The notes under the pieces were generated by a model. It was given only the letters and a program-made list of their open reading frames with translations. It had not been told where the DNA came from and ran no database searches. This document shows positions 1-44,847 of a stretch of 44,847 nucleotides of DNA, in pieces. This DNA comes from Candidatus Crickella caballi (GTDB lineage: Bacteria; Bacillota; Clostridia; Peptostreptococcales; Anaerovoracaceae). A program made the translations under genes and the position numbers. Positions within the stretch are counted from its first letter, which is position 1, and every line of letters starts with the position of its first letter. The stretch spans positions 1 to 44,847 of the forward strand of contig JAGHUV010000010.1 of assembly GCA_018064665.1 (NCBI GenBank), written 5' to 3'.

Positions 1-60
1 CTATAGAAGATTGCTGACTCGTATGCGGGTGCAGCAAATTTTTTTTGAGAGGTATCCCGC

Positions 61-768
61 TTGAGCAACAGTCTGTTTTACGAAGCTAATAAGTCTTTCG
101 AAGAAATCATGAATGAGAAGAAGAACTTTGTCTTCATTGGCGAGGCCGGAAGCGGTAAGAGCGAGATCGTTCTTAATGTCGCAGTCAAGCTTGCAGAGAG
201 TACAGGTAAGCATGTTGATCTGTTCGACATGGACCAGACAAAGCCTCTTTACAGATCTCGTGATATGGCAGAGGAATTCGAACGCAGAGGGGTCAGCATT
301 CATTATCAGGATCAGTATCTGGATGCGCCAACTCTGGTCGGAGGTGTTGCTGTGTCTCTTCAGGATGACTGTTATACATTGCTGGATATAGGCGGCGGTC
401 AGCAGGCAGCCAAGTTTGCCGGAGCATACAACCATTTGCTGAGCCGCGAGGATTCTGTGCCTGTGTATGTAATTAATCCATACAGGCCTTGGACCAAGAG
501 CATCGAGTCGATAGACGGAACTATGTCACACATTCTCAGCTCAATCAGACTCGACCATATATATATGCTCTGCAACCCTAATCTGGGTTACACAACTACC
601 GTTAATGAATTCATCGAGGGTCTGAACAGGACGGATGAACTGCTTGAGGGCGTTACCACAATTAACAGTGCGTGCGTTCGCAGGGATATCTACGAGGAAG
701 CAAAGCTCCTGACGGATAAGACTTTGATACCTATTGATCTGTTTCTGACATACGAATGGGTTGATTGA
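61..768 (+). CDS. P-loop ATPase leading the vor operon
   Basis: A 235-residue soluble protein with a Walker A motif (GEAGSGKS, residues 27-34), a DMDQTKP stretch near residues 56-62 and an LLDIGGG stretch near 107-113 that looks like a Walker B/switch region. This fits the SIMIBI (MinD/CooC/CobQ-like) nucleotide-binding class. It starts at a TTG with a GAGAGG ribosome site about nine bases upstream; no ATG fits the conserved N-terminus. It sits 16 bases before the ferredoxin subunit of the oxidoreductase, so it is probably co-transcribed and may assist assembly or control of that enzyme, as CooC-like ATPases do for metalloenzymes. That role is inferred from position only. The upstream gene lies outside the window. 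Confidence 0.7.
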   Translation: MSNSLFYEANKSFEEIMNEKKNFVFIGEAGSGKSEIVLNVAVKLAESTGKHVDLFDMDQTKPLYRSRDMAEEFERRGVSIHYQDQYLDAPTLVGGVAVSLQDDCYTLLDIGGGQQAAKFAGAYNHLLSREDSVPVYVINPYRPWTKSIESIDGTMSHILSSIRLDHIYMLCNPNLGYTTTVNEFIEGLNRTDELLEGVTTINSACVRRDIYEEAKLLTDKTLIPIDLFLTYEWVD

Positions 769-784
769 AAAAGGAGGATAAGTA

Positions 785-988
785 ATGGCAAGAATTGAGA
801 TTAACACTGAATCCTGTAAATCCTGCTCATATTGCGTTATATCCTGCCCAAAGAAGGTCATTGAGATCGGTGAGAAGGTTAATTCCAAGGGTTACCTTTA
901 CGCTGTAGCTGCAAGACCTGAGGATTGCATCGGATGCGCAATGTGCGGACAGATTTGCCCGGATGCGGCAATTGAGGTATGGAGATAA
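785..988 (+). CDS. vorD: 2-oxoacid:ferredoxin oxidoreductase, ferredoxin-like delta subunit
   Basis: A 67-residue 2[4Fe-4S] protein. The two cluster sets are C11/C14/C17 with C21, and C48/C51/C54 with C58, the classic CxxCxxCxxxC arrangement. It passes electrons from the TPP subunit to external ferredoxin. The length and position match the delta subunit of four-subunit 2-ketoisovalerate/2-oxoglutarate oxidoreductases. An AAGGAGG site precedes the ATG. The alpha-subunit gene follows 14 bases downstream. The choice between the vor and kor labels cannot be proved from this subunit alone. Confidence 0.88.
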   Translation: MARIEINTESCKSCSYCVISCPKKVIEIGEKVNSKGYLYAVAARPEDCIGCAMCGQICPDAAIEVWR

Positions 989-1002
989 CAAGGAGGAAAA
1001 TT

Positions 1003-2082
1003 ATGGCAGATCGTGTTTTTATGAAGGGCACCGAAGCAATCGCTGAGGCTGCTACAAGAGCGGGTTGTCGTTTCTTCGCGGGTTATCCTATTACTCCGCA
1101 GAACGAGATCCCTGAGTATTTTGCAAGAAGAATGCCTGAAGTAGGCGGAACCTTTGTACAGGGAGAGTCAGAGGTTGCATCAGTAAACATGCTTTACGGA
1201 GCAGCTTCAACAGGTATCAGAGCTATGAGCTCATCATCATCATGCGGTATTTCTCTCTACAGTGAGGGAGTTTCATACTGCGCTTCAGCACGTATTCCTA
1301 TGGTATATGTGAACGTTCAGAGAGGAGGCCCTGGAATCGGAGCTATCCAGCCGGCACAGCAGGACTATCTGCAGGCAACAAAGGCTTCCGGAAACGGTGG
1401 TTTCAGAATGATCGTACTCGCACCTTCAACAGTTCAGGAATGCGTAGATATGACTTATGAGGCATTTGACCTCGCATTCAGAGATGAGAACCCTGTTCTT
1501 GTACTGACAGACGGAGTTATGGGCACAATGATGGAGCCTGTAGTACTCCCTCCAATGAAGTCAGACGAGGAGCTCAAGGAGCTTAGAGATGCATACAAGC
1601 ACAGAGCTATTATCGGACACCCTCTCGGACAGCAGGCATACTGCAGACCTGGTTCAGTAGGAACAGGCCAGGAGGAAGTAAACAAAGAGGCTGTTAAGCT
1701 TTATGCAACATGGGATAAGGATGTTCGTGTAGAAGAGTTTATGATGGAAGATGCTGAGATCGTTTTCGCAGCATACGGAATTTCAGCTCGTATTTCAAGA
1801 GCGGTTATCAAGGAGCTGAGAGCTCAGGGCATTAAGGCCGGAATGATCAGACCTATCACTATCTCTCCGTTCCCTTATGAGACATTCAAGAACCTTGACT
1901 TTAACAGAGTTAAGGGAATTCTCGATGTAGAGATGTCTATCCCTGCACAGATGAGATGGGATCTTGACTATGCAATTCAGGGCGCTTGCCCAATTAAAGA
2001 GTGCCTGAGATCAGGCGGACAGCTTCTGACTAACGATCAGGTTATGAAGGCAGCTCAGGAATTAATTAAGGAGGTGCTCTAA
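1003..2082 (+). CDS. vorB: 2-ketoisovalerate-type ferredoxin oxidoreductase, alpha subunit
   Basis: A 359-residue subunit carrying the pyrimidine-binding and middle domains of the POR superfamily. The N-terminus (MADRVFMKGTEAIAEAA, then GYPITPQNEIPEYF) is the pattern I associate with VorB of branched-chain 2-oxoacid oxidoreductases. The enzyme oxidatively decarboxylates a 2-oxoacid to its acyl-CoA and reduces ferredoxin in the cytoplasm. The start at 1003 follows a strong AGGAGG; an earlier in-frame ATG at 979 lies inside vorD and is unlikely. The stop overlaps the beta-subunit ATG by one base, implying translational coupling. Substrate (branched-chain 2-oxoacid or 2-oxoglutarate) is uncertain. 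Confidence 0.85.
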   Translation: MADRVFMKGTEAIAEAATRAGCRFFAGYPITPQNEIPEYFARRMPEVGGTFVQGESEVASVNMLYGAASTGIRAMSSSSSCGISLYSEGVSYCASARIPMVYVNVQRGGPGIGAIQPAQQDYLQATKASGNGGFRMIVLAPSTVQECVDMTYEAFDLAFRDENPVLVLTDGVMGTMMEPVVLPPMKSDEELKELRDAYKHRAIIGHPLGQQAYCRPGSVGTGQEEVNKEAVKLYATWDKDVRVEEFMMEDAEIVFAAYGISARISRAVIKELRAQGIKAGMIRPITISPFPYETFKNLDFNRVKGILDVEMSIPAQMRWDLDYAIQGACPIKECLRSGGQLLTNDQVMKAAQELIKEVL

Positions 2083-2840
2083 TGGCTGAAGAGAAGAAAG
2101 TTTATTCAAGAACTAAAGGTATCATTGACGGTGCAGTTTCCGGATTCTGTCCGGGATGCATGCACAGTACAATTCACAAGCTTATCGGAGAAGCAGCTGA
2201 GGACCTCGGCAAGCTCGATAAGCTCGTAAGAGTTGAGGGTGTAGGCTGCTGCGGACTCGGACAGTTCTATGTAACCTGCGATGAGACTATTGCTGCTCAC
2301 GGAAGAGCCTGTGCTGTTGCAACAGGTATCAAGAGATCATCCCCGGATTCACTGATTTATACATATCAGGGTGACGGAGACCTCGCAGCTATCGGTCTTG
2401 CTGAGACAATGTCTGCTGCAAACAGAGGAGAGAACTTTACTGTTATCTTCGTAAACAACGGTATTTACGGAATGACAGGTGGTCAGATGGCTCCAACAAC
2501 TCTGCTTGGCATGAAGGCTACTACTGCTCCACAGGGAAGAAAAGCTGAGGAGCACGGATACCCAATGCACATGTGCGAGATCCTTAACCAGCTGACAGCT
2601 CCATACTATCTGGAGAGAGTTTCCTGCGATACTCCACAGAATGTTATCAAGACTCGCAATGCCATCAAGAAGGCTTTCCAGTATCAGCTCGAGGGAAAGG
2701 GCTTCAGCATGGTAGAAATCGTTACTTCTTGCCCAACTAACTGGGGTCTTAGCACACTTGATTCCCTGGATTTCCTGAGAGATAAGATGTTCACAGAATA
2801 TCCTCTCGGAGTATACAGAGATAAGGGCGCAGAGAAATAG
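2082..2840 (+). CDS. vorA: 2-oxoacid:ferredoxin oxidoreductase, TPP-binding beta subunit
   Basis: A 252-residue TPP-binding subunit. The TPP/Mg motif begins at GDGD (residues 97-100) and continues with the FVNNGIYGMTGGQ stretch (about 123-135). Cysteines C23, C26 (CPGC) and C56/C57 are in positions used by this family to hold a [4Fe-4S] cluster. It forms the catalytic core with the alpha subunit. Its ATG overlaps the alpha stop, and the gamma subunit follows 11 bases downstream after an AGGAGG site. Length is normal for the family. Confidence 0.87.
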   Translation: MAEEKKVYSRTKGIIDGAVSGFCPGCMHSTIHKLIGEAAEDLGKLDKLVRVEGVGCCGLGQFYVTCDETIAAHGRACAVATGIKRSSPDSLIYTYQGDGDLAAIGLAETMSAANRGENFTVIFVNNGIYGMTGGQMAPTTLLGMKATTAPQGRKAEEHGYPMHMCEILNQLTAPYYLERVSCDTPQNVIKTRNAIKKAFQYQLEGKGFSMVEIVTSCPTNWGLSTLDSLDFLRDKMFTEYPLGVYRDKGAEK

Positions 2841-2851
2841 GAGGTAGCAGA

Positions 2852-3400
2852 ATGGAAAGAAATATTATGATGGCCGGCTTCGGCGGCCAGGGAGTTATGA
2901 CAATGGGCAAGCTGCTTGCTGAAGCTACTTCAGAAGCTACAGATCTTGCTGTTACATTCTTCCCTTCATACGGTGCTGCTATGAGAGGCGGTACAGCAAA
3001 CTGCTTCGTAGTTATTTCCGATGATGAAATCGGAGCACCTGTAAGCTATAGCCTTGAGGACCTTATCGTTATGAACGGACCTTCACTCCATGCTTTCATT
3101 GACAATGTAAAGCCGGGCGGAAATCTGTTTATTAACAGCACAATTGTTACAGATCCTATCGAGAGAGACGATGTTACAGTTGTAGAGGCTCCTGTAACTC
3201 AGATGGCTATCGACATGGGCAATGAGAGAGCGCTCAACATCATCATGCTTGGTGTATATGTAGGCTTCACTGAGGCTGTTCCTGAAGAGGTAATCATCAA
3301 GGGTATCGAGCACAAGTTCGAGAAGAAGCCTAAGCTCATCGCACCTAACGTAGATGCTTTTAAGAAGGGACTTGAGATTGGTAAAGCTGCAAGAAAATAA
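2852..3400 (+). CDS. vorC: 2-oxoacid:ferredoxin oxidoreductase, gamma subunit
   Basis: A 182-residue gamma subunit. The N-terminal GFGGQGV (residues 9-15) and the AMRGGTANC stretch are the family hallmarks; this domain binds CoA in the complex. It is the last gene of the set (ATPase, delta, alpha, beta, gamma), and a strong hairpin lies about 60 bases past the stop. The four subunits together would oxidise amino-acid-derived 2-oxoacids, which suits a fermentative or amino-acid-using anaerobe. Confidence 0.87.
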   Translation: MERNIMMAGFGGQGVMTMGKLLAEATSEATDLAVTFFPSYGAAMRGGTANCFVVISDDEIGAPVSYSLEDLIVMNGPSLHAFIDNVKPGGNLFINSTIVTDPIERDDVTVVEAPVTQMAIDMGNERALNIIMLGVYVGFTEAVPEEVIIKGIEHKFEKKPKLIAPNVDAFKKGLEIGKAARK

Positions 3401-3462
3401 TCTGTGGCTTAGCAATACAATCAGATAAAACTGAATTGATAATCCAGATTTGATAATCCATT

Positions 3463-3500
3463 AAAAAAGGAGCTGATGCACAAAATGCACAGCTCCTTTT
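3463..3500 (+). terminator. Intrinsic terminator after the vor operon
   Basis: Arms of about 15 bases (AAAAGGAGCTGxTGCA and TGCACAGCTCCTTTT) surround a short A-rich loop. The A-run on the left and T-run on the right make it potentially bidirectional. It closes the vor operon. Confidence 0.8.
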
Positions 3501-3589
3501 AACTTGGAAAAGCATACAGTAAATACTATGTGTAAAAAGCATAAGGCGTGTTCCGGTTTTGGAATTTTGTCGGTGCGTCATTATTTCGG

Positions 3590-3611
3590 GGCCTCTTGGG
3601 AGGCCTTTTTT
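3590..3611 (+). terminator. Second intrinsic terminator before the metG operon
   Basis: GGCCTC-TTGG-GAGGCC followed immediately by six T, a textbook hairpin. It lies about 90 bases after the vor terminator, with no recognisable gene between them. It could be a back-up terminator or the 3' end of a short RNA. Confidence 0.8.
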
Positions 3612-3612
3612 A

Positions 3613-3641
3613 TTGAATCACAACAATGTATAAGGTATAAT
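3613..3641 (+). promoter_or_regulatory. Sigma-A-type promoter for the metG operon
   Basis: TTGAAT (3613-3618), a 17-base spacer and TATAAT (3636-3641). It starts directly after the T-tract of the preceding terminator and lies 27 bases before the small membrane-peptide gene. Confidence 0.75.
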
Positions 3642-3667
3642 CACTATGTATGTAAAGGAGGTGCGAA

Positions 3668-3832
3668 ATGTTTACAAACAAAGTACAGGTAACAGATAAG
3701 CACAGCAAAGAAACCAAGATTGTTGCAGGTGCTCTTGCAGCTACATTGACAGCTGTATCCGTTCTTGCAGTCGCTACTCAGAAATTACTTGAATCTATCA
3801 AAACCGACGAAGACAAAGATCGCAGTTGGTAA
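3668..3832 (+). CDS. Small single-pass membrane protein (54 aa)
   Basis: Starts at ATG 3668 after a perfect AAAGGAGGTG site. The peptide has a charged N-terminus (about 17 residues), a hydrophobic Ala/Val/Leu-rich segment at about residues 18-38 able to span the membrane once, and a charged C-terminus ending in DEDKDRSW. I do not recognise the family. The good promoter, strong ribosome site and clean amphipathic layout argue that it is real. It is the first gene of the metG-tatD-tilS unit, 43 bases before metG. Confidence 0.65.
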   Translation: MFTNKVQVTDKHSKETKIVAGALAATLTAVSVLAVATQKLLESIKTDEDKDRSW

Positions 3833-3875
3833 GAAAACACTATTAAGCTCTCATTCGAGCGGGAAGGTTGTTAAA

Positions 3876-5819
3876 ATGGAAAACAAAGGAAAATATTACA
3901 TCACTACACCTATTTATTATCCAAGTGCAAAGCTGCACATCGGTCACACTTACTGCACTGTAATGGCAGACGCTATGGCCAGATTCAGACGAATGCAGGG
4001 CTATGATGTAAGATTCCTCACAGGAACTGACGAACACGGTCAGAAGATACAGACCCTTGCAGATGCCAAGGGTGTTACCCCACAGGAATACGTTGACGAG
4101 GTAGTTGACGGCATCAAGAAGCTGTGGGCAACAATGGAAATTTCATATGATGATTTTATCAGAACCACTGAAGAACGTCATATGACACGCTGCCAGCAGA
4201 TCTGGAACAGAATGTATGAGAAGGGTGATATTTACAAGGGTAAGTATGAAGGCCTGTATTGCACACCATGTGAATCATTCTGGACAGAGTCTCAGCTTGT
4301 AGACGGAAAGTGCCCTGACTGCGGAAGACCTGTAGCCAAGGCAGAAGAAGAAGCTTATTTCTTCAAGCTCAGCAAATATTCACAGAAGATACTGGACCTC
4401 TATGAGGAGCATCCTGAATTCCTTCAGCCGGAGACAAGAAGAAACGAGATGAAGGCATTCATTGGACAGGGACTCGAGGATCTGTGCATTTCAAGATGCA
4501 CTTTTGACTGGGGTATTCCTGTTCCTAACGATCCAAAGCACGTAATGTACGTATGGGTAGATGCGCTGTCCAACTATGTTACGGCACTCGGCGGACCTGA
4601 CGATACAGACCTCATGAAGCAGTACTGGCCTGCAAACTACCACCTGGTAGGTAAGGAAATCGTAAGATTCCACTCAATTATATGGCCGGCAATGCTCATG
4701 TCAGCAGATCTTCCGCTTCCTGAGCACGTACTAGGACACGGATGGCTGCTTCTCGGAGGAGAGAAGGTAAGTAAATCCAAGGCCGCAAAGGGCAAGGATG
4801 TTATCGATCCTGTAGTTCTGATTGAACGCTACGGAATCGACGCACTTAAGTACTTCCTCCTGAGAGAATATACTTTCGGACAGGACGGAATGTTTACTAA
4901 TGAGGTAATGCTCAAGAGAATGAACTATGACCTGGCCAACGACCTCGGAAACCTCGTTTCAAGAACAGTATCCATGATCGAGAAGTACTGCGGCGGAGTC
5001 GTTCCTGCAGCAACAACTGAGGATGAAATCGATAAGGATCTCAAGGCTATCGCTGTTGGCGCACAGGCAAAGGTTGAAGAGCAGATGGACAAGTTTGCTT
5101 TCAACATGGCTCTTGAAGAGATATGGGTACTTGTCAGAAGAGCTAACAAATATATTGACGAGAAGGCACCTTGGGTTCTTGCCAAGGACGAGTCCAAGAA
5201 GGCTGAGCTGGATACTGTAATGAAGAATCTGGCTGAGGCTATCAGAATTATCAGCGTTCTTATCTATCCGTTTATGCATACTACATCAGATGCTATCAGA
5301 GAACAGCTCGGACTTACCGATGTTCCTGCAGTATGGGAAGATGCTGTTGTATTCGACAAGATCGATGGCGTAACAGTTAAGAAGGGCAATGCAATATTCC
5401 CAAGAATCGATATCGAAAAGGAACTCGAAACACTGTCGGGTATTGCTGATGAGATGGCTAAGAAGGCAGGTGAGCCTGTATCAGAGCCACTCAAGCTGAA
5501 GGACGAGATCACATATGATGACTTTGATAAGATCGACTTCAGAGTAGGTCAGATCATCAAGGCTGAGAAGCATCCTAAGGCAGACAAGCTGCTGGTATTC
5601 CAGGTAAAGATGGGAACTGAAATCAGACAGGTTATTTCAGGAGTAGCTGAATCCTATAAGCCTGAAGAAATGCTCGGAAAGAAAGTAGTTGTAGTTGCTA
5701 ACCTTAAGCCAAGACAGCTTAGAGGACTTGAATCATACGGAATGCTGCTCTTTGCAGACGACGGTGACAAGGTTAAGGTGGTTACTACAGAAGCACCGGA
5801 TGGAGAGGTAGTTTGCTAA
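3876..5819 (+). CDS. metG: Methionyl-tRNA synthetase
   Basis: A 647-residue class I aminoacyl-tRNA synthetase that charges tRNA-Met with methionine. The HIGH signature is at residues 21-24 (KLHIGHTY) and the KMSKS-type loop is KVSKS at 297-301. A four-cysteine zinc knuckle (C129, C132, C146, C149) sits in the connective peptide. The C-terminal 100 residues or so (from about 545, DFRVGQIIKAEKHPKADKL) form the EMAP-II-like tRNA-binding domain found in many Firmicute MetG proteins. The start at 3876 gives the usual MKxKYYITTPIYY-type N-terminus; the upstream extension of the open frame back to 3765 overlaps the small membrane-peptide gene and is not homologous. Confidence 0.96.
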   Translation: MENKGKYYITTPIYYPSAKLHIGHTYCTVMADAMARFRRMQGYDVRFLTGTDEHGQKIQTLADAKGVTPQEYVDEVVDGIKKLWATMEISYDDFIRTTEERHMTRCQQIWNRMYEKGDIYKGKYEGLYCTPCESFWTESQLVDGKCPDCGRPVAKAEEEAYFFKLSKYSQKILDLYEEHPEFLQPETRRNEMKAFIGQGLEDLCISRCTFDWGIPVPNDPKHVMYVWVDALSNYVTALGGPDDTDLMKQYWPANYHLVGKEIVRFHSIIWPAMLMSADLPLPEHVLGHGWLLLGGEKVSKSKAAKGKDVIDPVVLIERYGIDALKYFLLREYTFGQDGMFTNEVMLKRMNYDLANDLGNLVSRTVSMIEKYCGGVVPAATTEDEIDKDLKAIAVGAQAKVEEQMDKFAFNMALEEIWVLVRRANKYIDEKAPWVLAKDESKKAELDTVMKNLAEAIRIISVLIYPFMHTTSDAIREQLGLTDVPAVWEDAVVFDKIDGVTVKKGNAIFPRIDIEKELETLSGIADEMAKKAGEPVSEPLKLKDEITYDDFDKIDFRVGQIIKAEKHPKADKLLVFQVKMGTEIRQVISGVAESYKPEEMLGKKVVVVANLKPRQLRGLESYGMLLFADDGDKVKVVTTEAPDGEVVC

Positions 5820-6656
5820 ATGCTGTTTGACGCACATACGCATTTAAATTTTGAACAACTTAGTGATGAAGAGCGCCTTGATCTCGCACGCGAGATTGAG
5901 GCGTCCGATTTGTCATACATTATTGATGTGGGAGACTGCGTTGAGTCCTCTGTGCAGGCACTTAAAGACGCAGATGATTACGAATGGTGCTATGCTGCCG
6001 TAGGAATCCATCCGGATCATGCCAAAACTTATACGGACGCAGATATCGAGGAGATACGCAGACTTGCAGCTCATCCCAAGGCTGTAGCTATAGGCGAAAT
6101 CGGTCTTGATTTCTATTACGGCAAAGACGACAGAGAAGAACAGGAAGAACTGTTCCGCAAGCAGGTCAGACTGGCTGTTGAACTCGGAATGCCTATCATG
6201 GTCCATTCAAGGGACGCACATCAGCTGACTATGGACATACTCAAGGAGGAGGGTGCCTTCAGCGAAGAGAGGAAAAAGAGCTTTCCTGCAAGACCCGCAG
6301 TCGGTGCCGGTAGTGCCGAAGATGCGAGAGTACAGCTGCACTGCTTCTCGGGATCCGCTGAGCTTGCAGAGGAATATATCAGACTCGGAGCAACCGTATC
6401 ACTCGGCGGCCCGGTTACCTTCAAGAACGGCAAGAGGGCGGTTGAAGTAGTAAGACAGATTCCTATCGAATATATTATGTCCGAGACGGATGCACCTTAT
6501 ATGGCACCGGAACCGCTGAGAGGAAGGCCGAACAAGCCTCAGTATGTTGAGCATGTTGTGAGAAGAATGGCACTGCTCAAGGACATTACTTATGAAGAAG
6601 CTGCTGAAATACTCAGCGCCAATGCAATCAGATTCTTTGGAATACAGATGGGATAA
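5820..6656 (+). CDS. tatD: TatD-family metal-dependent hydrolase/DNase
   Basis: A 278-residue TIM-barrel amidohydrolase-like nuclease. Metal ligands are visible: H6 and H8 (DAHTHLN), E93 (GEIGLDFYY), H129 (MVHSRDAH), H174 (LHCFSGS) and D224 (SETDAPYMAPEP). The family cleaves DNA 3'-5' and acts in repair or turnover. The ATG follows the metG stop with no gap. It is about 20 residues longer than usual: residues about 145-170 (EERKKSFPARPAVGAGSAED) look like an insertion in the loop before the LHCFSG strand. The metG-tatD pairing is common in Firmicutes. Confidence 0.92.
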   Translation: MLFDAHTHLNFEQLSDEERLDLAREIEASDLSYIIDVGDCVESSVQALKDADDYEWCYAAVGIHPDHAKTYTDADIEEIRRLAAHPKAVAIGEIGLDFYYGKDDREEQEELFRKQVRLAVELGMPIMVHSRDAHQLTMDILKEEGAFSEERKKSFPARPAVGAGSAEDARVQLHCFSGSAELAEEYIRLGATVSLGGPVTFKNGKRAVEVVRQIPIEYIMSETDAPYMAPEPLRGRPNKPQYVEHVVRRMALLKDITYEEAAEILSANAIRFFGIQMG

Positions 6657-6671
6657 TAATCGGGAGATTAT

Positions 6672-8141
6672 ATGAAGAACAATGTTATTGACAAAATCAT
6701 AGATGACGGAATCATCCAACGCGGTATGACTGTTATTGTGGGTTTCTCGGGAGGCCCTGACTCACTGTGTCTGCTTCATTCACTTGCCCAGATACGTGAG
6801 CTTTACGATCTCAATATTGTTGCTGTTCATGTCAACCATAAGCTGAGAGCAGCAGCTGATGCCGAGGCAATGAATGCTGCTAATATATGCGAGCGTCTGG
6901 ATATTGAATGTGCCATGTTTGATGCAGACTGCGAATCCATGGCCAGGGATATGAAGGTTTCGACAGAGGAGGCAGGTCGCAACATCAGATACTCGGTGTT
7001 TGACGATGTTGCTGCAGAGCTGGAGGAGAGCGGTATCCCAAGAGACAGGATTTGCATAGCACTTGCACACAATGCAGACGACCAGAGCGAAACAGTGCTT
7101 TTCAGACTTATCAGGGGAACCGGGGTTCACGGACTTGCCGGCATGCCTTCGTTCAGAATATCTGAAGGCGGATATATGATCGTACGTCCTCTGCTCGAAA
7201 TACCGAGAGCGGACATCGAGGAATATATAAGAGTCAACAAGCTCCATCCTAATATGGACGAGTCCAATGAAGGTACGGACTATACCCGCAACAAGATTCG
7301 CAACGAGCTTATCCCATATATCGAGAAGAACTACAATCCGAACATAAGACAGGTGCTGAGACGCTTCGCGGAAATCGCAGACTGTGATGACAGCTTCATT
7401 CAGGATATTGCACTTTCCGAATGCGACAGATTCCTCACAAGAGATGAGGAGAAGGAAGCGGTGTTCCTGGATATCAGCGAAATCAAAGAATATCCTGTTC
7501 CGGTCAATACAAGAATTATTACTGCAATTCTTACAATGCTGGATATTGAAAACAAGATTACTTATGATCTGCTTTTGTCAATTCATAAGCTTATCTATTC
7601 GGAGAATCCTTCGGCAAGACTGGATCTGCCGGGCGGCTGCAAGGCAATAAGGGAATACGACAGGATAACATTTACAGCTGACGCTTCGATTATAGATTCC
7701 ATGCAGACTCCGTCACAGTCGGAGATGGAGCTGGAGATCGATTCACAGATTCTTAAGAGAGGCGAGTACGACAGCATTATCAGCTGTAACGCATCGGACG
7801 ATAATCTCGGAGCATATGCGGCCTTTGACTTTGATTTGTTCAATAAGGCGTACCCGGGCAAAGCGGGAGACATCGTGCTGAGAAGCCGCAGAGAAGGTGA
7901 CTATATCGCCATAGCCGGAGGGAGCAAGAAAATCCAGGATTTCCTTGTGGACTCCAAGGTTAGAAAAAACGAGAGAGACAACATACTGCTTGTATGTATA
8001 GGAAGTGAGGTTTTGTGGATACTGCCGAACGAGGAATTTGCTAATGAAATGCACAGGCTCAAGGGTAAGTTTTCACAGAACTTTCAGATAAATCAGGATA
8101 CTGAGAGAGTCTTGTTTCTTGAAGTAGCAGAAAAAATATGA
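6672..8141 (+). CDS. tilS: tRNA(Ile)-lysidine synthase
   Basis: A 489-residue N-type PP-loop ATPase with SGGPDS at residues 26-31. It converts C34 of the CAU-anticodon tRNA-Ile to lysidine, an essential decoding change. The N-terminal adenylation domain is followed by TilS substrate-binding regions, and the C-terminal domain carries the RSRREGD and KKIQDFLVDSKVRKNERDNILLV-type conserved stretches. It lies 15 bases past tatD with a GGGAG ribosome site. In many Firmicutes hpt lies between tilS and ftsH; here the gap is only 72 bases and hpt is absent. Confidence 0.94.
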   Translation: MKNNVIDKIIDDGIIQRGMTVIVGFSGGPDSLCLLHSLAQIRELYDLNIVAVHVNHKLRAAADAEAMNAANICERLDIECAMFDADCESMARDMKVSTEEAGRNIRYSVFDDVAAELEESGIPRDRICIALAHNADDQSETVLFRLIRGTGVHGLAGMPSFRISEGGYMIVRPLLEIPRADIEEYIRVNKLHPNMDESNEGTDYTRNKIRNELIPYIEKNYNPNIRQVLRRFAEIADCDDSFIQDIALSECDRFLTRDEEKEAVFLDISEIKEYPVPVNTRIITAILTMLDIENKITYDLLLSIHKLIYSENPSARLDLPGGCKAIREYDRITFTADASIIDSMQTPSQSEMELEIDSQILKRGEYDSIISCNASDDNLGAYAAFDFDLFNKAYPGKAGDIVLRSRREGDYIAIAGGSKKIQDFLVDSKVRKNERDNILLVCIGSEVLWILPNEEFANEMHRLKGKFSQNFQINQDTERVLFLEVAEKI

Positions 8142-8146
8142 TAAAA

Positions 8147-8165
8147 TTTGTGTTCAGAACACAAA
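8147..8165. promoter_or_regulatory. Perfect inverted repeat upstream of ftsH
   Basis: TTTGTGTT-CAG-AACACAAA, with eight-base arms and a three-base centre, six bases after the tilS stop and about 50 bases before ftsH. There is no T-run on the plus strand, so it is not an obvious terminator for tilS. It looks more like an operator. I could not assign a regulator. Confidence 0.4.
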
Positions 8166-8213
8166 AAACAGTAAAACTAAGCTGAAAACTTTATTATAGA
8201 AAGGAAAACAGTA

Positions 8214-10268
8214 TTGAGAAAAGGACGTGGATTAGTTACATACCTTGTGATTTTCGCAGTGATATGGCTTGCAATGTTCGCCTTCAGGAACTTTGGAGCA
8301 GATTCATACAAGGAAATCAAATTCTCCCAGTTTGCCAACCATCTGGAGAAAGGTACATACGAGAAAATCAATATTTCGGACAGAAAGCTTTCAGGTACTA
8401 CAAGTGAAGGCGAGGTAGAAATCGCATATGCACCTTCTATGCTTGAAATCGACTGGCTGGAAGAGAATACTCTTTATCCTATGCTGGAAGAAGGAAAGAT
8501 TACGCTGGAAAGTGATCCGCCTGAAAGCCGATACAGCATTCTCAACATGCTGCCAACCATACTTATGCTTGTTGCTATGGGCTTCCTGCTCTACTTTATG
8601 ATGAGTCAGGGCGGCAATAAGCAGGCTTTCCAGTTCGGAAAGAACAGGGCAAAGCTATACAAGAGCAACAGCAAGTCTATAACCTTTGATGATGTCGCAG
8701 GTCTTGAGGAGGAGAAGCAGGAACTTTATGAAATCGTTGACTTCCTTAAGAATCCGGCAAAATACACCAAGCTCGGTGCAAGAATACCTAAGGGAGTGCT
8801 GATGGTAGGACAGCCGGGTACAGGTAAGACCTATATTTCCAAGGCAACAGCCGGTGAAGCCGGAGTGCCATTCTTCTCCATATCCGGTTCTGACTTCGTT
8901 GAGATGTTCGTCGGTGTCGGAGCATCAAGAGTAAGAGATCTCTTTGCAGAGGCGAAGAAGAACGCTCCTTGCATCGTTTTCATCGATGAGATCGATGCAG
9001 TAGGCAGAAGAAGAGGCGCAGGACTTGGTGGCGGAAATGATGAGAGAGAGCAGACTCTGAACCAGCTCCTCGTTGAGATGGATGGATTTGACGGCAATCT
9101 TGGAATTATTATTCTGGCTGCAACCAACCGACCTGACGTTCTCGACCCGGCTCTCTTAAGACCGGGAAGATTCGACAGACAGATCGTTATCGGTATGCCG
9201 GATATCAAGGGAAGAGAAGAGCTTTTCAGGCTCTATACCAGAAATAAGCCTGTAGATAAGGACGTTTCGCCGGAGATTCTTGCCAAGAGAACACCGGGCT
9301 TTTCACCTGCAGATATTGAGAACCTTATCAATGAGGCCGCTCTTCTGACAGCAAGACGTAACGGAACCAAGATCAGAATGGACGAGATCGAAGAAGCTAC
9401 TACCAAGGTAATGGCAGGACCTCAGAAGAAGTCGAGAGTAATTTCTGACGCAGAGAAGAAGCTTACTGCTTATCATGAGGCAGGTCATGCAATCGTAATG
9501 AGAGCAACACCTAATTCGGACCCTGTTCACCAGATTACGATTATTCCTAGAGGAACAGCCGGTGGCTTTACTATGTGGCTGCCTGAGGAAGACAGATTCT
9601 TCGAGACAAAGGGACGCATGGTTGATACGATCAAGCATCTTCTTGCAGGAAGAGTTGCGGAAGAACTCAAGCTTGATGATATTTCAACAGGTGCAAGCAA
9701 TGACCTCGAGAGAGCTACTGAGCTCGCAAGAGAGATGATTACAAAGTACGGCTTCAGTGAGAAGCTGGGACCTGTTTCATTCAGCTCAAATGACGAGGTG
9801 TTCCTCGGAAGAGATTTCTCGACAAGACAGAATATCTCAGATGAGGTTGCTGCAGAGATTGACCACGAGATAAGAACTATGCTCGAGGACTGCTATAAAG
9901 AAACTAAGAGAATTCTTCAGGAGAACGACGAAGCATTCGAGAGAGTTGCACAGGCTCTGCTCTTAGTCGAAACTCTTGATGGAGATCAGTTCGAGGCTCT
10001 GTTTACAGGAGAGGTTACTCCTGAGGAGCTCAGCGAGCATGTTAAAAAGGAACTCAAGGCAATAGAGCGCAAGAACAAGAAGGAAGCTGCAGAAAGCAAG
10101 AAGTTGGAAGAACAGGCAAGAAGAGAAGCGCAGGAAGCTTTGAGAAAAATCAGTGAGGGCTTTGATCCTAATGCTGCCGTAAAAGAGGAGCCTGAGGACA
10201 GAGTCGGATATGAAGAGTACAAGCGTGCTACTTCAAGAAAAGACGATGAAACAGAAGAAGACAAATAG
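8214..10268 (+). CDS. ftsH: ATP-dependent zinc metalloprotease FtsH
   Basis: A 684-residue membrane AAA+ protease that degrades membrane and short-lived proteins. Transmembrane segments are at about residues 7-24 and 109-130, flanking the extracytoplasmic domain. The AAA module has Walker A at 199-206, Walker [11 protein letters not shown] (about 253-262), the RPGRFDRQI second region of homology, and the zinc motif HEAGH at 421-425. The Walker A reads GQPGTGKT rather than the near-universal GPPGTGKT, a mild departure. The long charged tail after about residue 610 is Lys/Glu-rich. The TTG start is supported by an AAAGGAA site and by the position of the first membrane helix. Confidence 0.95.
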
Positions 10269-10303
10269 AGCATAATGCCGGTTTGTCTTGAAACGGAGAG
10301 ATT

Positions 10304-11875
10304 ATGAGAATTACGGTTGAAGATTGCCTTAAACTGGATGCCTTTAAAGGTTGTACAGTACTGACCTGCAGGAATAAGACCGACAGGCGAGTACGCTCTG
10401 TTTCGGTGCTCGATGAACACAATCTTGACATGGGTGTTGAGAGAAATGGAATCAAGGAGCAGATGGTTATTACGCATTTGTGGAGCAGCAGAGATGATAT
10501 CGAGGCTCAGAAAAAGGCTGTTACAGCTCTTGGTAAGCGAGGTATAGCAGCACTCGTTATTTACCTTAATGAGAATGGTATCAGCAAAGTTGATGAGGAA
10601 GTTCTGCAGGAGGCAGAGAAGGCTAACCTGGTTATTATTACTATCGAAGATACGGGTAAGGTTACATATTCAATGCTGATTGAACAGGTTCTTGATAAGA
10701 TTCTGTACGGCCACAATTACAGCGACAACATACTTAACAATACCATTTTCCACCTTCTTAATTTTGAGAAGCACAGCAACTTCTCAATTGCTCTTAAGAA
10801 GGCTGCGGTTGCGAACGGATATCAGGTCGTTCTGATGACCGAGGAATTCAACCCTATTCTGACAATTGAGACCAGACATGTAATATCCATTGACGATGCG
10901 ATTCAGCTTGCAAGACACCAGGACGCTTTCAAGCCGGATGTTTTCTCCAAGGTTAACATCGGAGAGATTGTTACATACTGGGGCTACATCAATATCGAGG
11001 ATAAGAAATATATTCTTGTAATAGTGGATAACGAGGACAATTACTCTGCAACTGAAATGAAGAAGCTTGCAGAGATAATCGAGCTCGCTATAGGAATGTG
11101 GAAGTATACTCCTGAGAGAGATTCCAGAGCAGAATTCATCAAATCTGCGATAAGAGGAGATTTGTCATTCTGCTACACACTTCTCGAGGAATCGGGTCTC
11201 AAGGGTATGCAGTACTGCAGTGTGTACTATGTAAAGTCTGTGGATGACGATTCATTCTATGACATTATTGACAAATACAAGAAGCAGTATGGCTTCAGTA
11301 TCCTAACTCATGCGGACGGTGATGACAGCTATGGAATAGTTTATGACGAGGAAGGCGCAGAGAGAGGAATAGAAATCAAGAATGCGTGCCTTGACATGTA
11401 TGAGGAGCTCAAAAGCGGACGTAAGGATGTAAGAATATTCCACGTGACCGGAATTGAAACTCTTGATGCTGCAACTGATGGCTTCAAGCTGATTAATAAG
11501 ACGGCTCCGTATGTTGAAGCAATATTCCCATATAAGAGAGTATTCTCAAAGTATGAGATGTCAACTGCATGTGACTGCGTTACACTTCACAGCGGCGGAT
11601 CATCACTCAAGAAGATGTACCTCGACCTTATCGAGCCATTCGAGAGAGAGGTTTCGGAGAACAAGGGGAAGCTGCTTCTGGACACTCTTGCAACATTTGT
11701 ACTTGATGCAGGAATGAACAGCAACAAAACTGCGGAATTCATGCAGATTCACAATAATACAGTTCAGTACAGACTCAAGAGAATCAATGAGATACTCGGA
11801 GCGGATATGACAGCAAACAGAGTAATTCCGGGTCTTACAATGGCGCTTGCGCTTAAGAGACTTGAGGAAGTGTAG
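10304..11875 (+). CDS. PucR-family transcriptional regulator
   Basis: A 523-residue regulator. The N-terminal domain (about residues 1-130: MRITVEDCLKLDAFKGCTVL ... VLDEHNLDMGV) matches the PucR purine-catabolism sensor domain, there is a long middle region, and the C-terminal about 60 residues (LLDTLATFVLDAGMNSNKTAEFMQIHNNTVQYRLKRI) are the PucR/CdaR helix-turn-helix. Such proteins sense purines, sugars or amino-acid-related ligands, but the ligand here is unknown. It stands between ftsH and coaX, 35 bases from the former, with a GGAGAG site. No dedicated metabolic genes are adjacent, so its regulon is not evident. Confidence 0.85.
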   Translation: MRITVEDCLKLDAFKGCTVLTCRNKTDRRVRSVSVLDEHNLDMGVERNGIKEQMVITHLWSSRDDIEAQKKAVTALGKRGIAALVIYLNENGISKVDEEVLQEAEKANLVIITIEDTGKVTYSMLIEQVLDKILYGHNYSDNILNNTIFHLLNFEKHSNFSIALKKAAVANGYQVVLMTEEFNPILTIETRHVISIDDAIQLARHQDAFKPDVFSKVNIGEIVTYWGYINIEDKKYILVIVDNEDNYSATEMKKLAEIIELAIGMWKYTPERDSRAEFIKSAIRGDLSFCYTLLEESGLKGMQYCSVYYVKSVDDDSFYDIIDKYKKQYGFSILTHADGDDSYGIVYDEEGAERGIEIKNACLDMYEELKSGRKDVRIFHVTGIETLDAATDGFKLINKTAPYVEAIFPYKRVFSKYEMSTACDCVTLHSGGSSLKKMYLDLIEPFEREVSENKGKLLLDTLATFVLDAGMNSNKTAEFMQIHNNTVQYRLKRINEILGADMTANRVIPGLTMALALKRLEEV

Positions 11876-11917
11876 AAATTCGACTGCATTGCAGCGGATA
11901 TTCGAAAGGAGTAAGAA

Positions 11918-12736
11918 ATGCTTTTAGCAATTGATGTAGGCAATACTAATGTCGTATTTGGTATTTATGACGGGGAGAAGATGCTCGAGAGCTGGAGACT
12001 TGCGACGGATAACAAGAGATCTGCAGATGAGTATGGAATTCTCTTTGACAGCATGATAAGAAGATCCGGAATTAATCCGGTTTCCATAGATGACATAATC
12101 ATTTCGTCTGTAGTACCGTCATTGCTCTTTACATTGGAGCATATGTGTCTGAAATATTACGAGAAGAATCCTATCGTCGTAGAGACAGGAATAAAGACCG
12201 GACTTAGAATCAAGTATGACGACCCGAGACAGATCGGTTCGGACAGAATCGTAAACTCGGTTGCTGCACATACCAGATACGGCGGAGATCTTATAATTAT
12301 CGACTTTGGCACAGCAACAACCTTCTGCTGTGTTTCCGCAGAAGGTGATTTTATCGGTGGAGCTATTGCACCCGGACTTAAGACGAGCGCTGCAGCTTTG
12401 TTTGAACATACGGCTAAGCTTCCTAATGTTGACCTGGAACTGCCGGGCAAGTTCATATGCAAGAATACCAACGAATCCATGCAGTCCGGACTTATCTACG
12501 GACACATGGGCTTTACAGAGCATATGGTAAGAGGCATGAAGAAGGAAATGTCCGCAGAGCTCGGATGCAGGGAAGAGGACATAAAGGTGATCGCTACCGG
12601 CGGTATGGCAACCATGGTTGAAAGCGGTGTAGACTGCATCAATGTTATTGATAGAAGACTCACTCTTGACGGACTTCAGATTTTGTACGAGAAGAACAAG
12701 GGTCAGAACAAGAAGAGAGTGTTACAGAATGATTAA
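11918..12736 (+). CDS. coaX: Type III pantothenate kinase
   Basis: A 272-residue ASKHA-fold kinase that phosphorylates pantothenate in the first step of coenzyme A synthesis. Conserved features are the N-terminal AIDVGNTN phosphate loop (residues 4-11), GSDR at 107-110 and IIIDFGTATTF at about 126-136, followed by GGAIAPGLKTSAAALFEHTAKLP. Length is slightly above the typical 255-260. A GAAAGGAG site precedes the ATG. Its last eight bases overlap the dusB start, so the two are translationally coupled. Confidence 0.94.
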   Translation: MLLAIDVGNTNVVFGIYDGEKMLESWRLATDNKRSADEYGILFDSMIRRSGINPVSIDDIIISSVVPSLLFTLEHMCLKYYEKNPIVVETGIKTGLRIKYDDPRQIGSDRIVNSVAAHTRYGGDLIIIDFGTATTFCCVSAEGDFIGGAIAPGLKTSAAALFEHTAKLPNVDLELPGKFICKNTNESMQSGLIYGHMGFTEHMVRGMKKEMSAELGCREEDIKVIATGGMATMVESGVDCINVIDRRLTLDGLQILYEKNKGQNKKRVLQND

Positions 12737-13682
12737 ACTCAAATCGCCCTGGGTACTTGGGCCGCTTGCGGGTATTACAGATGCAGCGATGCGCACTCTT
12801 TGTGAAGAACAGGGCGCTGCTCTGACGTACACCGAGATGGTCAGTGCCAAAGGGCTTTATTATGGAGACAAGAAGACTTCCGTGCTTACATATATTCCTG
12901 AGAATGCGGGACCTACGGCTCTTCAGATTTTTGGGTCGGAGCCGGACATCATGGCTGCCGCAGCGGACAAGCTGAACGGATTAAATCACGCTTTGCTTGA
13001 CATCAACATGGGATGTCCTGTTCCCAAGGTGGTAAGAAACGGAGACGGCTCGGCACTTATGCGAGATCCCGAGCTTGTGTACAAGGTGGTAAAGGCTACA
13101 GCAGATGCTTCTGCCAAGCCTGTAACTGTAAAAATCCGCTCGGGTTTTACACTAGAAACCATAAATGCGGTTGAAGTTGCACAGGCCATAGAAGCAGGCG
13201 GAGCCGCTGCTGTTGCGGTTCATGGGAGGACGAGGTCGCAGTATTATTCGGGAGAAGCCGACTGGAGCATAATCAGGGACGTCAATAATGCGGTTTCAAT
13301 TCCTGTCATCGGCAACGGTGATGTATGCAGCGCTGCTGACGGACTCAGAATGATGGAAGAAACAGGCTGTGACTATGTAATGATTGCAAGAGCGGCACTT
13401 GGCAACCCGTGGCTGTTCAAAGAGCTTGACTGCGCATACAGAGGTGAGGAGCTTCCTCCTGCTGTAAGTGAAGATGAAAAACTTCGGATGATGCTGCGAC
13501 ATCTGGATATGCTGCTTGAATTAAAGAGAGAGCATATTGCAGTTGCAGAATTCAGGAAGTTTGTTGTATGGTACACCAAGGGCATGAGAGGCGCAGCTAA
13601 GCTTCGCCAGGAGGTCAACCATATAGATAATGCAGATGAATTTAAAGAGGTTATATTAAGTGAAAATTGGCGTAAAGCATAA
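12729..13682 (+). CDS. dusB: tRNA-dihydrouridine synthase
   Basis: A 317-residue FMN TIM-barrel enzyme that reduces uridines in tRNA D-loops. The N-terminus (PWVLGPLAGITDAAMR) and DINMGCPVPK (residues 91-100, catalytic C96) are diagnostic, as are VKIRSGF, AVHGRTRSQYYSGEADW and IGNGDV. The ATG at 12729 overlaps coaX; the open frame extends 29 codons further upstream inside coaX but that stretch is not Dus-like. The coaX-dusB arrangement recurs in Clostridia. Subtype B is assigned from overall resemblance only. Confidence 0.92.
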   Translation: MIKLKSPWVLGPLAGITDAAMRTLCEEQGAALTYTEMVSAKGLYYGDKKTSVLTYIPENAGPTALQIFGSEPDIMAAAADKLNGLNHALLDINMGCPVPKVVRNGDGSALMRDPELVYKVVKATADASAKPVTVKIRSGFTLETINAVEVAQAIEAGGAAAVAVHGRTRSQYYSGEADWSIIRDVNNAVSIPVIGNGDVCSAADGLRMMEETGCDYVMIARAALGNPWLFKELDCAYRGEELPPAVSEDEKLRMMLRHLDMLLELKREHIAVAEFRKFVVWYTKGMRGAAKLRQEVNHIDNADEFKEVILSENWRKA

Positions 13683-14943
13683 GAGAATATTATCGTTGCT
13701 TGTGATTGCAATGATGCTCGCGGGACTTGCAGGCTGCACAACCTGGGACAGCTTCAAGCATACTTTTATAGAGGATTCTGTAGATGATGGCAGCAATACC
13801 ATTTGTATAGGCGTTTTCGAGCCGCAGACAGGTAAGTATTCTGATAGAGGCCTGTCCGAGATAAAGGGCATTGAGCTTGCAAACAGCATATTCAACAGCG
13901 TAAGCGGATATAAGGTTCAGCTTATTAAGGTCGATACTCAGTCATCGACTGCAACTGCCGAGACGGCAATCCAGGGACTTGTGGAGATGCATCCTGTTGC
14001 AATTATAGGAAGTGCCGGCGAGGCAACTTCACTTATTGCCAGCAAGTATATTACCGAAGCACACATTCCTACTATTGCTCCGTCAGCTACCAATCCACTC
14101 ATTACTCAGAACAGCGGATATTATTTCAGAGCATCGGTAACTGAATCACAGATGGGTTCAGGAAGTGCTGAGTATGCGTACGCTGAGCTTGGTGCGAAGA
14201 AAATCGGAATACTTGTAGGAAAGAATGATACTTCGGCAAGTGCAATGACAGATGGCTTTACTTCGACACTGTCAGCTCTCATTAAAGCAGATAATAAAGG
14301 TCGTTCAGATGATGATAAGATCAAGAAGAATGATGTTCTTGTTGTTAATGAGGAAGCAGTATTCGATGATGCCGGTATGAAAACCTGCATTGAGAACCTG
14401 CTTAAGAAGAAAGCTGAGGTTGCATGTATCCCGCAGGGCACTGAGACAATGGATCAGTTTTTCTCGCGGGTAGAGAAATACGGTGCAACAGATATCACAT
14501 ACATAGGAACAAGAGATTGGGGTAAGGAAGACTTTATCGAGATGATGAAGAAGCACCCTAAGATTAAGATTGCATTCCCTATGGATACAGCTCTGGACAG
14601 TGAGAATTCCAAGAGCACTGAAGAGGCTGAGAGATTCAGAATATTATATGAGAATAAATATGGTGCAGAGGATGAGCCTGACAGCTATGCAGCGTTGGGA
14701 TATGATTCATACCTGCTGCTCATCAATGCTATAAGCTCAGCTTCATCTCTGGATGGACAGGACATCAGGGATGCCCTGGTCAACACTGATGATGTTAAGG
14801 GGGCAACAGGAGTATTCCGATTTGATAATGTCGGAAATACTGTAAGAACAATAACCTTCTATACCATCAGTGACGGAAATCTCAAATACATTTATACGAC
14901 TAAAGAAGCTACAGAGAGTAAGAAGCTTGAAGATATAGGTTAA
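13660..14943 (+). CDS. ABC-type (LivK-like) substrate-binding lipoprotein
   Basis: A 427-residue exported lipoprotein. Residues 1-26 form a lipoprotein signal peptide: basic KHKR, a hydrophobic stretch, then LAGC with C26 as the predicted lipidated cysteine. The mature part (ICIGVFEPQTGKYSDRGLSEIKGIELA ... IIGSAGEATSLIASKYITEAHIPTIAPSATNP) matches the Peripla_BP_6 fold that binds branched-chain amino acids, amides or related ligands. It starts at a GTG inside dusB after an AAAGAGG site (23-base overlap). No permease or ATPase genes are adjacent, so it either works with a transporter elsewhere or is a sensory/orphan binding protein. Confidence 0.85.
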   Translation: MKIGVKHKRILSLLVIAMMLAGLAGCTTWDSFKHTFIEDSVDDGSNTICIGVFEPQTGKYSDRGLSEIKGIELANSIFNSVSGYKVQLIKVDTQSSTATAETAIQGLVEMHPVAIIGSAGEATSLIASKYITEAHIPTIAPSATNPLITQNSGYYFRASVTESQMGSGSAEYAYAELGAKKIGILVGKNDTSASAMTDGFTSTLSALIKADNKGRSDDDKIKKNDVLVVNEEAVFDDAGMKTCIENLLKKKAEVACIPQGTETMDQFFSRVEKYGATDITYIGTRDWGKEDFIEMMKKHPKIKIAFPMDTALDSENSKSTEEAERFRILYENKYGAEDEPDSYAALGYDSYLLLINAISSASSLDGQDIRDALVNTDDVKGATGVFRFDNVGNTVRTITFYTISDGNLKYIYTTKEATESKKLEDIG

Positions 14944-14947
14944 TAGT

Positions 14948-16372
14948 ATGGATTATATTGAACTTCTGGAAACTTATCATGAAGAAATGCTTGAAACACT
15001 CGGGGAGTCAGTTGCCTGCCCGAGCGTTCTTGCGCCTGCGGTAAAAACCACAGCCGGCGACATCCTTCCTTTCGGAAGAGGTGTTCATGATGCTTTGGAG
15101 CACATGCTATGCAAGGGCGTAGACATGGGCTTTGAAATATGCAATTGCGATAATTATGGCGGGCATATTGAAATGAAAGCCGAAGGTACTGATGAGACCT
15201 TTGGTATCGTTGCACATCTCGATGTTGTACCTGAAGGAAGCGGCTGGTCAAGCGATCCGTTCAGGATGGTCAACAAGGATGGCTTTGTTTACGGACGCGG
15301 AGTTTCGGATGACAAGGGTCCTGCTGTTGCTTGTCTGTATGCAATGAAAGCAATCAAAGAGGCCGGCATCGTACCTAAGAAGAATATTCGCCTCGTTCTC
15401 GGGCTCGATGAAGAAACAGGCAAAATCGGCATGGAGCATTACATCGAGAGGATCGGCAGACCGGATATGGGCATTACGCCGGATGCTGATTTCCCACTCG
15501 TAAACGGAGAGATGGGCATTCTTATATTCGATCTTGCACAGAAGCTTACCAGACAGGCGACCAAAGAAGGCCTTCGTCTGACCAAGCTTGAGGCCGGTGT
15601 TGCACCTAATGCTGTTCCGGCGACAGCCAAGGCGGTAGTGACTGCAGAGCCTGCTGTTTATGAGCTTATCAGGGAAAGAATTGTGCAGTACAAGCTGGAA
15701 ACAGGTCATGAAATAAAGGCTAAGAAGCAGGGCACATCTTACGTTATAGAGGCACAGGGCCTGGCAGCGCATGGAGCAGAGCCGCAGCTTGGCAAGAATG
15801 CAATAAGTATCATGATGGACTTCCTGGGCAGACTGCAGTTCTCCAATGACGAGCTGAATGAATTCATTGCATTCTATAATGATTTCATCGGATTCGATTT
15901 GCATGGAGAAAGACTGGGGTGTGAGCTTAGTGATGAAGCGTCGGGCAAGCTCATTCTCAATGTCGGAATGGCACAGATCAACGATGGTATTGCACAGCTG
16001 ACAGTTAATATCAGATATCCGGTCAGCAGCAATGCTGAAGCTGTTTATGCAGGTATTGAAGAAAAGCTTTCCGAATACAAAATCGGCATTGTAAAGAACT
16101 ATCACGAAGGTCCTGTATATATGGATACCGATAATCCTATGCTTAGGATGCTGATGGATGCATATATCGAGGAAACAGGGGACAGTGACAGTAAACCTTT
16201 TGTAATAGGTGGCGGAACATATGCAAAGATGTTTGATAAGCTGCTGGCTTTCGGAGCACAGTTTCCGGGAGAGGAAAACACAATGCATCAGGCCGATGAG
16301 AAGCTAAGCCTGGAATCCTTCTACAAGATGGCTCGGATATATGCAAGAGCTATCTATAAAATTTGCTGTTAG
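14948..16372 (+). CDS. pepV: M20-family dipeptidase (PepV-type)
   Basis: A 474-residue di-zinc peptidase likely to hydrolyse dipeptides with an unblocked N-terminus. Metal and catalytic positions are H90 and D92 (AHLDVVPEG), the SDDKGP motif at 120-125, and E155/E156 (GLDEETG). A lid domain follows, and the C-terminal half contains the GGGTYAKMF and FPGEENTMHQADE stretches that complete the second metal site. Length matches PepV (about 470). It begins five bases after the lipoprotein stop with only a weak ribosome site, which suggests coupling. A peptide or amino-acid theme with the preceding binding protein is possible. Confidence 0.92.
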   Translation: MDYIELLETYHEEMLETLGESVACPSVLAPAVKTTAGDILPFGRGVHDALEHMLCKGVDMGFEICNCDNYGGHIEMKAEGTDETFGIVAHLDVVPEGSGWSSDPFRMVNKDGFVYGRGVSDDKGPAVACLYAMKAIKEAGIVPKKNIRLVLGLDEETGKIGMEHYIERIGRPDMGITPDADFPLVNGEMGILIFDLAQKLTRQATKEGLRLTKLEAGVAPNAVPATAKAVVTAEPAVYELIRERIVQYKLETGHEIKAKKQGTSYVIEAQGLAAHGAEPQLGKNAISIMMDFLGRLQFSNDELNEFIAFYNDFIGFDLHGERLGCELSDEASGKLILNVGMAQINDGIAQLTVNIRYPVSSNAEAVYAGIEEKLSEYKIGIVKNYHEGPVYMDTDNPMLRMLMDAYIEETGDSDSKPFVIGGGTYAKMFDKLLAFGAQFPGEENTMHQADEKLSLESFYKMARIYARAIYKICC

Positions 16373-16377
16373 AAATT

Positions 16378-16794
16378 ATGACTGAAAGAATTCTTAAAAA
16401 TGAATCAGATACTCGCGAACTGGGCTTTGAGCTTGCGGGAAATGCACAGCCGGGCGATGTAATTGCGCTTATCGGTGATCTTGGCACGGGAAAGACCGCT
16501 TTGACAGGATACATTGCTGAAGGCCTTGGCGTTACTGAAACGGTAAGCAGTCCTACCTTCACGATTGTCAAAGAGTATCGCAGTGGAAGGCTTCCGCTGT
16601 TTCATTTTGATGTATACAGACTCGGAAGTGGTGATGAGCTGCTGGACCTCGGAGTAGACGAGTATATTAACGGAGACGGAGTTTGCGTAATAGAATGGGC
16701 GGATATTGTTGCGGATGTCCTGCCGGAAGACGCAACTGTAATACAACTTAGCTATGGAGAAAAGGACGGCGAAAGAATCGCCGAAATCGTATAA
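16378..16794 (+). CDS. tsaE: tRNA t6A biosynthesis ATPase TsaE
   Basis: A 138-residue P-loop protein (Walker A GDLGTGKT, residues 33-40) followed by SSPTFTIVKEY and HFDVYRL, the TsaE hallmarks. It binds the TsaB-TsaD dimer and its ATPase activity drives cycles of t6A37 synthesis. I chose ATG 16378; an in-frame TTG at 16363 overlapping the pepV stop would add five residues, and neither has a strong ribosome site. The stop overlaps tsaB by one base. Confidence 0.93.
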   Translation: MTERILKNESDTRELGFELAGNAQPGDVIALIGDLGTGKTALTGYIAEGLGVTETVSSPTFTIVKEYRSGRLPLFHFDVYRLGSGDELLDLGVDEYINGDGVCVIEWADIVADVLPEDATVIQLSYGEKDGERIAEIV

Positions 16795-17537
16795 TGAAAA
16801 TTCTTGCACTTGAAACAACAGGTAAATATGGATCAGCTGCAGTCATCGATGATGGCAGGGTTTATTGTGCTGAATCAAGCGGAGAGATGAATCACCTTAA
16901 GGAAATAATCAAGATTACAGGTGAGGCTCTTGAAGCGGCAGGCATTACTAAAAAAGAGCTTACGCATATTGCTGCATCGGTCGGTCCGGGATCCTTCACA
17001 GGAATAAGAATCGGCGTGACTGTTGCAAGGACGATGGCACAGATGCTTGATTTGCCATGTGTTGCTGTTTCGTCGCTGGAGTCTATGGCAGAGAATGTTA
17101 AAACAGCTGCGATGGAAAGCGGATGTGAAACTGTTGCCGCTGTTATCAACGCGAGAAGACACCAGACCTATGCGGGTGCATGGAGCATTAAAGATGGCAA
17201 GCTGATCAATCTGCTTGACGACAGGCAGTATATGATAGAAGAGTTTCTTGAACAGCTTGCGGGCAATCGTGTTTATTTCGTTGGCGACGGTATAGATGCT
17301 TATGAGGAGATAATACAGGCCGAAACAGGACTTGAGGCATATGTTATGGCTGAAGGTAAGCTGAGATATCAGACTGCGGAGGCAGTGGCAAAACTTGCGG
17401 CTGAAGCTGCATCAGAGGGCAACGTCGTAGGATACGAAGAACTTATGCCTGATTACATGAGACTCAGCGAGGCAGAGCAAAGACTCAAGGAAGGTACATT
17501 AAGTGATAAGATTAAGAAGCTTAATAGAAGAGGATAA
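16794..17537 (+). CDS. tsaB: tRNA t6A biosynthesis scaffold protein TsaB
   Basis: A 247-residue ASKHA-fold protein with the N-terminal ALETTGKYGSAAV and the highly conserved SVGPGSFTGIRIGVTVA stretch (about residues 62-78). It dimerises with TsaD to form the core threonylcarbamoyl transferase. It lacks the TsaD metal-binding histidines, as expected. It overlaps tsaE by one base and rimI by 35 bases, so tsaE-tsaB-rimI-tsaD form one coupled block. Confidence 0.93.
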   Translation: MKILALETTGKYGSAAVIDDGRVYCAESSGEMNHLKEIIKITGEALEAAGITKKELTHIAASVGPGSFTGIRIGVTVARTMAQMLDLPCVAVSSLESMAENVKTAAMESGCETVAAVINARRHQTYAGAWSIKDGKLINLLDDRQYMIEEFLEQLAGNRVYFVGDGIDAYEEIIQAETGLEAYVMAEGKLRYQTAEAVAKLAAEAASEGNVVGYEELMPDYMRLSEAEQRLKEGTLSDKIKKLNRRG

Positions 17538-18009
17538 TGCAGAAGATAATTCTGTTGAGTTCACAATAAGAAGAGCAAAGCAGGATGATCTTCTTACTCT
17601 GGTAAAGCTGGAGGAATACACTTCAGCATCACCCTGGTCAGAAAAAGCACTTGGCAGTGATCTTCTTAACGAGACGGGTGCGGTTGTGCTTGTTGCAGAG
17701 GCAGCAAACACTGAGAATAAATCCGTTATAGGATACTGTGATGCATGGCTTGTCGCAGGTGAGGCGCAGCTGAATAACATAGCTGTTTTTCAGCAATATC
17801 GCAGATGCGGAGTCGGAGAAGCTCTGCTCAGAGAACTGATGGAGGAGTCTCGCAAGGCCGGATGCACAACGATGAATCTGGAGGTGCGAAAGAGCAATAT
17901 CAAGGCGTATGCTTTGTACGAGAAGCTCGGCTTTGTGAAAGACGGACTTAGAAGAGGATATTACGAGGACAACGGCGAAGATGCCGTATTAATGAGTGTT
18001 GGATTATGA
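17503..18009 (+). CDS. rimI: Ribosomal protein alanine N-acetyltransferase (RimI-type GNAT)
   Basis: A 168-residue GNAT acetyltransferase. The acetyl-CoA-binding region is around QYRRCGVGEALLRELMEES, followed by LEVRKSNIKAYALYEKLGF and RRGYYEDNGEDAVLM, the RimI pattern. RimI acetylates the N-terminus of ribosomal protein S18 and possibly other proteins. The GTG start at 17503 is preceded by AAGGAAGG at a good distance and lies within tsaB; the first 20 residues are poorly conserved, so a later start cannot be excluded. It ends with an ATGA overlap with tsaD. Confidence 0.88.
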   Translation: MIRLRSLIEEDNAEDNSVEFTIRRAKQDDLLTLVKLEEYTSASPWSEKALGSDLLNETGAVVLVAEAANTENKSVIGYCDAWLVAGEAQLNNIAVFQQYRRCGVGEALLRELMEESRKAGCTTMNLEVRKSNIKAYALYEKLGFVKDGLRRGYYEDNGEDAVLMSVGL

Positions 18010-19022
18010 AGAACGGAAAGTTCATTACATTGGGAATAGAAACAAGCTGTGACGAGAGTGCCGCTTCGATAGTTGCGGACGGACGCGAGCTTCTCAGCAA
18101 TGTTATCAGCTCGCAGATCGATATACATACTCAGTTCGGTGGTGTTGTTCCGGAGATTGCATCCAGAAAGCATCTTGAGAACATTAACATGGTAATCGAC
18201 AAGGCAATCAAAGACGCGAACTGTACGGTTGATGATATCGATCTTATAGGAGTGACCTACGGACCGGGACTTGTCGGTGCACTTCTTATCGGAGTAGCTG
18301 CTGCCAAAGCTATGGCTTATGCATGCGACATTCCTCTTGTTGGAGTGAACCATATGCATGGTCATGTCGCAGCAAATTATCTCGAGCATCCGGAGCTTGA
18401 ACCGCCTTTCATGGGACTGGTCGTTTCGGGAGGACACACCAATATTATTTTCGTAGAGGAATATAACACCTGCAGAAAGCTCGGAGGAACGAGAGACGAT
18501 GCTGCCGGTGAAGCTTTCGACAAGGTTGCCAGAGTAATAGGCCTTGGATATCCGGGCGGACCTAAGGTAGATAAGGCAGCAAGAGAAGGCGATAAGGCTG
18601 CAATAGACTTCAAGAGAGTTTATCTTGAGAAGGGAAGCTACGATTTCAGCTTCTCAGGACTTAAGACGCAGGCTCTTAATTATCTGAATACAGAGAAGCA
18701 GGCCGGAAGAGAGATCAATGTTAATGATGTTGCTGCAAGCTTCCAGGAGGCTGTTGTTGAAGTAATAGTTGATAAAGCTATTGCGGCAGCCCTTGAATAT
18801 GACCAGAAGAGAATTGTAATGGCCGGCGGAGTTGCTTCCAACAGCAGGCTCAGAGAACTGATATGTGAACGTGCAGCCGAGCACAATATTGAGGTGCTGA
18901 GACCGAGCCCGATTCTCTGTACGGACAACGGTGCGATGATTGCAAGCGCCGCATATTATGCATATAAGAACGGAGAACGCTCAGGGTTTGACCTTGATGC
19001 TGTTCCCGGACTGGAATTTTAG
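18006..19022 (+). CDS. tsaD: tRNA N6-threonylcarbamoyladenosine transferase TsaD
   Basis: A 338-residue ASKHA-fold catalytic subunit that transfers the threonylcarbamoyl group to A37 of ANN-decoding tRNAs. The N-terminal GIETSCDESAASIV, the metal ligands H116 and H120 (NHMHGH) and the late DNGAMIA motif are intact. Length is standard. The ATG overlaps the rimI stop (ATGA). An ABC-F gene follows 27 bases downstream. Confidence 0.96.
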   Translation: MKNGKFITLGIETSCDESAASIVADGRELLSNVISSQIDIHTQFGGVVPEIASRKHLENINMVIDKAIKDANCTVDDIDLIGVTYGPGLVGALLIGVAAAKAMAYACDIPLVGVNHMHGHVAANYLEHPELEPPFMGLVVSGGHTNIIFVEEYNTCRKLGGTRDDAAGEAFDKVARVIGLGYPGGPKVDKAAREGDKAAIDFKRVYLEKGSYDFSFSGLKTQALNYLNTEKQAGREINVNDVAASFQEAVVEVIVDKAIAAALEYDQKRIVMAGGVASNSRLRELICERAAEHNIEVLRPSPILCTDNGAMIASAAYYAYKNGERSGFDLDAVPGLEF

Positions 19023-19049
19023 AATATAAGACAGAAGGTAAAGAAAACC

Positions 19050-20993
19050 ATGTTGATAATGTCTGCAAGCGAAATCAATAAAACATACGGAACTGACATC
19101 GTACTTGAGGATGTCAGTTTTAGTGTTGACAGCGGAGACAGAATCGGAATTGTGGGTCCGAACGGATGCGGCAAAACTACTCTGCTGAGCATTATAGCAG
19201 GGCAGAATGAGCCGAGCTCGGGCAAGATATATATCAGAAATGAACTGTCAATAGCATATCTCAAACAGAAGAATATCTTCTTTGAGAAGGGAACTGTTAT
19301 AGAGGAAGCTGAGAAGAGCTTTACGCATTTCTATGAAATGGAGCAGAAGCTTGCTGAGCTGCAGGAAAAGATAAGCGACTATGACAGCCCGAACTTCGAA
19401 AGTGATCTTGAGAAATTCACTCATCTCAATGAGGAATACGAACGTGCAGGCGGATTGACATACAAGAGCGAGCTTTCGGCAGTTCTTCGCAATATGGGAT
19501 TCTCCGACGAAGACAGGAACAAGAAGATAGAGACCCTGTCCGGCGGAGAGAGAACGAGACTTGCTTTGGCATGCCTTCTTCTCAGAAAGCCTGATGTAAT
19601 GATGCTCGACGAGCCTACCAATCATCTTGACCTGAAAATGCTCGGCTGGCTCGAAAACTATCTCAAATCGTACAAGGGAACGATACTTGTTGTATCCCAT
19701 GACAGATATTTCCTGGATAAGCTCGTTAACAGAATATTCGATATGCAGGATGGAACGCTCACCGATTACCGTGGCAACTACAGCGAGTTTCTTGTTAAGC
19801 GTGCGGAGAGAATGGAAGTCATGCTTCGCGAATATGAGAAGCAGCAGAAGGAAATTGCACGGCAGGAAGAGATAATAAGACGTTTCAAGCAGCATAACAC
19901 CGAGCATCTGGTTAAGCGCGCGCAGTCCAGAGAGAAGAGACTTGCACACATGAAGGTGCTGGAAAAGCCGCAGATTAAGAACACTAGGATGAAGCTCGGC
20001 TTCGATCAGAATTACAAGAGCGGAAGCGACGTTGTTATTGCAGAGAATATTGAAAAGTCATTCGGCTCACGCAAGCTGTTCGATGGTGTTTCTCTGGACA
20101 TTAAGAAGGGCGAGAGAATATGTATCATCGGTGACAATGGCATAGGCAAAACAACGCTTCTTAAGATACTTATCGGACAGGAAACCGCAGATGACGGATA
20201 TCTCAAGATAGGCTACAACGTTGACTTTGGCTACTATGATCAGGGACAGAGGCTTCTGGATGACGGTGAAACTGTGCTCGGAGAAATGAAGAATGCATAT
20301 CATCTCTATAGCGATACTGAGATGAGATCGCTTCTGGGAAGATTCCTGTTCATAGGTGATGATGTCTTCAAGAGTGTCAGCAGCCTGTCCGGCGGAGAGA
20401 AGGCAAAGCTTTCGCTTCTCAAGCTGATGCTGTCAGGAGCCAATACTCTGGTTCTCGACGAGCCTACCAATCATCTGGATATTGAATCCAAGGAGGTTGT
20501 TGAAGAGGCACTTCTCGAATTTGAGGGAACCCTTATCATAGTATCCCATGACAGGTATTTACTTACACGAATCCCTGACAGAATACTCGAGCTTACCGAA
20601 AACGGTATGAAAGAGTACAAGGGCAACTTCGAATACTATCTTGAGAAGACTCAGGCGAAGGACACTGCGGCAGCGCTTGTAGCAAACATGTCCAAGTCTC
20701 AGGCAGAGAAGAAGTCCGAAATGGAAGTCACTCTGGAACAGGTGAGGTCTGCAGAGGCTGAGCGTAAGGCTAAGAAGGCCAAAGAGGCTGAAGATAGGAG
20801 ACGGTCGAGAGAGACTGAGGACATAGAATCAAAAATCCACGAGCTTGAAACTCTTATTGCGGACATCTCCACTGAGATGCTCAAAGAGGAGAATGTACTC
20901 AACTTTGAATGGATGCAGGAACAGGCGCAGCTTATGGCTGAATACGAAGAGGAAGTCTCTCAGCTATACGATAAATGGATGGAACTTCAATAG
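19050..20993 (+). CDS. ABC-F family ATPase (translation factor)
   Basis: A 647-residue protein with two tandem ABC domains and no membrane segments. Domain one has Walker A GPNGCGKTT (residues 36-44), signature LSGGERTRLALA and LDEPTNHLDLKM; domain two has GDNGIGKTT, LSGGEKAKLSLL and LDEPTNHLDIES. The inter-domain linker (about 240-320) is long, charged and helical, as in ribosome-binding ABC-F factors. A C-terminal Lys/Glu-rich coiled coil (about 545-647) follows. The family acts at the ribosomal E site to rescue or protect stalled ribosomes; whether this one gives antibiotic resistance cannot be told. The nearest well-known type seems YdiF/Uup-like. Alternative start: Met4. Confidence 0.9.
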   Translation: MLIMSASEINKTYGTDIVLEDVSFSVDSGDRIGIVGPNGCGKTTLLSIIAGQNEPSSGKIYIRNELSIAYLKQKNIFFEKGTVIEEAEKSFTHFYEMEQKLAELQEKISDYDSPNFESDLEKFTHLNEEYERAGGLTYKSELSAVLRNMGFSDEDRNKKIETLSGGERTRLALACLLLRKPDVMMLDEPTNHLDLKMLGWLENYLKSYKGTILVVSHDRYFLDKLVNRIFDMQDGTLTDYRGNYSEFLVKRAERMEVMLREYEKQQKEIARQEEIIRRFKQHNTEHLVKRAQSREKRLAHMKVLEKPQIKNTRMKLGFDQNYKSGSDVVIAENIEKSFGSRKLFDGVSLDIKKGERICIIGDNGIGKTTLLKILIGQETADDGYLKIGYNVDFGYYDQGQRLLDDGETVLGEMKNAYHLYSDTEMRSLLGRFLFIGDDVFKSVSSLSGGEKAKLSLLKLMLSGANTLVLDEPTNHLDIESKEVVEEALLEFEGTLIIVSHDRYLLTRIPDRILELTENGMKEYKGNFEYYLEKTQAKDTAAALVANMSKSQAEKKSEMEVTLEQVRSAEAERKAKKAKEAEDRRRSRETEDIESKIHELETLIADISTEMLKEENVLNFEWMQEQAQLMAEYEEEVSQLYDKWMELQ

Positions 20994-21001
20994 AAAAAAC
21001 T

Positions 21002-21020
21002 TTGTTAAAAACTTGAACAA
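21002..21020. promoter_or_regulatory. Candidate Rex operator upstream of acpP-rex
   Basis: TTGTTAAAAACTTGAACAA: the outer arms TTGTT and AACAA match the clostridial Rex consensus (TTGTTAA-N4-TTAACAA), but the centre is one base longer and the inner arm is imperfect. It lies 16 bases before the -35 box of the acpP-rex promoter, and rex is the second gene of that unit, which would fit autoregulation. Confidence 0.35.
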
Positions 21021-21035
21021 TATTAGTGCGGGATA

Positions 21036-21064
21036 TTGAATAACAAAAATCGTTGTTCTATAAT
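21036..21064 (+). promoter_or_regulatory. Sigma-A-type promoter for acpP-rex
   Basis: TTGAAT (21036-21041), a 17-base spacer and a perfect TATAAT (21059-21064), 34 bases before the acpP start codon. Confidence 0.8.
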
Positions 21065-21097
21065 TCAGTTGTAAAGACACATGAAAGGAGAACTGAT

Positions 21098-21325
21098 ATG
21101 ACTTTTGATACAGTTAAAAAACTGATCGTTGATCAGCTTGATGTTGAAGAATCCACAGTAACAATGGATACAGATATCATGAAGGATCTCGAGGCAGACT
21201 CACTCGATGCTGTTGAGATTATTCTTGGTGTAGAAGAAGCATATGGAATTGAAATCCCTGATGAGGATGCTGAGAAGCTTGTTAAGGTTAGTGATATCGT
21301 AAATTACATCGATACACATAAGTAA
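21098..21325 (+). CDS. acpP: Acyl carrier protein
   Basis: A 75-residue acidic protein with the phosphopantetheine-attachment motif EADSLDAVE (Ser35). It carries acyl chains during fatty-acid synthesis. The start at 21098 follows AAAGGAG; the longer open frame from 21053 lies across the -10 box and is not translated. It stands apart from any fab genes here and shares a promoter with rex, 27 bases downstream. An accessory role other than housekeeping fatty-acid synthesis is possible. Confidence 0.92.
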
Positions 21326-21352
21326 TAACAAGAATAAGGAGCAATTTTTGTA

Positions 21353-21988
21353 ATGGGAAAAGCTAAAATTTCAAATGCTATAATTAGAAGACTTCCGAGA
21401 TACAGAAGATATCTCGGGCATTTACAGCAGACTAAAGAGCTTACTAAGGTATCATCCAACGAGCTTAGTGAGCTGATGGGATATACAGCATCGCAGATCA
21501 GACAGGACTTAAATACATTCGGCAAGTTCGGACATCAGGGCTACGGATATGAGATTAAGGAGCTGCTCAAAGAGATCAACAGCATCCTGGGTCTTGACAG
21601 AGAATACAAGACGGTTATCGTAGGCTGCGGCCATCTGGGACAGGCTATTACCAACTATACATATTATTATAAGATTGGATTTAAGATTATCGGACTTTTC
21701 GATGTTAATCCTGATATTGTGGGTACAACGATAAATGGAGTCAAGGTTTCCAATGTTTCGGAACTCAAGGATTTCGTTAAAGAAAATGAAGTTGTTATCG
21801 GTGTAATATGTGTTAACAGAGAGAATGCACAGTCTGTTGCGGATGCACTTGTTGAAGGTGGTGTAAAGGGAATATGGAACTTTGCACCGATCGATCTTGA
21901 CATAGATAAGAAGGTGGCACTTGAATCGGTACACCTCTCAGACAGCTTACACGCTCTGACATTCATGATAAACAATATGGATGAATAA
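21353..21988 (+). CDS. rex: Redox-sensing transcriptional repressor Rex
   Basis: A 211-residue repressor. The N-terminal winged helix (residues about 8-60: IRRLPRYRRYLGHL ... VSSNELSELMGYTASQIRQDLNTFGKFG) binds DNA, and the C-terminal Rossmann domain has the NAD(H) loop GCGHLGQ (91-97). Rex dimers leave DNA when the NADH/NAD ratio rises, switching on fermentative and respiratory genes. Length and both domains are intact. It follows acpP in one transcript that ends at a strong hairpin six bases past the stop. Confidence 0.95.
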   Translation: MGKAKISNAIIRRLPRYRRYLGHLQQTKELTKVSSNELSELMGYTASQIRQDLNTFGKFGHQGYGYEIKELLKEINSILGLDREYKTVIVGCGHLGQAITNYTYYYKIGFKIIGLFDVNPDIVGTTINGVKVSNVSELKDFVKENEVVIGVICVNRENAQSVADALVEGGVKGIWNFAPIDLDIDKKVALESVHLSDSLHALTFMINNMDE

Positions 21989-21993
21989 AAAAC

Positions 21994-22027
21994 AAGTCCC
22001 GCAGCAAAGCTACGGGACTTTCGTTTT
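21994..22027 (+). terminator. Intrinsic terminator after rex
   Basis: AAGTCCCG(C)AGC and GCT(A)CGGGACTT pair around an AAA loop, followed by TTCGTTTT. The A-run before it means it could also stop the convergent ferredoxin transcript. Confidence 0.85.
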
Positions 22028-22054
22028 AATCATGCATGAATTGTATTTGTAGGA

Positions 22055-22222
22055 TTACTCCTGAGCAGGTGCTCCAATTGGGCAATTTCCTGCGCAAGCG
22101 CCACAATCAATGCAAGTATCAGCATCGATAACGTATGGAGCGCCTTCAGAGATAGCGTCTACAGGGCAGTTGTCCTTGCATACTCCGCATCCAATGCAAT
22201 CATCAGAAATCTTGTAAGCCAT
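22055..22222 (-). CDS. 2[4Fe-4S] ferredoxin
   Basis: A 55-residue clostridial-type ferredoxin. Both cluster motifs are complete: C9/C12/C15/C19 and C37/C40/C43/C47. It is the low-potential electron carrier that enzymes such as the Vor complex would reduce. The start is the ATG whose reverse complement ends at 22222, preceded by AAGGAGG; a longer upstream frame overlaps the promoter and is not coding. It is transcribed alone, convergent with rex and divergent from the P-loop/Asp23-like gene. Confidence 0.94.
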   Translation of the reverse strand: MAYKISDDCIGCGVCKDNCPVDAISEGAPYVIDADTCIDCGACAGNCPIGAPAQE

Positions 22223-22235
22223 GATAGTCCTCCTT

Positions 22236-22253
22236 CTCACAATATTTTGTGAG
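22236..22253. promoter_or_regulatory. Palindrome in the ferredoxin leader
   Basis: CTCACAA-TATT-TTGTGAG, perfect seven-base arms, lying between the -10 box and the ribosome site of the ferredoxin gene, close to the expected transcription start. It could be an operator or a 5' stabilising hairpin. It is not the Rex consensus, whose arms are arranged the other way round. Confidence 0.45.
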
Positions 22254-22256
22254 TAG

Positions 22257-22285
22257 AGTATAACACTCTGAGTATTAGATGTAAA
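22257..22285 (-). promoter_or_regulatory. Ferredoxin promoter
   Basis: Read on the minus strand: TTTACA (22285-22280), a 17-base spacer and TATACT (22262-22257), about 35 bases before the start codon. Confidence 0.7.
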
Positions 22286-22316
22286 GAAAACAGAACTTTT
22301 TATTAATAACAGAATA

Positions 22317-23159
22317 ATGAAAATAATCTCATTTACAGGCAAGAGCGGAACCGGAAAAAGCTTCCAGGCAACGGCACTTGCACAATCAAGAAGCATAGAT
22401 GCAATAATCGATGACGGACTCCTTATTTATAAGGGTCAGATTGTTGCGGGCACTTCTGCTAAGAAGTGTGTCTCTAAGGCAGCTGCTATAAGAACGGCTC
22501 TTTTTAACTATGAAGAGCACCGAAGTGATGTTGTAAGCGCACTTGTAAAATACCATCCGGAAACACTTCTCATACTTGGTACTTCAGACAGAATGACAGA
22601 CATCATAGCTGAGACTTTGGGCCTGCACAAGCCTGATAAGAGAATATATATAGAAGATGTCACGACAGAAGAGGAGCGCAGGGAAGCCGCATACTCAAGA
22701 GGAAAGCTCGGAGAACACGTAATCCCGGCACCAATGGGCCAGTTGAAAAGGGACTTCTCCGGTTACTTCATTAATTCCATCAAATATATAAGAGATAGAG
22801 CGCTTGGAAATATGGTCAAACCGGAGACGCCTTCTGTCGCATATGATGAGCCGGATGACAGAACGGTGGTAAGACCTCAATACAGCTACTTTGGACTTTT
22901 TACAATTTCAGAGAAAGCACTGAGAGACATTATCGATATTACTGCTGAGAAATATTACACAAGGCTTGCAGTAATAGATATGATAGATAATGGTAAGCAG
23001 GACAATATGGTGCTGACAATCGACGTCAAGGTGCCGTATGGCAGGGGCTCGATAGATAACTGTCTGTCTTTCCAGCAGGATGTGTATCAGGCAATTGATG
23101 ACATGACGTCATTTACCGTCTCGAATGTTAATATCCGAATCTGCGACATAATCAGTTAA
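22317..23159 (+). CDS. P-loop ATPase with C-terminal Asp23-like domain
   Basis: A 280-residue protein of two parts. The N-terminal about 165 residues hold a Walker A motif (GKSGTGKS, 8-15) in an otherwise unassigned nucleotide-binding domain. The last about 85 residues (GLFTISEKALRDIIDITAEKYY ... VPYGRGSIDNCLSFQQDVYQAIDDMTSFTVSNVNIRICDI) follow the Asp23/YloU pattern of a short helix pair and a final VNV-like strand. I do not know a function. It lies five bases before the glycosylase gene and probably forms a unit with it. No strong ribosome site precedes the ATG. The domain split is my reading of sequence pattern, not a search. Confidence 0.7.
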   Translation: MKIISFTGKSGTGKSFQATALAQSRSIDAIIDDGLLIYKGQIVAGTSAKKCVSKAAAIRTALFNYEEHRSDVVSALVKYHPETLLILGTSDRMTDIIAETLGLHKPDKRIYIEDVTTEEERREAAYSRGKLGEHVIPAPMGQLKRDFSGYFINSIKYIRDRALGNMVKPETPSVAYDEPDDRTVVRPQYSYFGLFTISEKALRDIIDITAEKYYTRLAVIDMIDNGKQDNMVLTIDVKVPYGRGSIDNCLSFQQDVYQAIDDMTSFTVSNVNIRICDIIS

Positions 23160-23164
23160 AAGAA

Positions 23165-23974
23165 ATGCTTAAAGAAATAATAATCGAAAATGTATATGAC
23201 TTTGATACTGCCCACATTTTTGACTGCGGGCAGTGTTTCAGATGGAATAATGATATAGGAGTGGTCGGCTCTTATGTATGCAAAGCAACATATGACGAAG
23301 AAAAGCATCTGCTGAAGCTCGAGACAAATGGCGGAACGAAGGAATTCTGGCAAAACTACTTCGATCTCGATACTGACTATTCGGCTATCAAGAAGATGCT
23401 TGCAGCTTCAGATCCGGATATCATTCCGGCACTTGAATACGGACAGGGGATAAGGATACTGAATCAGGATATATTTGAGACAATAATTTCATTTATCGTT
23501 TCACAGAATAACAATATTCCAAGAATCAAAAAGTGCATAGAGGCGATATGTGCAAGATATGGTGAGCAGCTCGGAGAGTACTTCGGAGAGATGAGATACT
23601 CATTCCCGAGTGCAGGGGTCCTTGCGGAAGCTGATGTATGCGATCTTGCAGAGCTGAAGCTTGGTTACAGATGCGAATATATAGTATCTGCTGCAAGGCA
23701 ATATCTTAAGTTCGGAGCTCCTGCAGACTATGATGAGCTTCTGAGCTATCCGGGAATCGGACCAAAGGTGGCTAATTGCATAATGCTGTTCGGCCTGCAC
23801 AGTGTCGAAGCCTTTCCAATAGACACCTGGGTCAAGCACATCATGAACGATATGTACGGCTTTGAGAAAAACGATGTAAAGGGGATGACCGGCTTTGCAA
23901 GAGACAGATTCGGTAACTACGCGGGATATGCACAGCAGTATCTTTTCTACTTCTATAGAGAAAAGAAAGATTAA
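23165..23974 (+). CDS. ogg: 8-oxoguanine DNA glycosylase (OGG1-type)
   Basis: A 269-residue HhH-GPD glycosylase that excises 8-oxoguanine. The N-terminal FDCGQCFRWN stretch and SQNNNIPRIKK (about 113-123) are OGG1-like. The helix-hairpin-helix (YPGIGPKVANCIMLFG) contains the predicted Schiff-base lysine K201, and FPIDTW gives the catalytic aspartate D220. There are no C-terminal Fe-S cysteines, unlike MutY or Nth. Such eukaryote-like OGG1 forms are typical of Clostridia. It follows the P-loop/Asp23-like gene closely. Confidence 0.92.
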   Translation: MLKEIIIENVYDFDTAHIFDCGQCFRWNNDIGVVGSYVCKATYDEEKHLLKLETNGGTKEFWQNYFDLDTDYSAIKKMLAASDPDIIPALEYGQGIRILNQDIFETIISFIVSQNNNIPRIKKCIEAICARYGEQLGEYFGEMRYSFPSAGVLAEADVCDLAELKLGYRCEYIVSAARQYLKFGAPADYDELLSYPGIGPKVANCIMLFGLHSVEAFPIDTWVKHIMNDMYGFEKNDVKGMTGFARDRFGNYAGYAQQYLFYFYREKKD

Positions 23975-24036
23975 ATTCTAAAGAAAAATATAATCATTGT
24001 TAGTAACGTATAGTATGTGTTTTTTACATAATTGTG

Positions 24037-24065
24037 TTGACATACGACTGCGCAGTGACTACAAT
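24037..24065 (+). promoter_or_regulatory. groESL promoter
   Basis: A consensus TTGACA (24037-24042), a 17-base spacer and TACAAT (24060-24065), immediately upstream of the CIRCE element. Confidence 0.85.
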
Positions 24066-24079
24066 AGCAATTGGAACAT

Positions 24080-24106
24080 TTGGCACTCGTAAGAGTAGAG
24101 TGCTAA
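24080..24106. promoter_or_regulatory. CIRCE operator (HrcA-binding site)
   Basis: TTGGCACTC-N9-GAGTGCTAA. The consensus is TTAGCACTC-N9-GAGTGCTAA, so only one base differs. It lies 15 bases after the -10 box and about 20 bases before groES, the standard place for HrcA heat-shock control. Confidence 0.95.
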
Positions 24107-24125
24107 CAAATAAGGAGGCTAAAAA

Positions 24126-24407
24126 ATGGCAATTGGAATCAGACCGCTTGGTGCAAGAGTTGTTATCAAGAAGATGGAAGCACTTGAGAAGACTGAAGGA
24201 GGACTCATACTGTCCGGTGCGGCTAAGGAAAAGCCACAGGAGGCAGAGGTCGTTGCAGTAGGTCCTGGAACTGAGGATGAAAAAATGGAGCTTGAGGTCG
24301 GCGATATCGTTGTATTCAGCAAATTCGGCGGTAACGATCTTAAATATAAAGGCGAGGAGTATACCATCATAAGTCAGAAGGACATCCTCGCTGTTCTGGA
24401 GAAATAG
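24126..24407 (+). CDS. groES: Co-chaperonin GroES
   Basis: A 93-residue lid protein of the chaperonin. The N-terminal IRPLGARVVIKK-type start, the mobile loop (EKTEGGLILSGAAKEKPQEAEVVAVGPG) and the C-terminal GEEYTIISQKDILAVLEK are all canonical. An AAGGAGG site precedes the ATG. It is controlled by the CIRCE operator and is 11 bases from groEL. Confidence 0.97.
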   Translation: MAIGIRPLGARVVIKKMEALEKTEGGLILSGAAKEKPQEAEVVAVGPGTEDEKMELEVGDIVVFSKFGGNDLKYKGEEYTIISQKDILAVLEK

Positions 24408-24418
24408 GAGGCATATAA

Positions 24419-26038
<1,620 letters not shown>

Positions 26039-26067
26039 GCTGAATTGTAATCATAATATTATATAGC

Positions 26068-26194
26068 AACGGCTGCACAGCTGTTATGAGGACGCTCGCG
26101 CTGACACCTCAGCGTAGCAGTACTAAGCTCTCGCTTCGCGAATCGCTAAGTACCGACGCTTCAGAGCCCCTCGTCTCAGTTGTGCAGCCGTTTT
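26068..26194 (+). terminator. Large branched hairpin after groEL
   Basis: Outer arms at 26068-26083 and 26177-26192 (AACGGCTGCACAGCTG with CAGTTGTGCAGCCGTT) pair over 16 positions with one G-U, followed by TTTTATT. Instead of a short loop they enclose about 93 bases that hold their own inverted repeats: CGCTGA/TCAGCG (26099-26114), GTACTAAGC/GCTAAGTAC (26120-26153) with a TTCGCGAA core, and GAGG/CCTC (26088-26091, 26169-26172). It acts plausibly as the groESL terminator, but the branched middle looks like a structured RNA or a palindromic repeat unit lodged in the terminator loop. Confidence 0.6.
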
Positions 26195-26242
26195 ATTACA
26201 AAAAAATATTGTGATATAATTCGCCTAAGAGGAGATTTAGCT

Positions 26243-27445
26243 ATGAATAAGAAACTGAAAAAATTCTTAATATTTGATTTAGTTCTTCTGCTGTTGGTGC
26301 TTGCAGGTTTTGCAGCGTTGCAGTTTATTAACGGCCTGGAGATGAAAGGAGAGCCTGAAGTGACGATTAATGTAGGTGAAGAGTTTTACGATCCGGGTGT
26401 AAAGTCAAAATTTGCAGAGACAAGCGGCGATGTGGATACAAGTAATGAAGGTGATTACACGGTCGAGTATTCACTCGCAGGCAAGACGGTTACCAGAACC
26501 GTGCATGTTGTAGATCCGTCGCATGTTGTGCTGGGCCTTAAGGGAGACGTGCATCAGAAGGTGCTTGTCGGGAATCCGTATATTGAAGGCGGAGCTTTTG
26601 CCATCGATAAGAGAATCGGTGCACTTGACGAGGATACGATATCAATAAGCGGAGAAGTAGATACGAAAACACCGGGTAGTTACAAAATTATATACGAGGT
26701 TACTTCGCAGGGTATTTCCAAATCGTTAACACGTACTGTTGAAGTGTTGTCTGAGGAGGACTTTGGTAAAAAGGCTGAGAATGTACCTGTCATGATGTAC
26801 CACTGGATTTACACTAAAAACGATGTACCGGAGAATCTTGATGGAAACTGGATTCTAAACACAAAACTGGAAAAGCATCTAAAGTATCTTGTAGAGGAGG
26901 AATACTATTTTCCAAGTTTTGCTGAATTGAGGGCCTGGGTTGACGGCAAAATTGAATTGCCTGCCAGAAGCATAATCATGACATTTGATGATGGCAAAGA
27001 GGCGTTCCTAAAGTATGGCAAAACGCTATTCGAGGAATATAAGGTGCCTGTTACCTCATATATGATTGGCTGGGACAAGAATAAGTCTAAGAAAAAGATT
27101 AAGGAATATGCTTCCGAGTATATTCAGTTCCAGAATCATACTTATGCAATGCATCAGGCAGGAACTGCAGAAGGTTATAGAGGTATAATTGCAAATAAGG
27201 ATAAGTCCGAAATGCTCAATGACTTTAAGAAATGCGAGGCAATTATCAAGAACAACGATTCATTGGCGTATCCGTATGGCGACTGCCCGCCTGAGGCACT
27301 CAAGGCTGTCAAGGAGCAGGGATTCTGCTGCGCATTCACTACTGTAATAGATAAAGTAAGAAGGGGTCAGGACTACAGAGAACTCCCTAGAGTGCGTGTT
27401 TACGGTGATTCGAGCTTCGAAACATGGAAGAATTCCATCAAATAA
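26243..27445 (+). CDS. Membrane-anchored polysaccharide deacetylase with Ig-like domains
   Basis: A 400-residue surface enzyme. Residues about 5-28 are one hydrophobic N-terminal anchor. Two Ig-like (DUF5011-type) repeats follow (about 38-95 and 97-170), each ending in an RTV-V strand. The NodB domain starts near 185: MTFDDG gives the catalytic/metal aspartates, NHTYAMH supplies the HTxxxH metal motif, and LAYPYGD the third motif, so it should be active. It would deacetylate a cell-wall or capsule polysaccharide outside the cell. The start at 26243 follows AAGAGGAG; the longer frame from 26180 lies in the terminator region. Confidence 0.85.
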   Translation: MNKKLKKFLIFDLVLLLLVLAGFAALQFINGLEMKGEPEVTINVGEEFYDPGVKSKFAETSGDVDTSNEGDYTVEYSLAGKTVTRTVHVVDPSHVVLGLKGDVHQKVLVGNPYIEGGAFAIDKRIGALDEDTISISGEVDTKTPGSYKIIYEVTSQGISKSLTRTVEVLSEEDFGKKAENVPVMMYHWIYTKNDVPENLDGNWILNTKLEKHLKYLVEEEYYFPSFAELRAWVDGKIELPARSIIMTFDDGKEAFLKYGKTLFEEYKVPVTSYMIGWDKNKSKKKIKEYASEYIQFQNHTYAMHQAGTAEGYRGIIANKDKSEMLNDFKKCEAIIKNNDSLAYPYGDCPPEALKAVKEQGFCCAFTTVIDKVRRGQDYRELPRVRVYGDSSFETWKNSIK

Positions 27446-27476
27446 CAGCTCTCTGATACTAAATTTAATACATAGA

Positions 27477-27516
27477 AAAGTTAGTCTCGACTAACTTTCG
27501 CGAATGGTGGTATACT
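27477..27516 (+). promoter_or_regulatory. Inverted repeat and probable promoter upstream of guaB
   Basis: AAAGTTAGT-CTCG-ACTAACTTT (27477-27498) is a perfect nine-base-arm hairpin. TCGACT (27487-27492) and TATACT (27511-27516), 18 bases apart, may be the guaB promoter, so the repeat would overlap the -35 box. It may serve as an operator, or as a weak terminator for the deacetylase gene, since it lacks a clean T-run. Confidence 0.4.
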
Positions 27517-27556
27517 GTCTCAAACAAAAAAATATAGATTATAGGAGAGGTGAATA

Positions 27557-29059
27557 ATGGCAACAATCCTTAAAGAACCATCAAGAACTTTTAATGAATA
27601 TTTACTTATTCCGGGTTATTCCAATGCGGAAGCAAGGCCTGAGAATGTTTCACTTAGAACACCTGTCGTAAAGTTTAAGAAAGGTGAAGAACCTGCTCTC
27701 AGCATGAATATTCCTCTGACTTCTGCAGTAATGCAGGCGGTATCTGATGACGGAATGGCAGTAGCACTTGCCAAAGAAGGTGGAATTTCGTTTATTTTCG
27801 GATCACAGTCAATTGAGAGCCAGGCGGCCATGGTAAGAAGAGCAAAGAATCACAAGGCAGGATTTATACCTAGTGACTCCAATCTGAGACCTGATCAGAC
27901 CCTTCAGGATGTTCTTGATCTGAAAAAGCTTAAGGGACATTCTACAATTGCTATCACTGAAGACGGAACAGCAGAAGGAAAGCTCTGCGGTATCGTTACT
28001 TCCAAGGACTACAGGATCAGCAGAATGTCAATGGATACTCCTATCAGCGAGTTCATGACCCCGTTTGACAAGATGTTTTATGGCAGGGAAGGCATAACTC
28101 TCTCAGAGGCAAATGACATCATCTGGGACAACAAGATCAATCAGCTGCCTATCGTAGACGACAATCAGAGACTGACAGCATTTGTGTTCCGTAAAGACTA
28201 CGACTCTCACAAAGAGCATCCGGACGAGCTGCTGGATGAGGATAAGAGATTCATCGTTGGCGCGGGAATCAACACAAGAGACTATGAAGAAAGAATACCT
28301 GCACTGCTGGACGCAGGTGTAGACATCATGACTATCGACTCTTCCGAAGGATATTCGGAATGGCAGGCAAGGACCATCAAATGGGTAAGAGACAATTACG
28401 GTGATACCGTAAAGATCGGTGCCGGCAACGTCGTCGATGCTGAGGGATTCAATTTCCTCGCAGAGTGTGGAGCGGACTTCATTAAAATCGGTATCGGCGG
28501 AGGCTCTATCTGTATCACAAGAGAGCAGAAGGGTATTGGTAGAGGTCAGGCAAGTGCTGTTATCGAAGTGGCACAGGCAAGAGACGAATACTACAAGAAG
28601 ACCGGCGTATACATTCCTATCTGTTCAGATGGCGGAATCGTATATGACTATCACATGACACTGGCATTGGCAATGGGCGCAGACTTCATCATGCTCGGAA
28701 GATACTTCGCAAGATTTGATGAGTCTCCATCAGAAAAGCTTATGGTAAACGGAACCTTCGTTAAGGAATACTGGGGTGAGGGTTCTGCAAGAGCTCGTAA
28801 CTGGCAGAGATACGACCTCGGCGGAGATGCAAAGCTCAAGTTCGAGGAAGGCGTTGACTCATACGTTCCTTATGCAGGATCACTGCACGATGGAGTTCAG
28901 ATGTCATTAAATAAGGTCAAATCAACAATGTGTAATTGCGGTGTTACTACCATCGCAGACCTCCACAAGAACGCTAAACTGACGCTTGTATCAGCAACAA
29001 GTATCGTAGAGGGTGGAGCTCACGATGTAATGCTCAGAGGCACAACACCGGTAAGATAA
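27557..29059 (+). CDS. guaB: IMP dehydrogenase, Tritrichomonas-like type
   Basis: A 500-residue enzyme that oxidises IMP to XMP, the committed step to GMP. Two CBS modules (about 105-225) interrupt the TIM barrel. The catalytic loop [19 protein letters not shown] places the nucleophilic cysteine at C319, and the mobile flap has R418-Y419 (RARNWQRYD). These are the numbers I recall for Tritrichomonas foetus IMPDH, and [10 protein letters not shown] and [19 protein letters not shown] also match that enzyme rather than the usual bacterial form. An AGGAGAGG site precedes the ATG. guaA follows 24 bases downstream. Confidence 0.93.
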
Positions 29060-29083
29060 TAATCTCGGATATAGGAGTAGTAA

Positions 29084-30634
29084 ATGAAAAATAAAATTCT
29101 TGTTATAGACTTTGGCGGACAGTACAACCAGCTGGTTGGACGTAGAGTCAGAGAATGCAATGTCTACAGTGAGATCTATTCATACAGGATCGGCGTAGAT
29201 AAAATACGTGAGATGGATCCTAAAGGGGTCATCCTCACAGGCGGACCTAACAGCTGCTATCTCGAGGGTGCACCTCAGCTTGGCAGAGAGCTTTTCGAGA
29301 TGGGAATTCCTGTACTCGGACTCTGCTACGGTGCACAGATGATGCAGTATGTTATGGGCGGAAATGTAGGAATTGCACCGATCAGAGAGTATGGTAAGAC
29401 AAAGACTTACTTCAATACAGAGTCACCATTGTTCAAGGGCCTTCCTGAGGAGAGCATCGTGTGGATGAGCCACACTGATTACATCTCGGAGATGGCGCCG
29501 GGATTTGAGATCATTGCTCACACGGCTGACTGCCCTGTTGCAGCCTGCCAGAACAAGGACATGGGCCTTTATGCAATCCAGTTCCACCCTGAGGTTCTTC
29601 ATACAGAATACGGCAAGCAGATCCTCAGCAATTTCATTCTTGATATCTGCGCCTGCGAGCCTGACTGGAGAATGGATTCATTCGTTGAAGATTCGATCAC
29701 TGCGATCAGAGAGAAGGTTGGAGACGGCAAGGTTCTCCTCGCTCTTTCAGGCGGTGTTGATTCTTCAGTAGCAGCAGGTCTGCTCTCAAGAGCCATAGGA
29801 AACCAGCTTACATGCGTATTCGTAGACCATGGTCTCATGCGTAAAAACGAGGGCGATGAGGTAGAGGCTGTATTCGGACCGGAGGGCGATTTCGACCTCA
29901 ACTTCATTAGAGTGAATGCAGCAGAGAGATACTATGCTAAGCTTGCAGGTGTAACAGATCCTGAGAGAAAGCGTAAAATTATCGGCGAGGAGTTCATCAG
30001 GATCTTCGAGGAGGAGTCAAAGAAGATCGGTGCAGTAGATTTCCTTGCTCAGGGCACGATATATCCGGATGTTGTAGAGTCCGGGCTCGGCGGCGAGTCG
30101 GCTGTGATCAAGTCACACCACAATGTAGGCGGACTTCCTGATTTTGTAGACTTCAAGGATATCATCGAGCCGCTGAGAGACCTCTTCAAGGATGAGGTTC
30201 GCAAGGTAGGTCTGGAGCTTGGACTTCCGGCTGAGCTTGTATTTAGACAGCCTTTCCCGGGCCCAGGTCTCGGTATCAGAATTATCGGTGAGGTAACGGG
30301 CGACAAGGTTAAGATTGTTCAGGATGCAGACTTCATCTACAGAGATGAAATCGCAAAAGCAGTAAAAGAAGGTATCATGGAAGAGCCTAATCAGTACTTC
30401 GCAGCTCTCACCAACGTGAGATCTGTCGGCGTTATGGGTGACTACAGAACCTACGACTATGCAATTGCACTCAGAGCAGTAAAGACGATCGACTTCATGA
30501 CAGCAGAGGCTGCAGACATTCCTGCGAGCGTGCTCCAGAGGGTTATGTCAAGAATCATCAACGAAGTTAACGGAGTTAACAGAGTATTCTATGATATTAC
30601 GAGCAAACCGCCGGGGACGATTGAGATGGAATAA
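29084..30634 (+). CDS. guaA: GMP synthase (glutamine-hydrolysing)
   Basis: A 516-residue enzyme that aminates XMP to GMP. The N-terminal class I glutaminase has C81 (GLCYGAQ) with H168 and E170 (FHPEV); the ATP-pyrophosphatase P-loop is LSGGVDSS (221-228); the C-terminal dimerisation domain ends [11 protein letters not shown]. The last 14 coding bases form the left attachment site of the integrated element, and the protein remains complete. Rejoining across the element would change only the stop codon, TAA to TAG. Confidence 0.97.
30620..30633 (+). repeat. attL core
   Basis: ATTGAGATGGAATA, identical to 44592-44605. It covers the last codons of guaA (Ile-Glu-Met-Glu) and the first two bases of the stop. 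Confidence 0.85.
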
Positions 30635-30650
30635 CGAAATATAAAGAAAC

Positions 30651-30698
30651 AAATCCCGAAAACACTGGAATTTCAATGTTCTCGGGATTTTTAATTTT
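30651..30698 (+). terminator. Element-borne terminator for guaA
   Basis: AAATCCCGA (30651-30659) pairs with TCGGGATTT (30682-30690), with a further AACA/TGTT inner stem, followed by TTAATTTT. It lies inside the element, so the element supplies guaA with a replacement terminator. Its A-rich left flank may also stop the leftward transcript of the HEPN-like gene. Confidence 0.75.
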
Positions 30699-30703
30699 GA
30701 TTT

Positions 30704-30721
30704 TGACGCACTTTTGACGCA
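30704..30721. repeat. Left TGACGCA pair (candidate integrase arm sites)
   Basis: TGACGCA at 30704-30710 and 30715-30721, 11 bases start to start, or about one helical turn. The same pair recurs near the right end at 44473-44490 in the same orientation and spacing. Confidence 0.6.
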
Positions 30722-30743
30722 TTGAGCATAGAATAATGCTATT

Positions 30744-31550
30744 TTATCGTTGCAATCCATATGATAATTGATTCTCCTCTTTGAAACAATCTTCATAATT
30801 TTTTATAGATTCTTGAGTTAAAAAGCAAGGTCCGGCCATGTTGGTGTTGCCTAGATACTGTTCTTCTCCATCAACAACTATCTTTATAGGATTCTTCATA
30901 GCTTTTTCATAATCCGGTTTGATTAGACGAAAATGCCTCATAGCCTTTAATTCACCGAGAGTATCGGGGTGTTTTCCCTCAAGTTTGTGGAGTGTATTTT
31001 TTATATAATCAAATACATATTTACCAAAGCCAAGAGCTTCTTCTTTAGTCGCCAATTTGCCTTTGTGAACGACTTGATTTCTTAAGGCAACTTTATTTTT
31101 GTCGAGGAAAGGTGGTAGTTCATTAAAATGTATTGAATACAGAAAGTAAAATGCCCCAAGCTGCCTTTCTGATTGATTGCTGACTTCTTTCCAGAGCTTA
31201 TTAAAGTCCAAATTCATCGAATTGCTCAACATCATTATCTCAATCATATATTCAATAAAACGTTCTAGTGCAGCATTGTATGTTGAAATAGATTCCCGAT
31301 AATAACCATCCATTATGCAATATGTTGCTTGCTGAAAAAGTAATTCATATAACTCAAAGCTTATTGTTAGTCGTGTGAGATGCCCTTTTTCACAAGTGAA
31401 TTCTAAATATGGCCATTTGTCTAACTCTATAGTTGGATATTCCCAATACGGGTAAGAGGGAATATACGGTAGGGTTTTATCCTTATCTTGTTCTTGCCCA
31501 TTGCTGAAACATTGCATACATGAAACTTTTATTTTCAAGGGGTTCACCAC
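30744..31550 (-). CDS. Zinc-ribbon plus HEPN-like protein of unknown function
   Basis: A 268-residue protein. C11/C14 and C53...H57 look like a zinc ribbon at the N-terminus. The central part is strongly helical, and ALRNQVVHKGKLATKEEALGFGKYVFDYI contains an R157-N158-x3-H162 motif, the R-X4-H pattern of HEPN domains, many of which are RNases. It starts at a GTG just seven bases after the stop of the XRE regulator and shares its leftward transcript. The pairing of a DNA-binding repressor with a HEPN-like partner resembles a toxin-antitoxin or defence module, but this is inference; the second in-frame GTG at 31547 could be the start. Confidence 0.6.
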   Translation of the reverse strand: MVNPLKIKVSCMQCFSNGQEQDKDKTLPYIPSYPYWEYPTIELDKWPYLEFTCEKGHLTRLTISFELYELLFQQATYCIMDGYYRESISTYNAALERFIEYMIEIMMLSNSMNLDFNKLWKEVSNQSERQLGAFYFLYSIHFNELPPFLDKNKVALRNQVVHKGKLATKEEALGFGKYVFDYIKNTLHKLEGKHPDTLGELKAMRHFRLIKPDYEKAMKNPIKIVVDGEEQYLGNTNMAGPCFLTQESIKNYEDCFKEENQLSYGLQR

Positions 31551-31557
31551 CTTACTT

Positions 31558-31992
31558 CTATTTTTTGTTATATATCACAGACTCAGGATAAGTGTTTTTC
31601 CACTCTTCATATTCTTCTTTTGTCATGGAGCCATCCTTTGATTTAGAGAAGACCTCACCCCAATCTGAAAGTCTGCTTCTTAAATCCGATCCTGCAGGGA
31701 ATGTAATGTATGTGGCTCCCGGTTCGCATACAAGTGTTGCACCATACTCTTCTTCCAATGCAAATAGAGTGTGCATTACTCCAATATATGATTTAATGTT
31801 AGGATTGGAAATAGCAAATGGGCTGATGTCGAGTGCCCCTGCAATTGCACCAATCTGTTTGTCAGATGGTGTTCTGTTTCCAAGTTCATAGTTTCTAATT
31901 GCCGGTTCACTTAATCCAGCCATTTTAGCAAGTTCCTTCTGGGAAAGACCTTTCTCAGTGCGGAACTTTCTTATTTTCTCACCTATTTTCAT
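31558..31992 (-). CDS. XRE-family repressor
   Basis: A 144-residue regulator with an N-terminal Cro/C1-type helix-turn-helix (IGEKIRKFRTEKGLSQKELAKMAGLSEPAIRNYELGNRTPS, about residues 2-44). The C-terminal part has no motif I know. I chose the ATG at 31992, preceded by GAGGTG at eight bases; a GTG at 32001 would add three residues. It is transcribed away from the integrase operon, and three near-identical palindromes lie between the two. It is the probable master repressor of element excision and transfer and also controls itself and the HEPN-like gene. Confidence 0.85.
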   Translation of the reverse strand: MKIGEKIRKFRTEKGLSQKELAKMAGLSEPAIRNYELGNRTPSDKQIGAIAGALDISPFAISNPNIKSYIGVMHTLFALEEEYGATLVCEPGATYITFPAGSDLRSRLSDWGEVFSKSKDGSMTKEEYEEWKNTYPESVIYNKK

Positions 31993-32022
31993 GACAGTCA
32001 CCTCAATTCCTTTCTATTAACC

Positions 32023-32051
32023 ATTATAACAGCAACAGTTCAATAATGAAA
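32023..32051 (-). promoter_or_regulatory. Leftward promoter for the repressor
   Basis: On the minus strand: TTTCAT (32051-32046), a 17-base spacer and a perfect TATAAT (32028-32023). The first operator lies over the -35 box. Confidence 0.6.
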
Positions 32052-32131
32052 CATTTTTTGCACTAAGGGGTTGGCAGTTCAATAATGAACTGATAAACTA
32101 ACCGTGGTCAAAACAGTTCAAAAACGAACTG
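32036..32131. promoter_or_regulatory. Three palindromic operators at exact 39-bp intervals
   Basis: Sites at 32036-32053 (CAGTTC-AATAAT-GAAACA, right arm degenerate), 32075-32092 (CAGTTC-AATAAT-GAACTG) and 32114-32131 (CAGTTC-AAAAAC-GAACTG). The starts are exactly 39 bases apart. Site 1 overlaps the -35 of the leftward promoter, site 2 the spacer of the rightward promoter and site 3 the downstream transcribed start. A related copy lies near attR (44527-44540). The XRE repressor encoded next door is the obvious ligand. Confidence 0.75.
32071..32099 (+). promoter_or_regulatory. Rightward promoter for the xis-int operon
   Basis: TTGGCA (32071-32076), 17-base spacer, TAAACT (32094-32099). The middle operator fills the spacer, so bound repressor would block RNA polymerase. 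Confidence 0.5.
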
Positions 32132-32168
32132 AGAGGAATAATAAATCTGAACAAAGGAGGTCACTAGA

Positions 32169-32360
32169 ATGATAAATAACGAAAAAAGCGTAATCAGAGC
32201 ACCGGAGATTGCAGAAGTTCTGGAAGTATCCGAAGGATATGCCTACAGATTAATCAGACAGCTTAACAAGGAACTGCAGGAACAGGGCTTCCATACTGTA
32301 TGCGGCAGAGTCAGCAGAGCGTATTTCGAAGAAAAATGCTGCTACAAGAAAAGTGTTTAG
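32169..32360 (+). CDS. Excisionase-like small HTH protein
   Basis: A 63-residue protein with a single helix-turn-helix (RAPEIAEVLEVSEGYAYRLIRQLNKELQEQGF). Small proteins of this pattern commonly precede the integrase in Firmicute elements and probably direct excision or regulate it; I infer that role. An AAAGGAGG site precedes the ATG. The integrase start lies 13 bases past the stop. Confidence 0.7.
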   Translation: MINNEKSVIRAPEIAEVLEVSEGYAYRLIRQLNKELQEQGFHTVCGRVSRAYFEEKCCYKKSV

Positions 32361-32373
32361 GGGAGGTGAACCA

Positions 32374-33465
32374 ATGGCAGTACGTAAAGAAAAAAACAAA
32401 AATACCTGGTACGTGCAGACTTCATTCGTTAACTATATGGGTGAACGAAAGAGAACTACCAAAAGAGGATTTCGTACAAAGAGAACTGCTCTTGAATGGG
32501 AGGAAGAGTTTAAAAGGAGCAATAGCGGCTGCAAGGACATGACCTTAAACTCCCTGTATGAACGGTATAAAGAGGACAATGCTACTAAGATCAGGATTAC
32601 AACCTGGGATAACAAGAATAACATTGTTGAAACAAAGATTCTTCCATTTCTCGGGAACAGAAAGATTAATGAGATTACTCCATCTGACATCCGTGCGTGG
32701 CAGAATCAGATTAAGGCTATGAAGAAGAAAAACGGTAAGCCGTATGCACCGTCATACTTGCGTACTATCAACAATCAACTCAATGCATTGTTTCACCATG
32801 CTAAGAGATTCTACGGTCTAAAAGATGTTCCGACCGAAGTGGCAGGATCAATGGGGTCAACAAAGTGTGAGGAAAAAGAATTCTGGACATTTGAAGAGTA
32901 CAGCAAATTTCTCAAAGAGGTTGCCAACAAACCTGAATCGTACTATGGGTTTGAGCTTCTGTACTGGTGCGGGCTAAGAATCGGTGAACTGCTGGCTCTT
33001 ACTCCTGCAGATTTCAACTTCGATAACAATACCTTTGAAGTGTGCAAGTCATACTCTGTCACTTCAGAAGGGCCTGTAATAGGACCTACCAAGACAGATA
33101 ATGATAGAACTGTTCTTATGCCGGAATTCATTGCTAAGGAAATAAGGATGTTTATAGATTCATTTTATGAGATTGGAGACAATGACCGAATCTTTTCAAG
33201 AAGTGATACCTTCTATCGTCATGAACTGGAGCGAGGTTCTAAAGCAGCCGGAGTAAAGATTCTTTCACCACACGAACTAAGGCATTCACACATAACCAAT
33301 TTGATGTCAATGGGATTCAATGCGGTTGAAATCGGCAACAGAGTTGGCCAGGAATCTGAAAAGATTACCTACAACTATGCACACTCAATGCCGGCCAATC
33401 AGAAGAAGATGATAAATGCACTCGACATGGTAAGAAAGGAGATGGATGATGAGCAAGAAGAATAA
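32374..33465 (+). CDS. int: Tyrosine site-specific integrase
   Basis: A 363-residue recombinase that inserts and excises the element at guaA. An N-terminal arm-DNA-binding domain (TWYVQTSFVNYMGERKRTTKRGF) is followed by a SAM-like core-binding domain (about 55-150) and the catalytic domain. Visible catalytic residues: R202 (CGLRIGEL), K240 (GPTKTDNDR), H300 and R303 (SPHELRHSH) and nucleophile Y335 (ITYNYAH). The second histidine position reads Q325 (RVGQES), a tolerated change. I chose ATG 32374 because GGGGAGGTG lies just before it; the frame extends seven codons further upstream. The last bases overlap the next gene. Confidence 0.93.
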   Translation: MAVRKEKNKNTWYVQTSFVNYMGERKRTTKRGFRTKRTALEWEEEFKRSNSGCKDMTLNSLYERYKEDNATKIRITTWDNKNNIVETKILPFLGNRKINEITPSDIRAWQNQIKAMKKKNGKPYAPSYLRTINNQLNALFHHAKRFYGLKDVPTEVAGSMGSTKCEEKEFWTFEEYSKFLKEVANKPESYYGFELLYWCGLRIGELLALTPADFNFDNNTFEVCKSYSVTSEGPVIGPTKTDNDRTVLMPEFIAKEIRMFIDSFYEIGDNDRIFSRSDTFYRHELERGSKAAGVKILSPHELRHSHITNLMSMGFNAVEIGNRVGQESEKITYNYAHSMPANQKKMINALDMVRKEMDDEQEE

Positions 33466-33763
33466 AGACGATAAAAACAGATTCAGATCCAGAACGATAG
33501 CATTCCGCCTTTCTCCCGAAGAAGCGGATGAACTCGACATGAGATGGAAAATTAGCGGATATAGAATCAAACAGGATTTCATAAGAGACAGTCTATTTCA
33601 TCAGCAGGTTGTAGCAAGGGAAAACCCACAGATGCTGACATCAATGAAGAAGTATCTGCTTCATATCGAGAAACAACTTCAGAACAGAGAATGTATTCAG
33701 GACAGCGGAGATGAAATTCTTGTCACTCTCCAGAGGATGCTGGAAATCCTGGAGGCATTCTAG
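33449..33763 (+). CDS. MobC-like mobilization accessory protein
   Basis: A 104-residue basic protein. FRSRTIAFRLSPEEADELDMRWKISGYRIKQDFIRDSL looks like the ribbon-helix-helix DNA-binding fold of MobC/relaxosome proteins, with a helical C-terminal half. It would bind the transfer origin and help the relaxase. The start could be ATG 33446 or 33449; the latter has the better spacing to AAAGGAG. It overlaps the integrase stop, so transfer and excision genes share a transcript. Confidence 0.65.
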   Translation: MSKKNKDDKNRFRSRTIAFRLSPEEADELDMRWKISGYRIKQDFIRDSLFHQQVVARENPQMLTSMKKYLLHIEKQLQNRECIQDSGDEILVTLQRMLEILEAF

Positions 33764-33784
33764 CAGAGAAAGAAGGTGCTTCAT

Positions 33785-34246
33785 ATGGCGAGAAAGAAAC
33801 AGGTGAAGACTCCGCCTCCAAAGTTTGCAACAGAAGGCACATGGCATATGCATCATGTGATTTTCTTTGATGATCAGCTGACTTCTCCGGCATATATAGC
33901 ACTTTCTGCAAATGCGAAGGAAGTATATACAATACTAAGGATGCAGTATAAAGGGGCATATACAGGGGATACCGTAAAATGTCCATACTCAACCTTCGTG
34001 GAAATGAAACTTCGCAGGGAAACCGTGGCAAGGGCACTGGATCAGCTTGAGTGTTATGGATTTATAGAGATAACCAGAGGAGGTCTGGAGCATAAACCCA
34101 GTGAATATAAACTTTCTGAAAAGTGGAAAACATTAAGCAATCCGGAGGAGCTGAAAAAGGCTGATGCTAAATTCAGAGAACGTCTTGAGATAAAAAAGAA
34201 AGCAAAGGATTATAAGAAAGAGTTCATGGAAAGTCATACAGGATGA
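33785..34246 (+). CDS. Winged-helix DNA-binding protein, possible replication initiator
   Basis: A 153-residue protein. ALSANAKEVYTILRMQYKG ... CPYSTFVEMKLRRETVARALDQLECYGFIEITRGG is a typical winged-helix module as seen in the N-terminal halves of phage and plasmid replication proteins and of element-borne regulators; the C-terminal 40 residues are Lys/Glu-rich. No catalytic replication domain is visible. Four iteron-like repeats start 30 bases past its stop, which makes a role as their binding protein likely. I chose ATG 33785 over the upstream in-frame GTG because AGAAGGTG lies at the right distance. Confidence 0.6.
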   Translation: MARKKQVKTPPPKFATEGTWHMHHVIFFDDQLTSPAYIALSANAKEVYTILRMQYKGAYTGDTVKCPYSTFVEMKLRRETVARALDQLECYGFIEITRGGLEHKPSEYKLSEKWKTLSNPEELKKADAKFRERLEIKKKAKDYKKEFMESHTG

Positions 34247-34275
34247 TACCACCCTGTATGGTAAATATATAAGGA

Positions 34276-34404
34276 GTTCCGAAACCGTAACTTATTGACT
34301 CTGAAAAATAGCTGAAATAAGTAACGGAATCGGAACCAATTGTTTATAAGGTGTTTATTTGCAGGTTCCGAAAGCGTAACTAATTCAAGTGACGAAAACG
34401 GAAC
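34276..34404. repeat. Four iteron-like repeats in alternating orientation
   Basis: Copies near GTTCCGAAAnCGTAACTTATT: 34276-34296 (+), 34316-34336 (-), 34365-34385 (+) and 34387-34404 (-, partly degraded). Together they form two inverted pairs. The arrangement suits binding of a dimeric replication or regulatory protein, so this may be a replication origin used by the excised circle. It lies in the 376-base gene-free stretch between the winged-helix gene and the Cys-rich peptide gene. Confidence 0.65.
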
Positions 34405-34466
34405 TTGAAAATGTTTTCGAAGACGAAATACCGTTCAGTCAACACTATTGTTGGAACAGGCGCTGG

Positions 34467-34494
34467 TTTAAACGCGGTAAAACATGCGTTTTAA
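34467..34494. repeat. Inverted repeat downstream of the iterons
   Basis: TTTAAACGC and GCGTTTTAA with a 10-base centre (one mismatch). It may be part of the origin of replication or transfer. The remaining 120 bases up to the next gene hold no other signal I could recognise beyond AT-rich stretches. Confidence 0.4.
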
Positions 34495-34622
34495 GCAACG
34501 ATAGCATAAAGACCGACCAAGATTACCGCAGAGGCAGGTTTTACAGAAAAAGTGCAGGCTAGCTAAGTTTTTTTGCATAAATACGTGACAAATAATGACA
34601 GCAATGCAGGAGGTGATGTTTT

Positions 34623-34772
34623 ATGAATATTGTGCTTACACCGATTAAAGCAATAAGGGCAAAATGCATTGATTGCTGCTGTGGAGATAAAAAAGAGGTT
34701 AGAGAGTGCAGCATTACAGAATGTCCTATCTGGCCTTACAGGCTGGGTAAGAGACCGGTGAAAAGTGACTAG
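34623..34772 (+). CDS. Cys-rich small protein (49 aa)
   Basis: A 49-residue peptide with five clustered and spaced cysteines: CIDCCCGDKKEVRECSITECPIWPYRLGKRP. Similar small proteins (C-x2-C...EV-x2-C-x4-CP-x2-PYR-x-GKRP) are frequent in Firmicute phages and mobile elements; the spacing suggests a zinc-binding knuckle, function unknown. A GCAGGAGGTG site precedes the ATG, nearly identical to the one before the relaxase. It lies upstream of the structured leader of the relaxase gene. Confidence 0.7.
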   Translation: MNIVLTPIKAIRAKCIDCCCGDKKEVRECSITECPIWPYRLGKRPVKSD

Positions 34773-34789
34773 CAGAGCCCTCGGCGATT

Positions 34790-34893
34790 GAGAGCGAAAT
34801 ACACCCATTGCACAAACCTTGCGGTTTATGACAATGAGTATTTCGCCTCGCAGGGGCGCCTCGCGGAGGCGAGCATCGGCTAAAGCACGATGC
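34790..34893. other. Three consecutive hairpins before the relaxase; candidate oriT
   Basis: Hairpin 1: GCGAAATAC (34794-34802) with GTATTTCGC (34838-34846), extended by CATTG/CAATG and AAACC/GGTTT around a TTGC loop. Hairpin 2: CGCCTC-GCG-GAGGCG (34857-34871). Hairpin 3: GCATCG/CGATGC (34873-34893). This dense, GC-richer structure fills the space between the Cys-rich gene and the relaxase gene, the usual place for a MobQ-type transfer origin. A structured leader RNA is the alternative. Confidence 0.5.
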
Positions 34894-34924
34894 TGATAGA
34901 GATAAAAACGCAGGAGGTGATGCC

Positions 34925-35968
34925 ATGGACAGGAACATTTTTATCCAAGAAAGCAAGCTTCGAAATGTAAGCGGACGCATAACCTACATCTCATCAACGG
35001 CTAAGCAGGAAAATCTATATGCCGTATATGAGACTACAGAGCGCCCGTTCTGGAATAAGCTTGCAAAGCAAAATCGAAAGGATTTTGTCAAGAGCGGCAG
35101 CAGTGGTGAATGTATTGAGGCAAGAGAATTAATCATCGCACTGCCGGAAGAACTGCAGCAGTATGAACCAAATGAACTGCTGCGTGAGTATGTTGATAGC
35201 TTCAAAAGCAGATACGGAGTAGAGTGCATTGCAGCACTTCACCATAACAAACGAAAGACAAACTATCACATTCATCTGATATTTTCAGAAAGAAAACTGC
35301 TGGACGAACCGATAAGAAAGATTGCAACACGCAACATGTTCTATGATGAAAGTGGCAAGCATGTACGGACAAAGAAAGAGATTTTATCCTCCGATGGTGA
35401 ACTGAAACCGGGCTGTAGGAAAGTAAAAAAAGGTGAAGTGTTCGAAGAAAACTTCTTTGAAAAGAAAAATCCTTTCTTCAAATCCAAAGTGTTTACTGAC
35501 GAGGTAAAGGAATTCTATGCCGGAAAGATGAATGAAAAACTGAAAGAAGCTGATTACAAAATGCAAACATTCGATAAAGACGGACCATATCTTCCTCTGA
35601 AAAAGATTGGCAAGAACAATCCGAATGAGAAGTTCATTAAAGAAAACAACAAGCAGCGACTGATATGGAATAAGAATGTGAGCATTGCATTAGGTGGCGG
35701 GATTCCGGCAGAAATACTAAAAGAAGTAAAGCGTGTTGAGATAATTGAACCGATAAAAGAAGCAATGAAGAACCCTGAGACTGCAGGAATGGTAGTTCAT
35801 ATAATAGCAAGAGCAATCAAAACGCTGATAAGATTTGTGTCGGATTTAATCAGATATAACGCAGTTGATAAAGCCGTTCCCGGAACTGAAAAGTTCTATG
35901 AAGCACTTGATTACAGCAGAGCACCGATGAGAATTAGAAACAGTAAAGAAAAAGAGTGGGAGAGATAG
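34925..35968 (+). CDS. MobA/MobL-family relaxase
   Basis: A 347-residue MobQ-type relaxase that nicks one strand at oriT and leads it to the recipient. The N-terminal domain has a candidate nucleophile tyrosine Y21 (GRITYISSTAKQ) and the HUH-type metal site HHNKRKTNYHIHL (H106/H107, H115, H117). The C-terminal 120 residues have no visible primase or helicase domain, so it is a minimal relaxase. An AGGAGGTG site precedes the ATG. No coupling protein or secretion genes accompany it, so transfer would need a co-resident conjugative element. Confidence 0.88.
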   Translation: MDRNIFIQESKLRNVSGRITYISSTAKQENLYAVYETTERPFWNKLAKQNRKDFVKSGSSGECIEARELIIALPEELQQYEPNELLREYVDSFKSRYGVECIAALHHNKRKTNYHIHLIFSERKLLDEPIRKIATRNMFYDESGKHVRTKKEILSSDGELKPGCRKVKKGEVFEENFFEKKNPFFKSKVFTDEVKEFYAGKMNEKLKEADYKMQTFDKDGPYLPLKKIGKNNPNEKFIKENNKQRLIWNKNVSIALGGGIPAEILKEVKRVEIIEPIKEAMKNPETAGMVVHIIARAIKTLIRFVSDLIRYNAVDKAVPGTEKFYEALDYSRAPMRIRNSKEKEWER

Positions 35969-35973
35969 ACAAC

Positions 35974-36111
35974 ATGAAAACAAAGTACAAATTTGATGAG
36001 TATGAAGTAGGAATCATAATAAACGCCCTGATTGAGCTGAGAAATCAGCTCATCAGGGAAGGTAGATATACAGATGCAGTGAATGAGTTATTGATAAAGT
36101 TGTGCAGATAG
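35974..36111 (+). CDS. Small helical protein (45 aa)
   Basis: Starts at ATG 35974, five bases after the relaxase stop, with AGAGA upstream. The peptide (KYKFDEYEVGIIINALIELRNQLIREGRYTDAVNELLIKLCR) is predicted to be two amphipathic helices. Short proteins of this style are common in Firmicute phages and elements; I do not know a function. It is probably the last gene of the int-mob transcript. Confidence 0.55.
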   Translation: MKTKYKFDEYEVGIIINALIELRNQLIREGRYTDAVNELLIKLCR

Positions 36112-36148
36112 TTTAGAAACATAAAATGATGGGAAATGCAAAATGATA

Positions 36149-36177
36149 TTGCTATTATTCGCGACATAGAATATAAT
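36149..36177 (+). promoter_or_regulatory. Promoter of the restriction-modification cargo
   Basis: TTGCTA (36149-36154), a 17-base spacer and TATAAT (36172-36177), 23 bases before the Dam-like methylase start. It makes the cargo independent of the repressed mobility operon. Confidence 0.7.
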
Positions 36178-36200
36178 GTATTCGAATTAAGGAGGTAACC

Positions 36201-37268
36201 ATGGAGTACTTGACGGCTAAAGAAGTAGCAGAAAAATGGGGGATTTCCCAGAGGAGAGTTGCGGTGCTTTGCTCAGAAGGCAGAGTAGCTGAAGCAACAA
36301 TGCTAGGCAACATGTGGGTAATTCCTAACAATGCTGAAAAACCGGAAGATGGAAGAGCTTTGCGCTATGAAGAAAAACCAAGCAGTAAGGTAAAGCCATT
36401 TTTAAAATGGGCAGGTGGTAAAGGACAACTGTTATCAGAAATACAGCAGCACTATCCATTTGATGAAAATATAAACAAGTATGCTGAACCTTTTGTGGGA
36501 GGTGGCGCAGTCCTGTTTGATATATTAGATAAGTACGATTTAAAAGAGGTCTATATTAATGATATTAATGAGGATCTAATAAATGCATACAGATGTGTAA
36601 AGGCTTATCCTGAAGAATTGATTTCGCTACTCAAAACAATGCAGGAAGAATATATTCCTCGAGATAATGAATCAAGAAAGGAATACTATCTTGAGCAGAG
36701 GAACCTGTTTAACACTATAAAAGTATCATATGATGAATCAAGCAATCTGACAAAGGCAGCGTTAATGATTTTCTTAAATAAGACATGTTTCAATGGTTTA
36801 TATAGGGTAAACAGGAAAGGTGAATTCAATGTGCCTATGGGTTCATACAAGAACCCCCTGATTTGTGATGAATCTAATCTGCGTAATGTATCGCAGAAGC
36901 TGCAGAAAGTAAGGATTTCCTGTGGAGATTATAAGAGTTCTTATGACTTCATAGATAGCAGTACCTTTGCATATTTTGACCCTCCATACAGACCGTTAAC
37001 TGATACAGCCAGTTTCACTTCATATACGGAAAATGGATTTGGAGATAATGAGCAGAAAGAACTGGCCGAATTTGTTAAACGACTGGATGAGAAGGGTGCA
37101 AAAGTTGTTGTCAGCAATTCGGATCCTAAAAATGTGGATTCAAAAGATGAATTCTTTGACAACATATACTCGTATCTGAACGTTGCAAGAGTAACAGCCA
37201 ACCGAATGATAAACAGTAAAGCAAAGTCAAGAGGAAAAATAAACGAATTGCTTATTACAAATTGTTAG
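36201..37268 (+). CDS. DpnM-like Dam adenine methyltransferase with N-terminal HTH
   Basis: A 355-residue enzyme. Residues about 67-352 follow M.DpnII (DpnM): motif X FLKWAGGK (67-74), motif I AEPFVGGGAV (95-104), the NFNGLYRVN-like stretch CFNGLYRVNRKGEFNVP (about 196-212), motif IV FDPPY (259-263), and the C-terminal SRGKINELLITN. It should methylate adenine in GATC and protect the host. Residues 1-45 (MEYLTAKEVAEKWGISQRRVAVLCSEGRV) are an added excisionase/MerR-like helix-turn-helix absent from DpnM, which may let it regulate its own promoter. AAGGAGG precedes the ATG. Confidence 0.92.
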   Translation: MEYLTAKEVAEKWGISQRRVAVLCSEGRVAEATMLGNMWVIPNNAEKPEDGRALRYEEKPSSKVKPFLKWAGGKGQLLSEIQQHYPFDENINKYAEPFVGGGAVLFDILDKYDLKEVYINDINEDLINAYRCVKAYPEELISLLKTMQEEYIPRDNESRKEYYLEQRNLFNTIKVSYDESSNLTKAALMIFLNKTCFNGLYRVNRKGEFNVPMGSYKNPLICDESNLRNVSQKLQKVRISCGDYKSSYDFIDSSTFAYFDPPYRPLTDTASFTSYTENGFGDNEQKELAEFVKRLDEKGAKVVVSNSDPKNVDSKDEFFDNIYSYLNVARVTANRMINSKAKSRGKINELLITNC

Positions 37269-37277
37269 GAGAAGTTT

Positions 37278-37808
37278 ATGGAAATAAGAAGAGGACAGCA
37301 ACTTATCGAAAATGGCACTAAACAAGCAATAATAGAGTTTGAATTCGAACGCTATGAAATATTCGTGTTCCAAGGAAATCTATCGGAGTTCGATATCGTA
37401 ATAAAGTATAAAAAAGATGGAAGCCGAATTAGAACTCCTAAGCATATCCATTGGGTAGTTGATGTGCTTATGAAGATGCAAGGAAACGAAGAACTGACGA
37501 AACGATTCCTCCACATGATCCATATTTGCTGGAATCATTGTACTCCTCTCGAAAACAACGACTATGACACTCTGAAAGAACTGATACTACGCGGCGAACG
37601 AGTTGTAAAAATTGAAGAGTATGAAGAATTGAACGTTTATGGGGAGTATGACGTGGAATTTCTGTATGTGCTGATGGAACTGCTGGCGGTGCAGGAAAAA
37701 ACAAACCGTGCAGATGCATATATGTTTGGAAGCATTATTGAACAGTTATTAGAGGTGGAGCGAGATATTTTTAAGATAGTATCCACAGCAGGTTTTAGAG
37801 GAAGATGA
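37278..37808 (+). CDS. Unknown protein within the DpnII-like operon
   Basis: A 176-residue protein I do not recognise. It begins MEIRRGQQLIENGTKQAIIEFEFERYEIFVFQGNLSEFDIVIKYKK, a beta-rich start, and continues with a helical, acidic second half. No catalytic motif is visible. It lies nine bases after the methylase and one base before the endonuclease, so it is co-translated with them. That position suggests a control or accessory protein for the restriction system, but the sequence gives no direct support. Confidence 0.6.
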   Translation: MEIRRGQQLIENGTKQAIIEFEFERYEIFVFQGNLSEFDIVIKYKKDGSRIRTPKHIHWVVDVLMKMQGNEELTKRFLHMIHICWNHCTPLENNDYDTLKELILRGERVVKIEEYEELNVYGEYDVEFLYVLMELLAVQEKTNRADAYMFGSIIEQLLEVERDIFKIVSTAGFRGR

Positions 37809-37809
37809 T

Positions 37810-38679
37810 ATGAACAATAGAGATTTTGACAGTTGGCTGAGCAAATTTCGTCTTAGTATTTCAAGATATGACTACTATGTGAATTTTGATAAAGTTGTTG
37901 AAAATGTCGAGAAATACAAGATTGAATTAAACATTTTGAATTCATTAATTGGGTCGAAGAATATTGAAGATGATTTTGAGAAAATAATTGAAAAGTATCC
38001 GGAAACATTAAAATGCATTCCGGTTCTTTTGGCTGTTAGAGGAAATGAAATTTACGCACAGGACGAAGCTGGTGCCTTTATTTACAAATTTAATGAGCCA
38101 AGTTGTTCGATGGAACAGTATAAGTATTTTATGAGAAAGACGGGCTTGTTCGATCTGCTGGCAAATCATATTGTAAATAATTTGATAGATTATGTTCTTG
38201 GTGTTGAAACAGGTCTTGATTCTAATGGACGCAAAAATAGAGGTGGACATCAGATGGAAGACTTGGTGGAAAGCTACATAGAGAAAGCAGGATTTGTGAG
38301 AGAAGATAATTATTTTAAGGAAATGTACCTAGCCGATGTAGAAAAGAAGTGGAACATAGATTTATCTGCATTATCAAACCAGGGAAAAGCAAGAAAACGA
38401 TTTGATTTCGTTGTCAAAACAGACAACATGATATATGCAATAGAAACAAACTTTTATGGAGGAACCGGAGGCGGTTCAAAACTAAATGAAACTGCACGAA
38501 GTTACAAAATGCTTTCACAGGAAGCTGATACTGTTGATGGATTTACATTTGTGTGGTTTACAGATGGAACAGCGTGGAGAAGTGCTAGGGGTAACTTAAG
38601 AGAAACATTCGATGTAATGGATTATATCTACAGCATTGATGATATGGAAAACGGGATAATGGAAAGGATTTTTATTTAA
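37810..38679 (+). CDS. Type II restriction endonuclease, DpnII/MboI family
   Basis: A 289-residue homologue of R.DpnII, which cuts unmethylated GATC. Conserved stretches with the enzyme I know: NILNSLIGSKNIEDDF (41-56), GLFDLLANHIVNNLIDYV (112-129), LDSNGRKNRGG (136-146), KRFDFVVK (197-203) and SKLNETARSYKM (223-234). Candidate metal-binding acids are D199 and E212 (FDFVV ... AIETNFY), with Asn in place of the usual final Lys, as I recall for DpnII itself. Length equals DpnII (288). It overlaps the next methylase gene by one base. Confidence 0.93.
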   Translation: MNNRDFDSWLSKFRLSISRYDYYVNFDKVVENVEKYKIELNILNSLIGSKNIEDDFEKIIEKYPETLKCIPVLLAVRGNEIYAQDEAGAFIYKFNEPSCSMEQYKYFMRKTGLFDLLANHIVNNLIDYVLGVETGLDSNGRKNRGGHQMEDLVESYIEKAGFVREDNYFKEMYLADVEKKWNIDLSALSNQGKARKRFDFVVKTDNMIYAIETNFYGGTGGGSKLNETARSYKMLSQEADTVDGFTFVWFTDGTAWRSARGNLRETFDVMDYIYSIDDMENGIMERIFI

Positions 38680-39428
38680 TGGCAAAAAAGAAGATAACGA
38701 AGTGGGAACCTGATGATTTTGAATTAGAAATGACAACTGTATGGAGTTTTCCGAACAGAGGTGATTGGGCAACTCATGATGCGAAGTGGAGGGGCAATTG
38801 GTCTCCATTCATTCCAAGAAACATCATGTTAAGATATTCAAAGGAAAACGATCTGGTGTTGGATCAATTTGCCGGAGGCGGAACTACTTTGGTAGAAGCA
38901 AAGCTATTGAGCAGGAATATTATAGGCGTTGATGTAAATGATGTTGCATTGGAAAGATGCAGAGAAAAAATAGATTTTGAGCATGAAGGGGCTAACGGAG
39001 AAGTCCAGCTATGTAAAGGTGATGCAAGAAATCTGGACTTTTTAGAGGATGAAAGTATCGATTTGATATGCACACATCCACCTTATGCTGACATAATTCA
39101 ATATAGTGAGGATATAGAAGAAGACTTATCTCATTTAAAGGTTAAAGACTTTCTGGAAGAAATGAAAAAGGTTGCTGCGGAAAGCTATCGTGTTCTGAAA
39201 AAGGACAAGTTCTGTGCGGTACTCATGGGTGATACCAGGCAGAAAGGTCATATGATACCTATGTCCTTTGATGTGATGAAAATCTTTCAGGATGCTGGAT
39301 TCAGACTTAAAGAATTGATCATTAAAGAACAGCATAACTGTCGGGCAACAGGATACTGGAAAACCAATAGTGTTAAATACAATTTCCTATTAATAGGGCA
39401 TGAATATTTGTTTGTGTTTAGAAAGTAG
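38679..39428 (+). CDS. Second DNA methyltransferase, non-DpnA motif order
   Basis: A 249-residue SAM-dependent amino-methyltransferase. Motif I is DQFAGGGTT (62-70), followed by GVDVN; motif IV is THPPY (132-136). In DpnA the DPPY motif comes first and motif I last, so this is not a DpnA orthologue although it takes its place in the operon. The N-terminal SFPNRGDWATHDAKWRGNWSPFIPRN is a distinctive block I have seen in other DNA methylases but cannot assign to a target. It may methylate GATC, or another site and so widen protection. It overlaps the endonuclease stop. Confidence 0.8.
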   Translation: MAKKKITKWEPDDFELEMTTVWSFPNRGDWATHDAKWRGNWSPFIPRNIMLRYSKENDLVLDQFAGGGTTLVEAKLLSRNIIGVDVNDVALERCREKIDFEHEGANGEVQLCKGDARNLDFLEDESIDLICTHPPYADIIQYSEDIEEDLSHLKVKDFLEEMKKVAAESYRVLKKDKFCAVLMGDTRQKGHMIPMSFDVMKIFQDAGFRLKELIIKEQHNCRATGYWKTNSVKYNFLLIGHEYLFVFRK

Positions 39429-39446
39429 AAGGAAAGAAGAAATTTT

Positions 39447-41576
39447 ATGGGAGAGATTAAAATCACTATAGAAAACTGCAATAATATTTCACACGGTGAA
39501 TTTACTTTAGAGGAAAATAAACTCAATATTAAATATGGGATGAACGGAACAGGGAAATCGACATTATCAACAGCGATTTATCTGATAAGCCAGGGAAAGG
39601 ATTTAGTTGAGTTAAAGCCGTTTGGCAGTGGTGATGAAGTTGTCCCTGCAATTAACCTGAGTAAGAACCTACCTGTAGTAAAGGTGTTTAACGAAGAATT
39701 TGTCAATAATATGGTGTTTAAGGAAAGTAAAGTGATTGACAATGCTTTTGATGTGTTTATCAGAACACCAGACTATGAACAAAGAAGAGCTGAATTAGAT
39801 GGTCGATTGGCTAAATTGAAGGTTGATGTAGATACAAAACCTCAGATACTCCAATTAAGAAGTGATATTTCCGCCTTTACAGGGAAATTAGAATTGAATG
39901 CGGCTGGAAGCAGCATTAAGAACAATACGAATTATAAGGCTATCATAAAGAAAAACAATGTGTACAATATTCCAGAAAAATTGAAAAAGTATAGCCCAAT
40001 AATATCAGATGATCAAATTTGCATTAGTTGGATTGATTGGAAGTCAAAAGGTGATTCATTTGATACAAAGGGAATATGTCCTTACTGTTCAGATAAATTA
40101 AACACAGAATTTGACGAAGAAAAGAAAACATTTAAAGAGACATACAAAAAGTCAGATGCACAGAATTTGAAAAATATGCTGGATTTGTTTGAAAATTTTC
40201 ACAAATATATGCCAGATGAGAAATATAGTTCAATTATTGCATGTATAAAGGAAGAAAAAGAAGAGAATGCAATAAATGCGATTCTAATAGCATTTATGAA
40301 TGAATATAAGTATATATCAAATCAACTTAACAAGATTTCGTCATTTGATAAAAATGTATTTAGACAATCTGACATTAATGATATTGACAAAGTATTAGAG
40401 AACATGAAATTAGAAACAACAATTTTTAATTTCTTTTCTAATGCCGAATTTTTCGCAATAGTTGATTTGATTAATAATTCTATTGAAGAATTAAGAAAAG
40501 AAACTCAGGATATTAAAGCTGCTTTTGGTAAGTTACAAAGTGTGCTGAAGAAAACAATTACAACTTCACAAAAGGATATAAATTATTTTCTTGAATCTGC
40601 TGGAATAGCTTATCGGGTAGGAATTAATTTAGAAGAAAGCGGACAAGCAATAGCAACATTACAATATGTGCATGATAAGGAATTAGTGCAAGTTGATAGA
40701 ATTAGGAATCATTTGAGTTGGGGCGAGCGAAATGCATTTTCATTAGTGTTGTTTATGTTTTACGCTATTAGTGAGGATGCGGAACTTGTGGTTTTGGATG
40801 ATCCAATTTCCTCTTTTGATACAAATAAAAAATATGCGATAATTCATAGAATGTTTTCTAAACAAAGTGGTGCTTTGCCAAGAAGTTTTTATAAAAAAAC
40901 AGTATTAATGTTGACTCACGATTTTGAACCGATAATTGATTTTGGCGTGGTAGGAAAGTTACCAGAAGAGGCTTTGAATACAAAGTTTATAAAAAATAGT
41001 AATGGTATATTGAAGGAATTGGAAATTGAATTCAAACAAGATATTAAGCCAGTAGTTCAGGCGTTGGCAAGTTATGTTAAAGATGATACTTTATGTGTTG
41101 TTCACCGGATCGCTTTTTTGCGAAAATATTATGAACATAATGGCATAGAAAATCATTTGGATGCCTATAATGTTCTATCGTCTTTGATTCATGGTCGTGA
41201 CAAGTGCAGATATGTAGATAATACTGACATGTTACAGAGCGAGGTGCAAGCAGGATGTACAGAAATAAGAAAGTGGATAGATGATTTTGATTACTCAAAA
41301 TTGCTAACTGAGATATACAATGAAGAAAAGCTATCAGAACTATACTTTGCAGAAAGCAATGAGTATCTACAAATCCAACTATTTAGGGCACTTTTTGAGG
41401 TTAATCCAAGCAAAGAGATTAAGGAAGAGGATGTGTTGGTAAAATTTATAAATGAGAGTTATCATATTGAGAACGACTATGCATATTACCTTGATATGAT
41501 GAAATTTGAAACTGTTCCAGAATATATCGTTAATGCTATTGCTGAATATATGAAGAAAACCTATGCTAAAACATAA
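39447..41576 (+). CDS. RloC/PrrC-like ATPase, candidate anticodon nuclease
   Basis: A 709-residue ABC-type ATPase of the AAA_13 group. Walker A is GMNGTGKST (31-39), the signature LSWGER (423-428), Walker B LVVLDDP (447-453) and the H-loop LTHD (489-492). A single CPYC (211-214) in the coiled-coil middle resembles the RloC/Rad50 zinc hook. The C-terminal segment holds R559-x3-E563 and H582 (FLRKYYEHNG ... LSSLIHG), the spacing pattern of the PrrC/RloC R-x3-E...H nuclease triad. Such proteins cleave tRNA anticodon loops on phage attack. It follows the restriction genes by 18 bases. The nuclease assignment is inference. Confidence 0.72.
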   Translation: MGEIKITIENCNNISHGEFTLEENKLNIKYGMNGTGKSTLSTAIYLISQGKDLVELKPFGSGDEVVPAINLSKNLPVVKVFNEEFVNNMVFKESKVIDNAFDVFIRTPDYEQRRAELDGRLAKLKVDVDTKPQILQLRSDISAFTGKLELNAAGSSIKNNTNYKAIIKKNNVYNIPEKLKKYSPIISDDQICISWIDWKSKGDSFDTKGICPYCSDKLNTEFDEEKKTFKETYKKSDAQNLKNMLDLFENFHKYMPDEKYSSIIACIKEEKEENAINAILIAFMNEYKYISNQLNKISSFDKNVFRQSDINDIDKVLENMKLETTIFNFFSNAEFFAIVDLINNSIEELRKETQDIKAAFGKLQSVLKKTITTSQKDINYFLESAGIAYRVGINLEESGQAIATLQYVHDKELVQVDRIRNHLSWGERNAFSLVLFMFYAISEDAELVVLDDPISSFDTNKKYAIIHRMFSKQSGALPRSFYKKTVLMLTHDFEPIIDFGVVGKLPEEALNTKFIKNSNGILKELEIEFKQDIKPVVQALASYVKDDTLCVVHRIAFLRKYYEHNGIENHLDAYNVLSSLIHGRDKCRYVDNTDMLQSEVQAGCTEIRKWIDDFDYSKLLTEIYNEEKLSELYFAESNEYLQIQLFRALFEVNPSKEIKEEDVLVKFINESYHIENDYAYYLDMMKFETVPEYIVNAIAEYMKKTYAKT

Positions 41577-41733
41577 CATGCGGATAAGATAAGAAGTATT
41601 CAATGACATGTAAACGCTATAAATGATGCAATAGATATAAAGAAGATAAATTTGTCAATGTATTACAAAAAACAACGAAAACACAACATAACAGTTTTGT
41701 AAATATGAACGGAGAAATTGAGGTGTAGTTATA

Positions 41734-42933
41734 TTGAAACAAAAGCAAGGAGCTTGTGGTATCGAAAGATCAAAGAACATGAATCAAACTGTTGCAATTG
41801 AAATTTTGCATGATATGTATTTTATTACTAAGTTATTTGAAATCCAGAGTCGAATGGATGATAAATGGCTACGAGATTACTATACGAAAATTGCTGTACC
41901 ATATCTGTCGATAGTATTGCATGAGTGTTTGCAAGCAGGAGTGCTTGACAAAAAAGAATCGGATAAGGATGCTATGAAGCTTCTAAAATCAATTCGTCAA
42001 AGGGTGGTTAAACTTGCTCCCACTGGAAGCAGTGATTCCATCAAACATTTTATGGATACGATGGGGATTGATTTTGAGCATTATTGCTTTGATCTTCAAA
42101 TTGCATTGAATGAGTTCAATCAAAGAGACCTATATGATATTAGCTTTACATATTATGATCTTTTACAGGGAACCGAAGATATGAAGATTTTTGATTCTCT
42201 GATAAAGATACCATTGCAAATCGTGGAAAGCATTCTAACATCTGAACCACTATGTAAACATAGAACTGAAATAATCTTATTGTTTCAAAATATTTATTCA
42301 GACATAGCTAATATAGTTTCAGCAAAAATTTCGCTACATAAATATCCTTATGCAAGTAGCGTTTTTTTCAAACATTCTAAATTTGATAAAGATGACAAGG
42401 TGGCAGTTCTATACTATTACACATTGGTTAAGCAGGGACTGTTGATAGACGTACTGATTCCAGAAAGCGTAGAAGAGGCTATAGATATCTTTGATACTGT
42501 GAGAGCAAAATGCAAATTTAGAGCGGTTATAATCGAGAATATTGGTCAGTTCTTAAAGTGTGCAAGGACGTCTTTGACAGAGGAGATGTGTCATAAGATT
42601 AATGCGGCTATGGATTCGAATTTTTTCTCGAGAAACAGATCGATTAAGAATAATATTCATTACAAGACGATTACGGAATTTGATAAAACCGATATTCAAA
42701 AAATATATATACAGCAAGAATTATACTTGAAAACAGTGTTGGACATTTTTGAGGATAAGATTAAATATAACGTGGGATGGGGATACAAGATTATACGGTT
42801 TATTGCTGATAAGACAGATGAGACAATGATTGAAGTTAGAAAAATGAATCCAGAACGGAAGAAGTTAGAGGATGTTTCAATTGAAGAATGGGAAGGCGCA
42901 AGAACACGTTTAAGCATAAAGAATAGAAAATAA
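41734..42933 (+). CDS. Unknown helical protein, HEPN-like motif (gene 1 of a pair)
   Basis: A 399-residue protein with no family I recognise. It is helical and charged throughout with no membrane segment. R302-SIKNNI-H309 (followed by Y310) fits the R-X6-H form of the HEPN motif. It starts at TTG 41734, nine bases after GAGGTG; Met16 (41779) is an alternative. It lies 157 bases past the RloC-like gene, in a gap that holds no promoter I could define, and is followed after 15 bases by a second unknown gene. Codon use is visibly AT-rich. Function is not known; position argues for defence. Confidence 0.6.
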   Translation: MKQKQGACGIERSKNMNQTVAIEILHDMYFITKLFEIQSRMDDKWLRDYYTKIAVPYLSIVLHECLQAGVLDKKESDKDAMKLLKSIRQRVVKLAPTGSSDSIKHFMDTMGIDFEHYCFDLQIALNEFNQRDLYDISFTYYDLLQGTEDMKIFDSLIKIPLQIVESILTSEPLCKHRTEIILLFQNIYSDIANIVSAKISLHKYPYASSVFFKHSKFDKDDKVAVLYYYTLVKQGLLIDVLIPESVEEAIDIFDTVRAKCKFRAVIIENIGQFLKCARTSLTEEMCHKINAAMDSNFFSRNRSIKNNIHYKTITEFDKTDIQKIYIQQELYLKTVLDIFEDKIKYNVGWGYKIIRFIADKTDETMIEVRKMNPERKKLEDVSIEEWEGARTRLSIKNRK

Positions 42934-42948
42934 TTTGAAAGGTATCCA

Positions 42949-44049
42949 TTGGAAGCGAGAATTGTAATGGAGATGAATACTAATCTTGAAAAAGCAATCG
43001 AAATAAAACTGATACAGGGGGATGTGGAGACAGTGCTATCTTTAATGCACACTGAGCATGATCCAATTTTTGCCTTAGCGATTATGCCTTACTATGCTTT
43101 GTTTGTACAGTCATGTCAAGAATACTGGGAAGATTCTATCCCTGACGATGATTTTTCAAAGCAGGTAAAAGATATTAGAAATTATATTAAAGCATTTGAT
43201 GTAGGGTTGAGTAAATCGAAGAAAAGAGTAAAAATAGTAGACTCTCAGCAAGACCAAGAATTCACTTCAATGCTTCGATTTGATTTCATGAAATCATGGA
43301 ATATCCATTACAATTTGGGTTCTTATTGGACTGGGGATAGGCATGCTATTGGAAACACTCAAATGTACGCAGATTTTCTGAGAATTGAAAACATAAATAA
43401 TAGAGTTGCTAGAGAAAAAATGCGAGATTTTGGTTATAAGATGGGAAAATATGTTGCATCAGTAAAATCTGTTCTTGAACAAATAACCACTCCAGCAAAG
43501 GTGAAAAGAGTAAGGTCCGGAATTACAATAGATTACTATTGTGATTTAAATACAAACAAGAAAAACACTTTCTTTCTTTTCGAGGAAAAAGAACTTAATC
43601 TGTTCTTCTTAAATCTAGTAAGTAATTTGAATTTTGTTAAATATATTCTGCGGCCTTTGCTTACGGACACCAATGCTTGGCTCTTTAGAGTGGAATACGT
43701 AGTGACATATTATACATACAAAGCGTTGTGGAGATTAAATAATTATTGTGATAATAATAAAGATATAGTAGTAGATATGACGGATTTGATTGCGGCTATT
43801 GAAATGAACACGGCTATTTTTCAATCGAAGTTTCGCAATTGTATGATGCATTATGGGATACAAAATCAAGGGGTGGTATCTATAGATAATATTGAGAAAC
43901 CATTATTCGGTATGGTTGAAACATGTTTTGAAGGCATGGAGTTTAGCGTATATCAATCAAAGTTAAGGGACTTGGAAGACAGAATGATAGAATATCTTGA
44001 GGGATATTTCAATACAGATAAAATCATTCTACAAAAGCTTGAGAGATAA
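42949..44049 (+). CDS. Unknown helical protein, HEPN-like motif (gene 2 of a pair)
   Basis: A 366-residue protein I do not recognise. The C-terminal region has KFRNCMMHYGI, a canonical R296-N297-x3-H301 HEPN motif followed by tyrosine, then a hydrophilic stretch and a long final helix. The partner gene shows the same order (R...H-Y, then a helix) near its own C-terminal third. The N-terminal 100 residues are acidic and helical; a Lys-rich patch lies at 88-96. The TTG start has GAAAGG upstream at a good distance; Met7 or Met9 are alternatives. The pair probably forms one operon and perhaps one complex. Confidence 0.6.
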   Translation: MEARIVMEMNTNLEKAIEIKLIQGDVETVLSLMHTEHDPIFALAIMPYYALFVQSCQEYWEDSIPDDDFSKQVKDIRNYIKAFDVGLSKSKKRVKIVDSQQDQEFTSMLRFDFMKSWNIHYNLGSYWTGDRHAIGNTQMYADFLRIENINNRVAREKMRDFGYKMGKYVASVKSVLEQITTPAKVKRVRSGITIDYYCDLNTNKKNTFFLFEEKELNLFFLNLVSNLNFVKYILRPLLTDTNAWLFRVEYVVTYYTYKALWRLNNYCDNNKDIVVDMTDLIAAIEMNTAIFQSKFRNCMMHYGIQNQGVVSIDNIEKPLFGMVETCFEGMEFSVYQSKLRDLEDRMIEYLEGYFNTDKIILQKLER

Positions 44050-44351
44050 GAGTGGCATAATTTGACTTGCTTTTTTAAATACAAATAGATAGCGAGAAAA
44101 GCTTAAATTTCAAGGGATGCTGACTTGCTTTTAACAAATCAGCAAGAGATTTTCAAGATTAAATCTACAGAATATGGGACTTCTTTATCAGATTTATGAA
44201 ATTGTTAGACAGTGTTGTTAATTGAGTTGGTTGCATTATTGTGAATTACTTACTAATTGCTTTTAAAGAAGCAAGCGACAAGCAATTATGAAAAAAGTTT
44301 TGGTGAAAAGCAGATAAACGACACTAGGAGCCGAAATGATAGTTCTCAGAC

Positions 44352-44370
44352 TTGCAACACATTTGCAACA
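44352..44370. repeat. TTGCAACA direct pair, 11-bp period
   Basis: Two exact TTGCAACA copies at 44352 and 44363. Spacing equals that of the TGACGCA pairs but the sequence differs, so it may be an arm site for another recombinase or a relic. Confidence 0.45.
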
Positions 44371-44472
44371 ATGCCTTTGAAAACCCTTGCTTTCCAAGGG
44401 CTTCAACTATCAAAGCGTTAATCTCGATTACCAAAGAGGTAACTGAATTACCAAATGAAAGCACATTGTTCA

Positions 44473-44490
44473 TGACGCACATTTGACGCA
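44473..44490. repeat. Right TGACGCA pair (candidate integrase arm sites)
   Basis: TGACGCA at 44473-44479 and 44484-44490, the same 11-base spacing and orientation as the left-end pair, about 100 bases inside attR. Confidence 0.6.
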
Positions 44491-44526
44491 TCGAACTTTA
44501 TGAAATGAAATCAAACAGGCAAAACC

Positions 44527-44540
44527 GTTCAGCAACGAAC
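44527..44540. promoter_or_regulatory. Repressor-like operator next to attR
   Basis: GTTC-AGCAAC-GAAC followed by TG: the same arms and six-base centre as the three operators by the XRE gene (GTTC-N6-GAAC). In the excised circle it would lie about 140 bases from the left TGACGCA pair. Confidence 0.5.
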
Positions 44541-44591
44541 TGATTTGAAGCTTGAAATCATAGGCATTGAGCCTGTTCGAAAAGAAGAAAA

Positions 44592-44605
44592 TTGAGATGG
44601 AATAG
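44592..44605 (+). repeat. attR core
   Basis: ATTGAGATGGAATA, identical to attL. The next base is G, so an empty site would read guaA through to a TAG stop. Confidence 0.85.
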
Positions 44606-44655
44606 GTCCATCTGGTTTGCAGGTGACGTTATAAACAACATAAATATAGGTATTT

Positions 44656-44684
44656 AAGGCACTCTCGAAAGAGAGTGCCTTTTG
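44656..44684 (+). terminator. Terminator beyond attR
   Basis: AAGGCACTCTC-GAAA-GAGAGTGCCTT followed by TT. It is either the original guaA terminator, displaced 14 kb by the insertion, or the replacement terminator of a second element. Confidence 0.8.
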
Positions 44685-44687
44685 CTG

Positions 44688-44707
44688 TGGTATGAAATTG
44701 GTATGAA
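44688..44707. repeat. TGGTATGAA direct pair beyond attR
   Basis: TGGTATGAA at 44688-44696 and 44699-44707, 11 bases apart, 83 bases past the attR core. Order and spacing (core, terminator, pair) copy the left end of the element. Confidence 0.5.
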
Positions 44708-44847
44708 TTATGATGCATTGACATGGCGGCTTTCTACAGAGAGTAGGTAACCGCTTAATAACATGGTGCCTTTAACACCGGGATCTCCAATGAGATAATC
44801 TAGAGTGAATCAGACTAATTTAGGTTTAGACTTTTTCGACTTTTTCG

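Follow-up and report, generated by a model that had tools for sequence, protein, structure and literature searches.

Two consecutive genes, here called A and B, stand near the right end of a contig of Candidatus Crickella caballi, and they raise the question of whether they form a two-gene system or whether one of them works without the other. The initial annotation had read them as an operon of two proteins with paired HEPN-like motifs in a defence island. The window, by which we mean the whole stretch of 44,847 nucleotides analysed here, lies on contig C40 of a draft genome of 1.45 Mb in 42 contigs, and its features are collected in Table 1.

Results

Genes A and B probably close the cargo of a mobilizable element

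Direct repeats were found at 30620-30633, in the last codons of what we take to be guaA, and at 44591-44604. The repeat is the only exact word of at least 11 bases common to 30401-32400 and 43901-44847, and it is likely the attachment site. The repeats would bound a mobilizable element of about 14 kb inserted at the guaA 3' end, with A and B most likely as its final genes, in agreement with the earlier reading that they end the cargo of such an element after a restriction system and an ATPase. The names of guaA and of the presumed integrase (ORF 32353-33465) come from reading the sequence. A search for an empty site with the flanks returned only the repeat at the contig end. The last 101 bases of the window (44747-44847) also open contig C1 and recur, with 96% identity, at three sites in one genome of the same genus, two of them near contig ends; the window probably ends there at an assembly break in a repeat.

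Table 1. Positions of the element, its cargo genes and the parts of gene B in the window.
Feature	Position	Strand	Description
Likely mobilizable element at the guaA 3' end	30620-44604		about 14 kb; bounded by 14-bp direct repeats ATTGAGATGGAATA
MobA/MobL (MobQ-like) relaxase	34925-35968	+	PF03389, E 6e-14; MobQ, E 1.3e-11, below its cut-off
DpnII-type restriction system	36201-39428	+	from family searches
Dam methylase	36201-37268	+	part of the DpnII-type system
176-aa ORF	37278-37808	+	no known family; between the Dam methylase and the DpnII endonuclease
DpnII endonuclease	37810-38679	+	part of the DpnII-type system
Second methylase	38679-39428	+	part of the DpnII-type system
AAA_13 ATPase, PADLOC candidate PDC-S06	39447-41576	+	PF13166, E 2.4e-19; PDLC04889, E 1.1e-201
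Gene A	41734-42933	+	399 aa, TTG start; orphan with R302-x6-H309-Y motif
Gene B	42949-44049	+	366 aa, TTG start (ORF list); HEPN-type family, predicted to be a probable RNase effector
N-terminal half of B	42949-43584	+	residues 1-212; invariant D25, P47, R77, K81, G124, N136, T137, D199
C-terminal helical (HEPN-like) domain of B	43585-44007	+	residues 213-353
FRNCMMHY motif of B	43831-43854	+	residues 295-302; predicted RNase active site

Alternative ATG starts are present at 41779 in A (giving 384 aa) and at 42967 in B (giving 360 aa), and the latter suits the start positions of the relatives of B better than the TTG. A promoter scan gave a number of sites below the average for shuffled sequences.

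At the left end of the element, beside an HTH gene, a protein of 268 aa (30744-31550, minus strand) carries LRNQVVHKG, a HEPN-like motif, and matches the PADLOC model CARF_HEPN_mCpol (E 0.0016). Relatives of this protein were found in seven plasmid records, four of them from Paenibacillus and three from others. In hhalign, the profile of B did not align with its motif (E 0.065).

Gene B belongs to a dispersed family with an invariant motif

Searches of Pfam, NCBIfam, PADLOC and PHROGs found no credible family for B, the best match being phrog_23793 (E 0.036), nor for A, the best match being KCTD_C (E 0.012), in agreement with the initial annotation that neither protein is of a recognised family. 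B itself has relatives at 18 loci besides the window, mostly in Clostridia (L002-L006, L009, L010, L012, L033-L041 and L043). The GTDB contig scan, with B alone as the query, gave five loci (L002-L006), the viral contigs gave one (L012), and the plasmid collection gave two matches, Jeotgalibaca porci and a chromosome-sized Listeria record, which the L034 protein recovered as well. No relative of B was present in the phage records searched; the distant member P0011 likewise had no match in plasmids or phages, and the L038 protein none in viral contigs. A profile search of the class matched three other genomes of 391, from which G1012 and G1021 were retained, and a profile search of the family of G1012, probably Lachnospiraceae, detected the B family in 9 of 348 sampled genomes, a number that includes the centre genome (an already known carrier), one short fragment, and the L003 contig of Mordavella over again (G1479). 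Three candidates were discarded: the motif pattern at L018 lies on the strand opposite a 647-aa ORF and was taken as chance, the match at L008 falls inside an ORF read as ComEC-like and was judged likewise, and L016 offers a frame of 43 aa only and was excluded from the tally. The B gene is split into two ORFs at L035, carries an internal stop at L037, is present as a fragment at L040 and at L043, and is partial at L012.

Conservation was assessed in an alignment of 15 sequences, with counts made over the 14 full-length members and the partial L012 sequence excluded. Twelve residues are invariant in all 14, namely the eight of the N-terminal half listed in Table 1 together with Y250, R296, H301 and G321, and F295, N297, M299 and Y302 each persist in 13; identity to B is as low as 17% in some full-length members. 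The motif R296-N-x3-H301-Y, present in B as first described, is the sole RX4-6H motif of the protein. An RX4-6H motif alone is worthless as evidence, because it was present in 53% of 5000 shuffles of B and 71% of 5000 shuffles of A (4.1% and 5.5%, respectively, when the Y was added). Despite these rates we take the motif of B to be genuine, because R296 and H301 are kept in every full-length member. HEPN RNases have an Rx4-6H motif with a polar residue following the R, as described in PMC3710099, and the B family shows both the conserved motif and the polar residue (N297). Judged from the alignment, the conservation of R296 and H301, with HEPN spacing and a polar neighbour, is what would be expected of an active site. 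Residues 213-353 contain no invariant acidic residue among the 14 full-length members.

The predicted model of B, which is of low confidence (mean pLDDT 42), places the motif at the close of the third helix of a C-terminal helical domain, with H301 just past the helix; the HEPN motif is located at the end of helix 3 and the start of the loop between helices 3 and 4 (PMC3710099, section 7). The N-terminal half of the model has a pLDDT below 50 and is unreliable. In the VIA-align list for the model, rows 1, 2, 4, 7 and 8 are HEPN chains and rows 34 and 38 are Las1 and AbiV, in each case without significance, and all of these matches fall within model residues 207-362. One chain in the fold list, 3jrt, is termed HEPN in PMC3710099. 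Profile matches to Csx1_HEPN (E 0.1) and PDC-M13A (E 0.0061) were weak, each being found with 1 of the 15 members of the family.

The low confidence of the model, the want of a significant fold or profile match, and the fall of 8 of the 12 invariant residues in the N-terminal half could also be accommodated if B were a helical RNA- or nucleotide-binding protein, or a structural one, that keeps RNxMxHY for another end. We consider a function other than that of a nuclease unlikely, however, given that the family diverges fast yet strictly keeps both the R and the H, spaced exactly as in HEPN proteins, and that its loci have defence genes for company.

The neighbours of gene B vary and are often defence genes

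With neighbours called by PADLOC or Pfam, clear defence genes were found near B at 10 of the 19 loci, the window included, a raw count that is drawn from a scan of chosen neighbours. The part of the earlier proposal that placed a HEPN protein in a defence island finds support for B in its invariant motif and these loci. In the window the genes counted are the DpnII-type system and the PDC-S06 ATPase; outside it, they are a type IIG enzyme together with Gabija GajA/GajB (L002), a PtuA-like/RT-Toprim-like ATPase (L003), a type I methylase and restriction subunit (L005), type I specificity and restriction subunits (L006), a type I methylase (L039), a type IIG enzyme (L041) and AbiEi/AbiEii (L043). 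At L034, a pair upstream of the B relative (930-2757) matches NsnB (E 2.8e-10) and NsnC (E 2.4e-54) in PADLOC, the NsnB match being weaker than the mad8 match of the same gene. At L040 (1665-3901), an AbiH gene is directly followed by a B-family gene reduced to a C-terminal fragment, in surroundings that we take to be a sugar/envelope biosynthesis cluster. An ATPase near B at L004 has a weak match to PDC-M49A and would make a weak eleventh locus, and the type I genes of L009 are 6.7 kb distant from B. L010, L012, L033, L035, L036, L037 and L038 do not enter the count of defence-positive loci. Downstream of the B relative at L004, an ORF of 229 aa (9220-9909) contains YRNGIHI and is possibly a second HEPN-like protein; it has no credible Pfam family.

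At L005 and L006, B sits between hsdS and hsdR, which is where PrrC is located. Counted from its first possible start (GTG), B overlaps the end of hsdS by 4 bases, and hsdR begins 12 bases past B. The two loci are 75% identical in B and 74% in HsdR, and 33% in HsdS. This placement, in which B and HsdR are kept while HsdS differs, would suit a PrrC-like second line of restriction that is silenced by the R-M complex and freed by phage anti-restriction proteins; R-M genes also lie near B in the window and at L002, L039 and L041, and there is a precedent in PrrC itself, which is embedded with hsdMSR (PMC3710099, section 10). On the other hand, the space separating hsdS from hsdR receives defence cargo in general, of which darTG2 is an example (PMC12255303), and a fixed R-M docking partner is unlikely because the R-M types differ (I, IIG and DpnII) and no R-M genes were seen at many of the loci. 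We therefore hold an accessory role of this kind to be improbable, with the qualification that it would be a special form of the self-contained RNase favoured in the Discussion and is compatible with it.

Gene A is an orphan without constant association with gene B

The two long ORFs and the motifs assigned to them were confirmed; R302-x6-H309-Y is the sole RX4-6H motif of A. No relative of A was found in plasmids, phages or viral contigs, nor in 296 other genomes of the order or 196 others of the family, two sets that overlap. In the family to which G1012 belongs (348 genomes), nothing came up beyond one match in G1401 (E 0.009), an 814-aa ORF that is read as a glycosidase and was dismissed as chance. 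Unfiltered phmmer of 1598 ORFs from 49 sequences, including the 18 other B loci, returned A itself, the glycosidase-read match (E 0.0016-0.0044) and nothing else below E 0.2. Relatives of A may exist beyond these collections, because the order and family sets share genomes and the GTDB contigs were scanned with B as the query. Because no relative was found, the motif of A may be a product of chance.

BLASTP, hhalign (E 0.45) and HMM comparison with real-protein controls showed no significant similarity between A and B. Against the B profile, A reached 5.3 bits over a collinear N-terminal stretch, a score that 21 of 3000 shuffles also attained, and it looked promising as a divergent paralogue of B by that comparison. 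The control with real proteins drew on the loci for 213 distinct ORFs no shorter than 200 aa, 16 of them of the B family, and here AbiH, one unknown ORF and one ORF read as HsdR scored above A. Because A ranked only fourth among the 197 non-B ORFs, the idea was dropped and kinship is not claimed.

Gene A was missing by phmmer from all 18 other B loci, some of which are limited by contig ends (L003, for example, has 354 bases to the right of B). The constant pairing that a two-gene system implies was thus not observed, and the paired HEPN operon is rejected; of the refuting outcome named in the initial annotation, homologues that occur singly in non-defence contexts, one half was observed, in that B homologues do occur without A, though often in defence contexts. 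A two-protein system confined to this lineage, composed of two HEPN-type subunits or of B as the RNase with A to inhibit it or to act as sensor, would draw on the common strand, the 15-base gap, the near-identical G+C contents of A and B (0.334 and 0.333), the RX4-6HY near each C-terminus and the faint resemblance of the A N-terminus to the profile of B, yet we think it doubtful in view of the 18 loci without A and the rank and hhalign value given above. Gene A is more probably an orphan cargo gene, perhaps co-transcribed with B, that stands outside any conserved system.

Discussion

Because A was found at none of the other 18 B loci and the neighbours of B vary, the likeliest reading of B is that of a HEPN RNase that is complete by itself. 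We consider it probable that B is an abortive-infection protein of this type, presumably encoded by a single gene, in which a C-terminal HEPN domain provides the RNase activity. The B family would be a new one among the standalone HEPN-type abortive-infection RNases, a predicted function for which the motif and the genomic context argue well and the fold less so. The N-terminal half is possibly a sensor or docking part, and its roughly 210 residues would either sense infection or keep the RNase silent. The trigger may be infection itself, perhaps at a moment when an adjacent restriction system comes under attack or is overwhelmed. The RNase domain, with R296 and H301 as its putative active site, would then be freed to cut RNA (tRNA or mRNA), and the cell would be stopped as a result.

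From comparison with known systems, B would most likely work in the manner of Tha or of an ATPase-free PrrC, without being assigned to either group. Tha is a tail-activated HEPN anti-phage protein of Staphylococcus aureus prophages that is accompanied by an inhibitor, Ith, and Tha-1 is a protein of 301 aa that carries a C-terminal HEPN domain (R265NSIMH270) and is an RNase triggered by a phage tail protein (both from PMC11087260). Tha and B are alike in being single proteins with an N-terminal part of unknown nature and a C-terminal R-N motif, which is R-N-S-I-M-H in Tha. An hhalign comparison of the B profile with Tha-1 aligned the motif region only, with FRNCMMH on HRNSIMH, and was not significant (E 0.12). 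Unlike B, Tha-1 has weak matches to DUF4145 (E 0.025) and a HepT-like family (E 0.029), and Tha differs further in its length and in being prophage-borne together with Ith; in a tblastn search of phages, Tha-1 matched 16 records, all from staphylococcal phages. The PrrC/RloC anticodon nucleases are a case of a HEPN RNase in defence (PMC3710099). The PrrC-like trait of B is the hsdS-hsdR placement, at L005 and L006 only, and B and its family have no match to the ABC-ATPase that is fused to HEPN in PrrC/RloC.

AbiF/AbiD, AbiJ, AbiU2 and ApeA are R-M-linked HEPN families (PMC3710099, Table 1) that resemble B in the kind of gene, the motif and the neighbourhoods, but none of their Pfam or PADLOC models is matched by B or its family. 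The top fold matches of B (8xdj, 7bxo, 7ae9 and 7ae6, not significant) belong to HepT/MntA, a HEPN-MNT toxin-antitoxin system. B is larger, and a reading of its neighbourhood turned up no MNT nucleotidyltransferase gene.

A bolder form of the proposal, which we put forward as a long shot, is that the B family, previously unnamed, acts as a portable guard, a HEPN ribonuclease in which the N-terminal half senses the failure of an adjacent restriction or ATPase defence. It is equally speculative that one ATPase-free protein could do the job of PrrC with a type I enzyme, with D25, P47, R77, K81, N136-T137 and D199 as the sensing residues. If the main proposal, a HEPN RNase of abortive-infection type, is right, Pfam, NCBIfam, PADLOC and PHROGs are missing a whole HEPN defence family. 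The B family sometimes takes the slot used by PrrC, and the apparent two-gene system of the window is most likely an accident of cargo order.
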